From Rhizobiales bacterium Ga0077548 (GTDB taxonomy: Bacteria > Pseudomonadota > Alphaproteobacteria > Rhizobiales > Xanthobacteraceae), in the NCBI GenBank assembly GCA_001464215.1, contig LNEZ01000056.1, positions 1-64,000 on the forward strand: DNA of 64,000 nucleotides, written 5' to 3'. Positions 1-64,000 of the stretch are shown here, piece by piece. Numbering within the stretch: position 1 is the first letter of the stretch; the number at the start of each line of letters is the position of its first letter. The notes below the pieces were generated by a model. That model saw nothing but the letters and a program-made list of their open reading frames with translations. It searched no databases and was not told the origin of the DNA. The translations under genes and the position numbers were made by a program.

Positions 1-917
1 TCGTCGGCAAGCGTTGCGCCGATTTTAGCGAGGCCCGATTTCAGTTCGGCGCTTGGAGCCTGCACCTTCATCTTGTTCTGCGAGAGCGTCGCGATAAAGC
101 CCGCGTTCTTGCTTTCCGACGCCTTCCAGCCGCGATCCTCGGCGGCGGCGGCGGCTTTCAACACCGCGTCCTGCGAAGCCTTGTCGAGCTTATCGAACGC
201 GGCCTTGCTCACAATGATGATGTTGTTCGGCAACCATGCCTGCACGTCATAGAAGTGCGTCATGGTTTCCCACGACTTCGTGTCGACGCCGGTCGCGCTC
301 GAGGTCATGAAGGATTCAACGACACCGGTTGCGAGCGCCTGTGCAAGTTCCGCCTGCTGCACGGTGACGGCCTGCGCGCCCGCGAGTTCGGCGATACGCG
401 TGGTGCCGCGATTATAGGCGCGCCACTTCAGGCCCTTCATGTCGTTGACGCTGTTGATGTCTTTCTTGGCGTAGATGCCCTGCGGCTGCCACGGCACTGC
501 GTAAAGCAGCATGATGCCCTGGCTCTCCAGCTTCTTCTGCATCAAAGGTTTCGCAGCGGCGTAAAGTTTCTTCGCGTCGGCATAGCTCGCCGCGAGAAAC
601 GGCACCACATCGACGCCGAAAATCGGATCTTCGTTTTCGAGCAGCGAAGCCAGCACTTCGCCGATTTCGGCCTGCCCGGTCTGCACCGCGCGCTTGATTT
701 CCGGCGCTTTAAAGAGCGAAGCACCCGGATGCAGCGTGAGCGTCAACTTGCCGCCGGTTCCCGCTTCCACATCCTTCGCAAACTGCGCGAGGTTCTCGGT
801 GTGGAAGTTAGTAGCGGGATAAGCGCTCGGAAAATTCCATTTGGTTTGCGCGGCAGCAGGACTTGCGGCGAGTGCAAGCGCGGCCAGGCCGAGCATTACG
901 TTACGTGAATTAAACAT
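1..917 (-). CDS. dctP: TRAP transporter periplasmic solute-binding protein DctP (partial, C-terminus outside window)
   Basis: Translating the minus strand from the ATG at 915-917 gives an uninterrupted frame to the window edge (about 305 residues). It opens with a Sec signal peptide (MFNSRNVMLG then an Ala/Leu-rich core ending SPAAAQ). The mature part has DctP-family features: FPSAYPATNFHTENL near the start, an LTLHPGASLFKAPEIKRAVQ stretch, and MKGLKWRAYN, whose Arg falls where family members bind the substrate carboxylate. It would capture an organic acid in the periplasm for the DctQ/DctM membrane pair. It is the last gene of the operon MarR regulator-dctQ-dctM-dctP, 31 bases after dctM. 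The substrate cannot be read from sequence; the divergent oxoprolinase suggests a small acid such as 5-oxoproline (inference). Confidence 0.9.
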   Translation of the reverse strand, partial: MFNSRNVMLGLAALALAASPAAAQTKWNFPSAYPATNFHTENLAQFAKDVEAGTGGKLTLTLHPGASLFKAPEIKRAVQTGQAEIGEVLASLLENEDPIFGVDVVPFLAASYADAKKLYAAAKPLMQKKLESQGIMLLYAVPWQPQGIYAKKDINSVNDMKGLKWRAYNRGTTRIAELAGAQAVTVQQAELAQALATGVVESFMTSSATGVDTKSWETMTHFYDVQAWLPNNIIIVSKAAFDKLDKASQDAVLKAAAAAEDRGWKASESKNAGFIATLSQNKMKVQAPSAELKSGLAKIGATLAD

Positions 918-948
918 ATTGTCGTCTCCCGGTTCTGTTTTTCGATCG

Positions 949-2256
949 TCAACTTGGTGGAAATGCCAGTTGCGGCAGGAACATCACGATCTGAGGAAAG
1001 ATCGTAATGATTGCAGCCGCGAGAACAAGCAGGAAAAAGAACGGCACCGCGGCAAGGGCTACCGTATTGGAATCCTTGCCGCTCATGGTTTGCAGCACGA
1101 AAAGATTAAAGCCCACGGGCGGCGTCACTTCCGCCATCTCGACAATGAGAATAACGAAGATGCCGAACCACACGAGATCGAAGCCCGCCTTCTGCACCAT
1201 CGGCAGCACGACCGCGGTCGTCAGCACAATCATCGAAATGCCGTCGAGCGCAGTACCGAGGATGATATACATCAGGAGCAGCGCCGCCATCAGCGCATAG
1301 GGGCTGAGGTTGAAGCCATCGACCCAGAGCGCGAGAGCGTTCGGAATCTGCGTAAGCGCCATGGCTTTCGACATATACCAGGCGCCGGCAAGGATCAGCA
1401 TGATCATCGCATTGACGCGGGTCGCGCCCATGATGCTCGCCCAGAACGATTGCCACGTCAGCGAGCCCTGCCACCACGCGATCGCAAGCGAACCGAGCAC
1501 ACCCCACGCCGCGCATTCGGTCGCCGATGCCCAGCCGCTGATCAGCACGATGAAAACGAGCGCTATCAAAAGAAGCACGGGAAGCAGATTGGTGGACTCG
1601 CGCAGCTTCTCCGCGAACGACATCTTCGGCTCGGGCGGCGGTTGCTTGTCGGGATTTCTGAGCGACCAGATCGCGATGTAGCCGCTGTAGAGCGCCATCA
1701 CGAGCAGGCCCGGCAGAAAGCCCGCGAGAAAAAGCTGGATGATGGAAACGTCGGCGGCGACCGCGTAGACCACCATCATGATGCTTGGCGGGATGAGAAT
1801 GCCGAGCGTGCCTGCGCCGGCGAGCGAGCCGAGCGCCAAATTTTCGTTGTAGCCCCGTTTTTTTAGCTCCGGCAGCGCGATCTTGCCGACCGTCGCACAG
1901 GTCGCGGCAGACGAACCGGAGACAGAACCGAACAGGCCGGAAGCCAGCACGTTCACGTGCATCAACCGGCCGGGAATGCGATTGAGCCAGGGCGCAAGAC
2001 CACGAAACATTTCCTCGGACAGTTTCGTGCGGAAAAGTATCTCTCCCATCCATATGAACATCGGGAGCGCTGCGAGCGTGTAACTCGAGCTTTCGCCCCA
2101 GATCGTGGTCGCCAGCAGATCGCCCGGGCGCGCGTGACCCGCGAACCACATACCGGCGAAGCCGGTGGCTAACAGCCCGATCGAAACCCAGACGCCGCCC
2201 GCCAGCATGAAGAACAGGACGAGCAGCAGAACGAGTGCAATTTCGACCAGACCCAT
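949..2256 (-). CDS. dctM: TRAP transporter large permease DctM
   Basis: A 435-residue inner-membrane protein made almost wholly of hydrophobic helices, the usual length for the DctM large subunit, which carries out Na+-driven solute import with DctQ and the binding protein. Family stretches are visible: SSSYTLAALPMFIWMGEILF, GLFGSVSGSSAATCATVGKI and ALGSLAGAGTLGILIPPSI in the first half, and EVTPPVGFNLFVLQ near the C-terminus. It begins 2 bases after the dctQ stop codon, so the two are almost certainly co-translated. Nothing looks truncated. Confidence 0.95.
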   Translation of the reverse strand: MGLVEIALVLLLVLFFMLAGGVWVSIGLLATGFAGMWFAGHARPGDLLATTIWGESSSYTLAALPMFIWMGEILFRTKLSEEMFRGLAPWLNRIPGRLMHVNVLASGLFGSVSGSSAATCATVGKIALPELKKRGYNENLALGSLAGAGTLGILIPPSIMMVVYAVAADVSIIQLFLAGFLPGLLVMALYSGYIAIWSLRNPDKQPPPEPKMSFAEKLRESTNLLPVLLLIALVFIVLISGWASATECAAWGVLGSLAIAWWQGSLTWQSFWASIMGATRVNAMIMLILAGAWYMSKAMALTQIPNALALWVDGFNLSPYALMAALLLMYIILGTALDGISMIVLTTAVVLPMVQKAGFDLVWFGIFVILIVEMAEVTPPVGFNLFVLQTMSGKDSNTVALAAVPFFFLLVLAAAIITIFPQIVMFLPQLAFPPS

Positions 2257-2258
2257 GA

Positions 2259-2810
2259 TTACACCGGACTCTGGATCGCTTGCTCGATCGCTTCTTCGGC
2301 GGTCTTGGGTTTCGGTTTTTCGTAATGCGGTGCGCCGCCAAAGAGCACATGAATCAACTCATCGACGAAGGCGATGAACAGAACGATAAGGCCAACCGCC
2401 ATGCCGGACTGCGGAACCCATATCGGCACGACGATCACACCCTGCGAGGGTTCGTTAATCAGCCAAGAGAAATAGGTCATCTTGTATGCGAACCACGCGA
2501 AGTAGCCGACGAAGAAAGTGCCGACCACCAGCGAAAAGATTTCGAAGAACCAGCGCGAGCGCCCGCTGAAGCGGTCGATCAGCAACCCAACGCGGATCAT
2601 CTCGGCGGAGCGGAACGTATGCGCGAGCGCGAGGAAAGAAACCGCCACCATGCACCAGCCGATGAACTCGTCGCCGGAGCGGACATTCAGTCCGAGCGGG
2701 CGCCCTGCCGACAGAAGCAGCATCAATACGAAAATTGCGAACAGAAATCCGCCGGCGGCAACGCCTGAGAACAGATAGAGCCAATCAAGAAACCTGCGTA
2801 TGATTTTCAT
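2259..2810 (-). CDS. dctQ: TRAP transporter small permease DctQ
   Basis: A 183-residue protein with four predicted membrane segments (around residues 12-35, 45-65, 88-110 and 130-155), the standard DctQ topology. The helix-two region keeps the family-like pattern GWCMVAVSFLALAHTFRSAEMIRV. The last 30 residues are a charged cytoplasmic tail. It forms the membrane complex with DctM and lies between the regulator gene (20 bases upstream) and dctM (2 bases downstream), in one operon. Confidence 0.92.
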   Translation of the reverse strand: MKIIRRFLDWLYLFSGVAAGGFLFAIFVLMLLLSAGRPLGLNVRSGDEFIGWCMVAVSFLALAHTFRSAEMIRVGLLIDRFSGRSRWFFEIFSLVVGTFFVGYFAWFAYKMTYFSWLINEPSQGVIVVPIWVPQSGMAVGLIVLFIAFVDELIHVLFGGAPHYEKPKPKTAEEAIEQAIQSPV

Positions 2811-2830
2811 TTGATGGCCCCCGCTTCTCT

Positions 2831-3385
2831 TTAAAGACTTGCTGCGGCGCGTGCGGCCTGATCGTAGTGGCCGGACAGCGCACGCATCAGCCCGGCAATT
2901 TCGGATAGACGCTTTTCGTCAGCGCCGGTCGCTTTTACGGGTGCAACCAGAAGCGCTTCGCGCACCCTTCCGTATTTTTTTACGATCGCTTCGCCTTTCG
3001 GCGAGAGCGAAACCGTTTTTTCGCTGCCCTTGCGGCTTGAAGTCAAAAGGCCCGCGCCTTCCAGCTTTTTCACGGCATAGGTGACGAGATGCGTGTCTTC
3101 GATCGAAAGCACGAGACAGATGTCGGCAAGCCGCTTCGGGCGCCCGCGGTGCGCGACCGCGTGCAGCACCAATACTTCCATCGGATTTACATCGGGAAGA
3201 CCGGCGGCGGCGACGCAGCGCACCATCCAGCGCTCGAAGGCATGGCCGAGTAAAATCAAACCGAATTCGAGCTCGGAAAGCGAAGGCATCGCACCCGCCG
3301 CGAGATGCGCCGACGAAACGATGGGCCCGAGCGAGGCATCCGCTTTGCCCGTATTCACCGCCGCCAGCCGTGCTGTCTTTGGCAT
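2831..3385 (-). CDS. MarR-type winged-helix regulator of the TRAP/oxoprolinase locus
   Basis: I start this at the ATG at 3383-3385 (MPKTARLAAV, 184 residues) because GGGAAGG lies just upstream; an in-frame start at 3445 would read through the intergenic operator. Residues about 50-150 hold a MarR-like winged helix: NPMEVLVLHAVAHRGRPKRL, then ICLVLSIEDTHLVTYAVKKL as the recognition region and KGSEKTVSLSPKGEAIVKKY as the wing. It leads the TRAP operon and is divergent from the oxoprolinase gene, with two A/T-rich palindromes between them, so it probably represses both directions until a ligand binds (inference). Confidence 0.85.
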   Translation of the reverse strand: MPKTARLAAVNTGKADASLGPIVSSAHLAAGAMPSLSELEFGLILLGHAFERWMVRCVAAAGLPDVNPMEVLVLHAVAHRGRPKRLADICLVLSIEDTHLVTYAVKKLEGAGLLTSSRKGSEKTVSLSPKGEAIVKKYGRVREALLVAPVKATGADEKRLSEIAGLMRALSGHYDQAARAAASL

Positions 3386-3429
3386 TCGCCTTCCCTGCGA
3401 AAAAATGCCGATATATGAGCCTAGCCCCA

Positions 3430-3467
3430 ACAAATAATTTGTCAATAAATCGCCGACGATTTATTTG
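3430..3467. promoter_or_regulatory. Palindromic operator candidates in the regulator/oxoprolinase divergent promoter
   Basis: Two adjoining dyads lie in the 103-base gap between the divergent genes: ACAAATAATTTGT at 3430-3442, and AATAAATCG-CCGA-CGATTTATT at 3444-3465 (nine perfect base pairs around a 4-base centre). They are A/T-rich islands in GC-rich sequence. MarR proteins bind such dyads over divergent promoters; assigning them to this regulator is inference. Confidence 0.6.
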
Positions 3468-3488
3468 TAGGCGACGGGAGAACTTCCT

Positions 3489-6400
3489 ATGGCGAAAAAA
3501 CCTGCAAACAAAGCTTGGGACTTCTGGATCGATCGCGGCGGCACCTTCACCGACGTGGTGGCAAAGCCGCCCTCGGGAAAACTGATTGCGAAGAAACTTC
3601 TTTCGGAATCGCCGGCCTATTCCGATGCTGCAGTGCAAGGCATTCGCGAATGTCTCGGCTTAGAAAAAGGCGCTGCGATCCCGCGCGGCATGATCGGTGC
3701 CGTGAAAATGGGCACGACGGTCGCGACCAATGCGCTCCTGGAACGCAAGGGCGACCGCACGCTTCTCCTCATCACCAAGGGTTTTCGCGATGCGCTGAAG
3801 ATCGGCTATCAGGCGCGGCCGAAAATCTTCGCGAAAGAAATCATCAAGCCGGAAATGCTTTACGAGCGCGTTTCGGAAATTTCCGAGCGTATTCTTGCCG
3901 ACGGCACGGTTGAGCAAAAGCCCGACGAAAAAGAAATCCGTGCGGCGCTCGAGAGCGCGCAACGCGACGGCTTCAAGGCGGTCGCAATCGTCTTCATGCA
4001 CGCCTATCGCTATCCCGCGCACGAACAATTAGCTGCGAAGATCGCGCGCGAGATGGGCTTCGCGCAGGTTTCGGTGAGCTACGAGACTTCGCCGCTGATC
4101 AAGCTTGTCGGCCGCGGCGACACCACGGTCGTCGATGCGTATCTCTCTCCGATTCTTGCGCGTTATGTCGCTCGGGTCAGCAAAGAGCTGGATGCGAAAA
4201 ACTCCGGCGCGCGGCTGATGTTCATGATGTCGTCAGGCGGGTTGACCGCTGCCGATCTCTTTCAGGGAAAAGATGCAATTCTTTCCGGTCCCGCCGGCGG
4301 CGTGGTCGGCATGGCGCAGACCGGCGAGAGCGCCGGCTTCAAACGGCTGATCGGCTTCGACATGGGTGGAACTTCCACGGACGTTTCGCATTTCGACGGC
4401 GAGTACGAGCGTGCGTTCGAGACTGAAGTTGCGGGCGTGCGTATGCGCGCGCCGATGATGCAGATTCACACGGTCGCAGCCGGCGGCGGCTCGATATTGC
4501 ATTTCGACGGCTCACGCTTTCGCGTCGGGCCTGACTCCGCGGGGGCCGATCCCGGACCCAAGTGCTACCGCCGCGATGGCCCGCTTGCCGTCACCGACGC
4601 GAACGTCATGGCGGGCAAGCTCATTCCGGATTTTTTCCCGAAGATATTCGGGAAGACCAACGACCAGCCGATCGACGCAAATGCCGTGCGCGAGGCTTTC
4701 ACGAAGCTCGCGAGGCAAGTCGGCGGCGGCAAGAAGCCGGAAGAAGTCGCAGACGGCTTCATTACCATCGCAGTCGAGAACATGGCGAACGCGATCAAGA
4801 AGATTTCGGTCGCGCGCGGCTATGACGTGACGCGCTATGCGCTGAACTGCTTCGGCGGCGCGGGTGGGCAACACGCGTGCCTTGTTGCGGATAGCCTCGG
4901 CATGAAGAGCGTCGTTATTCATCCGCTTTCAGGTTTGCTCTCCGCCTATGGCATGGGGCTTGCCGATATCCGCGCTACACGCACACAGGCGCTGGAAGAA
5001 TCCTTGAGCGCCAAAGCGCTCGCGTCGGTCAACAGGATCGGTAAGAAGCTCGGCGATGAAGTGAAGCGCGAAGTCACCTCTCAGGGTGTCGCGCCGAAAC
5101 AGATCAAAGTGATCGTCCGCGCGCATCTGCGCTATGCGGGCACCGATACGCCGCTCGAAGTCGTCGCTAACTCGATCAAGAAGATGCAGCGCGATTTCGA
5201 GGCCGCGCACAAGGCGCGCTTCGGCTTCATGGACCGCGACAAGGAAATCGTAGTCGAAGCGGTGTCGGTCGAAGCCATTGGCGGCGGCGCGAAGTTTTCC
5301 GAGCGCGCGGCGAAGACTTCGAAGTCGAAGTTGCCCACGCCGCGCCGCAAGACCAAATTCTTCTCAAACGGCAAATTCCAGAACGCACTCGTCTATACCC
5401 GCGACCAGCTCAAACCCGGCCACACTATCAATGGCCCTGCCCTTTTGATCGAACCCAACCAGACCGTCGTGGTCGAGGACGGCTGGCAGGCGAAGCTGAC
5501 GGCAAAAGATCACCTCGTACTCACGCGCGCGAAGGTATTGGCGCGCAAGCACGCAATCGGCACCACCGCCGACCCGGTGCTCTTGGAGGTCTTCAACAAT
5601 CTCTTCATGTCAATCGCCGAACAGATGGGTGTCACGCTCCAGAACACGGCCTATTCCGTGAATATCAAGGAGCGGCTGGATTTCTCCTGCGCGTGTTTCG
5701 ATGCGAACGGCACGCTGGTCGCGAACGCGCCGCATATGCCGGTACATCTCGGTTCGATGGACCGCTCGGTCGAAACCGTGATCCGCGCGAATGCGGGCAA
5801 GATCAAACCGGGCGACGTCTATGCGCTGAACGCACCTTATAACGGCGGTACGCATCTTCCCGATATCACGGTCTGCACGCCGGTGTTCGACGACAAGGGA
5901 AGAAAGATTCTATTTTGGGTTGCGAGCAGAGGTCATCATGCCGATGTCGGCGGGGTGGCGCCCGGTTCGATGTCGCCGCTTGCGACCCACATCGACGAGG
6001 AAGGCGTCTATATTGATAACTTCAAGCTCGTGGATCGCGGCCGTTTCCGCGAGAAGGAGCTATATCAACTCCTCCGCGGCGCGAAATATCCCGCGCGCAA
6101 TCCGCTCCAGAACGTCAACGACCTGAAGGCGCAGATCGCAGCCAACGAAAAAGGTGTGCGCGAATTGCGCAAGATGATCGCGCTGTTCGGTATGCCGGTC
6201 GTCAAAGCGTATATGGGCCATGTGCAGGACAACGCCGCCGAGTCCGTGCGGCGCGTGCTAGACCGGCTGCACGATTCCGAATTTTCTTACGAGATGGATC
6301 AGGGCACGTTCATCAAGGTCAGAATCTCGGTCGACAAGAAGAGGCGCGAAGCCACCGTCGATTTCACCGGCACCAGCCCGCAGCAGAACACGAACTTCAA

Positions 6401-7097
6401 CGCGCCCGCGCCGGTGACGCGCGCGGCGGTGCTTTACGTCTTCCGTGTGATGGTGGACGACGAAATTCCGATGAATGCGGGCTGTTTGCGGCCGATCAAT
6501 ATCGTGGTGCCCGAAAAGTCGATGCTGTCGCCGCAATATCCGGCGGCGGTCGTCGCAGGCAATGTCGAGACCAGCCAAGCGGTGACGAACTGTCTGTTCG
6601 GCGCGTTAGGCGCGCTATCCTGCTCGCAAGGCACGATGAACAATCTCACCTACGGCAACGACAAGTATCAGTACTATGAGACCATCTGCTCCGGCTCACC
6701 TTCGGGTCCCGGCTTTAACGGCACCGACGCGGTGCACGTACACATGACCAACACGCGGCTCACCGATCCGGAAGTGCTCGAATTCCGCTTCCCGGTCGTG
6801 CTCGAGGATTTCCATATCCGGAAAGATTCCGGCGGACGCGGCAAATGGAAAGCGGGCGACGGTATTTATCGCCGCGTGCGCTTCCGCGAAAAAATGGATT
6901 GCGCAATTCTTTCCGGTCATCGGCGCGTGGCGCCGTTTGGGCTCTCGGGCGGAGAGCAAGGGCACGTCGGCGAAAACCGGGTGCGGCGCAATTCCGGTAA
7001 GGAAGAGAAATTACAAGGCTGCGATCAGACCGTGCTGGAAGCCGGCGAAGCCGTCATCATCATCACGCCGACAGGTGGTGGATACGGGAAGGCTTAA
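3489..7097 (+). CDS. 5-oxoprolinase (ATP-hydrolysing) / hydantoinase A-B fusion
   Basis: 1202 residues, the usual length for the single-chain bacterial 5-oxoprolinase. The start follows GGGAG. Residues 11-24 ([14 protein letters not shown]) are the HyuA N-terminal phosphate-binding motif; the HyuA core continues with [31 protein letters not shown] and [19 protein letters not shown]. From about residue 690 the HyuB domain begins ([20 protein letters not shown]) and runs to GGGYG at the C-terminus. The family opens 5-oxo-L-proline to glutamate with ATP. Fused HyuA-HyuB proteins can also act on hydantoins, so the exact substrate is open. It is divergent from the MarR regulator and TRAP operon, which suggests an import-and-hydrolyse pathway. 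Its stop overlaps the convergent extensin gene by 4 bases. Confidence 0.88.
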
Positions 7098-8269
7098 TCC
7101 TCGCCCGGCACGGCCTTCGGCAGATTCTTCTTCACCGGCGGAAGCTCTTTGTAATACTTCCGGTTCTTGATCGATCCGGTCAGGATTTCGTCGGCATTTT
7201 TCTTCGCGCCGATGCGGCCCGGCGGCACAGGACGGTTCGGATTGTAAGGCGCATCCGGCATCGGCCGATAATTCGGGTCCGGCTGCGGGCCTTGTTGCCA
7301 TTGCATATTCGGATTTTGCTGCGGCTGCGCGTTCGGCGCGCGCATATATTGCGGCTGCTGTTGTGGAGAAATCGCAAGCGGCTGTTCGTTCGTCGGCTGA
7401 CGATACTGCTGCTGCGGCGACGGCGGATAAGCCTGATCGGGCGAAAGCGGCTGCTGCTTCGCGCGCGGACTAAAGCGCTGCGGCGGAACATCGTCGTCCT
7501 CATAATCGCTCTGTTGCGGCTGCTGCACGCGCGCGATCGGAAACCGCTCGTAGTGTTTCTGCTGCTTTTGTACCATCGGACCCGGCTCGTTCGGATAACG
7601 GCGCGGCGGCGTAATCAGTTGCGGCGCCGGACGGCAGACCACGCTGCTTCTGCGCGCAAGATCGAAATGAAAGTGGTCGTGGTGCGCGGCGTCGTAGCCG
7701 GGGCCAAGCACGGTCGTGAAAACCTCGCAGCCGCCCGCATGAATCTGGCGCAGAAAGCCACGCTCTTCCGGCGCGCCGTTCCAGCCGTGTTTCACGGTCA
7801 CGATGCGTCCGCTCGAAAACGTAAAGCCGGCAACGTCCAGCGCATTGCCGAAGCCGTGCTCCGACATATTGCCGGAGCCGCCGATGCGGCGGCAGGAGTA
7901 AGAGGAGAGCTGGCGCACCTCGACGATCTGTTCGCCGAACCAGGCTTGCGCCGCGGGCTGCGCGATCTCGGTGACCCAGCGGTTGAAGGCAACCGTCATC
8001 GGGCAGCCTAATGTCGCCTGCGGCTTCATCGAAACCTGGCCATCGACCGCTGCCTGAATCCTGAAAGGATGATTCATCCCACAGGAGCTGTCGCCGTTGA
8101 TTTCGGAAACCGGCTCTACATAAGAGCTCGCCTGCACCAGGCGCTGCGCGATGCACTGCTCTTCAGCGGCTGCACGCCAAGGCGCACGCTCTTCATAGTT
8201 GAAGGCGCGGCAGCCAAACAGCCCCAAAGCGACGAGCGGGGCGACGAGATACAAACGTCCGCGCGCCAT
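7094..8269 (-). CDS. Extensin-family lipoprotein with M15-like fold and Pro/Gln-rich tail
   Basis: 391 residues. The N-terminus is a lipoprotein signal ending in the lipobox LFGC, with Cys20 the lipidated residue. The extensin-like C-terminal domain common in Rhizobiales covers about residues 35-210 and carries a metallopeptidase-like ligand set: [10 protein letters not shown] (His138, Asp145) and HHDHFHFD (His199, His201). This suggests a zinc D,D-carboxypeptidase-type active site acting on the cell wall (family inference). Residues from about 215 to 350 are low-complexity and rich in Pro and Gln; the end is basic. It shares its stop bases TTAA with the convergent oxoprolinase gene. Confidence 0.85.
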
Positions 8270-8409
8270 GGCCGGGAAAATGCGTCGGAGCAGGTTTAGA
8301 GGGAGTTAAGAAGCGAAATGCGGTCATACACACCGGATGCGCAAAAAGTCGCGTGATTGTCAGCTACACGCGTTGCCTGCTCTTAACAGAAACGGCAAAA
8401 AGACGGCGA

Positions 8410-9591
8410 ATGTCCATGCTCGCAAAAATGCGCGGACCCCACCGCGCCGTCCCGGTCTTCGGGATCACCATGATCCTGACCTGGGGAACGCTCTGGTATT
8501 CCGCCGCACTGTTATTGCCTTTGCTCGCTGCATCGCGCGGCTGGTCGATCACGTTGGTGATGAGCGGCATATCGGCCGGGCTTCTTGCCGGCGGCTTGGC
8601 GTCGCCCCGGATCGGCAAAGCTATCGACAAGTATGGCGGGCATTATGTGATGGCCGCGGGTTCGCTTCTAGGCGCCCTCGGTCTTGTGGCCCTGCCCTTC
8701 GTCACGCATCCGGTAATTTATTATGCGATTTGGGCCGTGCTTGGCATCGCGATGGCGGCCAACCTCTACGATCCGGCATTTGCGACCCTCACCCGGATTT
8801 TCGGCGCCGATGCGCGCAAGCAAATCACTCTGCTCACCTTGATGGGCGGTTTCGCCTCGACCGTAAGCTGGCCTGCAACGCATCTTTTGCTCGGCATTAC
8901 CGACTGGCGCGGCACGTATTTCATTTACGCCGCGGTGATGGCGCTCTTGGTCGCGCCGCTCCATGCCTTTGCGGTTCCGCGGACTAAAGCGAAGGCGCCT
9001 TCGCCCGTGGAAGGCGCGAAAGTGCCCGCCGTGCTTGCCGCCAAAGGGCTGGTTTTTGTTCTTGTTGCCTGTGCTTTCGCGACCTTCATGTTCGCGCAAT
9101 CGGGAATGCTCACGCATATGCTGCTGATCTATGAGCGGATGGGGGTTGACCGCGCCACGGCGGTTGCGATCGGCGCCCTGTTCGGTCCGGCGCAGGTGGC
9201 AGCACGCATTTGCGAGCTTGCGGTCGCACGGCACACCTATCCCTTGAACGTCGCGCGTTTCGCGGCGGGGCTCTTGATTTCGGCGTTTGCGATTTTTGCG
9301 ATCTTCGGCATCAGCGCGGTCACGGCGGCAGTTTTCGTGCTTCTGTTCGGCGCCGCGAACGGCCTCATGACGATTGCGCGCGGCACGCTGCCGCTCGCCC
9401 TCTTCGGCCCGAATGGCTACGGCCATCTGGTCGGTCGCCTGGCGGCGCCGGCATTGGCCGTGCAGGCGGCGGCACCCATTGCGATGGCGCTCGTGATCGA
9501 GCGCGTTTCCGACCCCGCCGCACTCGCGCTGACAGCCGGTTTCATCGTGGTCGCGTTCGTCTGTTTCCTTTGTATCCGCAGGCCCTCCTAG
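8410..9591 (+). CDS. MFS transporter
   Basis: 393 residues from the ATG at 8410; an in-frame alternative at 8353 adds 19 residues (IVSYTRCLLLTETAKRRR) not typical of an MFS N-terminus. About twelve hydrophobic segments are visible. The loop after helix two has the MFS signature in the form GGLASPRIGKAIDKYGGHYVM. A basic central loop (RTKAKAPSPVEGAKVP) separates the halves. No binding residues point to a substrate. It is a single gene, divergent from the extensin lipoprotein and followed by the L,D-transpeptidase 201 bases downstream. Confidence 0.85.
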   Translation: MSMLAKMRGPHRAVPVFGITMILTWGTLWYSAALLLPLLAASRGWSITLVMSGISAGLLAGGLASPRIGKAIDKYGGHYVMAAGSLLGALGLVALPFVTHPVIYYAIWAVLGIAMAANLYDPAFATLTRIFGADARKQITLLTLMGGFASTVSWPATHLLLGITDWRGTYFIYAAVMALLVAPLHAFAVPRTKAKAPSPVEGAKVPAVLAAKGLVFVLVACAFATFMFAQSGMLTHMLLIYERMGVDRATAVAIGALFGPAQVAARICELAVARHTYPLNVARFAAGLLISAFAIFAIFGISAVTAAVFVLLFGAANGLMTIARGTLPLALFGPNGYGHLVGRLAAPALAVQAAAPIAMALVIERVSDPAALALTAGFIVVAFVCFLCIRRPS

Positions 9592-9792
9592 CGCCTGCGC
9601 GATTAACACTCGCGAAACCATGATCGCTAAGCGCGCGGAAACCATGATCGGAAGGATCATGCGCGGAAGCACGGGGTTGCGGGTCTGAGCCTGTGCAAAT
9701 TTACCAATCGGTTGGGATGACAAATTACTAACGAGAGGCGCGCGGGCGTCTCTCGCGCGATTTGTTCGGCGCTTTCAGTAACGAGTACGTCG
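9592..9792. other. Intergenic region with a 13-base direct repeat
   Basis: A 201-base gap upstream of the L,D-transpeptidase. It holds two copies of GAAACCATGATCG, at 9614-9626 and 9638-9650, 24 bases apart start to start. I see no convincing small gene or terminator in it. Confidence 0.5.
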
Positions 9793-10767
9793 ATGCGTAA
9801 ATACGCTCTCGCTTTCGCGGTGATGATCCTCGCCGCTCCTGCTTCAGCAGAAAATTTCGAGGTTCCTTCGCTCGATCCGATCACGGTCGCGCAGTTGCAG
9901 GGGCCGAATGTAATTCGCGCGCCGCGCTACGTTACCGAAGACGAGCAGCCGCAGCCGCGCAACCGTAATGCGCGCAGGCAGCCGCGCCACCAGCAGTGGG
10001 ACAACGATCAGGAAGCCCCGCCGCGCCACTATCAGCGCCAGCAGCCAGCCGCACAGTATCAGCAACAGCCGCAGCAGCAGCCGCAATATTACACGCAGCA
10101 GCAGCAACCCCGCACCGATCTCGGCGGCGGCTTCATCGAGTTTCTCGTCACCGGCAACAGCAATCCGCGCCAGCGCGTCGAACAGCAGCCGAATTACTAT
10201 CATCCGCCGCAGCAGCAATATCAGCAGCAGCCGATGCACTATCAGCGTCAGGCGCCGGCCTACCAGCAGCCGCTGAATGTCGCCCGCGCCGATCCGCAGG
10301 AGCAGCCGCAGCGTCCGTCATTCGACCCGCGTTTCGAACGCACCGATGTCGAATACAAGAGCGACCAGCCGGTCGGTTCGATCATCATCGATACGCGCAC
10401 GCGTTATCTCTATCTCATTCAGCCGAACGGACGCGCGATCCGCTACGGCGTCGGCGTCGGCCGTCCCGGCTTCGAATGGAAGGGCGTGAAGACCGTCAGC
10501 GCCATGAAGGAATGGCCGGACTGGCGTCCGCCCGCGGAAATGCGTCTGCGTCAGCCGTATCTGCCGGAACATATGCCCGGCGGACCGAACAATCCGCTCG
10601 GTGCGCGCGCGCTCTATCTCGGCTCCTCGCTCTATCGCATCCACGGCTCGAACGAGCCGCACACCATCGGCAGCGCGGTTTCGTCGGGCTGCTTCCGGAT
10701 GCGTAACCAGGATGTGATCGATCTTTATGGCCGCGTCAAAGTCGGCGCGCGGGTCGTCGTTCTCTGA
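9793..10767 (+). CDS. L,D-transpeptidase (YkuD/ErfK family) with Gln-rich linker
   Basis: 324 residues with a Sec signal peptide (MRKYALAFAVMILAAPASA). Residues about 50-175 are a Gln/Pro/Tyr/Arg-rich linker of low complexity. The catalytic domain follows: VGSIIIDTRTRYLYLIQPNG begins the YkuD fold and the active site is HGSNEPHTIG then SSGCFRM, with His284/His290 and nucleophile Cys300. Such enzymes make 3-3 cross-links in peptidoglycan or attach outer-membrane proteins to it. It is monocistronic and ends in a strong terminator shared with the opposite malate synthase gene. Confidence 0.93.
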   Translation: MRKYALAFAVMILAAPASAENFEVPSLDPITVAQLQGPNVIRAPRYVTEDEQPQPRNRNARRQPRHQQWDNDQEAPPRHYQRQQPAAQYQQQPQQQPQYYTQQQQPRTDLGGGFIEFLVTGNSNPRQRVEQQPNYYHPPQQQYQQQPMHYQRQAPAYQQPLNVARADPQEQPQRPSFDPRFERTDVEYKSDQPVGSIIIDTRTRYLYLIQPNGRAIRYGVGVGRPGFEWKGVKTVSAMKEWPDWRPPAEMRLRQPYLPEHMPGGPNNPLGARALYLGSSLYRIHGSNEPHTIGSAVSSGCFRMRNQDVIDLYGRVKVGARVVVL

Positions 10768-10788
10768 AAGCCTCGAAGTAAAAATAAA

Positions 10789-10820
10789 ACGGGCCGCTAA
10801 ATTAGCGGCCCGTTTTTTTT
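10789..10820. terminator. Bidirectional intrinsic terminator
   Basis: Perfect 12-bp stem ACGGGCCGCTAA / TTAGCGGCCCGT (10789-10800 and 10802-10813), followed by a run of T on the plus strand and by an A/T-rich run (TTTTATTTT) on the minus strand. It lies between the converging L,D-transpeptidase and malate synthase genes and can serve both. Confidence 0.92.
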
Positions 10821-10838
10821 GCAGAGACAGTCCGTCGC

Positions 10839-12572
10839 TTACGCGGTCGTGATCAGCTTGTAAGCGGGGATCGTCAGGAATTCGGCGAATTCATGCGCGA
10901 GCGACATTTCGCGGAAAAGATCGATCGCTTCCTGGAAGCGGCCGCCGTCATAGGCCGCGTGACCGATCGCGTCGCGCACCTTGGACATTTCGTCTTTCAG
11001 CACCGACTCGAACAGTTCCTGCGTAACCTCGCGACCGTCCGCGAGCTTGGCGCGATGATAAAGCCACTGCCAGACCTGCGCGCGGCTGATTTCGGCGGTC
11101 GCCGCATCTTCCATCAGATGATAGAGCGGCACCGCGCCGCGTCCGCGTAGCCAGGCTTCGATATACTGAATGCCGACGCGAATGTTCTGGCGGAGCCCCT
11201 CTTCGGTGCGCTCGCCATTATGCATCTCGAGCATCTGATCGCGCGTGACCTGCACGTCGCGGCGCAGTTTATCGAGCTGGTTCGGCGTTTTCATCAGACG
11301 ATTGAAGACTTCGGACGCCACCGGCACGAGATCGGGATGCGCGACCCAGGTGCCGTCGTGACCGTCACCGGCCTCGCGTTCCTTGTCCTGACGCACTTTG
11401 GTGAACGCAGCTTCGTTCTTGACCGCGTCGCCGCGCACCGGAATCTGCGCGGCCATGCCGCCCATCGCAAACGCACCGCGACGGTGACAGGTGCGGATCA
11501 GAAGTAGCGAATACGCACGGAGGAAGGCGCGATCCATCGTCATCACGCCGCGATCGGGCGTGAGGAAGCGCTTGTTCTTGCCTAACCGCTTGATGAACGA
11601 GAAGATGTAATCCCAGCGGCCGCAGTTGAGACCCGCGATATGCTCGCGAAGTTCGTAAAGGATTTCGTCCATCTCGAAGGCGGCGGGAAGCGTTTCGATC
11701 AGCACCGTCGCCTTGATCGTGCCCTTCGGCATTCTCAGCCTGCGCTGAGCATAGACGAAAACGTCGTTCCAGAGTTTCGCTTCCTGGTGGCTCTCGATTT
11801 TCGGAAGATAGAAGTACGGACCGGAGCCAGCCGCGCGCGAACGCTGTGCGTTGTGGAAGAAGTACAGCGCGAAGTCGAACAGCGCGCCGGAGACCGGCTT
11901 GCCGCCGACCGTCACGTGATCTTCCATCAGATGCCAGCCGCGCGGACGCACGACTAGCGTCGCGAGCTTGCTCCCTAGCTTGTATTCCTTCCTGGTGGTG
12001 GCGTCGACGAAGTCGATCTTGCCGTCCCAGCGGTCTTTCAGATTGATCTGGCCTTCAATTAGATTATCCCAGCTTGGCGAGCAGGCATCTTCGAAGTCGG
12101 CCATGAAGACTTCCGCGCCGGAGTTCAGCGCGTTCACGACCATCTTGCGGTCGACCGGGCCGGTGATTTCGACGCGGCGGTCGAGCAAATCTTTCGGCAG
12201 CTTGCCGATCTTCCAGTCGCTTTCGCGGATCTTGCGCGTCTCATTGAGAAAGTCCGGCAGTTCGCCCTTGTCGAAACGCGACTGGCGCCTGTTGCGGGTG
12301 ACGATCAGGTCGGCGCGCTTCTTCTCGAATTTCTTGTGCAGCTCGGCGACGAAGGCGAGCGCTTCCTTCGTGAGAATCTCGTCGAAGCGAGGGCCGCGCA
12401 CGCCGCGGATCGAGACGCCGCCCACGCGATAAGCGCCACCGCCAGCTTTCGCGACCGGCTTTGCCTTGGCGCGGCCCGCGGCCTTCTTCGCGCCCTTGGG
12501 CTTGGACTTCTTCTTGGCGGCGCGGGCGGGTTTGGCCTTGCCCTTACGCTTTGACTTCTTCGCGGGGGCCAT
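10839..12572 (-). CDS. aceB: Malate synthase A with an N-terminal Lys/Ala-rich extension
   Basis: 577 residues. It condenses glyoxylate and acetyl-CoA to malate. Motifs of the malate synthase A form: MADFEDACSPSW, VVRPRGWHLMEDHV, LPKIESHQEA, IETLPAAFEMDEILYELR, and the signature CHRRGAFAMGGMAAQIP, with GIQYIEAWLRGRGAVPLYHL in the C-terminal domain. The first about 45 residues (MAPAKKSKRKGKAKP onwards) are a histone-H1-like Lys/Ala/Pro tail absent from typical malate synthases; GGGAGAAGG directly before this ATG supports it as translated. The start lies 29 bases inside glcF, so it is the last gene of the glc operon, taking the glyoxylate made by glycolate oxidase. Confidence 0.93.
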   Translation of the reverse strand: MAPAKKSKRKGKAKPARAAKKKSKPKGAKKAAGRAKAKPVAKAGGGAYRVGGVSIRGVRGPRFDEILTKEALAFVAELHKKFEKKRADLIVTRNRRQSRFDKGELPDFLNETRKIRESDWKIGKLPKDLLDRRVEITGPVDRKMVVNALNSGAEVFMADFEDACSPSWDNLIEGQINLKDRWDGKIDFVDATTRKEYKLGSKLATLVVRPRGWHLMEDHVTVGGKPVSGALFDFALYFFHNAQRSRAAGSGPYFYLPKIESHQEAKLWNDVFVYAQRRLRMPKGTIKATVLIETLPAAFEMDEILYELREHIAGLNCGRWDYIFSFIKRLGKNKRFLTPDRGVMTMDRAFLRAYSLLLIRTCHRRGAFAMGGMAAQIPVRGDAVKNEAAFTKVRQDKEREAGDGHDGTWVAHPDLVPVASEVFNRLMKTPNQLDKLRRDVQVTRDQMLEMHNGERTEEGLRQNIRVGIQYIEAWLRGRGAVPLYHLMEDAATAEISRAQVWQWLYHRAKLADGREVTQELFESVLKDEMSKVRDAIGHAAYDGGRFQEAIDLFREMSLAHEFAEFLTIPAYKLITTA

Positions 12573-13926
12573 CGGCCTTCTCCCTTGGGATTAAAGTGGC
12601 GGGGTTATGCCACAAACCCTCCGGGGGATTCCAGCCATCCAGAGCATTTGGTTTCGGGCCGCCGGTGGCCCAATCCAGCAATTCCACGGTGTGCAGGATC
12701 GGCCAATCAAGGGCCGAGCCAATCTGCACCATGCAGCCCACGTTCCCGGTCGCAATCAGGCCCGCGCCGGTCGAGCGGACATTCGCCACTTTGCGCTCTC
12801 GCAGGCGCCCCGCGATCTCGGGCTGGAGCATATTGTAGGTTCCGGCCGAGCCGCAGCACAGGTGGCCTTCGGGCACGTCGCGGACGTCGAATCCCATTCC
12901 GGTCAAAAGTTTCTTCGGCTCTCGGGTGATCTTCTGGCCGTGCTGCATCGAGCAGGCCGAGTGATAGGCGACCGGCAGCTTAATCTGCTGGCCCCCGCCC
13001 AATTCTAATGTCGAAAGATATTCGGTGATGTCGCGTGTGAGCGACGAAACCCTGGCGGCTTTCTGCGCGTAAGCGGCGTCGTTTCGCAGCATAAAGCCAT
13101 AGTCCTTGACCGTCGTGCCGCAACCCGAGGCCGTAATCAGGATTGCATCTAATCCCCCGTTTTCGATCTCAGCGGTCCAGGCATCGACATTATTTTTCAC
13201 GAAGCCGTGCGCCTCGTGCTCACGTCCCATGTGATGCGAAAGCGAGCCGCAGCAGGCTTCGCCCTTGGGCAGCACAACTTCGATGCCGTGGCGCGTGAGC
13301 AGCCGGATCGTCGCTTCGCGGATCGAGGGCTTCACCACCTGATCGACGCAGCCTGACATCAAGGCGACTCGGCCCTTCTTCGGTCCGATCGGCGGATATA
13401 CGTGCGAGAGCGGAGCGCTCTTTTTCGGCAGCGAGCGGGGCGCCAAGGTGAGCATCGCGGCAATGCGCGGCATTCCCATCACACCGGCAATCGGTGCGAT
13501 CCAGCGCGTGAACTGCGAAAGACGCATCATCGCGCGGAAGCGCGCGGGATACGGCATTACGAGCCGCAGCAGCGTGCGCGCGAACTTGTCGGAAAACGAG
13601 CGGGAGTAAGTGCGCTCGATGTGATTACGGGCGTTATCGACGAGATGCATATAGTGTACGCCCGACGGGCACGTCGTCATGCAGGAAAGACAGGAGAGGC
13701 AGCGGTCGATGTGTTTCACATCGTCCTTCGCAGCCGGGCGATCCTGCTCCAGCATCTCCTTGATGAGATAGATGCGGCCGCGCGGGCTGTCGGCCTCATC
13801 ACCAAGCAGCACATAGGTCGGACAGGTCGCGGTGCAGAAGCCGCAATGCACGCAGGCGCGGAGAATCTTATCCGACTCCGAGATATTCGGGTCGGCAAGC
13901 TGCTGGAGCAAAAAATGCGTCTGCAT
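12544..13926 (-). CDS. glcF: Glycolate oxidase iron-sulfur subunit GlcF
   Basis: 460 residues. Two [4Fe-4S] motifs sit near the N-terminus: CVHCGFCTATCP (Cys25, 28, 31, 35) and CLSCLSCMTTCP (Cys76, 79, 82, 86). Two cysteine-rich CCG domains follow, with GEACCGSLSHHMGRE and GHLCCGSAGTYNMLQ. It passes electrons from the GlcD/GlcE flavin subunits toward the quinone pool. It lies 46 bases after the ABC protein gene that separates it from glcE and overlaps malate synthase by 29 bases. Confidence 0.94.
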   Translation of the reverse strand: MQTHFLLQQLADPNISESDKILRACVHCGFCTATCPTYVLLGDEADSPRGRIYLIKEMLEQDRPAAKDDVKHIDRCLSCLSCMTTCPSGVHYMHLVDNARNHIERTYSRSFSDKFARTLLRLVMPYPARFRAMMRLSQFTRWIAPIAGVMGMPRIAAMLTLAPRSLPKKSAPLSHVYPPIGPKKGRVALMSGCVDQVVKPSIREATIRLLTRHGIEVVLPKGEACCGSLSHHMGREHEAHGFVKNNVDAWTAEIENGGLDAILITASGCGTTVKDYGFMLRNDAAYAQKAARVSSLTRDITEYLSTLELGGGQQIKLPVAYHSACSMQHGQKITREPKKLLTGMGFDVRDVPEGHLCCGSAGTYNMLQPEIAGRLRERKVANVRSTGAGLIATGNVGCMVQIGSALDWPILHTVELLDWATGGPKPNALDGWNPPEGLWHNPATLIPREKADGPREEVKA

Positions 13927-13972
13927 GGATAACTAGGTGTAGCCGAACCACCGTCGAAGGCAATGGTCCGGC

Positions 13973-15835
13973 CTACTCCGCCTTGTCTTCATTTTCTTCC
14001 CGCTGCTTTTTTCGCCAAAGCCGCCGCAGGAAATAGAAGCCGCGCCGCGCGGGGGTATCGATATCGATGTCCTTCGCGATGGTCGCGCCGCCCTTTTCGA
14101 TCTCAAGCACGAGTTTCCGCTCGTGAAATTCTTCAAGCTCAGGACGATGTCCGACGCTGATGATAGTCATCTGCGGCAAGCGCTCGTGGATAAGATTCAT
14201 GAGCTTTTCCTGGCTCACGGTATCGAGCGCGGAAGTCGCTTCGTCGAGGATGACGATGTCGGGCTTGTGGACGAGCAGGCGCGCGAAGGCGAGCCGCTGC
14301 TTCTCACCGCCGGAAAGCGTCTGATCCCAGAACTCATTCTGCGATTCCAGCCGGTCCACATGGTCGTCTAGATCGACGACTTTCAGTGCTTCGATCACTT
14401 CGTTCTTATCGACTTCCGACTCGTCCATCGGATAGGAAGCCGCGCGCAACAGCGAGCCTACCGGCACATAAGGGCGCTGCGGCAGGAAATTCATGCGCGC
14501 ACCTTTTGCGATTTCGATTTCGCCCGCACCCCACGGCCAGAGACCGGCAATCGCGCGGATGAGCGTGCTCTTGCCCGAGCCGGATTCGCCTACGATCAAG
14601 ACGCGCTCGCCGGGCTTGATCGTTACTTCCGCGTCTTTCACGACGCCGGTGCCATCGTCGAGCGCGACCGAAACCATGCGAAGCCGCAATGCGACCCCTT
14701 CATCCGCATCACCCATTTGGATACGGCGCGCGGCTTCGTCTGTTTCCGCCTTCTCGAGCCCATCCAACGCAACCATCAGCGACGACGCGCGCCGCGCGCT
14801 CGCGGTCCAGTCGGCAAGGCGCGGATAGTTATCGACGATCCAGTTGAACGCGGTCTGCACGGTCACGAAAGCGGACGCCGCCTGAATGACCTGTCCGAGC
14901 GTCATGGTCCCGTCGAGATATTTCGGCGAGCAGAGCACGACCGGAATCACTGGTGCGAGTAGAAAGCTCGACTGCGCGACAATCGTGGTTCGCCCGTATT
15001 GCTTGCGGATTTCGCGCCAGCGGTTCAGCACATCGGTCAGGACCGCGGTGAGGCCTTCTTTTTCTTCGCGTTCGCCGTCGATCAGCGCAATGCTTTCGCC
15101 GTTCTCCCGCAACCTCGTCAGTGCGTAGCGCATTTCGGCTTCGGCCTGCGCCTTCGCTTCGCTCGCCGCGACATAGCTCGAACCGATGAAAACCATCACC
15201 GTACTCGCACAGACCGCATAGGCGACCGCCGCAAGCACCAGATAGCCGGGAATCGTAATTTGTGTTCCGCTCCAGTCGAACGTCAGATCGCCGCCGACAA
15301 ACCAAAGCACGCCGACAAAGGTCGCAGCGGAAAGAAAAGCCGCGACAACGCCTACCGTGAAATCCACCGGAGCCTCGGTCGCGATACGCACGTCTTCGGC
15401 AATTCGATATTCGGGATTCTTGTGATCGCCTTCCATCAGATTGAGATGGAAGTAGCGTCCGTTTGCGAGCCAGCGGTCGGTCAGATGGTTGGTGAGCCAT
15501 TGCCGCCAGTGAATCTGTGTCGTCATGCGCGCGTGCACGATCGCAACTGCGAGCAGGATACTGGCCAATGCAAGCGGCACGAAGATCAGCGCTTGCCAGG
15601 CGACGACGCCAGCATTCTTCTGTTCCAGCGCGTCGAAGATCGCCCGGTTCCAGACGTTGATCTGGTATTGAATAAAGACCTGCGCGGACACGATTGCGAG
15701 CAGGATCGCGACCAGCCCCCAGGCCCATTTGTCGCCGCCCTTCTTCCAGAAGCCCTTGGCGGAAATCCAGAAACGGCGGACGAGATATTTTTTTAGTCTT
15801 TTGCGTTCTTCGGCTTTCGCTTCTTCGCTGGACAT
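13973..15835 (-). CDS. ABC transporter permease/ATPase of the SbmA/BacA-like (YddA) family
   Basis: 620 residues from the ATG at 15833-15835, chosen because GGGAG precedes it; an upstream ATG at 15853 adds MRRERR only. The N-terminal half has about six membrane segments (DKWAWGLVAILLAIVSAQVF onward) related to the SbmA/BacA membrane domain. The C-terminal half is an ATPase: Walker A GESGSGKSTL near residue 415, signature LSGGEKQRLAFARLL, Walker B IVILDEATSALD and the H-loop in SVGHRPELEEFHE. SbmA/BacA relatives import peptides or move very-long-chain fatty acids; the substrate here is unknown. It sits between glcE and glcF in the same direction, an odd place. A paralogue lies at 30156-31859. 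Confidence 0.88.
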   Translation of the reverse strand: MSSEEAKAEERKRLKKYLVRRFWISAKGFWKKGGDKWAWGLVAILLAIVSAQVFIQYQINVWNRAIFDALEQKNAGVVAWQALIFVPLALASILLAVAIVHARMTTQIHWRQWLTNHLTDRWLANGRYFHLNLMEGDHKNPEYRIAEDVRIATEAPVDFTVGVVAAFLSAATFVGVLWFVGGDLTFDWSGTQITIPGYLVLAAVAYAVCASTVMVFIGSSYVAASEAKAQAEAEMRYALTRLRENGESIALIDGEREEKEGLTAVLTDVLNRWREIRKQYGRTTIVAQSSFLLAPVIPVVLCSPKYLDGTMTLGQVIQAASAFVTVQTAFNWIVDNYPRLADWTASARRASSLMVALDGLEKAETDEAARRIQMGDADEGVALRLRMVSVALDDGTGVVKDAEVTIKPGERVLIVGESGSGKSTLIRAIAGLWPWGAGEIEIAKGARMNFLPQRPYVPVGSLLRAASYPMDESEVDKNEVIEALKVVDLDDHVDRLESQNEFWDQTLSGGEKQRLAFARLLVHKPDIVILDEATSALDTVSQEKLMNLIHERLPQMTIISVGHRPELEEFHERKLVLEIEKGGATIAKDIDIDTPARRGFYFLRRLWRKKQREENEDKAE

Positions 15836-15903
15836 TCGCCGCTCCCGCCGCAATAGCGACCAACAACAATTCGCTGTGCGCGGTTTCGTTCCGCGCCGAA
15901 TAA

Positions 15904-17115
15904 TCAGTCTTCCGGGTAAATGCGTCCCGGGTTGAGAACGCCGTTCGGGTCGAAGCTCAATTTCAGGCGCTGCGAGAGAGCTGCACGGACCGGATCGAGC
16001 GGCTCGAATACTTCGGCGGACGCACGCGCCGACGCCGAAGCGCGGATCAACGTCGCGTGGCCGCGGCCCGCGAGCGCCGTTCGCACCACGCCATCCTGCG
16101 GCTTGTCTTCAGGCATTTCCAGCCACAAGAGGCCGCCTGCCCAATCATAGTAATAATGTGCAGCGGTTATGGCGCTGATTCCGGCGGCGATCTCGGGTGC
16201 GAGCGAGGGCGTCGTCGAAATCTTCCACACCGGACGCGCAGCACTTCCGGCGAACGGGGCGACATCGCGAATGTTTTTCCAGAATGCACGAGATGCATTT
16301 GCATCGAGTGCGCCGAGTTCACCGAACGAACGCAGCAATTCTTCGAGCTTCATCTTGCGATAAGCGACCGACTGCGAAATGCCTTCGAGGCGAAGTGCTG
16401 TGACAGACTTGCCGGGCGACTTCAGCTCCGCGATTTTTTCCGCGCAGAATTGAGGAAGATGCGCCGCTGCCGAAACCTCGCACGAAGAGCCCATTGCCGC
16501 CGACATCGCTTCGCTGGCGCGGCTATCCGTAAGTCCAAATACCAAAACTGTCGCGCAATCTTCCGCGCGCGGCAGAACCTTCAACGTGATGTCGGTCATC
16601 GCCGCCAGCGTGCCCCAGGAGCCCGCGAGCAGCCGCGGCAGGTCGTAGCCGGTGACATTCTTCACGACACGGCCGCCGGCCTTGAAGATTTCGCCGCGTC
16701 CGGAGACAGCAGAAACGCCGAGCATGAAATCGCGCGCCGCTCCCGCTTTAATTCTACGCGGACCGGAAAGGCCTGCCGCGATTGCGCCGCCGATGGTGCC
16801 CTCGCCCGGCGCTTTATTGAGAAGCGGGCCGTAATCCATCGGCTCGAACGCAAGCTCCTGATTGCTTGCTTCCAGCGTTTTTTCGATTTCCGAAATCGGC
16901 ATCGCGGCGCGGGCGGAAAGCACCAGTTCTTCCGGCTCGTATAATGTGATGCCGGAAAGCGCGGAAAGATCAAGCGTGACGTCGGTCTGCGCGCTTCGGC
17001 CGAGCTCGCGCTTCGTGCCATGTCCGACCAATTCAAGCCGCTTGGCGTTTGCCGCAGCCGAAGCGATGGCTTCGGCGACTTCGTTCGCGTCGCGAGGTTT
17101 GATTGCGTCTTGCAT
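15904..17115 (-). CDS. glcE: Glycolate oxidase FAD-binding subunit GlcE
   Basis: 403 residues from the ATG at 17113-17115, which overlaps the glcD stop as TGATG; a longer in-frame start at 17244 would read through the end of glcD and is not convincing. FAD-binding (FAD_binding_4) features: ELVGHGTKRELGR, then GTIGGAIAAGLSGPRRIKAG, AARDFMLGVSAVSGRGEI and GRVVKNVTGYDLPRLLAGSW. The C-terminus ends KLSFDPNGVLNPGRIYPED, the family's usual closing motif. It partners GlcD and GlcF in membrane glycolate oxidation. Confidence 0.94.
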   Translation of the reverse strand: MQDAIKPRDANEVAEAIASAAANAKRLELVGHGTKRELGRSAQTDVTLDLSALSGITLYEPEELVLSARAAMPISEIEKTLEASNQELAFEPMDYGPLLNKAPGEGTIGGAIAAGLSGPRRIKAGAARDFMLGVSAVSGRGEIFKAGGRVVKNVTGYDLPRLLAGSWGTLAAMTDITLKVLPRAEDCATVLVFGLTDSRASEAMSAAMGSSCEVSAAAHLPQFCAEKIAELKSPGKSVTALRLEGISQSVAYRKMKLEELLRSFGELGALDANASRAFWKNIRDVAPFAGSAARPVWKISTTPSLAPEIAAGISAITAAHYYYDWAGGLLWLEMPEDKPQDGVVRTALAGRGHATLIRASASARASAEVFEPLDPVRAALSQRLKLSFDPNGVLNPGRIYPED

Positions 17116-18605
17116 CAGAAGCGCGGCAAATCGGGAAACGCGGTCTTGCCGCCATGAACGTGCATACGGCCCATTTCGGCGCAACGGTGCAGTTCGGGAA
17201 AGACCTTGCCAGGGTTCAGGAGACCCTTGTCGTCGAAGGCGCATTTGACGCGGAGCTGCTGATCGAGATCGATCTTGTTAAACATCGCGGGCATCAGGTC
17301 GCGCTTTTCGACGCCAACGCCATGCTCCCCGGTGAGCACGCCGCCGACTTCGACGCAAAGGCGGAGAATATCGTTTCCGAAATCTTCAGCGCGCTGCAAT
17401 TCGCCTTCCTTGTTCGCATCGTAAAGAATGAGTGGATGCAGATTGCCGTCGCCGGCATGAAATACATTCGCGACCAGCAACCCGTATTTTTCCGAAAACT
17501 CGCGCATTTTCGCGAGTACCAGCGGCAGCTTCGCGCGCGGAATGGTGCCGTCCATGCAGTAATAATCCGGCGAGATGCGGCCGACCGCCGGGAACGCGGC
17601 CTTGCGGCCCGCCCAGAACTTCAGGCGCTCTTCTTCATTGTTCGAGATGCGAAGCGTGGTGGAGCCACAATCCTCCGCGATTTTTGAGACACGCTCGATC
17701 AAATGATCGACTTCGGCTTCCGGCCCGTCGAGCTCGACAATCAAGAGCGCTTCGACATCTAACGGATAGCCCGCTTTCACGAAGGCTTCAGAAGCATGGA
17801 TCGCAGGCTTATCCATCATCTCCATGCCGCCCGGAATGATGCCGGCACCAATGATTTTCGCCACGCAATCGCCGGCGGCCTCCGAGGTCGGAAAGCCAAC
17901 GAGCAGCGCGCGCGCCGTCTCCGGTTTTTTCAGAATCCGAACCGTCACTTCCGTGACGACACCGAGCAGTCCCTCCGAGCCGATGATGATGCTAAGAAAA
18001 TCGTAGCCTTCCGCGTCGAGATGCTTGCCGCCGAAGCGCACGATCTCGCCGGTAATCAGCACCATTTCGACGCCAAGCACGTTGTTTGTGGTGAGCCCGT
18101 ATTTCAGGCAATGCACGCCGCCGGAATTTTCCGCGACATTGCCCCCGATGGTGCAGGCTATCTGCGACGAAGGGTCCGGCGCATAATAGAAGCCTTTGCC
18201 TTCGACCGCTTTGGTAATGCCGAGGTTGGTGACGCCCGGCTGCGCGATTACCGCACGGTTCGGGTAATCGATCTCCAGCACTTTGTTAAATTTGCCCAGG
18301 CCGAGCAGCACACCGTCGGCGAGCGGCAGCGCGCCGCCGGAGAGCGATGTGCCCGCGCCGCGGGGCACCACCTTGATGCCGTTCTCATAGCAATAAGAAA
18401 GCACCTTCGAGACCTGCGCGGTCGTCTCCGGCAACACCACCACCATCGGCAGTTGCCGGTAAGCGGTGAGCCCGTCGGATTCATAAGGCCGCATCGCGAT
18501 TTCGTTTGCGATCACGCCCTCGCCCGGCACGATCTCGCGCAAGGCCGACACGATTTTCTCGCGTCGATCGAGCACCGCTCTGTCGGGGGCAGGCATTGCG
18601 ACCAT
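17115..18605 (-). CDS. glcD: Glycolate oxidase subunit GlcD (FAD-linked)
   Basis: 496 residues. First gene of the glc operon. The FAD-binding part has VVPRGAGTSLSGGALPL, IDYPNRAVIAQPGVTN, IGGNVAENSGGVHCLKYGLT and GSEGLLGVVTEVTVRILKKP. The C-terminal FAD-oxidase region has VFHAGDGNLHPLILYD and LTGEHGVGVEKRDLMP, and the end is DDKGLLNPGKVFPE. It oxidises glycolate to glyoxylate with GlcE and GlcF. A second ATG (MPAPDRAVL) three codons in is an equal start candidate. Confidence 0.94.
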   Translation of the reverse strand: MVAMPAPDRAVLDRREKIVSALREIVPGEGVIANEIAMRPYESDGLTAYRQLPMVVVLPETTAQVSKVLSYCYENGIKVVPRGAGTSLSGGALPLADGVLLGLGKFNKVLEIDYPNRAVIAQPGVTNLGITKAVEGKGFYYAPDPSSQIACTIGGNVAENSGGVHCLKYGLTTNNVLGVEMVLITGEIVRFGGKHLDAEGYDFLSIIIGSEGLLGVVTEVTVRILKKPETARALLVGFPTSEAAGDCVAKIIGAGIIPGGMEMMDKPAIHASEAFVKAGYPLDVEALLIVELDGPEAEVDHLIERVSKIAEDCGSTTLRISNNEEERLKFWAGRKAAFPAVGRISPDYYCMDGTIPRAKLPLVLAKMREFSEKYGLLVANVFHAGDGNLHPLILYDANKEGELQRAEDFGNDILRLCVEVGGVLTGEHGVGVEKRDLMPAMFNKIDLDQQLRVKCAFDDKGLLNPGKVFPELHRCAEMGRMHVHGGKTAFPDLPRF

Positions 18606-18686
18606 GAAGCTGGTTCCGATCAGCGCTGCCCGGAGCGGGCGCGCGCTCTTCTTATATCAGAACCGTTCCAAAGGCCGAAAAGCGAA

Positions 18687-18712
18687 AAGCCGGCCCACGA
18701 TGGGACCGGCTT
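18687..18712 (-). terminator. Intrinsic terminator after the Lys-rich protein gene
   Basis: On the minus strand the arm AAGCCGGTCCCA pairs with TGGGCCGGCTT (one bulge) and is followed by TTTCGCTTTT. It lies 31 bases past the stop of the 86-residue Lys-rich gene and upstream of glcD, separating the two units. Confidence 0.75.
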
Positions 18713-18743
18713 AACTACATTCTTTTCAGGCGCGATTAGCGGA

Positions 18744-19004
18744 TCAGTTCGATCCGAACGGCGACCAGGGCTTCGGCGCGGGCTGCGGCGTCACCGGTGC
18801 CGGATCGGACGCCGGGAAGCTCTGCGAGAGGGTCTTGTCGAGCTTCTTCTCGGCCTTCTTTTTCGGCGCGGATTTCTTCTTCGCGGCCTTCTTTGCCTTT
18901 TTCGCTACCTTTTTCTTCGCCTTCTTTGCGGCCTTACGCTTCGGGGCTTTGGCCTTCTTCGCTTTTTTCTTCTTCGCTTTCTTCTTCTTCGACTTCTTTG
19001 CCAT
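18744..19004 (-). CDS. Small Lys/Ala-rich basic protein with C-terminal SFPASDP motif
   Basis: 86 residues. Residues 1-55 are nearly all Lys, Ala and a few Pro/Ser in KKAKKA-type repeats, like bacterial histone-H1-like proteins. Residues 56-86 are different: KTLSQSFPASDPAPVTPQP then WSPFGSN. The SFPASDP motif recurs at the ends of small rhizobial proteins (from memory). The basic part should bind nucleic acid or another polyanion; the function is unknown. A hairpin terminator follows and 56 bases separate it from lutC, so it is probably its own unit. Repetitive AAG codons could mimic a gene, but the non-repetitive tail, start and terminator support it. Confidence 0.72.
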   Translation of the reverse strand: MAKKSKKKKAKKKKAKKAKAPKRKAAKKAKKKVAKKAKKAAKKKSAPKKKAEKKLDKTLSQSFPASDPAPVTPQPAPKPWSPFGSN

Positions 19005-19060
19005 GACTGACCTCTAACTCTTTCCGCCGTTTGTGCGGCCCAAGCGGCCGCGGTGAAAAT

Positions 19061-19738
19061 TCAGGAGTTGCGCACCACCAACACGTGCAGGCTACGCGGG
19101 CCGTGCGCGCCGAGCAAATGCGTCTGCTCGATATCGCCCGACCGGGAAGGTCCGGTAATCCAGTTTACGGCGCGAGGCATCTTGTTCGCGCCGAAGCTCA
19201 AGCGGATCCGGTCCCATACACTCTCGTAATCGCCCGCTATATCTCTTTCGTCAACTACAACGAGATGATGGTCAGGGAGGAAGTTAAGCGTGGTCGGATT
19301 GTCGGCGCCCGATACCATTACGAGTGTACCGGACTCGGCGACCGCACCGAACGAATAGGACACGGAAGCAAGCTGCGCGCCGTCCGATGCACCCTTTGTG
19401 ACCTCAAGCGCACGCTCTTTTGCCCAAGGAATGAGCGAAAGCCGCGCATCATCGCCGTGGCGGATCGACTGCGGCAGGTTTTTCGAGCGCAGATAGGCTG
19501 CGACCGCGGTAGGAACATCATCTTTCGTCTCGAGGATCGCGATCGAAGCCTTCGCGCTCTCGACCATCTGCCGGAACAGCTCCAGACGTTCGCGATCCGG
19601 CTTCTGTCCGCGCGCCGGAATGATACCGCGTGGATGTTTTTGGATGCGCGCGGTAACTGTTTCGTGCCGCAGACGATCGTCGCTGCTTACGCGCAAGGAT
19701 TTTCTGATGTTCGCGAAGATCGCTTCCCGGCTTTTCAT
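19061..19738 (-). CDS. lutC: Lactate utilisation protein LutC (LUD domain)
   Basis: 225 residues from the ATG at 19736-19738, which overlaps the lutB stop as ATGA; a longer in-frame start at 20047 reads through lutB and is rejected. Features: MKSREAIFANIRKSL at the start, SVSYSFGAVAESGTLVMVSG and LNFLPDHHLVVVDERDI, then a C-terminal GPSRSGDIEQTHLLGAHGPR, all usual in LUD-domain proteins. LutABC together oxidise L-lactate to pyruvate. Translational coupling to lutB supports a complex. Confidence 0.92.
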   Translation of the reverse strand: MKSREAIFANIRKSLRVSSDDRLRHETVTARIQKHPRGIIPARGQKPDRERLELFRQMVESAKASIAILETKDDVPTAVAAYLRSKNLPQSIRHGDDARLSLIPWAKERALEVTKGASDGAQLASVSYSFGAVAESGTLVMVSGADNPTTLNFLPDHHLVVVDERDIAGDYESVWDRIRLSFGANKMPRAVNWITGPSRSGDIEQTHLLGAHGPRSLHVLVVRNS

Positions 19739-21159
19739 CGCGGGCCGCTCCGCTTTTTCCAGAGCGACTGGAAGGTTTCGCCTTGTGGCGACGGAAAATC
19801 GCGATGCCGTGTCCAGCCGGAAGCCAACGGCAGCGCACGGAGACGGCCTTTGCCGCCGAATAGACGAAGAAATTTCATCGCAAGCGAGGTTGCCCGGCGA
19901 TAAAGCGCGGGGCGTTTTGCAAACGCCGCCCAGATGCCAAGGCCATAGCGCGCGAAAGCCGGCTGCAAGTGCCGCTCGAACTCCCGCTCGCGCCAGTTCC
20001 GCATCAGTTTGGGGAGCGGAATGCGCACCGGGCAGACTTCCTCGCAACGGCCGCAGAAAGTCGAGGCATTCGGCAACTGCCCGCCCTGCTCCACACCGAC
20101 CAGAGAAGGCGTCAGCACCGCGCCCATCGGACCTGGATAGACCCAGCCATAAGCGTGGCCGCCGACCGCATGAAACACCGGGCAGTGGTTCATACAGGCG
20201 CCGCAGCGGATACAGCGGAGCATTTCCTGAAACTTGCCGCCGAGCATATTCGAGCGGCCGTTATCGAGCAGCACCACATGATATTCGAGCGGCCCATCCG
20301 GATCGCCGTCGCGCCGAGCGCCGGTCGAAAACGTCGTATAGACCGAGAGGTCGGTGCCGGACGCGGTGCGCGCGAGCAGGCGAAGGAAGGTGACCGCGTC
20401 CTCGCGGGTCGGCACCACCTTCTCGATACTCGAAATAACGATATGAGCTTTGGCAAGCGTTTGCGTCAGGTCGCCGTTGCCCTCGTTCGTGACAATCACC
20501 GAGGAGCCGGTTTCCGCGATCAGGAAATTCGCGCCAGTGATGCCGACTTCCACGTTGAGGAACTTGTCGCGCAGCATCGCACGTGCTTCGGCGAGCAAAG
20601 AGGTTGGCTCATCCAGATTGCGCTCCGGTGGAAGCTCGGTGTGCGCGCGGCGGAAATCGGCTTCGATCTGTTCTTTCGTGACGTGCAGCGCGGGTGCGAT
20701 CAGATGCGACGGCGTCTCGCCGCGCAACTGAATAATGTATTCGCCGAGATCGGTTTCGATCGGACGGATGCCGCGCGCCTCGAGATAGCTGTTCAGGCCC
20801 GTCTCTTCCGAAATCATCGACTTGCCCTTGGCGACGGCCTTCGCGTTCAGGCGCTGACAGATACCAAAGATGATTTCGTTGGCTTCTTCCGCGGTCGCGG
20901 CCCAATGCACATGGCCACCGGTCGCGATCACATTCCGCTCATAGGCTTCTAAATAGAGGTCGAGATGCGCGAGGATGTGATCCTTCAGGTCGCGCGCGTT
21001 GTCGCGGAGCGCGTCGTATTCGGGCAGCTTCTCGACCGCCGCCTTGCGGCGTTCGATGAAGCCTTTTTCCGAGCGGGCGAGCGCTTTCTGGAGATAGGCG
21101 TCGTCCAGCGCCTTGCGTGCGTTCTCTTTGAACTGGGGAGAGTTTACCGGCTGTGTCAT
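19735..21159 (-). CDS. lutB: Lactate utilisation iron-sulfur protein LutB
   Basis: 474 residues from the ATG at 21157-21159, overlapping the lutA stop by 4 bases (ATGA); an upstream in-frame ATG at 21276 lies deep within lutA and is not used here. The LUD domain (about residues 60-290) has VGITGANFLIAETGSSVIV and SSIEKVVPTREDAV. Two ferredoxin-type clusters follow: CIRCGACMNHCPVF and CGRCEEVCPVRIPLPKLM. The C-terminal region contains a basic tail. It is the electron-transfer core of the LutABC lactate oxidase. Confidence 0.94.
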   Translation of the reverse strand: MTQPVNSPQFKENARKALDDAYLQKALARSEKGFIERRKAAVEKLPEYDALRDNARDLKDHILAHLDLYLEAYERNVIATGGHVHWAATAEEANEIIFGICQRLNAKAVAKGKSMISEETGLNSYLEARGIRPIETDLGEYIIQLRGETPSHLIAPALHVTKEQIEADFRRAHTELPPERNLDEPTSLLAEARAMLRDKFLNVEVGITGANFLIAETGSSVIVTNEGNGDLTQTLAKAHIVISSIEKVVPTREDAVTFLRLLARTASGTDLSVYTTFSTGARRDGDPDGPLEYHVVLLDNGRSNMLGGKFQEMLRCIRCGACMNHCPVFHAVGGHAYGWVYPGPMGAVLTPSLVGVEQGGQLPNASTFCGRCEEVCPVRIPLPKLMRNWREREFERHLQPAFARYGLGIWAAFAKRPALYRRATSLAMKFLRLFGGKGRLRALPLASGWTRHRDFPSPQGETFQSLWKKRSGPR

Positions 21160-21938
21160 CGCTCGGGCTCGCCGATGGCCGGCTCGTCGCTCATCCCCGC
21201 GAGAACTTCTGCGATGTGACGAACCCTTACTTGCTTCCCTTCGCGGGAAAGTTTCCCGGCCATGTTCATGAGACAACCGAGATCGCCCGCAAGCAGCGTG
21301 TCCGCCCCGCTTGCCGCGATGTTCGCGGCTTTCTTCTCGACGATCTTGTTCGAGACGTCGGCGTATTTCACGCAGAAGGTGCCGCCGAAGCCGCAGCAGA
21401 CATCGGGATCTTTCATCTCGACGAGGCTGAGGCCCTCAACTTTCGCCAAGAGCTTGCGCGGCTGCGCCTTGATGCCGAGTTCGCGCAGGCCAGAGCACGA
21501 GTCGTGATAGGTCACGCTGCCTTCGAAGCGCGCGGCGGGCATCGCTTTTAGAACGTCGCTGAGAAAGGCCGTCAGTTCGAAAGTCTTCGCGGCAAGCGCC
21601 CTGGCGCGCGGCTCCCACATCGCATCGCCCGCGAACAATTCCGGGTAATGCACGATCACCTGCCCCGCACAGGAGCCGGAAGGAAGCACGACATAATCGT
21701 AGTGTTCGAATGCTTCGATCGCCTGCGCTGCCAGTTCGCGCGCGGTTTTGCGATCACCGGAGTTGAACGCAGGCTGGCCGCAACAGGTTTGGGCAGGCAC
21801 TTCGACCGCGCAGCCTGCATCCTCCAGCAGCTTCGCAGTTGCGAAGCCGATGCGCGGGCGCATCAGATCGACGAGACAGGTCGCAAACAGCCCGACACGG
21901 ATCGGCTTTTTGATTGCGGCAGGCATTGAATCGGACAT
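21156..21938 (-). CDS. lutA: Lactate utilisation protein LutA (cysteine-rich CCG domains)
   Basis: 260 residues, first gene of lutABC. Two cysteine-rich domains: GLFATCLVDLMRPRIG with TCCGQPAFNSGD, then SVTYHDSCSGLRELG with CCGFGGTFCVKYADVSNKI. These CCG domains bind an iron-sulfur or related cofactor and occur in LutA/GlpC/HdrB-like proteins. The start may be the first ATG at 21936-21938 or the second (MPAAIKK) at 21924-21926; neither has a strong Shine-Dalgarno. It is divergent from lldD with a shared palindromic control region. Confidence 0.93.
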   Translation of the reverse strand: MSDSMPAAIKKPIRVGLFATCLVDLMRPRIGFATAKLLEDAGCAVEVPAQTCCGQPAFNSGDRKTARELAAQAIEAFEHYDYVVLPSGSCAGQVIVHYPELFAGDAMWEPRARALAAKTFELTAFLSDVLKAMPAARFEGSVTYHDSCSGLRELGIKAQPRKLLAKVEGLSLVEMKDPDVCCGFGGTFCVKYADVSNKIVEKKAANIAASGADTLLAGDLGCLMNMAGKLSREGKQVRVRHIAEVLAGMSDEPAIGEPER

Positions 21939-21968
21939 GACAGGACTTCGGTTCTGCCGCTGGAAGTA

Positions 21969-22000
21969 TTCAGGGAAAGTGCTAGTAGTCGCTCCCTGAA
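21969..22000. promoter_or_regulatory. Dyad in the lutA-lldD divergent promoter
   Basis: TTCAGGGA at 21969-21976 and TCCCTGAA at 21993-22000 form an 8-bp perfect inverted repeat around a 16-base centre, in the middle of the 86-base gap between the divergent lactate genes. It is the obvious place for a shared regulator. The binding protein is unknown; no GntR-type LldR/LutR gene is adjacent. Confidence 0.5.
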
Positions 22001-22024
22001 AGCTTACTGGTTCGGGACCGCATC

Positions 22025-23167
22025 ATGCAAACCATCACTTGTGTCGAAGACCTGCGCGAAATCTACAAGCAGCGCGTCCCGAAGATGTTCATCGACTACG
22101 CAGAGAGCGGCTCCTATTCGGAGCAGACGCTACGCTGGAACCGCGAAGATTTGCAGAAGATCCAGCTCAGGCAAAAAGTGCTGACCGACGTTTCCAAGCG
22201 CGATACCAAGACCACGATTGCAGGCAAACAGGTCAATGTGCCGCTGATCCTCGCGCCCATCGGTCTTTGCGGGATGCAGCGCGCGAACGGCGAAATTCTC
22301 GCGGCACGTGCCGCCGACCAGGCGGGCATTCCCTTCACGCTTTCCACCATGTCGGTGTGCTCGATCGAAGACGTGGCGTCGGAAACCAAGAAGCCGTTCT
22401 GGTTCCAGCTTTACGTGATGAAAGACCGCGAATTCATCCGCAACTTGATCGCGCGGGCGGCTGCCGCGCGCTGCTCAGCGCTGGTGCTAACGGTCGACTT
22501 GCAGATTCTTGCGCAGCGTCACCGCGACATCAAAAACGGTCTGTCGGTGCCGCCGAAAATGAAGATCGCGAACGTCCTCAATATGCTAAGCAAACCGCGC
22601 TGGCTCGGCGGAATCCTCGGCACCAAGCGCCGCAGCTTCGGCAATCTCGTCGGCCACGTAAAAGGCATGACCAACACCGGCTCGCTCGGCGAATGGACCG
22701 CAAGCCAGTTCGACCCGGCGCTCAACTGGGAAGACGTGAAGTGGATCAGGAAGCTCTGGAAGGGCAAGCTGATCATCAAGGGAATCATGGAAGTTTCCGA
22801 CGCGCGGCTCGCGCTGAAGCACGGCGCGGACGGCATCGTGGTTTCGAACCACGGCGGCCGTCAGCTCGACGGCGCGCCCTCCTCGATCTCGGCGTTACCG
22901 AAGATCGTCGATGCAGTCGGCGACAAGACCGAAGTGCTGTTCGACGGCGGCATCCGCACCGGGCAGGACTTGATGCGGGCGCTCGCACATGGCGCGAAAG
23001 GCGCCATGATCGGCCGCGCCTTCATCTATGGTCTCGGCGCCAACGGCCAGGAAGGTGTCAGCACCGCGATCGAGTGCATCCGCAAGGAGCTCGATATGAC
23101 GATGGCGCTATGCGGCGTGAACAAGATTTCGGAAATCGACAGCCGCGTACTTGCAGACCGGCAGTAA
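22025..23167 (+). CDS. lldD: L-lactate dehydrogenase (FMN, quinone-linked) LldD-like
   Basis: 380 residues, typical of FMN alpha-hydroxy-acid oxidases. It starts YAESGSYSEQTL after an N-terminal helix; other features are LILAPIGLCGMQRANGE, FWFQLYVMKDREFI (FMN/substrate region), the catalytic stretch VVSNHGGRQLDGAPSSI with its His, and LFDGGIRTGQDLMRALAHGA, the FMN-phosphate site. It oxidises L-lactate to pyruvate and feeds the respiratory chain. Facing lutABC across an 86-base gap gives the organism two lactate-oxidising routes at one locus. Confidence 0.9.
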   Translation: MQTITCVEDLREIYKQRVPKMFIDYAESGSYSEQTLRWNREDLQKIQLRQKVLTDVSKRDTKTTIAGKQVNVPLILAPIGLCGMQRANGEILAARAADQAGIPFTLSTMSVCSIEDVASETKKPFWFQLYVMKDREFIRNLIARAAAARCSALVLTVDLQILAQRHRDIKNGLSVPPKMKIANVLNMLSKPRWLGGILGTKRRSFGNLVGHVKGMTNTGSLGEWTASQFDPALNWEDVKWIRKLWKGKLIIKGIMEVSDARLALKHGADGIVVSNHGGRQLDGAPSSISALPKIVDAVGDKTEVLFDGGIRTGQDLMRALAHGAKGAMIGRAFIYGLGANGQEGVSTAIECIRKELDMTMALCGVNKISEIDSRVLADRQ

Positions 23168-23175
23168 GCCGTAAT

Positions 23176-23295
23176 TCAGCGCCGGTTGCCGAAAGCGACC
23201 CGGTCGCCGCTCATCCGCCAGGGCTGCGCGACCGTGCGGCGGTAGCGCGCGAGCCGTTCACGAACCGCTGTCCAGATCGTCCAAATCGCGTACAT
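23176..23295 (-). CDS. Possible small protein, 39 residues
   Basis: A short minus-strand frame (MYAIWTIWTAVRERLARYRR...) fills much of the 225-base gap between lldD and the LysR gene. AGGCGAGG lies just before its ATG, and it is basic and amphipathic after an aromatic N-terminus. I know no family for it. It could be chance; only conservation in relatives would decide. Confidence 0.25.
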   Translation of the reverse strand: MYAIWTIWTAVRERLARYRRTVAQPWRMSGDRVAFGNRR

Positions 23296-23371
23296 GGCCG
23301 CCTCGCCTTTTCGATTGAGGGGCAAAGCTAGGCGCAGCTCTGCGTCTTGAAAATTGAATAATTCTGATGGT

Positions 23372-23394
23372 ATCGTTCTCATAGAGAGAACGAT
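23372..23394. promoter_or_regulatory. LysR-type autoregulatory box overlapping the start codon
   Basis: ATCGTTCTC (23372-23380), five bases, GAGAACGAT (23386-23394): a perfect 9-bp dyad whose right arm runs into the ATG at 23393-23395. At its centre it fits the LysR T-N11-A pattern (TCTCATAGAGAGA). LysR proteins commonly bind their own promoter. As RNA the same dyad would fold over the ribosome site. Confidence 0.55.
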
Positions 23395-24265
23395 GGAACT
23401 GTCAGACCTCACTATTTTCCGGGCCGTGGTGGAGAGCGGCGGCATCACCCGCGCCGCCGAGAAACTGCATCGCGTGCCTTCGAACATCACGACACGTATC
23501 GGCCAGCTCGAGGACGATCTCGGCGTAAAGCTGTTCGTGCGCGAAGGCCGCAATATCCGGCTCTCGCCCGCCGGTTCGATCCTGCTCGACAAGGCGAACC
23601 GCCTGCTAGAGCTCGCGCGCGAAACGCGCGAAGCGGTACAGAGCGAAACGCCTCGCGGCGTTCTGAAACTCGGCGCCTATGAAAGCACCGCTTCGGTCTG
23701 GCTGCCGGGACGTCTGAGCGCGTTCCAGAAAAACTATCCGCAGGTGACACTCGAGCTGCACACCTGGAGCCTGCAAGGCATGATCGCAGGTATCATGTCC
23801 GGTGAACTCGAAGCCGCGATCATTTCCGGTTACGACGACGACCCGCGCTTCGAAAATCTTCTGCTTTACGAAGACGAAGTCGTGCTGGTGGCGCCGAAGA
23901 ACAAGGATTCGCTCGCGCGCGGCAGCAAAGACGACTTTGTGTTGCTGTCTTTCGACGACGATTGTCCGCTGCGCCACCAGATCGAGCGCTATGTGCGCGA
24001 ACGCATCCGGCCGCCGTCGCGCGTGATCGAGATGTCTTCCAACCATGCGCTCTTGGGCTGCGTCGCTGCCGGCATGGGAATCGGCATGATGCCGGAAAGC
24101 GTGCTGCCGAGTTTTCCCGGCAACAAGCATTTAAATATTCACCGTATGCCGAAAGATGTTGCAAAGAAACGCATCATGCTCACGTGGCGAAAAGGTATGC
24201 GCTCGGCGCGGATCGATGCGCTGGTGGAAACACTCTCGCCTTCGAAAAAACGCACGAAGAAGTAG
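23393..24265 (+). CDS. LysR-family transcriptional regulator
   Basis: 290 residues from the ATG at 23393 (MELSDLTIFRAVVE), where LysR proteins normally begin; an in-frame start at 23354 would place the palindrome inside the gene. The N-terminal winged helix has SGGITRAAEKLHRVPSNITTRI and LEDDLGVKLFVREGRNI. The effector domain (about 90-290) has VLKLGAYESTASVWLPGRL and GCVAAGMGIGMMPESVLPSF. The target is not clear: it follows lldD in the same direction and converges on the cyanase operon with a 3-base gap. Confidence 0.92.
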   Translation: MELSDLTIFRAVVESGGITRAAEKLHRVPSNITTRIGQLEDDLGVKLFVREGRNIRLSPAGSILLDKANRLLELARETREAVQSETPRGVLKLGAYESTASVWLPGRLSAFQKNYPQVTLELHTWSLQGMIAGIMSGELEAAIISGYDDDPRFENLLLYEDEVVLVAPKNKDSLARGSKDDFVLLSFDDDCPLRHQIERYVRERIRPPSRVIEMSSNHALLGCVAAGMGIGMMPESVLPSFPGNKHLNIHRMPKDVAKKRIMLTWRKGMRSARIDALVETLSPSKKRTKK

Positions 24266-24268
24266 CGC

Positions 24269-24730
24269 TTACATTCCGAGTTCGGTCAGGCCCGGATGAT
24301 CCGCAGGGCGCGGGCCGAAAGGCCAGAGGAATTTACGCTCGCTCTCTTTGATCGGTACATCGTTGATGCTCGCCTCGCGGCGGCGCATTAAGCCGCTCTC
24401 GTCGAACTCCCACTGTTCGTTGCCGTGCGCGCGAAACCAGTTGCCGGAAGCGTCGTGATATTCATAGGCAAAGCGCGCGGCAATGCGGTTGCCGTGGAAA
24501 GCCCACACCTCCTTGATGAGGCGATAGTCCTGCTCCTTCTTCCATTTCCGGGTCAGGAATTCGACAATCGCAGGACGGCCTTGAAGAAACTCCGAGCGGT
24601 TTCGCCACACGCTGTCTTCGGTATAGGCGAGCGAAACGCGCTCCGGATCGCGGTGATTCCACGCGTCCTCCGCCATGCGCGCTTTCTTCGCGGCAGATTC
24701 TGTGTCGAATGGCGGCAAAGGCGGACGCAT
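24269..24730 (-). CDS. DUF1348 (NTF2-like) protein
   Basis: 153 residues, matching DUF1348 proteins of the NTF2-like fold in length and sequence: [51 protein letters not shown], and [26 protein letters not shown] split across the barrel. No biochemical role is established for the family. It starts 18 bases past cyanase and is the last gene of the sigma-54-driven operon, so a part in cyanate or nitrogen metabolism is possible (inference). Confidence 0.85.
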
Positions 24731-24748
24731 ATTTATTTTCCCTGGAAA

Positions 24749-25237
24749 TCAATCTTCCTTGAATCCGTATTCGGGGATGTTGCCGGAGGCGCCGTAATAC
24801 TTGTACGGCAGGAATTTTCCAGACATCGTGATCTTGACGCGGTCGCCCTTAGGGTTCGGCAGACGCTCCATCACGAAATCGAAATCGATCGCCGACATGA
24901 TGCCGTCGCCGAATTCTTCCTCGATCATCGCTTTCCACGCCGGGCCGTTGACCATCACCATTTCATAGAAGCGGTAGATCAACGGGTCCGTTGGCGGCAT
25001 CGGCGTGCCGGTGCCGCGATACGGCACTTCGTTCAGCATCGCCTGCTCTGTTTTTGAGAGACCGAACAACTCGGCCGCGGATTGCGCCTGCGGCTTGGTG
25101 AGCTTCATTTGCCCCATCAGCGCGCCGATAATCAGCGTCGGCGAGAAGCCGCCGATCTTGTCGCAGATGTAGCTCCACTTCCAACCCTTCTCGCGCTTGA
25201 TGTCGAGAATTTTCTCGCTGAGTGCTTCACGTTTCAT
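24749..25237 (-). CDS. cynS: Cyanase (cyanate hydratase)
   Basis: 162 residues, the usual length. The N-terminal helical domain (LSEKILDIKREKGWKWSYIC) resembles a POU-like fold. The C-terminal catalytic domain has PTDPLIYRFYEMVMVNGPAWK and GDGIMSAIDFDFVMER, supplying the family's catalytic Arg, Glu and Ser, and ends KITMSGKFLPYKYY. It converts cyanate and bicarbonate to ammonia and CO2. It lies 21 bases after the ABC ATPase gene. Confidence 0.95.
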   Translation of the reverse strand: MKREALSEKILDIKREKGWKWSYICDKIGGFSPTLIIGALMGQMKLTKPQAQSAAELFGLSKTEQAMLNEVPYRGTGTPMPPTDPLIYRFYEMVMVNGPAWKAMIEEEFGDGIMSAIDFDFVMERLPNPKGDRVKITMSGKFLPYKYYGASGNIPEYGFKED

Positions 25238-25258
25238 CGTCGTCTTCCTTGTTAGAAA

Positions 25259-26149
25259 TCAGGCGCGTTTGCGCATCGGCTCGGGCGCGGATGGCGGGAT
25301 TGCCACCGGCCGCACCAGCGGCACGTTCATCGGATCCCAAGGCTTGCCTGCAATTTCGTCCTTGAAGGTGCGCGAACGGCTCACCAGAAAATCGATCAGG
25401 TGATTGCGGACGGCGTAATAATCCGTGTGCTTGTGAATCTGGTTGCGCTCACGGTCTTTGGGCAGCGGATTCTCGACGATCTCCGCGATCTGCGCGTGCG
25501 GGCCATTGGTCATCAAGACGATCTTGTCGGCGAGATAAATCGCTTCATCGACGTCATGCGTGATCATGAACACGGTCTGTCCGGTGGAAAGGCAGATGCG
25601 GCGGACTTCGTCCTGAAGCGTGCCGCGCGTCAGCGCATCAAGCGCGGAAAACGGCTCGTCCATCAAAAGCATCTTCGGCTCGAGCGACAGTGCTCGCGCG
25701 ATGCCGACGCGCTGCTTCATGCCGCCGGAAAGCTCGGACGGTTTTTTGTATTCGGCACCCTTGAGACCGACGAGCGAGATGAACTTCTCTGCGTGTTCGT
25801 TGACCTGCGCCTTGCTCCATTTTTTATGCTTGGAGCCGACGGCATAAGCGACATTCCCGAGCACCGTGCGCCAGGGAAACAGCGCATGGCCCTGAAAGAT
25901 CACGGCGCGGTCCAGCGCCGGGCCTTCGATCGCCTGATTGTCGACAATCACGACACCTTCGGACGGCGCGTCCAGCCCCGCGAGAATGTTCAAGACCGTG
26001 GTTTTACCGCAGCCGGAGTGGCCGATCATGCAGACGAATTCGCCGCGATTGATGCCGAGCCAGAGATTTTCGAACACGGTCGTCTGCACGCCGTTAGGCG
26101 CGGGGTAGCGTTTCGCGATCGCTTCGATCGAAATGAGCTTCTCGGTCAT
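25259..26149 (-). CDS. ABC transporter ATP-binding protein, nitrate/cyanate type (NrtD/CynD-like)
   Basis: 296 residues. Walker A GHSGCGKTTVLNILAGL, Q-loop FQGHALFPW, signature LSGGMKQRVGIARAL, Walker B MLLMDEPFSALDALTR and switch His in FMITHDVDEAI are all intact. The C-terminal 60 residues, rich in Pro and Arg, match nitrate/cyanate-type ATPases. It powers import with the permease and binding protein encoded upstream. Its ATG lies 3 bases after the ancestral stop of the broken permease gene. Confidence 0.92.
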   Translation of the reverse strand: MTEKLISIEAIAKRYPAPNGVQTTVFENLWLGINRGEFVCMIGHSGCGKTTVLNILAGLDAPSEGVVIVDNQAIEGPALDRAVIFQGHALFPWRTVLGNVAYAVGSKHKKWSKAQVNEHAEKFISLVGLKGAEYKKPSELSGGMKQRVGIARALSLEPKMLLMDEPFSALDALTRGTLQDEVRRICLSTGQTVFMITHDVDEAIYLADKIVLMTNGPHAQIAEIVENPLPKDRERNQIHKHTDYYAVRNHLIDFLVSRSRTFKDEIAGKPWDPMNVPLVRPVAIPPSAPEPMRKRA

Positions 26150-26152
26150 GAT

Positions 26153-26967
26153 TTATTCCGGATAGGTCACGAGCTTCGCGGCACGCGCGAGCAACTGATC
26201 GAGGATCATGCCGACAATGCCAATCACGAGGATCGCGTTGATGACGTTCGTGATCGAGAGGTTGTTCCGCCGACGATCATTTCGGCGGCGACAATCACGA
26301 GCCAGGCAATGCCGATGGAAATCCGCATCCCGGTCAGGATCGTCGGCGCGGCCGCGGGAAGGATAACGGTGAAGGCTCGCTTGAACGCTCCCACTTCAAG
26401 CGTGCGCGCGACGTTCAGCCATTCTTTCCGTACGCTCGCCACGCCAAACGCCGTGTTGATCAGCATCGGCCAGACCGAGCAGATGAAGATCACGAAGATC
26501 GCGGAAAGGCCGGAATCTTTGATGGTGTAGAGAGCGAGCGGCATCCAGGCGAGCGGCGAGATCGGTTTCAGCACCTGAATGAATGGGTCGAGTGCGCGGC
26601 TCATCAACTGCGACATCCCGATCAGGAAGCCGAGCGGGATCGCGACCATCACCGCAAGCAGATAGCCCATGCCGACGCGCGCGATCGAATACGCAAGCTG
26701 GATGCCGAGGCCCTTGTCGTTCGGGCCGTTGTCGTAAAATGGGTTTGTCAGATGCTGCCAGAGCGTGGCGCCGACCTGCAGCGGTCCGGGCATCGCGGAT
26801 TTACCCTGCGTCGCATTCAGCCCCATCAGCTTCGCGTATTCGGGGTCCATCTGCTGGACAGCACCCGTCCCGCTGGTCGCGATGTGCCACGTGACCAAAA
26901 AGATCGCGAGGATCAGAACCGAGAGGGCGCCGGCGCGGAATGAAATCGACATGGCGTTGATCGCCAT
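26153..26967 (-). pseudogene. ABC permease of nitrate/cyanate type, frameshifted by an internal deletion
   Basis: The intact N-terminal 230 residues match NrtB/CynB-type permeases: about five membrane segments, and the EAA-loop region GAFKRAFTVILPAAAPTILTG. Just after AEMIVGG (26267/26266) the frame is lost: the original frame reads TTSRSRTSS and stops at 26224-26226. In a second frame the sequence continues NNLSITNVINAILVIGIVGM to a stop at 26153-26155, exactly the expected family ending. Between them the family has about 11 residues (TGIGYFVWNEW-like) that are missing, so I infer a deletion near 34 bases (not a multiple of three). The last helix is lost, so the transporter is probably inactive unless the assembly is wrong. 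Confidence 0.8.
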
Positions 26968-26997
26968 GGCCGGAGATTTCTGGCCATGGCGCCTTTC

Positions 26998-28380
26998 TTA
27001 GGATGCTTTTGAGATCTTGAAGCTCTTCAGATAAGCGTCGGGCTTCGACGGATCGAAGACCTTGCCCATCACCGAGAACGACTTGGTGGGTGATGCCGGC
27101 GGCGTCAACCCGACTTCCTTCATGAGCCTCGTCGTGTCGGTCGCAAGGAATACTTGCTTTGCGACGTCCGCATATTTCACATCGCCCTTGATCTGACCCC
27201 AGCGCTTCATCTGCGTGAGAATCCAGATCGCAAACGACTCATACGGGAACGGATCGAAGTCGACGCGCTTTGCGTCCTTCTTCACGGTTCCGAGTCCGTC
27301 GGCATAAGTACCCGTGAGAATCTGCTCGAGCACTGTGACCGGCTGGTTGATGTAGTTCGCGGGTGCAATCGCTTCCGCGATCTGTTTGCGATTTTCCGCC
27401 TTCGACGCATACGCGGTCGCATCGATGATCGATTTCAGGAGCGCCGCATACGTGCCCGGTGCGGTTTTCACGAATTCCTGCGAGGCCGCGAAGACGCAGC
27501 AGGGGTGCCCGTCCCAGATTTCCTTCGACAACAGATGAATAAAGCCGACGTTGTCGAACACCGCGCGCTGGTTCATCGGATCGGGACCGAGAAAGCCGTC
27601 GATATTGTCGGCGCGCAGATTCGCGACCATCTCCGGCGGCGGCACCGCTCGGATCTGCACGTCGGTATCAGGATCGAGGCCGTGCTCCGCGAGATAATAA
27701 CGCAGCAGATAATTGTGCATCGAATAATCGAACGGCACCGCGAACTTGAAACCCTTCCAGGATTTCGGGTCGCGCTTGTCCTTGTGCTTGAGAGAAAGCG
27801 TGATCGCCTGCCCGTTGATGTTCTCGATTGCGGGCGCAGTGTAAGGCACCGCGGTTGCGCCGGCCCCAAGCGTGATCGCAAGCGGCATCGGCGAAAGCAT
27901 ATGCGCCGCGTCGTATTCCTTATTTAAGGTCTTGTCGCGGATCACCGCCCAGCCCGCGGTCTTGATCACTTCGACGTTCAGGCCGTGCTTCGTATAGAAA
28001 CCCAGCGGATGCGCCATGATGATCGGTGTCGCGCAGGTGATCGGGATGAAGCCGACCTTGAGGTCTTTCTTCTCAATCGGTTTGGCTTGCGCGAAAACTT
28101 CCGTTGCAGTTCCCAGCGGGAAGAACTGCGAGATCGCCGCAAGCGCGGTCGAGGCGCCGACACTTTTCAGGAATGCGCGGCGCGCCGCGTCCTGCGGGAA
28201 CATCGCGCGCAGCACGGTTCCGGCGACGATATTCTCGTAGTTCTTTTCGTCGCTGGCCGGGGCTTCCTCAACCTGCAAGCGCAGTGCGTGAGCGTGCTCC
28301 TCGGCACTGCGGTGCTGGCCGCAGGGGCAGCCCGACGTCAGGCGGCGCTTGGGATCGAACGGATTGTCGAACATAGGCAT
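26998..28380 (-). CDS. ABC transporter substrate-binding protein of nitrate/cyanate type (NrtA-like), Tat-exported
   Basis: 460 residues from the ATG at 28378-28380, chosen because GAGGGAG precedes it and it fits the sigma-54 promoter spacing. The N-terminus carries a CPCGQHRS motif, seen in some NrtA-like proteins, then a twin-arginine signal (RRAFLKSVGASTALAAIS). The mature domain starts KKDLKVGFIPITCATPIIMA and has GYGP-like loops such as NIDGFLGPDPMNQ and WDGHPCCVFAASQEFV. It would bind cyanate, nitrate or another small anion in the periplasm; the neighbouring cyanase favours cyanate. First gene of the operon binding protein-permease-ATPase-cynS-DUF1348. Confidence 0.9.
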   Translation of the reverse strand: MPMFDNPFDPKRRLTSGCPCGQHRSAEEHAHALRLQVEEAPASDEKNYENIVAGTVLRAMFPQDAARRAFLKSVGASTALAAISQFFPLGTATEVFAQAKPIEKKDLKVGFIPITCATPIIMAHPLGFYTKHGLNVEVIKTAGWAVIRDKTLNKEYDAAHMLSPMPLAITLGAGATAVPYTAPAIENINGQAITLSLKHKDKRDPKSWKGFKFAVPFDYSMHNYLLRYYLAEHGLDPDTDVQIRAVPPPEMVANLRADNIDGFLGPDPMNQRAVFDNVGFIHLLSKEIWDGHPCCVFAASQEFVKTAPGTYAALLKSIIDATAYASKAENRKQIAEAIAPANYINQPVTVLEQILTGTYADGLGTVKKDAKRVDFDPFPYESFAIWILTQMKRWGQIKGDVKYADVAKQVFLATDTTRLMKEVGLTPPASPTKSFSVMGKVFDPSKPDAYLKSFKISKAS

Positions 28381-28416
28381 AGCCACTCCCTCTCGAACTA
28401 TGAGTTGGAGCGATAA

Positions 28417-28434
28417 GAGCAACTTCGGTGCCAA
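28417..28434 (-). promoter_or_regulatory. Sigma-54 (RpoN) -24/-12 promoter of the cyanate operon
   Basis: On the minus strand the sequence TTGGCACCGAAGTTGCTC (28434 down to 28417) matches the sigma-54 consensus TGGCAC-N5-TTGC at every conserved position. It leaves about 27 bases between the expected start site near 28407 and the ATG at 28380, with a Shine-Dalgarno between. It makes the operon nitrogen-responsive by analogy with RpoN-controlled nitrate/cyanate genes. Confidence 0.88.
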
Positions 28435-28500
28435 CATCCCCTAGCACCTGTACAATCTAAGAAAACTAGCGTTTTTCCATTGCTTCCAGCGCCTTAGATG

Positions 28501-28533
28501 CTACGATTTGTCGTGTAAAACGAGATTTCGTAG
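28501..28533. promoter_or_regulatory. 33-base dyad, candidate activator site between the divergent genes
   Basis: CTACGA-N4-TCGT-N5-ACGA-N4-TCGTAG, symmetric about 28517 with 11 of 14 half-site positions paired. It lies about 110 bases upstream of the sigma-54 transcription start and 25 bases before the regulator's ATG, the usual place for an enhancer-binding protein. The binding protein is inferred, not shown. Confidence 0.6.
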
Positions 28534-28557
28534 TTACTTGGCAGGCGGCTGCTACAA

Positions 28558-30054
28558 ATGAAAAGAATAGAGCCGAAAAAACAGGCAGATGCCGGAGAGA
28601 GCGAGCGCTTCTTCCGCGATGTCGCGCGCGACAACCGGCTGATCCTGGAGGCCGCCGGCGAAGGCATCTACGGCGTCAACGCCGAGGGCAAAACCACCTT
28701 CGTCAATCCCGCCGCCGCGCAAATGCTCGGCTGGAGCGCCGACGAATTGCTGGGCAAGGATATGCACACCACCGTGCACCATAGCCACTCTGACGGCTCC
28801 CATTATCACAACCACGACTGCCCGATTTATGCGGCCTTCCGCGACGGCGCGATTCATGAGGTTGCAGACGAGGTGTTCTGGCGAAAGGACGGCTCGTTCT
28901 TCTTCGTCGAATACACATCGACGCCGATCAAGGACCGCGATGTCGTGGCCGGTGCCGTCATAGTGTTTCGCGACATCACGCAGCGGCGCGAAGCGGATGT
29001 CCGTCTGCGCGACGCACTTTCCGAAGTTGGACGGCTGCGCGAGAAGCTGGAGCGCGAGAACGCCTACTTGCAGGAAGAAATCCGGATCGAAGGCAATCGC
29101 CGCGGCATCATCGGCAAAAGCCCGGCGATGCAACAGATCCTCCGCCAAATCGAGATCGCGGCTTCGTCGCGCTCGAACGCGCTGATCGCGGGCGAAGCGG
29201 GAACCGGCAAAGAACTGATCGCCCGCGCAATCCATGAAGCAAGTTTGCGCGGCGAAGGGCCGTTCATTCGCATCAACTGCACCACGCTTTCGCGCGCGGA
29301 GTCCGAAAGCGAATTGCTGGGTGATCCCCCGCGCAACCGTTCCGGCCGTATCGAGCTTGCCGAAGGCGGCACACTCTATCTTGAAGAAGTGGGCGATCTG
29401 CCCCCGGAAGCACAGGACCGGCTCCTGCGACTGCTCGAGCAAGGCGAGTTGCAAGCTCCCGGCGATGGCAGCACACGCAAGCTGGATGTGCGGATCATTG
29501 CCGCGAGCAGCCGCGACTTGAAAGCGGCAGCGAAGCGCGGCAGCTTCCGGAGCGAACTCTATTATCTCCTGAACGTAATCGCGATCGAAGCCCCGGCGCT
29601 CCGCGAGCGGCGTGACGATATTCCGCTGCTTGCCGCGCATTTTCTCTCAGGTGTCAGCCGCAAGCTCCGCGTCTCTTCGGCGTTGAAAATCTCCGAGCCC
29701 GATATGCACCGGCTCGCGCAATATAACTGGCCGGGAAATGCACGAGAGTTGCAGAATGTGATCGAACGCGGGGCGATCCTAGCCCGCGGCGGACAAATCC
29801 GTATCGACCTGCCGGAGCCTGTCCCCGCGCACCGGATTGCAAATGCCGCGGCGGAAGTGGTCACGGAAGACGCGCGGCGCGACCGCGACCGCACGAATAT
29901 CATGGCGGCACTTGACGCCTGTGGCGGCAAGATCTTCGGGCATGGCGGCGCGGCCGAACTCCTCGGCATCAAGCCGACGACACTTGCGTCCCGCATCAAG
30001 TCGCTCGGCATCCGCTATCGCAAGTCAGCGGTCCGCGAGCCGCGCCCACATTAA
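28558..30054 (+). CDS. PAS-AAA+-HTH regulator, sigma-54 activator family but lacking GAFTGA
   Basis: 498 residues. PAS sensor about residues 25-145 (ILEAAGEGIYGVNAEGKTTF; a His-rich HHSHSDGSHYHNHDCP loop), then a short coiled coil, an AAA+ domain about 188-415 and a C-terminal FhlA-like helix-turn-helix (ELLGIKPTTLASRIKSLGI). Walker A is GEAGTGKE (212-219). The family's ESELFGHEKGAFTGA stretch reads ESELLGDPPRNRSGR (from residue 250), so the sigma-54 contact loop is missing. The Walker B acid pair is Glu-Glu (276-277) instead of Asp-Glu, and the second finger arginine of FRxxLyyRLNV is Leu337. It may not activate sigma-54 itself. It is divergent from the cyanate operon. Confidence 0.9.
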   Translation: MKRIEPKKQADAGESERFFRDVARDNRLILEAAGEGIYGVNAEGKTTFVNPAAAQMLGWSADELLGKDMHTTVHHSHSDGSHYHNHDCPIYAAFRDGAIHEVADEVFWRKDGSFFFVEYTSTPIKDRDVVAGAVIVFRDITQRREADVRLRDALSEVGRLREKLERENAYLQEEIRIEGNRRGIIGKSPAMQQILRQIEIAASSRSNALIAGEAGTGKELIARAIHEASLRGEGPFIRINCTTLSRAESESELLGDPPRNRSGRIELAEGGTLYLEEVGDLPPEAQDRLLRLLEQGELQAPGDGSTRKLDVRIIAASSRDLKAAAKRGSFRSELYYLLNVIAIEAPALRERRDDIPLLAAHFLSGVSRKLRVSSALKISEPDMHRLAQYNWPGNARELQNVIERGAILARGGQIRIDLPEPVPAHRIANAAAEVVTEDARRDRDRTNIMAALDACGGKIFGHGGAAELLGIKPTTLASRIKSLGIRYRKSAVREPRPH

Positions 30055-30155
30055 CGCTCTGCCGCAGCGCGAGAAGCACTGGTAGTACCGCGGCTTCCGC
30101 GCGGGCAGCGGGCCTGTATAGTCCGTGATCCTTTTCCGCTGCCCGGTCTCCCGAC

Positions 30156-31859
30156 ATGAAACAGATTGCCGAAGTCCTGCGCACGTTCTTTGCGCTCGCA
30201 GTCCCCTACTTCCGCTCCGAGGAAAAATGGCGCGCACGCGCGCTACTGCTCGGCGTGATCGTGGCCGAATTCGGCGTGGTCTATGCGCTGGTCGCTTTCA
30301 ATCACTGGAACGCTTATTTCTTCAACGCGATCCAGAACCGCGATTGGGACGGCTTTATGTTCTCGCTGCTGCTGTTCTGCGGGATCGCACTCTGGACCGC
30401 GACTGCGACCATGGCGCAGTTTTTCTTGGGCCAAACGCTGATCATGTATTGGCGGCGCTGGATGACCGAACAATACGTCAACCGCTGGATGGCCGACGGC
30501 CGCCATTATCGGATGCGCGTGCTCGGCCACGATGTCGACAACACGCATTTGCGTATCGCAAACGACATTCTGATCTTTCTCCAGAAGACGCACGACCTCG
30601 GCTACAATTTCCTCGGCAGCCTGATCGCGCTGGTTTCTTTCGCGTATATTCTATGGGGCCTTTCCAGTCTTGCGCCCTTCGTGATCTTCGGAGTCGATTA
30701 CGCCTTCCCCGGCTATCTGTTTTGGATTGCGGTCCTGTATGCGGCGGTCGGCACGCTGATCGCGCATTGGATCGGCAAGCCGCTGATCGGCTACAACTTC
30801 AACCAGCAGCGCTTCGAATCCGATTACCGCTTCGCGATCACGCGTGCATGGGATCACTCCGAGCCGGTCGCGCTGATGCGCGGCGAAAGAATCGAGCGCG
30901 AAGTGCTTGGCACGCGCTTCGGCAATCTGGTGCGCAACTGGACGCGCCTGATCCGCCGCCAGTCCGGGCTAACCTTCTTCGTGACCGGCTATACGCAATG
31001 GTCGCTCGTATTCCCGACACTGGTCGCAAGCCCCGCTTATTTCATGGGCGCGATTCCATTAGGCTCGCTGATGCAAGGCGCACTCGCCTTCCAGCGCGTC
31101 GATATCGCGTTTGCGTTCTTCCTGCATTCTTACGCCAAGATCGCGGAGTGGAAGGCGAGCATGGACCGCATCGCGCAACTTGACGCCGCGCTTTCCAAAG
31201 TCGACAGGCCACAGAAGCCGGAACAGATTTCAATCGAGAGCAATCATGAAGGTCTCGACGTAAGCGATCTCGTCGTCACCTTGCCCACGGGCCGCGCGAT
31301 TGCGTCACTCGACAAACTTGTCCTGCGTCCGGGCGGGCGCACACTTCTCACCGGACATTCCGGCTCCGGCAAATCGAGCATCCAGCGCGCGCTTGCCGGC
31401 ATATGGTCGCTAGGCAGAGGCAAGATCGCCCTGCCGCAAGGCGATGTGCTCGCGATGCCGCAACGCTTTTACTTCCCGCTAGGGAGCCTCCGCACCGTCA
31501 TCACCTATCCGACGCCTGCGGACAAAGTGGACGATGCGAAGCTGCGCGAGGTTCTTACGCAAGTCGGGCTCGGCTATCTCGCCGAGCGGCTCGATGAGGA
31601 AGCCGAATGGGGGGCAATGCTGTCCGGAGGCGAGCAGCAACGCGTGGCAATTGCCCGCGCGATCCTGTGCGACCCCGCGATCCTCATTCTCGACGATTCC
31701 ACATCAAATCTCGATGGCGACGCGACCCGGCAAATGTACGAAGCGATCGACAAGAATTTGCCGCGAAGCATGGTGATATCGCTAGCGCGGACGGATGCCC
31801 TGCAAACGCTACACAAAGATACCGTCGCCTTGCCGCCCGCCACGGCGCGTGCAACGTAA
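30156..31859 (+). CDS. ABC transporter permease/ATPase of the SbmA/BacA-like (YddA) family (second copy)
   Basis: 567 residues. The membrane half has about six segments: ALLLGVIVAEFGVVYALVAF, FMFSLLLFCGIALWTATATM, and LGQTLIMYWRRWMTEQYVNRWM, a typical family stretch. The ATPase half has Walker A GHSGSGKSSIQRALAG, signature MLSGGEQQRVAIARAIL, Walker B ILILDDSTSNLD. The H-loop is degenerate: the usual SVGHR is SLARTD. It shares architecture with 13973-15835 but is about 50 residues shorter. Substrate unknown. It stands 101 bases after the regulator gene and 33 bases before a methyltransferase-like gene. Confidence 0.88.
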   Translation: MKQIAEVLRTFFALAVPYFRSEEKWRARALLLGVIVAEFGVVYALVAFNHWNAYFFNAIQNRDWDGFMFSLLLFCGIALWTATATMAQFFLGQTLIMYWRRWMTEQYVNRWMADGRHYRMRVLGHDVDNTHLRIANDILIFLQKTHDLGYNFLGSLIALVSFAYILWGLSSLAPFVIFGVDYAFPGYLFWIAVLYAAVGTLIAHWIGKPLIGYNFNQQRFESDYRFAITRAWDHSEPVALMRGERIEREVLGTRFGNLVRNWTRLIRRQSGLTFFVTGYTQWSLVFPTLVASPAYFMGAIPLGSLMQGALAFQRVDIAFAFFLHSYAKIAEWKASMDRIAQLDAALSKVDRPQKPEQISIESNHEGLDVSDLVVTLPTGRAIASLDKLVLRPGGRTLLTGHSGSGKSSIQRALAGIWSLGRGKIALPQGDVLAMPQRFYFPLGSLRTVITYPTPADKVDDAKLREVLTQVGLGYLAERLDEEAEWGAMLSGGEQQRVAIARAILCDPAILILDDSTSNLDGDATRQMYEAIDKNLPRSMVISLARTDALQTLHKDTVALPPATARAT

Positions 31860-31892
31860 CGGAAAAGGGACGTTGCCCAAAGGAAGTTGTCT

Positions 31893-32462
31893 ATGAGCAA
31901 GATGAGCTACTACACGGATTTCTGGGGCATGAATTACGACATCTGCCCCTGCGACGTGCACGTTACCGACTACCTAGAAGCACACGACGTGAAAGACGCG
32001 AATGTCTTCCACTTCGGCACCGGCACGCATCATCATGTCGGCATCCGCTGCCATGAGAACGGCTCCGGCAATCGCGTGCTCGGCATCACGGCTTCCATCG
32101 AGGAAGCGGAAGCCTACGTGAAACTCGCCATCGAACGGCCGGAAGTCTCGCGCGGCTACAAAGCCTTTTTCGGCGATATCTACGTGCTCGAGCCGAAACT
32201 GCTGCCGAATTTCGACGCGGTTGCGCTTGTGCATCTGTGCGAATTTCGCGCACCCGCGATGGACGAATATGACGGCCTCACCGACCGGCAACTCGTCGAT
32301 CTGTTTACCGCGAAGCTCAATCCCGGTGGCCACATGATTTTCTACACGAAGTCGATGGCATGGGAACGCGCCCAGCCGATTGTCGAACAATGGGCAAAAG
32401 AAAGCGGCTTCGAAAAGACCGAAGAGTTCAAGACGCTCGCGATCTACCGCAAGAAAAAGTAA
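31893..32462 (+). CDS. SAM-methyltransferase-like protein with a His-rich first motif
   Basis: 189 residues from the ATG at 31893, which AGGAAG precedes; a TTG six bases earlier is less likely. The order of elements is that of a class I methyltransferase: VFHFGTGTHHHVG in the position of motif I, VALVHLCEF near motif IV, LNPGGHMIFYTKS near motif V, and a C-terminal EEFKTLAIYRKK strand. The motif I region lacks the usual GxGxG in full. An N-terminal CPCD is also notable. Function unknown; the catalytic assignment is tentative. Confidence 0.65.
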   Translation: MSKMSYYTDFWGMNYDICPCDVHVTDYLEAHDVKDANVFHFGTGTHHHVGIRCHENGSGNRVLGITASIEEAEAYVKLAIERPEVSRGYKAFFGDIYVLEPKLLPNFDAVALVHLCEFRAPAMDEYDGLTDRQLVDLFTAKLNPGGHMIFYTKSMAWERAQPIVEQWAKESGFEKTEEFKTLAIYRKKK

Positions 32463-32475
32463 CGGCAATCACAAC

Positions 32476-33453
32476 ATGAAAGCTTTCTTCTGCCGGGCCT
32501 ATGGCGGCCCGGAAGTGCTGGAGTTGCGCGAAGTCGCTACGCCGTCTCCAAAGGCCGACGAAATCCTCGTCAAAATTGCCGCAACCACCGTCAACTCCGG
32601 TGACGCGCGCATTCGCGCCGCGCGCTTCCCGCGCGGCATGGGCTTGATTGGTAAACTCGTGCTTGGCATTTCAGGGCCACGGCAGCCGATCCTCGGCACC
32701 GAACTCGCGGGCGTTGTCGTGGAGACCGGCAAGGATGTTCGCCGATTCAAAAAAGGCGATGAGGTCTTCGCTTTTCCCGGCGTGAAATTGGGTTGTCATG
32801 CCGAATTCCGGACCTTGCAAGAGAACCAGAGTGTCTTCCTGAAGCCCGAAAATCTTTCCTTCGCGGAAGCCAGTTCCATTTCGTTCGGCGGAACGTCGGC
32901 CTTGCACTTTCTGCGCAAGGCGGAATTGCGCGCCGGCGAAAAGATTCTGGTGATCGGCGCTTCCGGCGCCGTCGGCAGCGCGATCGTGCAGATCGCAAAG
33001 CACCTCGGGGCGGAGATAACCGCAGTGACCAGCGCTACCAACGCCGCGCTGGTAAGATCGCTCGGAGCCACGAACGTTATCGACTATCGCAGCGAAGACT
33101 TTCTGGCGCGCGGCGAAACCTACGATGTGATCGCGGAAACTGCCGGCACAACCACCTTCAGGCGGGCCAAGCATTTACTGAAGAAGAACGGGCGTTTTCT
33201 CGCCATCGCCGCGGAAGTCCCGGATATGCTGGCAATGATCTGGTCGTCTGCGATCTACGGGAAACGTGTCATCGCAGGACCGGCGGAAGAAACGGAAGAA
33301 GCGGTGAGTCAGATCGCCGAATGGGCGAAGGCCGGCATCCTGAAGCCGGTCATCGACCGTACTTATGGCTTCGAGGAAATTCCCGACGCGCACGCTTACG
33401 TCGATACCGGCCGCAAGAAGGGCAGCGTCGTCATACTTGTGAACCCGGCGTGA
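32476..33453 (+). CDS. Zinc-independent medium-chain dehydrogenase/quinone-oxidoreductase-like protein
   Basis: 325 residues from the ATG at 32476 (MKAFFCRAYGGPEVL), the normal MDR start; an earlier in-frame ATG at 32380 lies within the preceding gene. GroES-like domain about 5-120 (GTELAGVVVETGKDVRRFKKGDEV split by the fold), then Rossmann domain with VIGASGAVGSAIVQIAKHLG. No catalytic zinc ligands appear, so it fits NADPH-dependent quinone or enone reductases. It lies 13 bases after the methyltransferase-like gene, probably in one unit. Confidence 0.85.
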   Translation: MKAFFCRAYGGPEVLELREVATPSPKADEILVKIAATTVNSGDARIRAARFPRGMGLIGKLVLGISGPRQPILGTELAGVVVETGKDVRRFKKGDEVFAFPGVKLGCHAEFRTLQENQSVFLKPENLSFAEASSISFGGTSALHFLRKAELRAGEKILVIGASGAVGSAIVQIAKHLGAEITAVTSATNAALVRSLGATNVIDYRSEDFLARGETYDVIAETAGTTTFRRAKHLLKKNGRFLAIAAEVPDMLAMIWSSAIYGKRVIAGPAEETEEAVSQIAEWAKAGILKPVIDRTYGFEEIPDAHAYVDTGRKKGSVVILVNPA

Positions 33454-33475
33454 GCGGCGTTTCACCGGTTGAGAA

Positions 33476-33552
33476 TGGTACAGTTGGGTGGGCTCGAACC
33501 ACCGACCTCCGGATCCACAATCCGGCGCTCTAACCAACTGAGCTACAACTGC
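33476..33552 (-). tRNA. tRNA-His (GTG)
   Basis: Minus-strand cloverleaf of 77 bases including the encoded CCA: acceptor GCAGTTG/CAACTGT, D-arm TAGCTCAGTTGGTTAGAGC, anticodon loop TTGTGGA with GTG at 33516-33518, T-loop GGTTCGAGC. The discriminator is A and no G-1 is encoded opposite a C, the arrangement described for alphaproteobacterial tRNA-His. Confidence 0.96.
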
Positions 33553-33646
33553 ACGGCTGCCGGCGGCCCTGGGGCGCCGATGCGGGCGGAATGTCTTTCA
33601 AACCGCCGTGCAATGCAAGGGTTCGCAGAAAAGCCTTGAAAAACAA

Positions 33647-33676
33647 CGAAGCCCGGGCGCTCCAGCCCAGGCTTCG
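33647..33676 (-). terminator. Intrinsic terminator of the phasin genes
   Basis: On the minus strand CGAAGCC-GGGC pairs with GCCC-GGCTTCG (one mismatch) around a 6-base loop, followed by TTGTTTTTC. It lies 22 bases past the phasin stop codon. Confidence 0.82.
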
Positions 33677-33697
33677 CTTATCTTTTGTAAGTTCGGC

Positions 33698-34123
33698 TTA
33701 GGCCGAGAACTTGAAGTTCTTCGACACGCCGGTCTTGATCGGCTCCGAGGTCTCGGTCGCGATCTTCTGGGCGAGCGCCGAGAGTTCCTTGGTCTGCGCG
33801 GTCAGCGTTTCGAACTGCGCGCGGAAATGCGCGGTCGAAATCTCGGCTGCTTCGGCGAGCGTCTTGGTGCCGAAAATCGCAGTCGTGAAATCGAACGAAG
33901 CGTTGACGTTCGCACGAAGCGCGTCGAGCGCCTTCATGTTGAACTCGGTCGCGCCCTTGGAGGCGGCGGTATAGGTGTTTTCGAGAAGATCGGTCGTCTC
34001 TTCGGCGGCCGCCTTCATCTTGTCGTAGCCATCCTTGGCCTGCTTCACGCCTTTTTCGGCGAACTCGCGGACCATCTCCGGCACTTCAACTTTCGGCATT
34101 TCGAATTTGGGCATCTCGGTCAT
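33698..34123 (-). CDS. Phasin family protein
   Basis: 141 residues from the ATG at 34121-34123 (MTEMPKFEMPKVEVP); an upstream in-frame ATG at 34180 has poor coding character and a less likely N-terminus. The protein is helical and Ala/Lys/Glu-rich with REFAEKGVKQAKDGYDKMKAA and TAHFRAQFETLTAQTKEL, the usual phasin pattern. Phasins coat polyhydroxyalkanoate granules. It is followed by a terminator, and a TGC-N3-GCA dyad lies upstream. Confidence 0.88.
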   Translation of the reverse strand: MTEMPKFEMPKVEVPEMVREFAEKGVKQAKDGYDKMKAAAEETTDLLENTYTAASKGATEFNMKALDALRANVNASFDFTTAIFGTKTLAEAAEISTAHFRAQFETLTAQTKELSALAQKIATETSEPIKTGVSKNFKFSA

Positions 34124-34214
34124 GGCTATGGTTCCCTGCCTGGACAACAGCACGCGCGAACGGATCGTTCGCGGCTCCACCAGTCTTGAGGAAACGCCTT
34201 ACCACGAGATTTGT

Positions 34215-34243
34215 TGCATCGCAACATAAATTATTGCGATGCA
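34215..34243. promoter_or_regulatory. TGC-N3-GCA dyad upstream of a phasin gene (PhaR-like site)
   Basis: TGCATCGCAA (34215-34224) and TTGCGATGCA (34234-34243) form a 10-bp perfect inverted repeat around 9 bases. Each half has TGC-N3-GCA, the core reported for the polyhydroxyalkanoate repressor PhaR in Bradyrhizobium and relatives. It sits about 100 bases before the phasin ATG at 34123, just past the stop of the other phasin gene. Confidence 0.62.
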
Positions 34244-34263
34244 CTATAAAGTAGTGAAATCGC

Positions 34264-34644
34264 TCAGGTTCTCGGCTTGGTGGCTTCGCGGGCTGCCGTC
34301 TGCACCTGCTCGCCCATAGCCTTGGTCTGCTCTGCGAACTTCTGCATCGACTCTTTGGCGAATTCGCTCTGAAGTTGCATGATCTCCTGAGGGTCGCGCG
34401 CACGGACCAGTTTCTCGGCGAAGGCAAAGGCCGCGGCGACGTTTTCTTCAGCAAATCCAAGCGCCTGGCGGCTGACATCGCGAGCCCCAGAAGTAGTGGC
34501 GTCGGTCTGGCTTTCCACCGCCGACATCGCCTTGCTGGCCTGGTTGATATAATTGTCGAAGGCAGACTTGGCCTGCTCGACGCTCTTCTCGGCAAAAGCG
34601 CGCATTTCGTGCGGCACTTCAAAACCCGGAACTTTCCCGAACAT
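34264..34644 (-). CDS. Phasin family protein (second, upstream copy)
   Basis: 126 residues. Helical; RAFAEKSVEQAKSAFDNYINQ and AFAFAEKLVRARDPQEIMQLQ match phasins of Rhizobiales, where EIMQLQSEF is a common stretch. It would coat polyhydroxyalkanoate granules along with the next phasin, from which it is separated by 140 bases with the dyad above. The C-terminus is basic (ATKPRT). The tandem pair probably arose by duplication, though the sequences have diverged widely. Confidence 0.88.
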   Translation of the reverse strand: MFGKVPGFEVPHEMRAFAEKSVEQAKSAFDNYINQASKAMSAVESQTDATTSGARDVSRQALGFAEENVAAAFAFAEKLVRARDPQEIMQLQSEFAKESMQKFAEQTKAMGEQVQTAAREATKPRT

Positions 34645-34869
34645 TTTTTTCTCCCTGACCTCGCTCCCGTCGGGATCACGCTACGCGCCATCCGGGCGAG
34701 GCTCAACCTCTTTGCTCTGTCTCGGGACAGATTAACCTTGCAGGACAAAGGTTTCGTGGCAAAGCCGGGTGGGAATAGCTTTCCGGGGGCGCCCAAATTA
34801 TGAAGAAAGCGTAAATCCGGGCTTTAAACTTGGCCAAGATGAGCACCCGGATCGCCCTGGAATTGGTGG

Positions 34870-37800
34870 ATGAGTTCGTTTCCGGCCCTCGCTGAATTGC
34901 TTTCCGAGCCGAGGTTGGCTGCGCTGATCCTCGATCCCGCGCCCGTGCTCGTGTTCGACCGCGACGGCCGCTTGCGTTTCGCAAACCGCGCGGCAGTTTC
35001 AGCCTATGGCGCGGCTTCGCTCGCCGAACTGATCGAAAAAAGCGGCGCGCTGTTCGGCGAAATACCGGAGACCGCCAAAGAATTTTCGGAGACGCTGCCG
35101 CTGAACGGCCCTTACCGGCGCGAAGCGATCGCACTCACGAAAAACACCGAGACGTTCCGCTGCGAGCGGATCGGACTTGCAAACGGATCGAGCGCGGTCC
35201 TGTTCACGGGGCTCGCGCGTGAGCGCTCCGACGGAAACTTAAGCAAGGCATTCAGCGCGCTGATCGACGGCGAGCGAGCTCCCTTCGCGCTGTTCGACCA
35301 CGAAGGCAAGCCGCTGCACGCAAACCGCATGGCGACGGCGATCATGGGCCCTGCAGGTACGCTCCTGCATCTGCACGCCTCCGCTGCCGCGGCACTCTCG
35401 GACGCAAATCTCAAAGGTTTCGGCGAGATCCCGTTCGGGGTTCTGAAAATTTTTCTGAAGAAATTCTCGCTTGGACCTCACAGCCTCCTGCTCGCCTCTT
35501 TCACGCAGCCGGAGCGCGCGCCTGCGCCCGAACCGGAAGCGAAACCCGCGCCGCTGACGTCCGAAGAAAAACCGAAAGCAGAAGTGACGAAGGCCGAACT
35601 TCCTCAAGTCATCCAGCTCGGGCCACCGACGAACGATAATATCGGCTGGGAAGTGCCGAAGGCGAAGCCAGTTTCAGATAGCGAAGTCACGACGGAAGAA
35701 GTGAAAGAATTCTGGGCGGAGCTGGAAGAAGGCGAAGAACCGCAATCCGTCAGCACGGAAGTCGAAAGCGAAAATCCCGCGCCTAACGCTGGTGACGTCA
35801 GCCCTGAAGAAGTGAAAGAATTTTGGGCCGAGGCAGATGGCAACGAAGCCCCGATAAATAGCATCGCGCCGCCAGCCGAGCCCGAAGCGCCGAAACCGAT
35901 CGCTCCACAAAAGCGCGCACCCTCACGCTTTGTGTGGCAGCTCGATCAGGACGGTAAATTCACCAGCGTTTCGCCCGATCTTGCAGAAGCCGTGGGCGAC
36001 ACGAACACCGCGCGCGTCGGCGAAGACTGGCCCGCGCTTGCCGCCCGCGCGGGAATTGCAAATACCGATGCGCTGTTTGCGGCAGTCAAGCGCCGCGACA
36101 CCTGGTCAGGCGTGTCCGTGCTCTGGCCGGTCGCAGAGACGGATACTGCACGGCCGGTCGATCTTGCAGCGCTTCCCGTGTTCGACCGCGAACGCAATTT
36201 CCTCGGCTATCGCGGCTTCGGCGTATTCCGCGAAGCCATTCCGTTCATCGCGAAGACAAAGCCGGCACCGGTCGAAACGCCACAATCTGAGCCGAGCGAA
36301 GAAACCGCAGCCAATGACGAGTTTCCGCTCTCGCACGAGCCGGTCGTGGAACCTTTGCCGGAGGCGCCGAAAGACGAACCGCCTGCGCTCGATGTGCAGG
36401 ATCACGTGATCCGCGTGCGCCCGCCCGATAGCGAGAACCGCTCCACGCTGAGCCCGAAAGAACAAACCGCCTTCCGCGAAATCGGCCGCGTACTCACGCG
36501 CGAAACGCTGGACAGCGAACGCGCGCGCGTGACCCGCGATCTCGATGAGGCTTTGGGTATTCGCGGCCAACAACAGCGCGACGAGCCCGGCCCGAAGACC
36601 CACGACATTCCGAAGCACGATATCGTCTCACCCATCGTTCGCCGTCCAGACGAGCCGGCGCCGATCGTTGCTCCCGCGCTGGATTTGTCCGGCGTCAGCG
36701 AACGCGCGCTGATGGATCGTCTGCCACTCGGCATCGCTGTGCATCGCGACGACAAGGTGCTTTACGCGAACCGCGCAATTCTTGATTGGGTCGGTCTCGA
36801 TAATCTTGAAACGCTGGAGAAGAACGGCGGGCTGTCGCGCATTTTCTCCGGTGCGACCGCGCAAGCCGAAGACGCTGATCCCACGATCCCGCGTACGCTT
36901 GCGGTCCAGGGCCCGAGCGGCGAGCCGATCCCGGTCGAGACCCGACTCTTCTCGACCCCGTGGTACGGTGGCTCAGCACTGGTCTATGTGCTTCGCCGCG
37001 CCAATGCCGGATTCGACGAGCGGCGCGAAACGGTCGAACGCGCGTTGCGTTCGGCGGAAGCCGCGACCCGCGAGCAGCAGGCGATCCTCGACACCGCGAC
37101 CGATGGCGTGCTCATCATCGACCGTGACGGCAAGATCACCGGCATGAACAAATCCGCGGAAGCGCTGTTCGGCTTCGACTTCGCGGAAATACAGAACTCC
37201 TCTTTCACCATGCTGTTCGCACCGGAAAGCCATCGCGCAGCGGTAGATTATCTCGACAAGCTCGCCTCCAACGGCGTCGCCAGCATCCTGAACGACGGCC
37301 GCGAAGTGGTGGGCCGCGAGCGCAACGGCGGGCTCATTCCGCTGTTCATGAATCTCGGCAAGGTCGGGGAGAACAACGAAAAATTCTGCGCCGTGCTTCG
37401 CGACATCACGCAATGGAAGCGCGCGGAAGAAGAACTCACCGGTGCGCGCCGCCAGGCCGAGCAGGCAAGCTCGCACAAATCCGACTTCCTCGCGAAGATC
37501 AGCCACGAGATGCGCACGCCCCTGAACGCGATCATCGGATTTGCGGAAGTCATGATGGAGGAGCGCTTCGGCCCGATCGGCTCGGAGCGCTACCGCGAAT
37601 ATCTCAAGGACATTCACCACTCCGGCGGGCATCTGGTCTCGCTCATCAACGATCTCCTCGATCTCTCGAAGATCGAGGCGGGCAAGCTGGAACTGAATTT
37701 TGCAAGCGTCGATCTCAACGATATTGCCAAGCAGTGTATGTCGATCATGCAGCCGCAGGCGAACCGCGAACGCATCATCATCCGCAGCGCGCTTGCCGAG

Positions 37801-38175
37801 CATCTGCCGCCTGTGGTCGCGGACCAGCGCTCGATCCGGCAGATCGTGCTGAACCTGCTTTCGAACTCCGTGAAATTCACGAAGCCCGGCGGCCAGGTTA
37901 TTCTTTCCACGTCGCTAACCGACAAAGGCGAAGTCGTGTTGCGCGTACGCGATACCGGCGTCGGCATGACGGAAGAAGAAGTTTCGGCGGCACTCGAGCC
38001 GTTTCGCCAGCTTGCAACTTCGGGCCGTGACCGCAGAGAAGGCACCGGCCTCGGGCTTCCGCTCACGAAGGCGCTGGTCGAAGCGAACCGCGCCAGCTTT
38101 CAAATCAAGAGCACGGTGAACGCGGGCACGCTGATCGAAGTTGCGTTTCCCTCGACGCGGGTGCTTGCGGGGTAG
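34870..38175 (+). CDS. Soluble PAS-domain sensor histidine kinase, PdhS/CbrA-like
   Basis: 1101 residues with no membrane segment or signal peptide. PAS-like modules lie at about 20-90, 375-460, 615-705 and 740-850 (ATDGVLIIDRDGKITGMNKS). The C-terminal kinase has H-box KISHEMRTPLNAIIGF with His879, then N-box NLLSNSVKFT near 995, DTGVGM and GTGLGLPL. The kinase core strongly resembles the PdhS/CbrA/PleC group that controls the cell-cycle regulator DivK in Rhizobiales. The long acidic linker (residues 215-360) holds EEVKEFWAE twice, 37 residues apart. No partner response regulator is adjacent. Confidence 0.86.
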   Translation: MSSFPALAELLSEPRLAALILDPAPVLVFDRDGRLRFANRAAVSAYGAASLAELIEKSGALFGEIPETAKEFSETLPLNGPYRREAIALTKNTETFRCERIGLANGSSAVLFTGLARERSDGNLSKAFSALIDGERAPFALFDHEGKPLHANRMATAIMGPAGTLLHLHASAAAALSDANLKGFGEIPFGVLKIFLKKFSLGPHSLLLASFTQPERAPAPEPEAKPAPLTSEEKPKAEVTKAELPQVIQLGPPTNDNIGWEVPKAKPVSDSEVTTEEVKEFWAELEEGEEPQSVSTEVESENPAPNAGDVSPEEVKEFWAEADGNEAPINSIAPPAEPEAPKPIAPQKRAPSRFVWQLDQDGKFTSVSPDLAEAVGDTNTARVGEDWPALAARAGIANTDALFAAVKRRDTWSGVSVLWPVAETDTARPVDLAALPVFDRERNFLGYRGFGVFREAIPFIAKTKPAPVETPQSEPSEETAANDEFPLSHEPVVEPLPEAPKDEPPALDVQDHVIRVRPPDSENRSTLSPKEQTAFREIGRVLTRETLDSERARVTRDLDEALGIRGQQQRDEPGPKTHDIPKHDIVSPIVRRPDEPAPIVAPALDLSGVSERALMDRLPLGIAVHRDDKVLYANRAILDWVGLDNLETLEKNGGLSRIFSGATAQAEDADPTIPRTLAVQGPSGEPIPVETRLFSTPWYGGSALVYVLRRANAGFDERRETVERALRSAEAATREQQAILDTATDGVLIIDRDGKITGMNKSAEALFGFDFAEIQNSSFTMLFAPESHRAAVDYLDKLASNGVASILNDGREVVGRERNGGLIPLFMNLGKVGENNEKFCAVLRDITQWKRAEEELTGARRQAEQASSHKSDFLAKISHEMRTPLNAIIGFAEVMMEERFGPIGSERYREYLKDIHHSGGHLVSLINDLLDLSKIEAGKLELNFASVDLNDIAKQCMSIMQPQANRERIIIRSALAEHLPPVVADQRSIRQIVLNLLSNSVKFTKPGGQVILSTSLTDKGEVVLRVRDTGVGMTEEEVSAALEPFRQLATSGRDRREGTGLGLPLTKALVEANRASFQIKSTVNAGTLIEVAFPSTRVLAG

Positions 38176-38214
38176 CTTGAGACTATTATTTTAGCCGCGT
38201 TCCTGCCGGGATAG

Positions 38215-40005
38215 TCACCGGACTTCGCAAACCTGGCGATGCGGTTGTTCGCCCTTATTGAAGTCGCCCCAACGGCAAACCAGCTTGCCTTTCGGCGGCG
38301 CATCGTTGCGCACGACCGGCGGACGCGGCTGCGGGTTTATGCAAGCGCCATTCGGGGCCGCCACGAGCCCGGGAGCGCAAACAAGCGGACACACACGTGA
38401 GGCCTTTGCCTGCACCGCATCGAGCGCGGCGGCGCTTGGCGCGCCGACATCGAACTTCGTCGCGGCATATTGATTGAACGCGGTCAGCGCCTTGCGGGAC
38501 TCATCGTTCCATGAAGCATCGGAGGCGATGATGCCGCATCCGACACGGCGCAATTCGACATTCAGTTTCACTGTCAGAGTATTCAAGTCCACGGCGGCAA
38601 GCCGCTGGATCTGCGCGCGAGCGAGCTGCGCATAAAAGCCGTCCGGGTTTTGTTTCAGAAACTGCTCGTAAACCTCCCGCGTGTCGATGCGTTGCGCCGC
38701 CTCAAAATCGCGCTGCGCGGCGGCCTGCGGAGCAAGTTTCGTTTCGCTTTTCGGCTGTGCCGCCGGCGGCTGTAATGGTGCGCGCGGCACCTCGGTTTTT
38801 GTCGCGACCTGCGACGGCGGTTGCGCGGGCTGTGCAGGTTGAGGCTGCCTCGTCAGCACCGGAGGCGGCTGCTGAACGATAACGGCCGGCCCGCGCGTTC
38901 CGAACAGATTGAGCCAATTCGCGCCGACGAAAACGAACACCAGCAAAATCGCCGCCGCGATGGCAACGGCGCCAAGCCAGCGGCGAGACGTTTTTCTTGC
39001 TGTGAAATCCGGCGCAGGCGACGGTGCGGAATACGGCAGTGGCTGGAATCGCGGCGCAGCTTCGTTGCCGGTAACTGCGACCGTCGCAGCGGTTTTCCCG
39101 CCCCACCCGATCGCGCCGCGGAACGCTTCAATCGAGGCCGTGCGATCACGCGCATTAAATGCAAGCGCACGGTCAACCGCCGCGGCGAACTCCGCGTTCA
39201 GTCGCGGCGCAAATGAACCGAGCGGCTGCAACGGGTCGCCGTTGCCAAAGGCAATTTGTTGTGTGCGCTCTTCCGCCGACACCGGAGGGCGACCGCCAAG
39301 CGCGCGGTAGATCGTGGCCGCAAGCGCATAGACATCGGCACGCGCATTGAGATGGTCGGCTTTGTCCTGGACCTGCTCGGGCGGCGAATAGAATTGCTTG
39401 GAGACGCTGAAAGAGCGGTTTGTTTTCGAGCGAAGCTGCGTCTGCTGCTCGATCATCTTGATCGCGCCGAAGTCGATGATGGTCGGCGTACCGTTTGTGC
39501 GCACCATGATGTTGTCGGGCGCAATGTCGCGATGGATCAGTTTCTGCGAATGCAGATATTCGAGCGCGCCGAAGATCGGCTCGATCATGGGGCGTAGTTC
39601 CGCGACCGATGGCGGCGCGGGCTTCTTGCGGAGCCATTCCTCGAGGGTTTCGCCCTCGACATATTCCATGATCATGTAGCCGGTGTCGTTGTCTTTCACG
39701 TAGTGAATGACATCGACGATGTTCGGGTGCTTCAGCCTGCATTGATCCGTGGTCGAGGACTCAAACCGCTTCAGCGCCCATGCCACGATGTCCGTATCGC
39801 GCGACGCGAACACGATGCGCGTGCTTTCCTCGCGCGAAGCGATGCCGCGGGGGAAAAACTCCTTGATTGCCACGTGCTTGCCGGTGACCGGGCTTGCGGC
39901 CTCATAGGTGATCCCGAAGCCGCCCGAGCCAATCACGCGCAGGATTTCGTAGCCCGCGATTTTCGAGCCAGCCTTTAGCGCATTCGGATCGTTCTGAATC
40001 GCCAT
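38215..40005 (-). CDS. Membrane Ser/Thr protein kinase with extracytoplasmic C-terminal domain (copy 1)
   Basis: 596 residues. Hanks kinase domain about 18-290: P-loop GSGGFGITY, catalytic Lys48 in VAIKEFFPRG, HRDIAPDN (158-165), DFG 178-180, SPPEQ in place of APE. A membrane helix (WLGAVAIAAAILLVFVFVG) follows at about 340-365. The outer part has a Pro/Gln linker, a helical segment (FLKQNPDGFYAQLARAQIQRL) and a domain with RRVGCGIIASDASWNDESRKALTAFN split over its length, close to the pattern of PG_binding_1 modules (GxWgxxsxxAlxxF), then Cys-rich RVCPLVCAPG. It may sense cell-wall material and signal inward (inference). Same direction as copy 2, 126 bases away. Confidence 0.88.
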   Translation of the reverse strand: MAIQNDPNALKAGSKIAGYEILRVIGSGGFGITYEAASPVTGKHVAIKEFFPRGIASREESTRIVFASRDTDIVAWALKRFESSTTDQCRLKHPNIVDVIHYVKDNDTGYMIMEYVEGETLEEWLRKKPAPPSVAELRPMIEPIFGALEYLHSQKLIHRDIAPDNIMVRTNGTPTIIDFGAIKMIEQQTQLRSKTNRSFSVSKQFYSPPEQVQDKADHLNARADVYALAATIYRALGGRPPVSAEERTQQIAFGNGDPLQPLGSFAPRLNAEFAAAVDRALAFNARDRTASIEAFRGAIGWGGKTAATVAVTGNEAAPRFQPLPYSAPSPAPDFTARKTSRRWLGAVAIAAAILLVFVFVGANWLNLFGTRGPAVIVQQPPPVLTRQPQPAQPAQPPSQVATKTEVPRAPLQPPAAQPKSETKLAPQAAAQRDFEAAQRIDTREVYEQFLKQNPDGFYAQLARAQIQRLAAVDLNTLTVKLNVELRRVGCGIIASDASWNDESRKALTAFNQYAATKFDVGAPSAAALDAVQAKASRVCPLVCAPGLVAAPNGACINPQPRPPVVRNDAPPKGKLVCRWGDFNKGEQPHRQVCEVR

Positions 40006-40078
40006 CGGACCGCACCGTATAAAGTGCCGCGAAACCTGCGGCTTATGAAGATACCTTTATTCCTGATCGCGAGGAAAG

Positions 40079-40110
40079 TCCGTGATCGCGATCACAAACC
40101 CGATCACGGA
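40079..40110. promoter_or_regulatory. Palindromes between the two kinase genes
   Basis: GTGATCGCGATCAC at 40082-40095 is a perfect 14-base palindrome. It is nested in a larger repeat: TCCGTGATCG (40079-40088) pairs with CGATCACGGA (40101-40110). It is 75 bases before the copy 1 kinase ATG and 22 bases past the copy 2 stop, so it could be an operator or an mRNA hairpin. Confidence 0.45.
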
Positions 40111-40131
40111 GTCGCGAGGGAACCTTCTCGG

Positions 40132-41676
40132 CTACTGGACGGCTGGCGTAGGCTTGGCCGTCAATTTCCCGTAACAGCTGCCGCGATCGTTCGTGCTCAC
40201 GAACTCGCCTTCGATCGCTTCCGGCGTGACTTTTCCGCTGTAGCGCATCTTGCGCGCGAACAGCCCGGTGGTTTCGCTCGCACCGCTCTGGAAATCGAAC
40301 GAGCCGTCGGTATTGACCCCGGTCACGAAAGTATTGCCGCTGTGAAGAATTTGCAGCGCCGTGCCATCGACTTCAACGCTGAATGCCGCGCGCCTGCCCG
40401 GCACGCAATTTGTCAGCGCCTGCTCCGCGCTGTTCTCCACAACGCGATAGAAGACGACTTCGCCGGTGTAGCGTTTGGCAAGCGCTGCCGTCGTATGCGG
40501 CCCAGTATCCTGCTTCGGCGCGTTGGCATCCTCTGCGGGCTTCACCTGCATCTGCGGAATTTCTTTTACGTCGTCGAGCTTCGGTGCAGGCGTCTCCACT
40601 TGCACGGCTTCGCCGCCGAATTTCGGAAGCGCGATCAAACCACTCAGATAAGCAACCCCAATGCCAAGTGCCGAAATTCCGATCAACGGCAACAGCCATG
40701 GCAAGCGCGAGCGGCGTGTCGCCTCGTCAGAATTGCGTTGGAGTGCGCGCGGCAGGGCGATCTCGGTGCGATCGTCGTCACCATTCCAGTCCAGCTCGTC
40801 GCGAAGCTCCTCAATCTGGAACTGCCGGTCTTCGGCGTTAAACGAAAGTGCGCGATCGACTGCGCTTGCGATTTCAGGGGTCAGCGCAGGCGCGACAGCG
40901 CTTAGCGGAACGTAAGAGTCCGGCTTTCCGTAAGCGAGTTTCTGCATCCGCTCTTCGGCGCTTGCCGGCGGACGTCCGGCGAATGCACGATAGAGCACGG
41001 CACCCATCGAATAGATGTCCGCGCGATGATCGAGTTCGCCGTCGGCTTCGATCTGCTCCGGCGGCGAATAAAACTGCTTCATCACCGCGAACGAGCGCGG
41101 ATTTGAACGCAGTTGCGTTTCCTGCTCAATCAGTTTGATCGCGCCAAAGTCGATGATCACCGGGCGCCCGTCGGCGCGGATCATGATGTTGTCCGGCGCG
41201 ATATCGCGATGGATCAGCCGCTGCCGGTGCAGATAGCCGAGCGCTTCGAGCACCGGCGAAAGCAGCGGCTCTAGCTCATCGGAGTTAAGCGGCGTTCCCT
41301 GTTCGCGCAGGAGATGCTCGAGGGTTTCGCCCTCGACATATTCCATGATCATGTAGCCGGTGCCGTTGTCTTTCACATAGTGAACGACATCGACGATGTT
41401 CGGGTGCGTGAGCCGGCACTGGTCGAGGGTCGAAGATTCGAAGCGCTTCAGCGCCCATTCGACGATCTCGGAATCGCGCGGCGAATAGACGATGCGCGTA
41501 TCGCCCTCGCGCGAAGCGATGCCACGCGGGAAGAATTCCTTGATCGCAACGCGCTTGCCTGTGAACGGGCTGTCGGCTTCATAGGTGATGCCGAAACCGC
41601 CCGCGCCGAGAACGCGAATGATGTGGTAGCCCGCGATCGCCGCGCCCGGCCGGAGCGCGTTCGGATCGTCTGCCAT
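40132..41676 (-). CDS. Membrane Ser/Thr protein kinase with a distinct extracytoplasmic domain (copy 2)
   Basis: 514 residues. Kinase domain with GAGGFGITY, VAIKEFFPRG, HRDIAPDN, VIIDFGAIK and YSPPEQ, very like the other two copies. A membrane helix (LPLIGISALGIGVAYLSGLI) follows near residue 330. The outer domain (about 385-514) differs from the other copies: YTGEVVFYRVVENSAEQALTN, then TDGSFDFQSGASETTGLF and YSGKVTPEAIEGEF, a beta-rich stretch I cannot assign. It lacks the VGCG/PG-binding-like module. This suggests the same signalling core reading a different outside signal. Confidence 0.87.
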   Translation of the reverse strand: MADDPNALRPGAAIAGYHIIRVLGAGGFGITYEADSPFTGKRVAIKEFFPRGIASREGDTRIVYSPRDSEIVEWALKRFESSTLDQCRLTHPNIVDVVHYVKDNGTGYMIMEYVEGETLEHLLREQGTPLNSDELEPLLSPVLEALGYLHRQRLIHRDIAPDNIMIRADGRPVIIDFGAIKLIEQETQLRSNPRSFAVMKQFYSPPEQIEADGELDHRADIYSMGAVLYRAFAGRPPASAEERMQKLAYGKPDSYVPLSAVAPALTPEIASAVDRALSFNAEDRQFQIEELRDELDWNGDDDRTEIALPRALQRNSDEATRRSRLPWLLPLIGISALGIGVAYLSGLIALPKFGGEAVQVETPAPKLDDVKEIPQMQVKPAEDANAPKQDTGPHTTAALAKRYTGEVVFYRVVENSAEQALTNCVPGRRAAFSVEVDGTALQILHSGNTFVTGVNTDGSFDFQSGASETTGLFARKMRYSGKVTPEAIEGEFVSTNDRGSCYGKLTAKPTPAVQ

Positions 41677-41772
41677 CGCTGGATAAGTCCTATTGCCCGC
41701 AGCAATCCCTAGCCTGCAACCATGGCCGGGTCGAGTGGTGGTGCAATCGCTTTTGCGTGAACGGCCCTACCT

Positions 41773-42147
41773 TTAAGGCTTCGGCCACAGCGTCTCGAAC
41801 AGTGCCGCTACCGGACGAAGCGGGATTTCCGCGCAAGGGAAAGTGCGTTTGAACGGAGTGCCGCGCAAGCCTATCTGCATTTCCGAGGCGCCCTCGTTCC
41901 AGATGAAGTCGGTGAAATCCGGCCCGATGCTCTGCACGCTGAACAGGAAAGATTTTCCGGCCGAACGCAGGATCGTGCCGGGCATCGGGTCTTCCTGTGA
42001 TGGCGACTCATAGATCGCCTTCTTTGCCTGCGTGTCGAAGGTGAACAGGAGCGGCTTGAATTCGCCGTCGTCGCAGCGAAGCGAGAACTGTTCCGCGCCG
42101 GCCGCCAGCGGAAGTATCACCAAGGTCGCGGCGACAAATACCCTCAT
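41773..42147 (-). CDS. Small exported protein, unknown function
   Basis: 124 residues with a signal peptide (MRVFVAATLVILPLAAGAEQ) and a mature part of about 105 residues with two cysteines (SLRCDDGEF and TFPCAEIPL) that could pair. FTFDTQAKKAIYES and WNEGASEMQIGLRG suggest a beta-rich lipocalin- or META-like small domain; I recognise no family. It has no clear Shine-Dalgarno. A strong hairpin lies just upstream (42160-42190). Confidence 0.65.
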   Translation of the reverse strand: MRVFVAATLVILPLAAGAEQFSLRCDDGEFKPLLFTFDTQAKKAIYESPSQEDPMPGTILRSAGKSFLFSVQSIGPDFTDFIWNEGASEMQIGLRGTPFKRTFPCAEIPLRPVAALFETLWPKP

Positions 42148-42159
42148 CCGGAAACGATA

Positions 42160-42190
42160 ACACGCCGCGCGAGGGTGCCGCGCGGCGTGT
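42160..42190. terminator. Hairpin between the aldehyde dehydrogenase and exported-protein genes
   Basis: ACACGCCGCGC and GCGCGGCGTGT form an 11-bp perfect stem with a 9-base loop. On the minus strand it is followed only by TTATCGTTTCC, a weak U-tract, so termination of the upstream dehydrogenase gene is likely but not certain. Confidence 0.45.
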
Positions 42191-42239
42191 CTGAAAAAGG
42201 TGAACGCGATGGTTAATCCCCGCGCAAAAAAATCCGGGA

Positions 42240-43673
42240 TCAGATACCGAGTTGCGTAATGAACTTCGTGTTCAGATAAGCCTCGATCGCTTCGGAACCG
42301 CCTTCGGAACCGTAGCCGGAATCCTTCACGCCGCCGAAGGGAACTTCGGGCAGCGCCAGGCCGTGGTGATTGATCGAAACCATGCCGCTCTCGAATGCGG
42401 CCCCAATGGCGGAAGCCGTTTTCGCCGAATTCGTATAGGCGTAGGCCGCAAGACCGTAGGGCAAACGATTGGCCTCTTCCACGACTGAGTCGAACGACGA
42501 AAACGACGAGATCGGCGAGAGCGGGCCGAACGGCTCCTCGTTCATGATCCGCATATCGTTATTGATGTTGGTCAGCACGGTCGGCTCGAAGAAGTTACCT
42601 TTGTTGCCGATGCGCTTGCCGCCGGTCTCTACCTTCGCACCCTTCTGCACCGCGTCGGCTACGAAAGACTCCATCGCATCGACGCGGCGGGTGTTTGCGA
42701 GCGGGCCCATGCGCGAATCCTTATCCAGACCATCGCCGACTTTCAGCTTCTTGGAAGCGGCAGTGTATTTCTCGACAAATTCGCCAAACACTTTTTCGTG
42801 CACGAGGAAGCGCGTGGGCGCTACGCAAACTTGGCCCGCGTTACGATGTTTGTTCGCGTTCAGTACCTTCACTGCGACATCGACATTCGCGTCGTCGAAC
42901 ACGATTGCCGGAGCGTGGCCGCCAAGCTCCATCGTGATGCGCTTCATGTGCAGGCCGGCGAGCGAGGCAAGCTGCTTGCCGACCGGCGTCGAGCCTGTGA
43001 ACGTGATCTTGCGGATCACCGGATGCGGAATGAGATAAGAAGAAATTTCCGCCGGGTTGCCATAGACAAGCTGCAGCACGCCCTGCGGCACACCCGCGTC
43101 GATATAGGCCTGCACGAGTGCGGCACACGAAGCCGGCGTTTCTTCCGGGCCTTTCAGGATGATTGAGCAGCCCGCGGCAATCGCTGCGGAAACCTTGCGC
43201 ACCGCCTGATTGATCGGGAAATTCCACGGCGTGAACGCCGCGACTGGACCGACCGGCTCTTTCACGACGAGCTGATAGATATTCTCGCCGCGTGCGGGAA
43301 TGACGCGGCCATACGTGCGGCGCGCTTCTTCCGCGAACCAGTCCATGATGTCGCCGGCAAGCAGCGTTTCGCCCTTGGCTTCGACGAGCGGCTTGCCCTG
43401 CTCCAGCACCATGATCTTCGCGATATCGTCGGCGCGCGAGCGGATGATGTCGGCGGCCTTGCGCAGCGTTTTGTAGCGCGTGTCGGCGGGCGTTTTCTTC
43501 CAGACCTTGAAGCCTGCATCGGCAGCGGCAAGCGCCTTGTCGAGATCGGGCTTGGTCGCGTGCGAGAGCGTCCCGATTTTCTCGCCGGTCGCGGGGTTCA
43601 GAATCGGCTCGCTTTTGCCTTCCGCGCCCTTGGTCCATTCGCCGTTGATATGCAGGGAAACGTCCGAATACAT
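42240..43673 (-). CDS. gabD: NAD(P)-dependent succinate-semialdehyde dehydrogenase
   Basis: 477 residues, the usual length. Aldehyde dehydrogenase motifs are intact: FTPWNFPINQAVRKVSAAIAAG as the cofactor site region, FTGSTPVGKQLA, catalytic Glu in MELGGHAP and catalytic Cys in GQVCVAPTRF. The sequence FAEEARRTYGRVIPA is typical of GabD-type enzymes, which oxidise succinic or glutaric semialdehyde. It is divergent from a hydratase gene; whether they share a pathway is unclear. Confidence 0.88.
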   Translation of the reverse strand: MYSDVSLHINGEWTKGAEGKSEPILNPATGEKIGTLSHATKPDLDKALAAADAGFKVWKKTPADTRYKTLRKAADIIRSRADDIAKIMVLEQGKPLVEAKGETLLAGDIMDWFAEEARRTYGRVIPARGENIYQLVVKEPVGPVAAFTPWNFPINQAVRKVSAAIAAGCSIILKGPEETPASCAALVQAYIDAGVPQGVLQLVYGNPAEISSYLIPHPVIRKITFTGSTPVGKQLASLAGLHMKRITMELGGHAPAIVFDDANVDVAVKVLNANKHRNAGQVCVAPTRFLVHEKVFGEFVEKYTAASKKLKVGDGLDKDSRMGPLANTRRVDAMESFVADAVQKGAKVETGGKRIGNKGNFFEPTVLTNINNDMRIMNEEPFGPLSPISSFSSFDSVVEEANRLPYGLAAYAYTNSAKTASAIGAAFESGMVSINHHGLALPEVPFGGVKDSGYGSEGGSEAIEAYLNTKFITQLGI

Positions 43674-43768
43674 TGTCTCTCTCGCCTGATTGTTTCTAAT
43701 TTGGCCGGGATGGGGCTACGAAAGTGCGCCCCTGTCAACACCGGCAACGCAAGGCTGATCATACCGTA

Positions 43769-44569
43769 ATGACAACATTGGATGCCACCGCTAAGGCCGC
43801 AGAAATTCTCGACGCGCTCGACCACCAGAAGCGGCTTGCCGCGTTCTCCGGGATCGAGATGCCGCTGGCTTATGCCGTGGTCGCGGAGATGCGGCGCTTG
43901 CGCACCGCGCGCGGCGAAAAGGTGCTCGGCCGCAAGATCGGCTTCACCAACCGCACGATCTGGGACGAATACAAGGTCTTCGCGCCGATCTGGGGTTATA
44001 TGTACGACACGACCCTCTTTGATGCTTCCGCTGCGCGGAATGTCGATCTGTCGAAGTTCGCAGAGCCGCGGCTGGAGCCCGAGATCGCATTCCACTTCTC
44101 GCGCGCACCGCAGGCCGGGATGTCGCCCGCACAGATTCTGGATTGCGTGGACTGGATTTCGCATGGCTTCGAGATCGTACAGTCGCATTATACGGGCTGG
44201 AAGTTCGCGGCCCCCGATACGGTCGCGAATAATGCGCTGCATGGCGCATTCTTTCTTGGCCAGAAGATTTTCGTCGTGACCAGCCGCGCGGCATGGCTCG
44301 GCCCGCTTACGAATTTCGAAATCTCGCTTTATCGAAACGGTGAGTTTATCGATAAAGGCCACGCGCGTAACGTGCTCGACGGGCCGCTGTTTGCGATCAG
44401 GCATCTGCTCGATTTATTGAAAGACGATACGCATAATCCGCCCGTTGCAGCGGGCGAAATCATCACCACCGGCACGGTAACCAAGGCTTGGCCGGTGGCG
44501 CCGGGTGAAGTCTGGCGCACGGAAGTAAGCGGATTGAAGCTGCCGGGGATTGAGATCGGGTTTCGCTAG
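43769..44569 (+). CDS. 2-keto-4-pentenoate hydratase-like protein (FAH superfamily)
   Basis: 266 residues from the ATG at 43769 (MTTLDATAKAAEILDAL). The fold is that of MhpD/HpaH-type hydratases and oxalocrotonate decarboxylases: VLGRKIGFTNRTIWDEY, PRLEPEIAFHFSRAP (with the metal-binding Glu pair), and GEIITTGTVTKAWPVAPGE near the end. These enzymes act on 2-hydroxypenta-2,4-dienoate from ring cleavage. No other aromatic-degradation gene is nearby. Its stop shares CTAG with the converging acetyltransferase gene. Confidence 0.8.
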   Translation: MTTLDATAKAAEILDALDHQKRLAAFSGIEMPLAYAVVAEMRRLRTARGEKVLGRKIGFTNRTIWDEYKVFAPIWGYMYDTTLFDASAARNVDLSKFAEPRLEPEIAFHFSRAPQAGMSPAQILDCVDWISHGFEIVQSHYTGWKFAAPDTVANNALHGAFFLGQKIFVVTSRAAWLGPLTNFEISLYRNGEFIDKGHARNVLDGPLFAIRHLLDLLKDDTHNPPVAAGEIITTGTVTKAWPVAPGEVWRTEVSGLKLPGIEIGFR

Positions 44570-45138
44570 AAGTCTTTGACCAGCAGCAAACCCGCTTCGT
44601 TCTCCGTATTCCAGTCCTCGATCACCATCTTGCGCGAGGCCCGCTGCGTGTAGCCCTGGCGCCCGTAAAGCCGCTGTGCGCCGATATTCTTGTCGGCAAC
44701 GATTAAACTCATCCCTCGCTTGCCCGTCTTGCGGCCGGTTTCTTCCGCAAGCTCGATCAGCTTCACGCCAAGGCCGCGATTGCGAAACTTCGGCTGCACC
44801 GCGAGCACATTGATGTACCAGGTGCCGGGAGCGAGATTTTCGAGTTCCTGAAACGGCACGAAGATCGGCGGCATATCCGGCGAAACCGGTTTCGGCATAT
44901 CCGGGATTTCATAACCGATCAGGCAGCCCGCACATTCGCCGTCCTGTTCGATCACGGTCGCGTTGCGATAGGAGAAAGCGCCTTCTTCCCGCGCTGCGCG
45001 GGCGCGGCCGACATCCCAAGGGTCTTCTTGCTCTTTTGCCAGTTTGGCCCAGAGATAAAGCGGCAGCCCCTCGCCTGCGTAATTCACCAATTCAGCGAGC
45101 GCGGCAGCGTCGGCTTTGGCCGCAGGACGAAACGTCAT
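44566..45138 (-). CDS. GNAT-family N-acetyltransferase
   Basis: 190 residues. The acetyl-CoA site is visible as VQPKFRNRGLGVKLIELAEE (motif A, Q/RxxGxG/A) after TWYINVLAV, and NIGAQRLYGRQGYTQRA is motif B. The target is unknown. It overlaps the ketopantoate-reductase-like gene by 4 bases (ATGA), so the two are translationally coupled, and shares 4 stop bases with the hydratase gene opposite. Confidence 0.88.
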   Translation of the reverse strand: MTFRPAAKADAAALAELVNYAGEGLPLYLWAKLAKEQEDPWDVGRARAAREEGAFSYRNATVIEQDGECAGCLIGYEIPDMPKPVSPDMPPIFVPFQELENLAPGTWYINVLAVQPKFRNRGLGVKLIELAEETGRKTGKRGMSLIVADKNIGAQRLYGRQGYTQRASRKMVIEDWNTENEAGLLLVKDF

Positions 45139-46142
45139 TTGCCGATCAAGGCTCCGATCTCTTCGCGCGACGGAAATTGCCCGGTCTTCTCGATCCGTTT
45201 GATCGCGTCCACAATCGCGCGGTTGACCGGCGTCGGAAAATTGATCTTCTCGCCGAGCCGGACGAATTCGCCGTTCAGGTAATCGATTTCGGTCGGCTGC
45301 TTGCGCAAGATGCTTTGCAGCGTCGAGGTCACAGTCGTGCCCTCCTCACCCCGGCCTAGATTTTTCCTCAGGACATACTTCCCGACAAAATCCGGCAGCC
45401 TGAGCAGATTCGAGAAAAATTTCATCGGCGCGCCGGGCATATCAATCAAGGGAATACCGGCTGCGCGAACCACCCCGAACGACTCTTTCAACTGCGCAAC
45501 GCCGAGCGCTAGAACCACCGGATCAGCCGCGCATTCCTTGAGCGACTTTCCGGTCAAGGCTTGCAGGCTGTTGGCGAGCGCATTGACGACGAGTTTCGAC
45601 CACACCGCGCCTTCGATCTTATGTGAGACGAAAATCGGCGTAACAAGCTCGAACAGTGCGATCGTGTCCTCCAGTGCCGAGCGCTTGTCCTTCGTCACCG
45701 CGCCGAGCACGGTGAATCCCTGGCGGTTATATTGAACCGTGCCAGGCTCGAGCGATGAAGAGTTCAGCATCAAGGTTGCGGTAATCGGCTCGACGCCGTG
45801 CTCTGCCAGCACGATTTCCCCCGCGCGCACGCCGTTTTGCGTCGTGACAATCGTCGCATTGCCGAGCGATGGCTTCAGCACTCGCAAGGCTTCGGCGAGA
45901 TCCTGCGTCTTCATCGTGAAGACCGCGAGGTCGGTGCCCGGCGGAATTTCGGACGCGACCTTCGGCGAAGCGTGAAACTCGCCGGCGATCCCGCTGACCT
46001 GCAACCCGGACGCGCGCAACGCTTCCACGCGCGACGGGCGCACGACCATGGTTACGTCTTCCTCTCCCCGCGTCCAAAACGCGCCAAGGAGATTGCCGAT
46101 CGCGCCTGCGCCGACCACGGCGATTTTAATATTCAGCGGCAT
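45135..46142 (-). CDS. 2-dehydropantoate 2-reductase family protein (ApbA/PanE)
   Basis: 335 residues. N-terminal Rossmann motif VVGAGAIGNLLGAF, then FTMKTQDLAEAL and VTTQNGVRAGEI, the family's conserved loops, and C-terminal domain with the catalytic Lys region GAVWSKLVVNALANSLQALTG. PanE makes pantoate for coenzyme A with NADPH; several paralogues of unknown substrate exist in these bacteria, so I do not assign panE. First gene of a two-gene unit with the acetyltransferase. Confidence 0.85.
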   Translation of the reverse strand: MPLNIKIAVVGAGAIGNLLGAFWTRGEEDVTMVVRPSRVEALRASGLQVSGIAGEFHASPKVASEIPPGTDLAVFTMKTQDLAEALRVLKPSLGNATIVTTQNGVRAGEIVLAEHGVEPITATLMLNSSSLEPGTVQYNRQGFTVLGAVTKDKRSALEDTIALFELVTPIFVSHKIEGAVWSKLVVNALANSLQALTGKSLKECAADPVVLALGVAQLKESFGVVRAAGIPLIDMPGAPMKFFSNLLRLPDFVGKYVLRKNLGRGEEGTTVTSTLQSILRKQPTEIDYLNGEFVRLGEKINFPTPVNRAIVDAIKRIEKTGQFPSREEIGALIGK

Positions 46143-46199
46143 GGCTAAAAATACAAAGCGCCGCAGAGAACCCGCGACGTACGTTCGGGCGGGTAGTTA

Positions 46200-46976
46200 C
46201 TAGAATAGCGAGCGCGATGCTATTCCCAAAAAGAACTGTCCGAGCGTCTGCTGTTGCGGGACTGCTTCGGCGGCCTTCGCGGGCTGCGGCTGCGGGCAGA
46301 CTCGGTCGGTTTTGTCCTTCACCGCCTTGAGCGCATTCGCATTCGGGGATTTGACGTCGAATTTCGTCTGCGCCTGGCGATTGAAGGAGGCAAGCGCCTG
46401 CTGCGAGGCATTGGTCCAGTCCGTATTACCGGCTGGCCCACAACCCACGCGCTTCAATTCCGCATTCAACCGCCTGACGATGCCGGGAAGTTCGAACTCG
46501 ACGAGCTGCTTGCGCTGCGCGCGCGCGAGATCGGCATGAAAGCCCTCGGGATGACGTCCGAGAAACAGGTCGATTGCCTCAGTATTACCGGTTGCGAGCG
46601 CGAGCATATAATCGTAGCGCGCCTCAGCTTCGGGATCCGTGATCGCAGCGCCGGCAACCGCGGGCACCTCGGTGCGAACGGGCTGAACCGCCGGAAGAAC
46701 CTGCTCGGTCGCAGCGACTGCAGCAGCCACCGGATAAATTTCAGCGCGTGAGCGAAAAGAGCTCGACGATGCGATCAGGGAAAGTATCGCGGCAATCGCA
46801 GCCAGAATGGCGAGGGCAAAAAGCCAACGCGGGGCGGCGCGCTCGGTCACAACGACCGGCTGCACATCGGTTGGAGCCGATTGCAGCAGACTTTGTTTGG
46901 ATCGTTTCGCCGTAGTTTTTGCCGGCCGCTTTTTCAGCTTTGCCGGCTGCGAGACCTTCTTCGCATTCGCACGCAT
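46200..46976 (-). CDS. Membrane-anchored protein with the kinase-type outer domain but no kinase
   Basis: 258 residues: a short basic cytoplasmic N-terminus (KKRPAKTTAKRSKQS), a membrane helix at about 52-68 (LFALAILAAIAAILSLIA), then an outer part. That outer part repeats the layout seen in kinase copies 1 and 3: FLGRHPEGFHADLARAQRKQL, then ELKRVGCGPAGNTDWTNASQ, ALASFNRQAQTKFD and DRVCPQPQP. So it is a paralogue of the receptor part without an enzyme. It might compete for or present the same ligand (inference). Confidence 0.78.
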   Translation of the reverse strand: MRANAKKVSQPAKLKKRPAKTTAKRSKQSLLQSAPTDVQPVVVTERAAPRWLFALAILAAIAAILSLIASSSSFRSRAEIYPVAAAVAATEQVLPAVQPVRTEVPAVAGAAITDPEAEARYDYMLALATGNTEAIDLFLGRHPEGFHADLARAQRKQLVEFELPGIVRRLNAELKRVGCGPAGNTDWTNASQQALASFNRQAQTKFDVKSPNANALKAVKDKTDRVCPQPQPAKAAEAVPQQQTLGQFFLGIASRSLF

Positions 46977-47302
46977 ACCGCACCTACCCCACCCAACTTA
47001 TCGGTCGCTCCTAACCTGCTCAATCCCGGAACGAGTGTAGCGCTTACGAGGCGAGAGTCATGTTGCGGACAATGCTTGCGCGAAATTTAGCCTGTGCCTG
47101 TGGACGCTTCTGAATCTCGTTGCCGATTCAAACACTTCGCCTATCAGAAATAGAACGCTGGCCGCGGCCGCGAGCCTGCACACGCTAAGGATAAACCGGC
47201 GGCACGCTTGACGGGCATACCAACGGCTGCCAAAAAATTACCAAGCAAGTTCAATAGCTTAGAGAAGTTCTAATCTATGAGAAACTTGCCTGGGATACGT
47301 TC
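46977..47302. other. Intergenic region before bfd
   Basis: 326 bases between the kinase-less protein and bfd. The only structure I can support is the Irr-box-like palindrome at 47259-47273. Two short frames in it are poor candidates for genes. Confidence 0.5.
47259..47273. promoter_or_regulatory. Irr-box-like palindrome upstream of bfd
   Basis: TTAGAGAAGTTCTAA, with outer halves TTAGA and TCTAA, lies 30 bases before the bfd start. It resembles the iron control element bound by Irr in Rhizobiales (TTAGAA/TTCTAA half-sites). Confidence 0.6.
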
Positions 47303-47599
47303 GTGATCGTCTGCTCCTGCAACTGTCTGACCGAAGCGCAAATCCGCGAGTCCTGCGCGCGAGGCGAAGGCGCACCGCGTTCAACCTTCGAGGTTTACAA
47401 GTGCCTCGGCTGCAGCCCGAAATGCGGCACCTGCGCCCGCACGATCCGCTCGATCATGGACGAGGTGATCGGCCGCGACGCTTGCGGCGTATGCCCCGTG
47501 GCCGCAGGCAGCGCCTGTGGGGCGGCCAATATTGCCGATGCGCTGAATGCAGCCATTGAACCGCTCCCGGCCGGGACGGCGCTCGTCGCAGCCGAATAA
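47303..47599 (+). CDS. bfd: Bacterioferritin-associated ferredoxin with a Cys-containing C-terminal extension
   Basis: 98 residues, starting with GTG at 47303. The Bfd [2Fe-2S] cysteines are present: Cys4 and Cys6 in MIVCSCN, Cys41 and Cys44 in CGTC. Two further cysteines (34, 37) and a C-terminal extension with Cys61, Cys64 and Cys72 (CGVCPVAAGSAC) exceed the usual about 64-residue Bfd. Bfd supplies electrons to reduce and release iron from bacterioferritin, encoded 103 bases downstream. Confidence 0.88.
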   Translation: MIVCSCNCLTEAQIRESCARGEGAPRSTFEVYKCLGCSPKCGTCARTIRSIMDEVIGRDACGVCPVAAGSACGAANIADALNAAIEPLPAGTALVAAE

Positions 47600-47649
47600 G
47601 CTTTATTTTTCAACTGCTTCGGAACTACCGGGAACCGATTGCGTTCTCC

Positions 47650-47664
47650 TTAGAACTATTCTAA
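47650..47664. promoter_or_regulatory. Irr-box palindrome upstream of bfr
   Basis: TTAGAA-CTA-TTCTAA is a perfect 6-bp dyad matching the iron control element half-sites. It lies 38 bases before the bfr ATG, so an iron-responsive Irr could control bfr separately from bfd. Confidence 0.72.
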
Positions 47665-47702
47665 TTTAACTCCATCACCTGTTTATTGAAGGAGCGGCCG
47701 CC

Positions 47703-48182
47703 ATGAAAGGCGATCCCAAAGTCATCGAATATCTCAACAAGGGGCTTCGCTCGGAACTGACCGCGATCAACCAGTACTGGATTCACTACCGGTTGCTCGA
47801 CGACTGGGGCTACCTCGACCTCGCGAAGAAGTGGCGCGCGGAAGCGATCGAGGAAATGCAGCACGCGGACAAGTTCACCACCCGCATCATCTTTCTCGAG
47901 GGCCTGCCGAATATGCAGACGCTGGACCCGATCCGCATCGGCCAGAACGTCAAGGAAGTGCTCGACGCCGACCTCAAGGCCGAGTACGGCGCCCGCGCGC
48001 TTTATCAGGAAGCCGCGATCTACTGCCGCGATGTGAAGGATCTTCCCTCGATGAATCTCTTCGAGCAGCTAATGACCGACGAAGAAGGCCACATCGACTT
48101 TCTGGAGACGCAGCTCGATCTGGTCGAGAAGCTCGGCCTCGAGCTTTACTCGCAGCACCACATTGGGAAGTTGGAGGACTAA
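47703..48182 (+). CDS. bfr: Bacterioferritin
   Basis: 159 residues, the usual length. Ferroxidase ligands are in place: Glu18, Glu51, His54, Glu94, Glu127 and His130, and the haem-binding Met52 (EMQHAD). The start follows GAAGGAGCGG. It stores iron in a 24-subunit cage with haem at subunit interfaces. It lies 103 bases after bfd with its own iron box between, and its transcript ends at the terminator 59 bases downstream. Confidence 0.97.
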
Positions 48183-48240
48183 GGCTCGCCTCAGTCCTTT
48201 TGGAAGGCTGAATGACTGATTTCTCAGTCGCCTAAAATAA

Positions 48241-48269
48241 AAAGGGCCGAAGGATTGCTTCGGCCCTTT
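48241..48269. terminator. Bidirectional intrinsic terminator between bfr and kinase copy 3
   Basis: Perfect 12-bp stem AAAGGGCCGAAG / CTTCGGCCCTTT with a 5-base loop. The minus strand continues TTTTATTTTAGG, a good U-tract for the kinase gene; the plus strand has a shorter one. Confidence 0.88.
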
Positions 48270-48290
48270 GTCGTTTCAGATGACGCGAGT

Positions 48291-50081
48291 TTAGTTGCCG
48301 ACGCAGATGCCGCGCACGCAGATCGTACCGCGCGGCTGGAACGCTGGCTGTTGCGGCTGCTGCTGATACTGCGGCTGCTGTTGCGGACGCTGCTGCACCT
48401 GCTGCGGGATGGCAACACAGGTATTGTTCTGCACCCGGAAGCCTGGACGGCAGGTCAGCGGACAAACGCGCGCATCGCGCTCTTTTAATGCGCCAAGCAA
48501 CTCGCCGTTCGGATTGGAGTCGAATTTCGTCTTCGCGTGTTTGTTGTAAAGCTCGAGCGATTTGCGCGCGGTGTCGTTCCATTCGCCGTCGTTCTGGTCG
48601 GGGCCGCAGCCGACGCGTTGCAGCTCAGCGATGACGTTACGCGTCAATTCCTTCTGCACGCGAATCTGTTCCTGTTCCGCGCGTTGCTGTTCGATCATCG
48701 CAATCTTGGTCTTTTGCGCGCGCGCGAGCGTCGCGTAGAAGCCGTCCTGATGGCGCGACAGGAAGAGGTCATAGGCCTCCATGGTGTCCACCTTCTGCGC
48801 GAGCTCGAAATCGCGGCGCGCTTCAGCCTGCGGATCGACCGGCGGCGGCTGCATCAGCGGCGGCGTTTCCACGCGCGGCTGCTGAACCTGCGTTTTCGGC
48901 TGCTCGACGACGGCCACCTGTTGCTGGTTTGGCACCTCGGTCTTTGCAGATTGCTGCGGTGTCACGACCGCAAGCTGCGGATCGCCGCCCCGGAACGACA
49001 TCATCGCAAACGCTGAGCCGACGACGAGAACCACGAGTGCTGCGGCAATCGCGGCCCACCGCTTGCCCATGGAACGCTTGCCGCTCGCGACCTTCGCGGA
49101 AGACGGCGAAATATAAGACGGGTTCGGTGGCGTGCTCGACACGCTGCGAACCGGCTTGGTCGGCGCGCTCGAGCTCGACATACCCTGCCAGCCGATCGCT
49201 TCGCGCAGTTCCTCGATCGAGCCCTGCCGTTCGCTCGCGCGGAACGCGAGCGCCTTCTCGATCGCTTTTGCGATGGCTTCCGGCACATGGGGCGCCGCTT
49301 CCGAAAGCGGTGTCAGCGAATCGCCTTCGCCGAAGGCGATCTTGCGCGCACGCTCTTCAGTGTCAGCCGGCGGTTTGCCGGCGAGCGCGCGATAGAATAC
49401 GGCGCCGAGCGCGTAGATGTCGGCGCGTGCATCCAGCGTTTCGCCTTCGCGGGTCTGCTCCGGCGGCGAATAATGCTGCTTGCCGACCATGAAGGAATGC
49501 ACGGTCTTTGCCTGCAGGAGCGTGCGGTTCTCGATAATTTTGATCGCGCCGAAGTCGATGATCACAGGACGGCCGTCCGAGGTGATCATGATGTTGTCAG
49601 GCGCAATATCGCGATGGATGAAATTCATCGAGTGCAGGTAATCGAGCGCGTCGATTACCGGCTCCAGCATTGGGCGAATTTCATCGACGGTCGGAAGGTT
49701 CGGCCGGTCACGAAGCCACTGTTCGAAGGTTTTGCCTTCGACATAGTCCATGAACATATAGCCGGTGTCGTTGTCCGCGAGATAGTGAAACACCTCGACG
49801 ATGTTCGGGTGTTTCAGGCGGCATTGCTCGGTGGTGGAGGACTCAAACCGCTTCAGCGCCCAGCTCACGAGCTCGGTGTCGCGCTCGGCATAGATAATTT
49901 CGGTGGCACCTTTGCGGGACGCGATCCCGCGCGGGAAAAATTCCTTGATCGCAACGCGACGGCCCGTGACCGGGCTCTCGCCCTCATAGGTGATGCCGAA
50001 GCCGCCCGCGCCGAGGACGCGGACGATGCGATAACCGGCGATTACTGTGCCGGCCTGTAGCGCGTGCGGATCGTTATTCAT
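48291..50081 (-). CDS. Membrane Ser/Thr protein kinase with extracytoplasmic C-terminal domain (copy 3)
   Basis: 596 residues from the ATG at 50079-50081 (MNNDPHALQAG), which aligns with the N-termini of the other copies; a longer in-frame start at 50132 adds 17 residues. Kinase motifs: GAGGFGITY, VAIKEFFPRG, HRDIAPDN, VIIDFGAIK, YSPPEQ. A membrane helix (WAAIAAALVVLVVGSAFAM) is near 345-365. The outer part has FLSRHQDGFYATLARAQKTK, a charged helix, then VGCGPDQNDGEWND, SLELYNKHAKTKFD and RVCPLTCRPG, and ends in a Gln-rich run closing with CVRGICVGN. Closest in layout to copy 1. Confidence 0.88.
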   Translation of the reverse strand: MNNDPHALQAGTVIAGYRIVRVLGAGGFGITYEGESPVTGRRVAIKEFFPRGIASRKGATEIIYAERDTELVSWALKRFESSTTEQCRLKHPNIVEVFHYLADNDTGYMFMDYVEGKTFEQWLRDRPNLPTVDEIRPMLEPVIDALDYLHSMNFIHRDIAPDNIMITSDGRPVIIDFGAIKIIENRTLLQAKTVHSFMVGKQHYSPPEQTREGETLDARADIYALGAVFYRALAGKPPADTEERARKIAFGEGDSLTPLSEAAPHVPEAIAKAIEKALAFRASERQGSIEELREAIGWQGMSSSSAPTKPVRSVSSTPPNPSYISPSSAKVASGKRSMGKRWAAIAAALVVLVVGSAFAMMSFRGGDPQLAVVTPQQSAKTEVPNQQQVAVVEQPKTQVQQPRVETPPLMQPPPVDPQAEARRDFELAQKVDTMEAYDLFLSRHQDGFYATLARAQKTKIAMIEQQRAEQEQIRVQKELTRNVIAELQRVGCGPDQNDGEWNDTARKSLELYNKHAKTKFDSNPNGELLGALKERDARVCPLTCRPGFRVQNNTCVAIPQQVQQRPQQQPQYQQQPQQPAFQPRGTICVRGICVGN

Positions 50082-50185
50082 TGGACGCCCATCTGATTGC
50101 GCGGATGCTAATGGAAAGGCCGCCTTGTGCAACGCACGAAGTTCTCACTCCTTGGCACAAGCGCGTGATCGCTCCAAAGCACTTG

Positions 50186-50202
50186 TTTGGAATAAGTCTA
50201 AA
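50186..50202. promoter_or_regulatory. Irr-box-like palindrome upstream of the iron ABC transporter
   Basis: TTTGGAATAAGTCTAAA has 12 of 14 half-site positions of TTTAGAA-N3-TTCTAAA. It lies about 105 bases before the fbpA-type ATG in an A/T-rich 225-base promoter region. Confidence 0.55.
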
Positions 50203-50306
50203 CTATTGATTTCATTTGATTTTTTCCTACGATTCGCGTTTTCTTCGGCCGGAATTCTAGGAATTTTACGGCCAAATCAGAGCCGGAATGCTGCCAGGAG
50301 AACCGT

Positions 50307-51335
50307 ATGAACCGTCTGCTACCCAGCCTCACGTTCGTCGCAGCAGTTGCCGCGAGCACAATCGCGCCCCTGCCTGCCCAAGCGCAGGGCGAGGTAAACG
50401 TCTATACGACCCGCGAACCGAAACTCATTCAGCCGCTGTTCGATCTCTTCACCAAGAACACCGGCATCAAGGTCAACGCGATTTTCGTCGAGAAGGGTAT
50501 GGCCGAGCGTGTCGCCGCCGAAGGCGCGAACTCCCCTGCCGACATCATGATGGCAGTCGACATCGGTAACGTTCTCGACGGCGTCTCGCGCGGCGTGACG
50601 CAAGGCGTGCAGTCGGAAGCCCTCGCCTCAGCGATCCCGGCTAATCTTCGCGACAAAGACGGGCACTGGTTCGCGCTTTCGCTGCGTGCGCGTCTCTTCT
50701 ACGTTTCCAACGAGCGCGTGAAGGATAAAGCGCTCACTTACACGGACCTTGCCGATCCGAAGTGGAAGGGCAAAATCTGCATCCGCTCCGGCCAACATCC
50801 TTACAACACCGCGCTTATTGCAGCGTATATCCATCACTACGGTACGGCGAAAGCCGAAGAGTGGCTCAAGGGCGTGAAAGCCAATCTCGCGCGCAAGCCT
50901 GCCGGCGGCGACCGCGAAGTCGCGCGCGACATTCTCGGCGGCATCTGCGACGTCGGTGTCGCCAACTCTTACTATGTCGGCCTGATGCGCGGCGGCAGCA
51001 ACGAAGACCAGAAAAAGTGGGGTGCTGCGATCAATACGATCATGCCGACCTTTCCCGGCGGCGGCACGCATATAAACATCTCCGGAGCCTCGGTCGCTAA
51101 AAACTCGCCGAACAAAACGAACGCGATCAAGCTGCTCGAATTCCTTGTCTCGAACGAGGCGCAGGCAGCGTATGCCAAGGTAAACTACGAATATCCGGTG
51201 CGCCCGGGCGCGTTAATCGATCCGATCATCGCTTTCCTCGGCACACTGAAGACCGACCAGATCGATCTGACGGTGATCGTGAAGAATCGTAAGCAAGCAG
51301 CCGAACTGGCCGATAAAGTTGGCTTCGACCAATAA
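50307..51335 (+). CDS. Fe3+ ABC transporter substrate-binding protein (FbpA/AfuA-like)
   Basis: 342 residues with a Sec signal peptide (MNRLLPSLTFVAAVAAS... ending PAQAQ). Mature part starts EVNVYTTREPKLIQPLFDLF as in FbpA; the iron-binding Tyr pair region is VANSYYVGLM, and NYEYPVRPGALID is at the C-terminal lobe. It binds ferric iron in the periplasm. Twelve bases separate it from the permease gene. The iron box upstream supports an iron role over other members of this family, which also bind thiamine or phosphonate. Confidence 0.88.
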   Translation: MNRLLPSLTFVAAVAASTIAPLPAQAQGEVNVYTTREPKLIQPLFDLFTKNTGIKVNAIFVEKGMAERVAAEGANSPADIMMAVDIGNVLDGVSRGVTQGVQSEALASAIPANLRDKDGHWFALSLRARLFYVSNERVKDKALTYTDLADPKWKGKICIRSGQHPYNTALIAAYIHHYGTAKAEEWLKGVKANLARKPAGGDREVARDILGGICDVGVANSYYVGLMRGGSNEDQKKWGAAINTIMPTFPGGGTHINISGASVAKNSPNKTNAIKLLEFLVSNEAQAAYAKVNYEYPVRPGALIDPIIAFLGTLKTDQIDLTVIVKNRKQAAELADKVGFDQ

Positions 51336-51346
51336 GCCGGCCTCAC

Positions 51347-53026
51347 GTGACAACCTCCGCATTCCGGGCGTTTCGCAATAGCGGAACGCCCGGTTTTACA
51401 CTTGCTGCGATCCTTTTTGCGGCGATCGTCGTTTCGCCGATTGTCGCGCTAATCTCGATTGCAAGCGAAGGCTCGGGCGATCTGTGGCCGCAGCTCGCGG
51501 CCTATGTGCTGCCGTCGGCTGCGATCAATACCGCGACGCTTCTGCTTGGCGTTGGCGTTCTCACCAGCATCATCGGGGTCGGAACGGCGTGGCTGATCGC
51601 GACTACCGAATTTCCGGGCCGCAAATTTTTCGACTGGGCACTGTTACTTCCGCTCGCGATTCCGACTTACATTCTCGCTTACGCGTACCTCGATATCGTT
51701 CATCCGCTTGGGCCGATTCAGTCCACGCTGCGGGGCCTTTTCGGCTTGAGCGATCCGCGCGCGCTTAACTTTACCGAGATCCGTTCTATGGGCGGCGTGA
51801 TTTTTCTCCTCGGCTTCGTGCTCTACCCTTATGTTTATCTCGCCGCACGCGCGTCTTTTCTGATGCAGAACGCGACCGCGTTAGAGGCTGCCCGCATTCT
51901 CGGGGCGGGACGCTTTGAAATTCTTTTTCGTGTCGCACTGCCGCTAGCCCGCCCGGCGATTGTCGTTGGCATTACGCTCGCGCTGTTAGAGGCCCTGAAC
52001 GACATCGGCGCGACCGAATTTCTCGGCGTGCGCACACTGACGATTGCAATCTATTCGACCTGGCTCAACCGCTCCTCGCTGCCGGGGGCCGCGCAGATTT
52101 CGCTCTTCATGCTTGCGCTGGTGATGGCGCTATTCCTACTGGAACGCTGGGCACGGCGGCACCAGCAATTCGCAGGCGGCAACAAGCGCACGCAGCCACC
52201 CGCACCGGTGCGGTTAAGCGGATTGAAGGCGCTCGGCGCATTTGCAGCCTGTGCGCTGCCGCTCACAATCGGATTTCTTACACCCTTCGCCTATCTCCTG
52301 GATCAGGCGACCAGGAAACTCGCATCCGGCGGCATTTCGCCGATGTTGCTACGCGAAACGCTGAACACGCTTTTTTATGCCGGCATTGCGACCGCTGTCA
52401 CGCTCGCGACCGGTCTTGTCATCGCTTACGCGCTTCGCAGCGACAAAAGCGGCCTTGCAACGCCTGCGAGCAGGATTGCCAGCATCGGTTACGCGATTCC
52501 CGGCACGGTGCTTGCCGTCGGCCTGCTTTGGCCACTCGCCGCGTTCGACAACGCGGTCGACGCGGCGTTGCGCCAGTGGTTCGGCATTTCGACCGGCCTA
52601 CTGATCTCGGGCTCCGGCGGCGCGCTGGTACTCGCCTATACGATCCGATTCCTCGCGATCTCGATCAACGGTGTCGAGGCCGGATACGCAAAGATCTCCA
52701 TGAATGTCGATCACGCCGCGCGCAGCCTCGGTGAAAGCTCGCTGGGCACGCTGCGCAAAATCCATCTGCCGATGCTGCGGCCCGTATTCGGTGCCGCGGC
52801 GATCCTCGTCTTCGTCGACTGCATGAAGGAATTACCGGCAACGCTGATGCTGCGGCCATTCGGCGTCGAGACTCTGGCGACCCACATTTATGCGGAGGCG
52901 GTGCGCGGTACCTATGAAGACGGCGCGGTCGCGGCAATCCTCGTGGTGCTCGCCGGGCTCTTGCCCGTGCTGATGCTGGCGCGGCTCAGCCGCAACGCAA
53001 TTACGCCGAGCACAATTTCCTCTTAG
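51347..53026 (+). CDS. Iron ABC transporter permease, fused two-domain (FbpB-like)
   Basis: 559 residues starting with GTG at 51347. About twelve membrane segments in two halves, as in FbpB, each with an EAA-type loop: ALEAARILGAGRFEILFRVALP and HAARSLGESSLGTLRKIHLP. It moves Fe3+ through the inner membrane with an ATPase. No ATPase gene follows: the next gene is convergent, sharing stop bases TTAG. The energising subunit must be encoded elsewhere. Confidence 0.9.
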   Translation: MTTSAFRAFRNSGTPGFTLAAILFAAIVVSPIVALISIASEGSGDLWPQLAAYVLPSAAINTATLLLGVGVLTSIIGVGTAWLIATTEFPGRKFFDWALLLPLAIPTYILAYAYLDIVHPLGPIQSTLRGLFGLSDPRALNFTEIRSMGGVIFLLGFVLYPYVYLAARASFLMQNATALEAARILGAGRFEILFRVALPLARPAIVVGITLALLEALNDIGATEFLGVRTLTIAIYSTWLNRSSLPGAAQISLFMLALVMALFLLERWARRHQQFAGGNKRTQPPAPVRLSGLKALGAFAACALPLTIGFLTPFAYLLDQATRKLASGGISPMLLRETLNTLFYAGIATAVTLATGLVIAYALRSDKSGLATPASRIASIGYAIPGTVLAVGLLWPLAAFDNAVDAALRQWFGISTGLLISGSGGALVLAYTIRFLAISINGVEAGYAKISMNVDHAARSLGESSLGTLRKIHLPMLRPVFGAAAILVFVDCMKELPATLMLRPFGVETLATHIYAEAVRGTYEDGAVAAILVVLAGLLPVLMLARLSRNAITPSTISS

Positions 53027-54984
53027 GTGCTGAGCGCCGGAATATCCCGATACAGATCGAGCGCTTCGGGATTGGCAAGCGCTTCGGTATTTTTCACCGG
53101 GCGGCCATGCACGACATCGCGCACAGCCAGCTCCGTTATCTTTCCAGAACGCGTGCGCGGGATGTCCGCGATCTGCACTATCTTCGCCGGAACATGGCGC
53201 GGGCTTGCGCCGGTACGAATCTGGCTCTTGATCTTCGCAGTCAATGCGTCGTCGAGCTTCGTGCCATCGCGCAGCCGAACGAAAAGCACGATGCGTGTGT
53301 CGCCGTCCCATTCCTGGCCGATGGCGATAGATTCCACGACATCGGAAACCTGCTCGACCTGCGCGTAAATTTCTGCGGTGCCGATGCGCACGCCTTGAGG
53401 ATTCAGGGTCGCGTCGGAGCGGCCATGAATGACCATGCCGCCATGCGCAGTCCACTCGGCGAAATCGCCGTGGCACCAGATGTTCGGGAAGCGGTCAAAG
53501 TAGGCGCTGTGATATTTTTTGCCTTCGGGATCGTTCCAGAACATCACTGGCATCGATGGGAACGGCTTCGTGCAGACAAGCTCGCCGCGCTCCCCCTTCT
53601 GCGGATTACCGTTGTCGTCCCAGACATCGACCGCCATGCCGAGCGCCGGCGCCTGAATCTCGCCCTTCCACACCGGCGCGGTCGGATCGGCACCGACGAA
53701 GCAGGCTGCAAGGTCGGTACCGCCGGAGACGGATGCGAGGTGAACGTCCTTTTTCACCGCGTCATAGACATAATCGAAGCTTTCCGGCACCAGCGGCGAG
53801 CCGGTCGAAGCGAGCACGCGCATCGCTGACAGGTCATGCGTATCTTTCGGACGCAAGCCTTCCTTCTTCGCCGCGTCGATGAATTTCGCCGAAGTGCCGA
53901 AGAAGCCGATTTTCTCTTCGGCGGCGTAGTCGAACATCACATCTTTTTTCGGATGGAACGGCGAGCCGTCATAGAGCATCAAGGTTGCTTCGGCAGCCAA
54001 GCCCGTCACCAGCCAGTTCCACATCATCCAGCCGAGCGTCGTGAACCAGAACATCCGCTCGCCCGGCTTGATGCCGCAGTGGAGCTTATGCTCCTTCAAA
54101 TGCTGGATCAGCACGCCGCCCGCGCAATGTACGATACATTTCGGAACGCCGGTCGTGCCGGACGAAAACAGAATGTATAGCGGGTGATCGAACGGCAGCC
54201 GCTCGAATTCGACTTTCTTCGCGCTAAACGGCGCGATGAAAGAATCGAGATCAGTGGCGCGCGGAAGTTTCGAGACTACCTCTTTTGTCTCGCCGAGATA
54301 AGGAACGATGATCACTTTCTCGGCGGTCAGCAGATTCTTGATAACGGTGTCGAGCTTCTCGGTGATCGAGATTTTCTTGCCCGCGTACCAATAGCCGTCG
54401 CAGGCGAAGAACAGCTTTGGCTGAATCTGTCCGAAGCGGTCGATCACGCCGCGCTCACCGAAATCGGGCGAACAGGAAGAAAAGATTGCGCCGAGCGAAG
54501 ACGCAGCAAGCATGATCGCAACACTCTCGGGAAGGTTCGGAAGCATCGCGGCAATGCGGTCGCCCTTCTGCACGCCCGCGGCTCTCATTGCCTGCTGAAG
54601 ACGCGATACCAGCGTGTGCAGTTCATCGAAGGAGAGCCGGTAACTTTTCTTGTCCTCGCCGCGGAAAATCATCGCCGGTTCGCTGCCGGTCTTACGCATC
54701 ATATTCTCCGCGAAACTCAGTTTCGCATTAGGAAAAAATCTCGCGCCCGGCATACGATTCGCGTCGGCGACCAGCGGTGCGCCCTTCTCGCCGATCACGC
54801 CGCAAAAATCCCAGATCAACTCCCAGAACGCCGGCAGGTTATCCACCGACCAGCCGTGCAACTGGCTGTAGTCCGCAAGCGCTAGCCCGAAACGGCGGTT
54901 GGCCTCTTCCATGAAGCGCACCATCTCGCTTTTGCGAACGGACTCCGGCGAAGGGCTCCAGAGCGGCACGGGATTGGCGGTCAT
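53023..54984 (-). CDS. aacS: Acetoacetyl-CoA synthetase
   Basis: 653 residues from the ATG at 54982-54984 (MTANPVPLWSPSPE), which AAGGAAAA precedes; a longer in-frame start at 55086 adds 34 residues (basic, poorly typical). AMP-binding motifs: ILFSSGTTGVPKCIVH, GWMMWNWLVTGLAAEAT, and C-terminal RTRSGKITELAVRDVV with the catalytic Lys. It activates acetoacetate to acetoacetyl-CoA with ATP, bringing ketone bodies back into central metabolism and polyhydroxybutyrate turnover. Confidence 0.93.
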   Translation of the reverse strand: MTANPVPLWSPSPESVRKSEMVRFMEEANRRFGLALADYSQLHGWSVDNLPAFWELIWDFCGVIGEKGAPLVADANRMPGARFFPNAKLSFAENMMRKTGSEPAMIFRGEDKKSYRLSFDELHTLVSRLQQAMRAAGVQKGDRIAAMLPNLPESVAIMLAASSLGAIFSSCSPDFGERGVIDRFGQIQPKLFFACDGYWYAGKKISITEKLDTVIKNLLTAEKVIIVPYLGETKEVVSKLPRATDLDSFIAPFSAKKVEFERLPFDHPLYILFSSGTTGVPKCIVHCAGGVLIQHLKEHKLHCGIKPGERMFWFTTLGWMMWNWLVTGLAAEATLMLYDGSPFHPKKDVMFDYAAEEKIGFFGTSAKFIDAAKKEGLRPKDTHDLSAMRVLASTGSPLVPESFDYVYDAVKKDVHLASVSGGTDLAACFVGADPTAPVWKGEIQAPALGMAVDVWDDNGNPQKGERGELVCTKPFPSMPVMFWNDPEGKKYHSAYFDRFPNIWCHGDFAEWTAHGGMVIHGRSDATLNPQGVRIGTAEIYAQVEQVSDVVESIAIGQEWDGDTRIVLFVRLRDGTKLDDALTAKIKSQIRTGASPRHVPAKIVQIADIPRTRSGKITELAVRDVVHGRPVKNTEALANPEALDLYRDIPALST

Positions 54985-55169
54985 GAGCGGCGTTTTCCTT
55001 GGTGTTTTAATTGGCGTTTTGTTCTTGATTTGACGAATTTCATAACCCTTCGCCGCCCGCAAGTCAGGGCCATGAAAGCGACACATAGCCCCAAGAAATA
55101 GACTAGAGTTCGCCCCGGCCGGTGATCCCGCCGCCAGTGTCTCGAACCAATCCAGCGCCGGAAGACCCC

Positions 55170-57137
55170 GTGAGCGTTTCGTCTCGAATAAAGCGTATTG
55201 CCATCGGCGCCGTCACTGCCGCTGCCTTGCTTGGTGTCGCTTTCCTGACGCTGCCTTATCTGGTTTCCGAACAGCAGATCCGTGACGCGGCGAGCCGCTC
55301 GATCCAGGCCGCAACCGGTATCGTGCCGCGCATTGATGGCCGTGCCCGGCTTGCGCTGCTTCCCCGCCCCGCGATCCAGATTCAGGAAATCTATCTCGAT
55401 GACGGCTCTAAGAGCGGTCCCGCGGTCGGCGCGCTGCAGGCGAGCCTTCAATTCTGGCCGCTCTTGTTCGGCGAAATCAAAGTCGCGACGCTGACGCTCG
55501 ATCGGCTGCGTCTCGCAATCGATCTCTCCCCGGAGGGTAAACTGATCGGAGGCCTGCCGATCAATCCCGCCATCACCGACGACGACGATGTGCCTGAGCT
55601 TCGCGTTGCCAACGGCTCGGTGCTGCTTCGCGTGCAAGGACGCGACCGCGTCGAGATCATCACAAAGGTCGATGCGTCGCTGAACTGGTCGGGCGCTTCC
55701 TTGACGGCGACCGGAAGCTTCGTGGTCGGGAATAAACCTGCGAATGGAACGCTGGTGATCGCGGATACCGCGGCGCTCGCGAAAGGGCAGCGCAGCAGCG
55801 TTCGCTTCCGGGTCGAGGCCGAACCGGTGCGGATCGCTTATGAAGGGAGAATCACTTTCCGCGAATCCTCGCTCCAGAGCGAAGGCACATTCAGCGCCGA
55901 CGGCCGCTCGCTCCGCGATGCGCTCGCGATATTCGGCATCTCCGCGCCCTCGCCGACCGGCTTCGGGCGGTTCTCGGCGAAGGCAACGGTTTCGCTGACT
56001 CCGATCGCGCTTACCTTTACCAACCTCGCGCTCGAACTTGACGGCAACCGCGCGGACGGCGGGCTCACGTGGAAGCGCGACGGCAACCGCTCGACCCTTC
56101 AGGGTACGCTGGCAAGCGAAACAACCGATCTTTCGATCTATCAGAGCCCGCTTGGGCTAACCACGAACGGCCGCGACTGGAATCGCAACTCGCTCGATAC
56201 TGCAGCGTTGCAAAATTTCGATCTCGACCTGCGGCTGTCATGCGGAAAACTCATCATTGGCAAGATCGAAATCGGCAAAGCGGCGATCACTCTCGGCGTC
56301 AGAAACCGGCAATTCACCGCCGCTATCGGCGAGGCCCAGTTTTACGGCGGCACGTTGCGCGGAAACGCAATCTGGAATGCGGCCGAGGAGAACCCTTCCC
56401 TCCGGCTCGATGCTAACCTCGGCAACTTCGATCTAGAGCGCGGCCTCGGCGGACTTACCGGCTTTCGCAGGTTGGAGGGAAAAGGCTCGCTGACGATCGC
56501 CGTCACCTCCAAAGGCAAGAGCGCGCAGGAAATCGCGTCAGCGCTTTCCGGAAAAATTCAACTCGCGATGAAACAGGGTGCGCTTGCGGGCATCCATGCG
56601 GAAGCCGTGCTGCGGCGTCTTGAGCGCAGGCCGCTTTCCACAACCGGAGATCTACGCGGCGGGCGCACGCCGTTCGAGCGGCTTACCGGAAATATCGAGA
56701 TCGAGAACGGAGTTGCAAAACTCACGGGTTTTGAAGTTGAAAGCCCGATTCTGAAAATCAGCCTCCAGGGTGAAAGCTCGATTACAAAGCGCGAGTTCGA
56801 TTTGCGTGGCGTTGCGAGTCTGATCCGCGCCGCGCAAGGCGCTTCCTCGCAGATCGCATTCGACTTGCCGTTCGTGATTTATGGAACCTGGGACAACCCT
56901 TACTTGCTGCCCGATCCCGACGCGCTGATCCGTCATTCCGGCGCAACCGCGCCGCTGCTCGATGCCGTGCGCGGACGCGCGGCGCGCGAGGCCATGCGCA
57001 GCGTGATCGAGACGGTCACCGGCTTGCGTTCGATCGGCGAGCTTCCGGTGAATCCGACCTTCGAGCCGCCGGCTGCGAACTCGCCGTCGATCGCGCCGAT
57101 TTACGCGCCGTCACCGCAACCGATGCAGTCGCGCTGA
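55170..57137 (+). CDS. AsmA-family envelope protein
   Basis: 655 residues from the GTG at 55170 (GGAAG at the right distance); an in-frame GTG at 55122 is an alternative. One N-terminal membrane helix (RIAIGAVTAAALLGVAFL), then a long beta-rich periplasmic part with AsmA features: GIVPRIDGRARLALLPRPAI, IYLDDG and a C-terminal domain from about residue 420 with GKSAQEIASALSGKIQLAMK and FDLPFVIYGTWDNPYLLPD. AsmA-like proteins are thought to carry phospholipid between membranes. It is 100 bases upstream of an unknown exported protein. Confidence 0.85.
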   Translation: MSVSSRIKRIAIGAVTAAALLGVAFLTLPYLVSEQQIRDAASRSIQAATGIVPRIDGRARLALLPRPAIQIQEIYLDDGSKSGPAVGALQASLQFWPLLFGEIKVATLTLDRLRLAIDLSPEGKLIGGLPINPAITDDDDVPELRVANGSVLLRVQGRDRVEIITKVDASLNWSGASLTATGSFVVGNKPANGTLVIADTAALAKGQRSSVRFRVEAEPVRIAYEGRITFRESSLQSEGTFSADGRSLRDALAIFGISAPSPTGFGRFSAKATVSLTPIALTFTNLALELDGNRADGGLTWKRDGNRSTLQGTLASETTDLSIYQSPLGLTTNGRDWNRNSLDTAALQNFDLDLRLSCGKLIIGKIEIGKAAITLGVRNRQFTAAIGEAQFYGGTLRGNAIWNAAEENPSLRLDANLGNFDLERGLGGLTGFRRLEGKGSLTIAVTSKGKSAQEIASALSGKIQLAMKQGALAGIHAEAVLRRLERRPLSTTGDLRGGRTPFERLTGNIEIENGVAKLTGFEVESPILKISLQGESSITKREFDLRGVASLIRAAQGASSQIAFDLPFVIYGTWDNPYLLPDPDALIRHSGATAPLLDAVRGRAAREAMRSVIETVTGLRSIGELPVNPTFEPPAANSPSIAPIYAPSPQPMQSR

Positions 57138-57236
57138 TTTTTCGCACGCAGCCGCACTTGCGGTGAATCGCGTTCGGCGACAAGGTGGTTGCGCAATACC
57201 TCGCCAATGACCCCCCTTCTCCCGCTGGAACTTATT

Positions 57237-58394
57237 ATGCAATTTCGAAATGCCGCGCGGCTTTGCGTTGCCTCGATCCTGTCGATCGCCGTCCTTATTT
57301 TTTCCGGTGCCGCGGATGCGCAAGGCTCGCGCAAGTTCACATTGACCGTGACACCTATGGGCGCCGCTGCGGGCGACAAAATGATTCCGGTGGCCGCTTC
57401 GGTCGGTGTGAATGTCGTCTTAAAGAGCGAAAGCAGCGAAGCGCTTTCCAAGGTCCTGCTCACGGCGAAGTTGAACGGGGTAAAGTTGGTTCCCGAAGGT
57501 GGCTGGAAAGCCGATGGCGACAATGCCGTACTCGAAATCGACACGCTCAACGCGAACGAGGAGATTTCGCGCCGCCTGAACTTACGTGTCGATATGGCGC
57601 CGCTGCCGCCCGGCAAGCAGGTCGAAGTCTCGGTCGAAGTCAAAATTGGCGAGGCCCGCGTCAATGCATCGACAAAATTCCCGGTCGGCGATTGTGCCGC
57701 GGCATTTCAGGCCGACCTGACGCGGCTGCGGATTTCGACAATTTCGGAGGTCTGGCCGACCGCCGACGAGATGCGAAAGCCCGATACAACGCTGCCGCGG
57801 GTACGTTACTTTCGCGTCGCGATGCGCCGCGGCGATTTTGCCAACTTTGACCGCCTTGCTGCGGGCTATCAGGCTCGCCTTCTGTCCAACTATGATTTCT
57901 TCACCGAAGGCGTTCGCTACACTACGCGGCGCTGGTCGGACGAGTTGAAGGCATTTGCCGGGCAGGACGCGAATCCCGGTCTTTGCGCCGTAAACAAGGA
58001 AATGGCCGAAGGCATCCGCAAAACGATCAACTATGTCTCCGCGCGGCTAGAGCCACCCCTGAAGGCTTACGCGCGGGCGATGGATCAGCTTCGCAAAGCG
58101 GTCGGCGCGGCGGAGAGCGACGACCTGCAAAAGATAGCGCTGCGTCTCGCCGCGGATGCCGGCGCGAAAATCGAGAACCCGCCGGCAAGCGTTTTCAAGA
58201 TCCTGGAACAGACGCGCGATCTTCTGAAGGACACGAAGCCGACCGCGGAACAGCTCGACAATCTATCGCTCGTGGAATCAGTTGCCTGGATCGAGGCGCA
58301 GGCCATGCGCTCAAAGAAGCTGCATGACCTTATCGAAAATTCGATCACGGGCATCACCGAGGCGCAGAAAAAGAACTGCGTTTGCGCGTTCTAA
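57237..58394 (+). CDS. Exported protein, unknown function
   Basis: 385 residues from the ATG at 57237 (MQFRNAARLCVASIL), giving a clean signal peptide ending GAADAQG; upstream in-frame ATGs at 57189 and 57207 weaken it. The N-terminal half (about 25-150) is beta-rich, like an immunoglobulin-type or macroglobulin-type domain (FTLTVTPMGAAAGDKMIPVA, NLRVDMAPLPPGKQVEVSVE). The C-terminal half (about 180-385) is helical with Leu/Arg/Ala-rich repeats; its end has KKNCVCAF. I recognise no family. It follows the AsmA gene by 99 bases. Confidence 0.72.
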   Translation: MQFRNAARLCVASILSIAVLIFSGAADAQGSRKFTLTVTPMGAAAGDKMIPVAASVGVNVVLKSESSEALSKVLLTAKLNGVKLVPEGGWKADGDNAVLEIDTLNANEEISRRLNLRVDMAPLPPGKQVEVSVEVKIGEARVNASTKFPVGDCAAAFQADLTRLRISTISEVWPTADEMRKPDTTLPRVRYFRVAMRRGDFANFDRLAAGYQARLLSNYDFFTEGVRYTTRRWSDELKAFAGQDANPGLCAVNKEMAEGIRKTINYVSARLEPPLKAYARAMDQLRKAVGAAESDDLQKIALRLAADAGAKIENPPASVFKILEQTRDLLKDTKPTAEQLDNLSLVESVAWIEAQAMRSKKLHDLIENSITGITEAQKKNCVCAF

Positions 58395-58999
58395 CTCGTA
58401 GGCGCTGCCGGCACGGGCAACGGGTCGCTCGCAAGCCGCGCATAGAGCAGATGGTCCTGCCAGTGACCTGCGATCGATAAATATTGGCGCGCGGTGCCTT
58501 CGCGCGAGAAATTCATCTTTTCGAGCAGACGGATCGACGCCGTGTTCGACAACAGACACGCGGCCTCGACACGGCGAAGCCTCAACATCGAATGCGCGAA
58601 AGGCACTAGCGCCGCGATGGCCGCGCTCATGTAGCCTTTGCCCGCGAAAGAATGTCCCATCCAATAGCCGAGGCTACCGGCCTGCGCCGCGCCGCGCCGC
58701 AGATTGGTAAGGGTCGCACCGCCGAGCATCGCGCCGTCACTCACGCGGAACGCGAGAAACGCGTAGGCACTCTCTTCATGCAGATCGCGCTCATAGCGCC
58801 GGATGCGGCGGCGGAATGCGCTGCGCGTGAGATCGTCTTCGGGCCAGAGCGGCTCCCATGGCGCAAGAAAGTCACGGCTCTTGCCACGCAGCGCGGACCA
58901 TTCGTCGAAGTCGGCCATGCGCGGCACGCGCAGGAATACGCCCTTGCCCTCGATGACCGGGATTGTGCTGGTAAGGCCGAGCGACTTAAAGAACGCCAT
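58391..58999 (-). CDS. GNAT-family acetyltransferase, RimJ/RimL-like
   Basis: 202 residues. RimJ-type layout: GKGVFLRVPRMADFDEW and LAPWEPLWPEDDLTRSAFRR at the start, GSLGYWMGHSFAGKGYMSAA as the acetyl-CoA motif, NTASIRLLEKMNFSREG as motif B. Such enzymes acetylate ribosomal-protein N-termini or small amines. It is 14 bases after the peptidase gene in the same direction and shares 4 stop bases (CTAA) with the exported-protein gene. Confidence 0.9.
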   Translation of the reverse strand: MAFFKSLGLTSTIPVIEGKGVFLRVPRMADFDEWSALRGKSRDFLAPWEPLWPEDDLTRSAFRRRIRRYERDLHEESAYAFLAFRVSDGAMLGGATLTNLRRGAAQAGSLGYWMGHSFAGKGYMSAAIAALVPFAHSMLRLRRVEAACLLSNTASIRLLEKMNFSREGTARQYLSIAGHWQDHLLYARLASDPLPVPAAPTS

Positions 59000-59013
59000 G
59001 ACTATAGTCTGTT

Positions 59014-60285
59014 TCAGGCCGCCTTGCGCCGCAATGCTTCGGTCGCGGCGCCTGCCCGCTCGAGGCCCTTTGCTTCGCCGACGCCGACGAAGGTCGGCAC
59101 CCCGCCACTGACGAGCTTTTGCCCGGCAGCGCGAACGCTCTCCACCGAGATTTCCTCGATACTGCGTTCGATCTCCTCAAACGGAATTGCGCGGCCGAAA
59201 GCGAGCAAACGGCTGCCGAGTTGATCGGCGCGCGCGGACGCGCTTTCCAGCGCGCTCAAAAGCCCGACCTTCATCTGCGCTTTGGCGCGATCGACTTCTG
59301 CTTGCGTTGCCTTCTCCGCAGCGTCGTGCAACTCGCCGATCACGACGCGCGTCAGTTCTTCGGTATCGGCGGCATCCGCGCCGGCAGCAACCCCGAATAA
59401 TCCGGCATCCAGATAGGAAGAATGAAAGGCCTGAATCGAATAGCAAAGGCCGCGCCGCTCCCGCACCTCCTGGTATAGCCGAGACGAGCCGCCGCCACCC
59501 GCGAGATTCACGAAAGCCTGCATCGCGAAGCGATCGGACGCATGATAGGAAACGCCTTCGAGCCCAAGCACAAGATGAGTCTGCTCTAGCTTACGCGGAC
59601 GGATCTGCACGCCGCCTGCGTACTTCGCCTGCGGCGGTGCCGGCATTTCTCCGCCAGGAATAGACGCCAGTTGTTTTCCCGCCGCGGCAAGTAACTGCTC
59701 ATGATCGACGGCGCCTGCCGCCGCCACGATCATGCGCGAGCCGCGATAGCGCTTTGCCATATAGGCGCGCAGTTTCTCCGGTGTGAAAGAACGGACGGTC
59801 TCTGGCGTGCCGAGAATCGCACGGCCGATAGACTGGCCGGGAAACGCGGTTTCCTGAAACAGATCGAATACGACATCGTCAGGGTCGTCCGCGGCACCGC
59901 CGATTTCCTGCACGATCACACTCTGCTCGCGGGCAAGCTCGCTCTGCTCGAAAGAAGAATTCGTCAGAATGTCGGACAGAATGTCGAAGGCAAGCGGCAG
60001 GTCCTTGCCGAGCAGACGCGAGTAATAGGACGTAACCTCGATGCCGGTCGCAGCATTCAATTCGCCGCCAACATTCTCGATTTCTTCGTTGATTTGGAGA
60101 GCCGTGCGCTTGCTTGTACCCTTGAACGCCATGTGTTCGAGGAGGTGCGAGATGCCGTGCTCGCCGCCGTCTTCGTAGCGCGCACCAGCGGCGACCCAGA
60201 TACCCAGCGACGCCGTTTTCACGCCGGGCATAGTGTCGGTCGCAACCGTAATTCCGCTCTCGAGCTTATCGACGCGAACTGTCAT
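59014..60285 (-). CDS. M16-family zinc peptidase (processing-peptidase-like)
   Basis: 423 residues. Zinc site HLLEH (residues 47-51) in GISHLLEHMAFKGT, with the downstream Glu-containing stretch SVIVQEIGGAADDPDDVVFD. It resembles the bacterial relatives of the mitochondrial processing peptidase beta subunit, with NVGGELNAATGIEVTSYYSR and the Gly-rich GGGGSSRLYQEVRE loop. It overlaps thrC by 4 bases, the usual order in Rhizobiales. The physiological substrate is unknown. Confidence 0.92.
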   Translation of the reverse strand: MTVRVDKLESGITVATDTMPGVKTASLGIWVAAGARYEDGGEHGISHLLEHMAFKGTSKRTALQINEEIENVGGELNAATGIEVTSYYSRLLGKDLPLAFDILSDILTNSSFEQSELAREQSVIVQEIGGAADDPDDVVFDLFQETAFPGQSIGRAILGTPETVRSFTPEKLRAYMAKRYRGSRMIVAAAGAVDHEQLLAAAGKQLASIPGGEMPAPPQAKYAGGVQIRPRKLEQTHLVLGLEGVSYHASDRFAMQAFVNLAGGGGSSRLYQEVRERRGLCYSIQAFHSSYLDAGLFGVAAGADAADTEELTRVVIGELHDAAEKATQAEVDRAKAQMKVGLLSALESASARADQLGSRLLAFGRAIPFEEIERSIEEISVESVRAAGQKLVSGGVPTFVGVGEAKGLERAGAATEALRRKAA

Positions 60286-61697
60286 GCCATTGCGCCCTTG
60301 GCGGCACGCGCGTGCTTCAGCACGAAATCGGCGACCGCTTTCGCGTCGTTCGGCAAACTGGTCAGGCGCTCCGGGCGGGCCATCAGATCGGAGAAAGACG
60401 CAGGTAGCTTCGGATGCACGCCGCAGGCCTCCGCGACCGCTTCCGGAAATTTCGCCGGATGTGCGGTGCCGAGAATGACCAATGGGCTTTGCGAGGTTTT
60501 CACGCCGAGCTTGCGTGCAACCGCGACGCCAACTGCGGTATGCGGATCGAGCACATAGCCGCTCGCTTTATATACATCGCGGATCGTATCGCGCGTCTCG
60601 GCTTCGTCCGCGCGGGACGCCAAAAACAGCTCCCGCATATTGGCAAGCGTATTCTCGCTTAAAGCGAACTTGCCGTTCGCGCCGAGATCGCGCATCGCGT
60701 CGCGCACCGCTGCCGGATCGCAGCCGGAGGCATCAAACAGAAGGCGCTCGAAATTCGAGGACACCTGAATATCCATCGCAGGCGATGAAGTCGCCACCAC
60801 ACCGCGCGTTTCATAGGTGCCGCTCTCCAGCGTGCGGGCGAGAATGTCGTTGACGTTGGTCGCAACGACCAGCCGCTCGATCGGCAGGCCCATCTTCGCC
60901 GCAACGTAACCTGCGAACACATCGCCGAAGTTTCCGGTCGGTACCGCGAAGGTCACGCGCTTTTCTGGCGTGCCAAGCGCCACGGCGGCAGTGAAGTAAT
61001 AAACGATCTGGGCCACGATCCGCGCCCAGTTGATCGAGTTCACCGCGGAGAGCTTCACGCGGTCGCGGAAGGCATGATCGTTGAACAGCGCTTTGACGAT
61101 CGCCTGGCAGTCGTCGAAATTGCCGTCGATCGCGAGCACATGAACGTTCGGCTCGGCAATCGCCGTCATCATGCGTTCCTGTACCGGAGACACGCGGCCC
61201 TTCGGAAACGTGAAAATAAGATCGATGCGCTCGCGGCCGCGGAAGGCTTCGGTCGCGGCACCACCGGTATCGCCCGAGGTCGCGCCGACGATAGTGCAAC
61301 GCTCGCCCCTCGCGGTCAGCACATAATCCATCAGCCGCGAGATCAGTTGCATCGCGACGTCTTTGAAGGCGAGCGTGGGGCCGTGAAATAGTTCGAGAAT
61401 ATATTCGCCGCTGGAAAGCTGGTGCAGCGGGGTTACGTCCTTGTGCGAGAAAGTGGCGTAAGCTTCCTTGATCATGCGCTTCAGGTCGCGCTCGGGAATA
61501 TCGTCGCCGACGAAGGGCGCGATCACACGAAATGCGACTTCGGCATAGGACTTGCCGCGCAACGCCGAGATTTCCGCGCGCGAGATCTGCGGCCAGGACT
61601 CCGGCACATAGAGTCCACCGTCGCGCGCGAGACCTTCGATCAGCGCTTCGTTGAATGAGGCGGGCTTCGCCTCGCCGCGGGTCGAGACGTACTTCAA
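60282..61697 (-). CDS. thrC: Threonine synthase
   Basis: 471 residues. PLP-binding region FHGPTLAFKDVAMQLISRL with the Schiff-base Lys; phosphate loop ATSGDTGGAATEAFRG; conserved VPTGNFGDVFAGYVAAKMG. N-terminus MKYVSTRGEAKPASFNEALIEGLARD split across the first helix is typical of the long (class II, fungal/proteobacterial) form. It makes L-threonine from O-phosphohomoserine. Confidence 0.96.
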   Translation of the reverse strand: MKYVSTRGEAKPASFNEALIEGLARDGGLYVPESWPQISRAEISALRGKSYAEVAFRVIAPFVGDDIPERDLKRMIKEAYATFSHKDVTPLHQLSSGEYILELFHGPTLAFKDVAMQLISRLMDYVLTARGERCTIVGATSGDTGGAATEAFRGRERIDLIFTFPKGRVSPVQERMMTAIAEPNVHVLAIDGNFDDCQAIVKALFNDHAFRDRVKLSAVNSINWARIVAQIVYYFTAAVALGTPEKRVTFAVPTGNFGDVFAGYVAAKMGLPIERLVVATNVNDILARTLESGTYETRGVVATSSPAMDIQVSSNFERLLFDASGCDPAAVRDAMRDLGANGKFALSENTLANMRELFLASRADEAETRDTIRDVYKASGYVLDPHTAVGVAVARKLGVKTSQSPLVILGTAHPAKFPEAVAEACGVHPKLPASFSDLMARPERLTSLPNDAKAVADFVLKHARAAKGAMA

Positions 61698-61755
61698 TTC
61701 CGTGAGTTCCCTTGATGGCGGCGCACCCTATTCAGGGAGGCCAGCGGGTGCAAGT

Positions 61756-62508
61756 TCAGCGCGCGCCCTTCAGCCGCTGCCATGCAAAGGCAGCGAAAAC
61801 GCCGATCAGCGTACAGGCCAAGCCATACCAGGTCAGCGCATAGCCGAGATGATTGTTCGTGAAAGTGAGCTTGGTCTCGTTCGGCTGCGGGAGCATATCG
61901 GGGCGATATTCGCCGGTCGCATCGAGCATGAACGGCGGGACATTCTTCAATCCAAACGCCCGTTCGATGTCCGACGGAGTGCGGCGATACCATGCGTTCT
62001 TTGCCGGGTCGTTCGCGGGGGTGAAGAAATTTACCTGCTCCGGCGCCCGCAGGAGGCCGGTGATGCGCACGACACCTTCCACCTGACCTTCCGAGCGGCT
62101 CGCGGGGCTCTTCAGTTCCTGCGGAACGAAACCACGATTGACGATCACGATACTGCCGTCATCGCGCGCAAGCGGGGTCAGCACCCAATAGCCCGCACCG
62201 GAGAACGACCCCTTCGGTTCGGAGAGGACGGTGTAGACCTGCACTTCGTGTTGATGAAGAAAACGGCCGACGGCGATGTAGCGGCGATATTCCTCGCTCG
62301 CGAGATCGAACGAAAGCGACTCCGGCGTCGCGGGTAAAAGTTGCGGCATTTCGGTCACGCGCTTGGCGATCGTTTCGATCAGCGCTTCCTTCCACGCAAG
62401 CCGCTGCATCTGCCATGTGCCGAGCATGATCAATACGGTTAGCGCGGCGAGCGACAACACGCCCGGCAAAATCAAACCGCGGAAGGCTTGTGCGCGAGTT
62501 GCCGTCAT
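61756..62508 (-). CDS. SURF1 family cytochrome oxidase assembly protein
   Basis: 250 residues from the ATG at 62506-62508, which overlaps the DUF983 stop by 4 bases (ATGA); longer in-frame starts lie inside DUF983. Two membrane helices flank a periplasmic domain: LILPGVLSLAALTVLIMLGTW at the start and TWYGLACTLIGVFAAFAW at the end. Typical sequences: GTWQMQRLAWKEALI, VNRGFVPQELKSP, NNHLGYALTWYGL. It helps insert haem a into subunit I. Confidence 0.94.
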   Translation of the reverse strand: MTATRAQAFRGLILPGVLSLAALTVLIMLGTWQMQRLAWKEALIETIAKRVTEMPQLLPATPESLSFDLASEEYRRYIAVGRFLHQHEVQVYTVLSEPKGSFSGAGYWVLTPLARDDGSIVIVNRGFVPQELKSPASRSEGQVEGVVRITGLLRAPEQVNFFTPANDPAKNAWYRRTPSDIERAFGLKNVPPFMLDATGEYRPDMLPQPNETKLTFTNNHLGYALTWYGLACTLIGVFAAFAWQRLKGAR

Positions 62509-62888
62509 TGGCGATCCGACCGCGCCTCGGCGGCCTTGTGATGGAATTGAAGCGCGATCAGGAGCGACTTCAGAATCCGCAACGGCGGAAGTGTTGCGAT
62601 CAAAACCGCCGGAATACCGACAGCCGCATGAACCCAATACGACGGCCGCCATAAAAGCTCGACCGCGAGCACTGCAAGCACCGCGGCCAGGCCGCCGGCC
62701 AGGATTACGAACACCGCAGGGCCGTCGCCGGAATCCGCAAACGAATAATCGAGGCCACACGAGGAGCAGCGCGGCGCGAGGTTCAAATAGCCGGAGAAAA
62801 GTTTTCCCTCGCCGCAGCGTGGGCAAGAACAAGTCAGTCCCGCCTTGAAGGGCGGGACTGAGGTTTTTTTCCCGGCGGAATTTTTCAT
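62505..62888 (-). CDS. DUF983 family membrane protein
   Basis: 127 residues. N-terminal zinc-ribbon-like Cys pairs (CSCPRCGEGKLF and CSSCGLDYSFADSGDGPAVF) and two membrane helices (FVILAGGLAAVLAVLAVELL, then AAVGIPAVLIATLPPLRIL). The DUF983 family is regularly found beside cytochrome oxidase assembly genes, as here between cox3 and SURF1. The gene's 5' end contains a perfect hairpin followed by T's on the opposite strand (62835-62870). Confidence 0.9.
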   Translation of the reverse strand: MKNSAGKKTSVPPFKAGLTCSCPRCGEGKLFSGYLNLAPRCSSCGLDYSFADSGDGPAVFVILAGGLAAVLAVLAVELLWRPSYWVHAAVGIPAVLIATLPPLRILKSLLIALQFHHKAAEARSDRQ

Positions 62889-62916
62889 CTCCGCCTTCTA
62901 TGTCGCGATTGGATGT

Positions 62917-63768
62917 TTAGTGCGCGAGCGGCGTGCCCGCACCCCAGACGTAAATCCAGATGAACAGGAAGAGCCACACGACGTCGACGAAGTGCCAGTA
63001 CCAGGCAGCCGCCTCGAAGCCGAAATGATGATCCGGCGTGAAATGACCGAGATAGAGACGATAGAGGCAAACCGCGAGGAAGATCGTGCCGATCAGCACG
63101 TGCACGCCGTGGAAGCCGGTCGCCATGAAGAAGGTCGCGCCGTAAATGTGACCGCCGAACGTAAAGCCCGCGTGGGCGTATTCGTAGGCCTGCACGCAGG
63201 TGAAGAGTGCCCCAAGCGCAACGGTCAGCCACAGCGCCTGCTTAGCAGCCTTGCGGTCGCCTTCGAGCACTGCGTGATGCGCCCAGGTCACTGTCGTGCC
63301 TGAGGTGAGCAGGATCAGCGTGTTGAGCAACGGCAGATGCCACGGATCGAACGTGCCCTTGAAAGCTGCGTCGGCCGGCTTCGGCGGCCAGTGCGCACCG
63401 GTCAGCTCAGTCCGCATATATTGCGCGGCCTCGCCGGGAAACAGTGCGATGTCGAAGTAGGCCCAGAACCAAGCGACAAAGAACATCACTTCGGAGGCGA
63501 TGAAGAGGATCATGCCGTAGCGCAGATGCAGCTGCACGACCTTGGTGTGATAGCCGGTCTGCGCTTCGTCGATGATGTCGCGCCACCAGACAATCATCAC
63601 GTAAATGATGCCGAGCGAGCCCGCGATGGTGATGAGCGAAGTGCCGCCGCGCATCCAGATCACCGCGCCGATCGTCACCACGAGCGCGAAGAAGGCGCCG
63701 AGGATCGGCCACGGGCTCGGATTGACGAGATGATAGTCGTGTTGCGGTTTCGCGTGCGCGTCGGCCAT
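62917..63768 (-). CDS. ctaE: Cytochrome c oxidase subunit III
   Basis: 283 residues from the ATG at 63766-63768 ([20 protein letters not shown]); an earlier in-frame ATG at 63810 is unlikely. Seven hydrophobic segments; family landmarks include [21 protein letters not shown], the [10 protein letters not shown] loop, and [16 protein letters not shown]-terminal [22 protein letters not shown] split across the last helix. It is part of the aa3-type oxidase. It precedes DUF983 by 28 bases and follows ctaG. Confidence 0.97.
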
Positions 63769-63868
63769 TTTCGTTCTCTCCAACCGGCTGGGTTTCGCTC
63801 CCACCGGCATCTGGTCTTTTCTATCAGCGCCTCGCGGGAAGCCGCAAGACGAGCTTAATTACTTAGTG

Positions 63869-63917
63869 GCGCATGACCTTATCCGAAAACCGGTACCCAC
63901 TTTTCGGGGTCATGCGC
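63869..63917. repeat. Dispersed GCATGACC palindromic element
   Basis: A 49-base imperfect palindrome: GCGCATGACC at 63869-63878 with GGTCATGCGC at 63908-63917, and CCGAAAA with TTTTCGG inside, around ACCGGTACCC. The sequence type GCATGACC-TTCCGAAAACCGG-ATCATGC recurs many times in Bradyrhizobium and relatives (from memory). It fills the ctaG-ctaE gap and its last base is the first of the ctaG stop. Confidence 0.82.
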
Positions 63918-64000
63918 TAGTTGCTCCGTTCCGGTTTCGGCGCCGCAGCCACCGGTTTCGGCTTCTCCACCGGGAAGAAGGTGTAGGAAAGCGTGATCGT
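63917..64000 (-). CDS. ctaG: Cytochrome c oxidase assembly protein CtaG (partial, C-terminus only)
   Basis: The last 27 codons and a TAG stop of a minus-strand gene that enters from the right edge: TITLSYTFFPVEKPKP then Ala/Pro/Lys-rich residues ending ERSN. The TLSYTFF stretch matches the C-terminus of CtaG/Cox11, which delivers copper to cytochrome oxidase subunit I, and the gene is normally just upstream of cox3 in Rhizobiales. Only the end is visible. Confidence 0.8.
   Translation of the reverse strand, partial: TITLSYTFFPVEKPKPVAAAPKPERSN

Follow-up and report, generated by a model that had tools for sequence, protein, structure and literature searches.

Analysis of the window, the whole 64,000-nt stretch of DNA considered here (contig LNEZ01000056.1, positions 1 to 64,000, of Rhizobiales bacterium Ga0077548, Xanthobacteraceae), revealed that two membrane Hanks kinases (K1 and K3) and an enzyme-less membrane protein (E) share one outer module. 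Judged by sequence comparison, these kinases appear to combine parts of known kinds, namely, a Hanks kinase and a PG_binding_1-like module that is otherwise carried mostly by caspases among the best-scoring loci of the order.

The translations bore out the four genes proposed in the first-pass annotation, which had not given their strand; all of them lie on the minus strand. They encode K1 (38215..40005, 596 amino acids [aa], Pfam Pkinase E value of 8e-38), K2 (40132..41676, 514 aa, 7e-38), E (46200..46976, 258 aa, assigned by translation, hydropathy, and module comparison), and K3 (48291..50081, 596 aa, 2e-36). K1, K2, and K3 passed the Pfam Pkinase cutoff and retained intact P-loop, VAIK, HRDxxPxN, DFG, PPE, and RADxY motifs, classifying them by profile and catalytic motifs as Hanks-type Ser/Thr kinases, and their kinase domains are closely related (62 to 66% between them). 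One strong hydrophobic segment was found by hydropathy in each of the four proteins. In K1, a Pkinase match (residues 19 to 252) is followed by the hydrophobic segment (∼344 to 362), a P/Q-rich linker, and the module from residue 429; in K3, the segment lies at ∼343 to 361 and the module starts at residue 419, and E consists of a basic N terminus, its hydrophobic segment, and the module from residue 117. Pfam and NCBIfam scans of the four whole proteins returned nothing convincing outside the kinase domain, and the module was detectable only through its homologues. The NCBIfam defense kinase MAD6 was rejected as an assignment, scoring 115 to 140 bits, far below its cutoff of 460. As for the surroundings, K3 is oriented divergently to a solute-binding protein and permease pair, presumably FbpAB-like, with the importer side conserved in the genus, and adjoins a ferritin-like gene and a short gene that we take to be Bfd-like; further neighbors include an aldehyde dehydrogenase, a PanE-like reductase, and an acetyltransferase.

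The module is common to K1, K3, and E at 42 to 45% identity, with BLAST E values of 5e-37 (K1/K3), 4e-30 (K1/E), and 4e-30 (K3/E). A profile of 28 homologues, built without the genus kinases, recovered K3 at 4e-26, K1 at 1e-24, and E at 3e-20, compared with 0.45 for the best of 2,000 shuffled window proteins, and by these sequence measures the sharing lies far beyond chance. Two parts make up the module: D1, which is short and looks helical, and D2, a PG_binding_1-like domain in which cysteines are conserved. D2 maps on the minus strand to 38326..38589 in K1 (including a cysteine tail), 46257..46493 in E, and 48396..48659 in K3 (the stretch modeled). The shared outer layout described earlier holds as a common module but not in every motif, as K3 reads FLSRHQDGF, without the P, and E reads W-T-N instead of W-N. 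Moreover, a second cysteine stretch, PLxCxPGx7-8C, is present in K1 and K3 and absent from E. K2 lacks the module and has a different ectodomain.

AlphaFold modeling of D2 from K3 (pLDDT 90.5, pTM 0.75) predicted a three-helix domain with SltB3 (Z 8.9 over 60 residues) and SleB (Z 7.7 over 63 residues) as its top structural neighbors, and 9 of the 15 neighbors listed could be recognized as peptidoglycan enzymes from their titles or from general knowledge. The unrelated CtpB was also listed at Z 6.6, and small helical folds can gain such middling Z scores from shape alone. Foldseek matches were weak (best E value of 0.16, none at 0.001 or below), and a profile search of PDB sequences with the module gave a single weak match, to SleB, with an E value of 1.2. 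Among the homologues, 25 of 45 D2 rows matched Pfam PG_binding_1 (PF01471) at E values up to 10 (best 4.7e-7) and 17 of 45 matched PG_binding_2 at the same threshold, while PG_binding_1 was matched at E values up to 0.001 by 9 of the 29 full module proteins outside the genus. One caspase (L032) exceeded Pfam's own cutoffs for both families (26.2 versus 23 bits for PG_binding_1 and 27.1 versus 21.1 bits for PG_binding_2). The predicted fold and these family matches agree with the PG-binding-like outer domain suggested by the first-pass annotation, and the assignment of D2 as a PG_binding_1-like three-helix domain is supported by prediction.

To describe the partners of the module, 297 genomes of the host order were surveyed, and the 29 best-scoring module loci outside the genus, which are not a random draw, were considered. 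The module proteins at these loci comprised 24 caspase-family proteins (Peptidase_C14), one kinase, two enzyme-less proteins (L029 and L040), and two proteins cut by contig ends. As judged by sequence from these best-scoring 29 loci, caspase-family proteins of the order commonly end in D2, a link that the first-pass annotation had overlooked. The N termini of the tailed caspase-family proteins read like signal peptides, and those from the same family share D1 as well as D2 with K1 and K3. In the module tree, which has few columns, is unrooted, and gives no direction of transfer between caspase and kinase, the genus kinase modules grouped with same-family caspase modules with 95/96 support. The best tree gave two changes for the genus kinase modules (with E), and their grouping as one clade was not rejected (AU P value of 0.388). 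The single kinase with D2 outside the genus (L038) belongs to another family of the order and sits on a very long branch, so that the kinase pairing is not strictly confined to one genus. No module was found on K3-like kinases at 23 loci of other genera of the family (L069 to L091), some of which are cut by contig ends.

Within the genus, which has been little studied, the module occurred in all eight genomes and was kinase borne wherever an enzyme could be read. A K3 orthologue with the module was likewise present in 8/8 genomes, although in G303 the copy is truncated by a contig end and lacks the kinase part, and the erosion of the outer domain in orthologues contemplated earlier was not found. 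A caspase was detected in one of the eight genomes, without the module, and a search for PF00656 (Peptidase_C14) found none in K1, K2, K3, E, or the window's genome (90.7% complete). PP2C phosphatases were present in 8/8 genomes. The claim that no PP2C gene lies nearby was right for the neighborhood, but the window's genome carries one on another contig than the kinases, beside two FHA-like genes. E is not universal in the genus: it was absent from five relatives in which the K3-PanE interval is uninterrupted (L057, L058, L059, L060, and L010), the coverage of one further genome (G297) being that of the genome search. A partly conserved fragment at a contig edge of a close relative (L009) rules out that E is unique to the window's genome.

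Beyond the architecture, homology, predicted fold, and distribution established for the genomes searched, we favor a reading, to which we would give an even chance, in which D2 touches peptidoglycan or a cell wall fragment and tunes the activity of K1 and K3. The kinase would be cytoplasmic, with a single membrane pass, and the module would be periplasmic on a flexible P/Q-rich linker, possibly with disulfides between the conserved cysteines of D2. Kinase activity would change once D2 is clustered or released, PP2C would reverse the output, and FHA proteins may read the phosphorylation. E, which has the anchor and D2 but no kinase, would act either as a competitor for the ligand or as a partner of K1 and K3. 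Considering that the relatives of the module in the sampled genomes sit mostly on caspase-type proteins, it may be a wall sensor wired to phosphorylation rather than proteolysis, and the fact that two unlike enzymes carry it suggests that they respond to an envelope signal in common. An extension that we put forward tentatively, as possible yet doubtful, is a rewired envelope sensor whose signal goes to a caspase-type protease across much of the order and to transmembrane kinases in the genus, the latter forming a Gram-negative counterpart of PASTA kinases, with E, L029, and L040 as tuning partners. The caspase-type protease with the module would then be a candidate death or damage enzyme. The locus offers a compact Gram-negative candidate for wall sensing by Hanks kinases, with a predicted ligand domain, and the caspase link gives a lead on the signal to which bacterial caspase-family proteins, whose function is mostly open, respond.

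The same tail on caspases, kinases, and enzyme-less proteins is what a generic localization tag would show, and D2 could accordingly be an anchor or address tag that holds the kinase within the peptidoglycan mesh, the signal then having another source (the state of the membrane, partners in the cytoplasm, or the D1 helices). Long flexible linkers, as read from K1 and K3, would also be poor at passing a conformational signal. However, in the genus D1 and D2 are conserved jointly with the kinases. Closely related kinase domains there are joined to ectodomains of several kinds, a pattern that would be expected of a signal set by the ectodomain. We regard pure anchoring as unlikely.

Two cysteine columns were invariant in 45/45 D2 rows of the alignment of homologues, and D2 of K1, K3, and E gave no match to Pfam PG_binding_1 even at an E value of 10, nor did any of the 16 full genus proteins at 0.001. 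This drift out of the profile means that the glycan-binding surface may be lost, in which case D2 might bind proteins or report periplasmic redox through its cysteines, with E as a heterodimer partner. MMP-2 and MMP-9, whose pro-domains are not known to bind peptidoglycan, are also among the structural neighbors of D2. Structural disulfides would explain the conserved cysteines equally well, however, and the PG_binding_1 signature is kept in many order-wide homologues, which makes a loss of glycan binding rather improbable in our estimation.

The ectodomain of K2 (40135..40488, minus strand), found in 1 of the 297 order genomes, the window's own, was predicted to be an eight-stranded all-beta domain (AlphaFold, pLDDT 83.9, alignment of 5 rows). 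It resembles the barrels of NHBA, fHbp, and TbpB (VIA, Z 10.5 to 5o1r), a widespread shape for which Foldseek E values were no better than 0.06; profile comparison with the beta tail of module caspases L033 to L035 gave a probability of 21 and an E value of 0.001, and we do not equate the two domains. Sensing of iron or another nutrient instead of the wall would fit this barrel and the presumed FbpAB-like importer, kept in the genus, beside K3 with the ferritin-like and Bfd-like genes, but the dehydrogenase, reductase, and acetyltransferase neighbors have no iron link and the barrel match is to a common shape and poor by Foldseek E value, rendering this highly unlikely.

Returning to the favored wall contact by D2, no description of kinases with PG-binding ectodomains in Gram-negative bacteria, or of the kinase-module pairing, was found among the open-literature matches listed. 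Tailed caspase-family proteins (Peptidase_C14, metacaspase/orthocaspase) of the same order carry the same D2 tail as K1 and K3; in K1 and K3 the enzyme is instead a kinase, which would be expected to face the cytoplasm. Of prokaryotic metacaspases, 1.6% (11) were reported to bear a putative PG-binding domain (PMC3501461). Another study describes YARHG, a small domain outside the cell for which peptidoglycan binding was proposed, on transmembrane kinases and a secreted Bradyrhizobium caspase (PMC3355149); it is described there as four helices, unlike the three-helix D2, and Pfam gave no match to YARHG (PF13308) in the four proteins at E values up to 5. D2 is predicted to share its fold with the PG_binding_1 domains of SltB3, SleB, and L,D-transpeptidases, and their sequence signature appears in D2 homologues; by comparison, D2 of K1, K3, and E is not recognized by the Pfam profile, and an additional cysteine stretch is found in K1 and K3. 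Membrane kinases that sense the wall are known among the PASTA kinases of Gram-positive bacteria, and the counterpart with Hanks kinases in Gram-negative bacteria is far less clear. NCBIfam PknB_PASTA_kin matched the kinase part of the window kinases at 145 to 176 bits, far below its cutoff of 450, and the Pfam scan found no PASTA repeats in the four proteins, the ectodomain of K1 and K3 being the PG_binding_1-like module instead. The likeness to PrkC, PknB, and StkP thus stays an analogy, in which a predicted cytoplasmic Hanks kinase, one membrane span, and a cell-wall-type ectodomain are combined in the same arrangement.

Translation recovered four genes, all on the minus strand and at the coordinates proposed by the first-pass annotation, comprising the membrane Hanks Ser/Thr kinases K1 (38215-40005), K2 (40132-41676), and K3 (48291-50081) and the enzyme-less membrane protein E (46200-46976). 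The three kinase domains shared 62-66% identity, kept all of the catalytic motifs searched for, and were each followed by a single strong hydrophobic segment; E began with a basic N-terminus followed by one such segment. This layout of motifs and hydropathy fits a cytoplasmic kinase with a putatively periplasmic tail. The host genome (2.6 Mb, 109 contigs, 90.7% complete, with the window as contig 56) yielded five Pkinase matches, namely, K1, K2, K3, and two on contig 48 with ectodomains read as TPR-repeat-like. The two on contig 48 (L003 and L005) are tandem IKEFFP-type kinases like K1-K3, located behind a DegP-like protease gene (names assigned from sequence).

The outer layout noted earlier for K1, K3, and E proved to be a homologous module with 42-45% identity among the three copies, made up of D1, a segment that looks helical and ends in FLxxxxxGFxAxLARAQ, and D2, a domain extending from about ELxRVGC to RVCP; an additional cysteine stretch after D2 was present in K1 and K3 and absent from E. 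A 28-row D2 profile without the genus kinases recovered K3, K1, and E at 4e-26, 1e-24, and 3e-20, respectively, and a 19-row profile from which same-family rows were also removed still gave 8e-23, 4e-21, and 5e-18, far below the best of 2,000 shuffled sequences (0.45). Although the D2 homologues were first gathered with a K1, K3, and E profile, so that the choice of rows was not independent, these shuffles provide a fair control for the score. The genome-wide search recovered the same three copies and no further one in the host genome at E up to 10.

The AlphaFold model of D2 (45 aligned sequences; pLDDT 90.5, pTM 0.75) consisted of three helices and a hairpin, agreeing with the PG-binding-like domain suggested in the first-pass annotation. 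Its top Foldseek match was SltB3 of Pseudomonas aeruginosa (E 0.16, probability 1.00), with no match at E ≤0.001. A second structure aligner, for which Z below about 13 may reflect shape alone in helical bundles, returned SltB3 (Z 8.9 and 8.4), SleB (7.7), L,D-transpeptidases (7.2, 6.4, and 5.7), phiKZ gp144 (6.7), and AmpDh2 (6.1 and 5.8), but also the unrelated CtpB (6.6) and, lower, MMP-2 and MMP-9. In most of these neighbors, the stretch matched by D2 corresponds to the PG-binding domain. Moreover, 25 of the 45 D2 rows matched PG_binding_1 (best 4.7e-7) and 17 matched PG_binding_2 at E up to 10, a caspase (L032) exceeded Pfam's cut-off for both, and 9/29 full proteins outside the genus matched PG_binding_1 at 0.001. 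The structural theme and the Pfam matches of homologues together speak for a genuine kinship of D2 with PG-binding domains. Weighing against this, D2 of K1, K3, and E matched neither family at E up to 10, and none of the 16 full genus proteins matched PG_binding_1 at 0.001. By sequence, these copies are drifted relatives that lie outside the Pfam families.

The module or part of it was detected at E up to 0.001 in 86 of 297 sampled order genomes, including its own. With a single locus taken per genome from the 29 other genomes that matched best (L014-L042), a set drawn from the best-scoring end of the list rather than at random, Pfam detected Peptidase_C14 in 24 cases and Pkinase in one; two module loci (L021 and L036) were cut by contig starts. 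The remaining two, from other families (L029, 1198-2109; L040, 1060-2208), looked like small membrane proteins with D2 but without an enzyme, E-like in layout by reading. The one kinase (L038, 1378-2697), from another family within the order, carried D2 on a very long branch and possibly represents an independent pairing. Within the genus, the module was found in all eight genomes at 16 places, with Pkinase in 13 of the 16 full frames; the remaining three were E, L046 (a fragment at a contig end), and a copy in G298 with its kinase split between two frames. A K1-like copy in a single-contig genus genome (L057, 9029-10920) had its kinase domain split across two frames, with the membrane and module part open. 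Caspases occurred in one of the eight genus genomes, on a module-free contig. Among 149 family genomes, K3 matches of at least 47% identity were confined to the genus (best outside, 36% or less), and no module was seen in 23 K3-like kinase loci outside it, some of which were cut by contig ends. Within the searched genomes, then, these kinases form a family particular to the genus, and they bear a module that elsewhere sits mostly on caspases. In the unrooted D2 tree, the genus kinase copies grouped with same-family caspase copies (95/96), apart from the other caspase copies.

Where contigs allow, gene order is kept in the genus as K3, PanE, ALDH, K2 and/or K1, and a large PAS histidine kinase, with K1 beside K2 absent in L011/L060 and doubled in G298. 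The PAS histidine kinase (34870-38175) adjoins K1, and its proximity to the kinases is retained in L057, L058, and L059. E was absent between K3 and PanE in five relatives (L057, L058, L059, L060, and L010). In the close relative L009, the first 100 bases encode a counterpart of the E end, with 6 synonymous and 2 amino-acid changes over 26 codons, differing last residues, and a frame ending about seven codons earlier. Given this short fragment and the five absences, E appears to be a genuine gene of more recent origin within a sub-lineage. Its D2 stood beside a K1-like copy of G298 (92/83, 60% identity), which suggests that E may have derived from such a kinase that lost its catalytic portion.

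The module kinases combine a PG-binding-like domain, putatively periplasmic and tethered by a long P/Q-rich linker, with one membrane span and a kinase that looks active; on the simplest model, they would act as receptors of wall contact or wall damage. An iron-related signal at the cluster is a rival suggested by the neighbors of K3, which is flanked on one side by Bfd-like and ferritin-like genes (47303-48182) and on the other, 225 bases off, by a divergent FbpAB-like importer (50307-53026). D2 might alternatively serve in anchoring only or in protein or redox binding. K2 shares the kinase but carries another ectodomain (40135-40488), for which prediction gave a beta domain of eight strands similar to the barrels of NHBA, fHbp, and TbpB (Z reaching 10.5, with Foldseek E of 0.06 or worse); the paralogues therefore probably read different cues. 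This K2 ectodomain was found in 1/297 order genomes searched, its own, as well as at genus loci L009, L011, L058, and L059. The earlier remark that no PP2C phosphatase lies nearby does not extend to the genome, where contig 12 carries a PP2C-type phosphatase gene with two adjacent FHA-like genes (L043, 799-3278; one FHA-like match under Pfam's cut-off), and PP2C was found in 8/8 genus genomes. These genes possibly represent the erasing and reading side of Ser/Thr phosphorylation, and the output side of kinase signaling is not missing from the genome.

The evidence for the module as PG_binding_1-like is good, and that for wall contact or damage as its cue is circumstantial. No description of the module on kinases was found in the open literature searched, and a few metacaspases with PG-binding-like domains are already in print (PMC3501461). 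The PASTA kinases invoked in the first-pass annotation are the closest working analogy, but K1, K2, and K3 do not qualify as members of that group. YARHG, a different domain, offers a striking precedent for sharing between kinases and caspases: this small extracellular domain, a proposed PG binder, occurs on transmembrane kinases and a secreted Bradyrhizobium caspase (PMC3355149).
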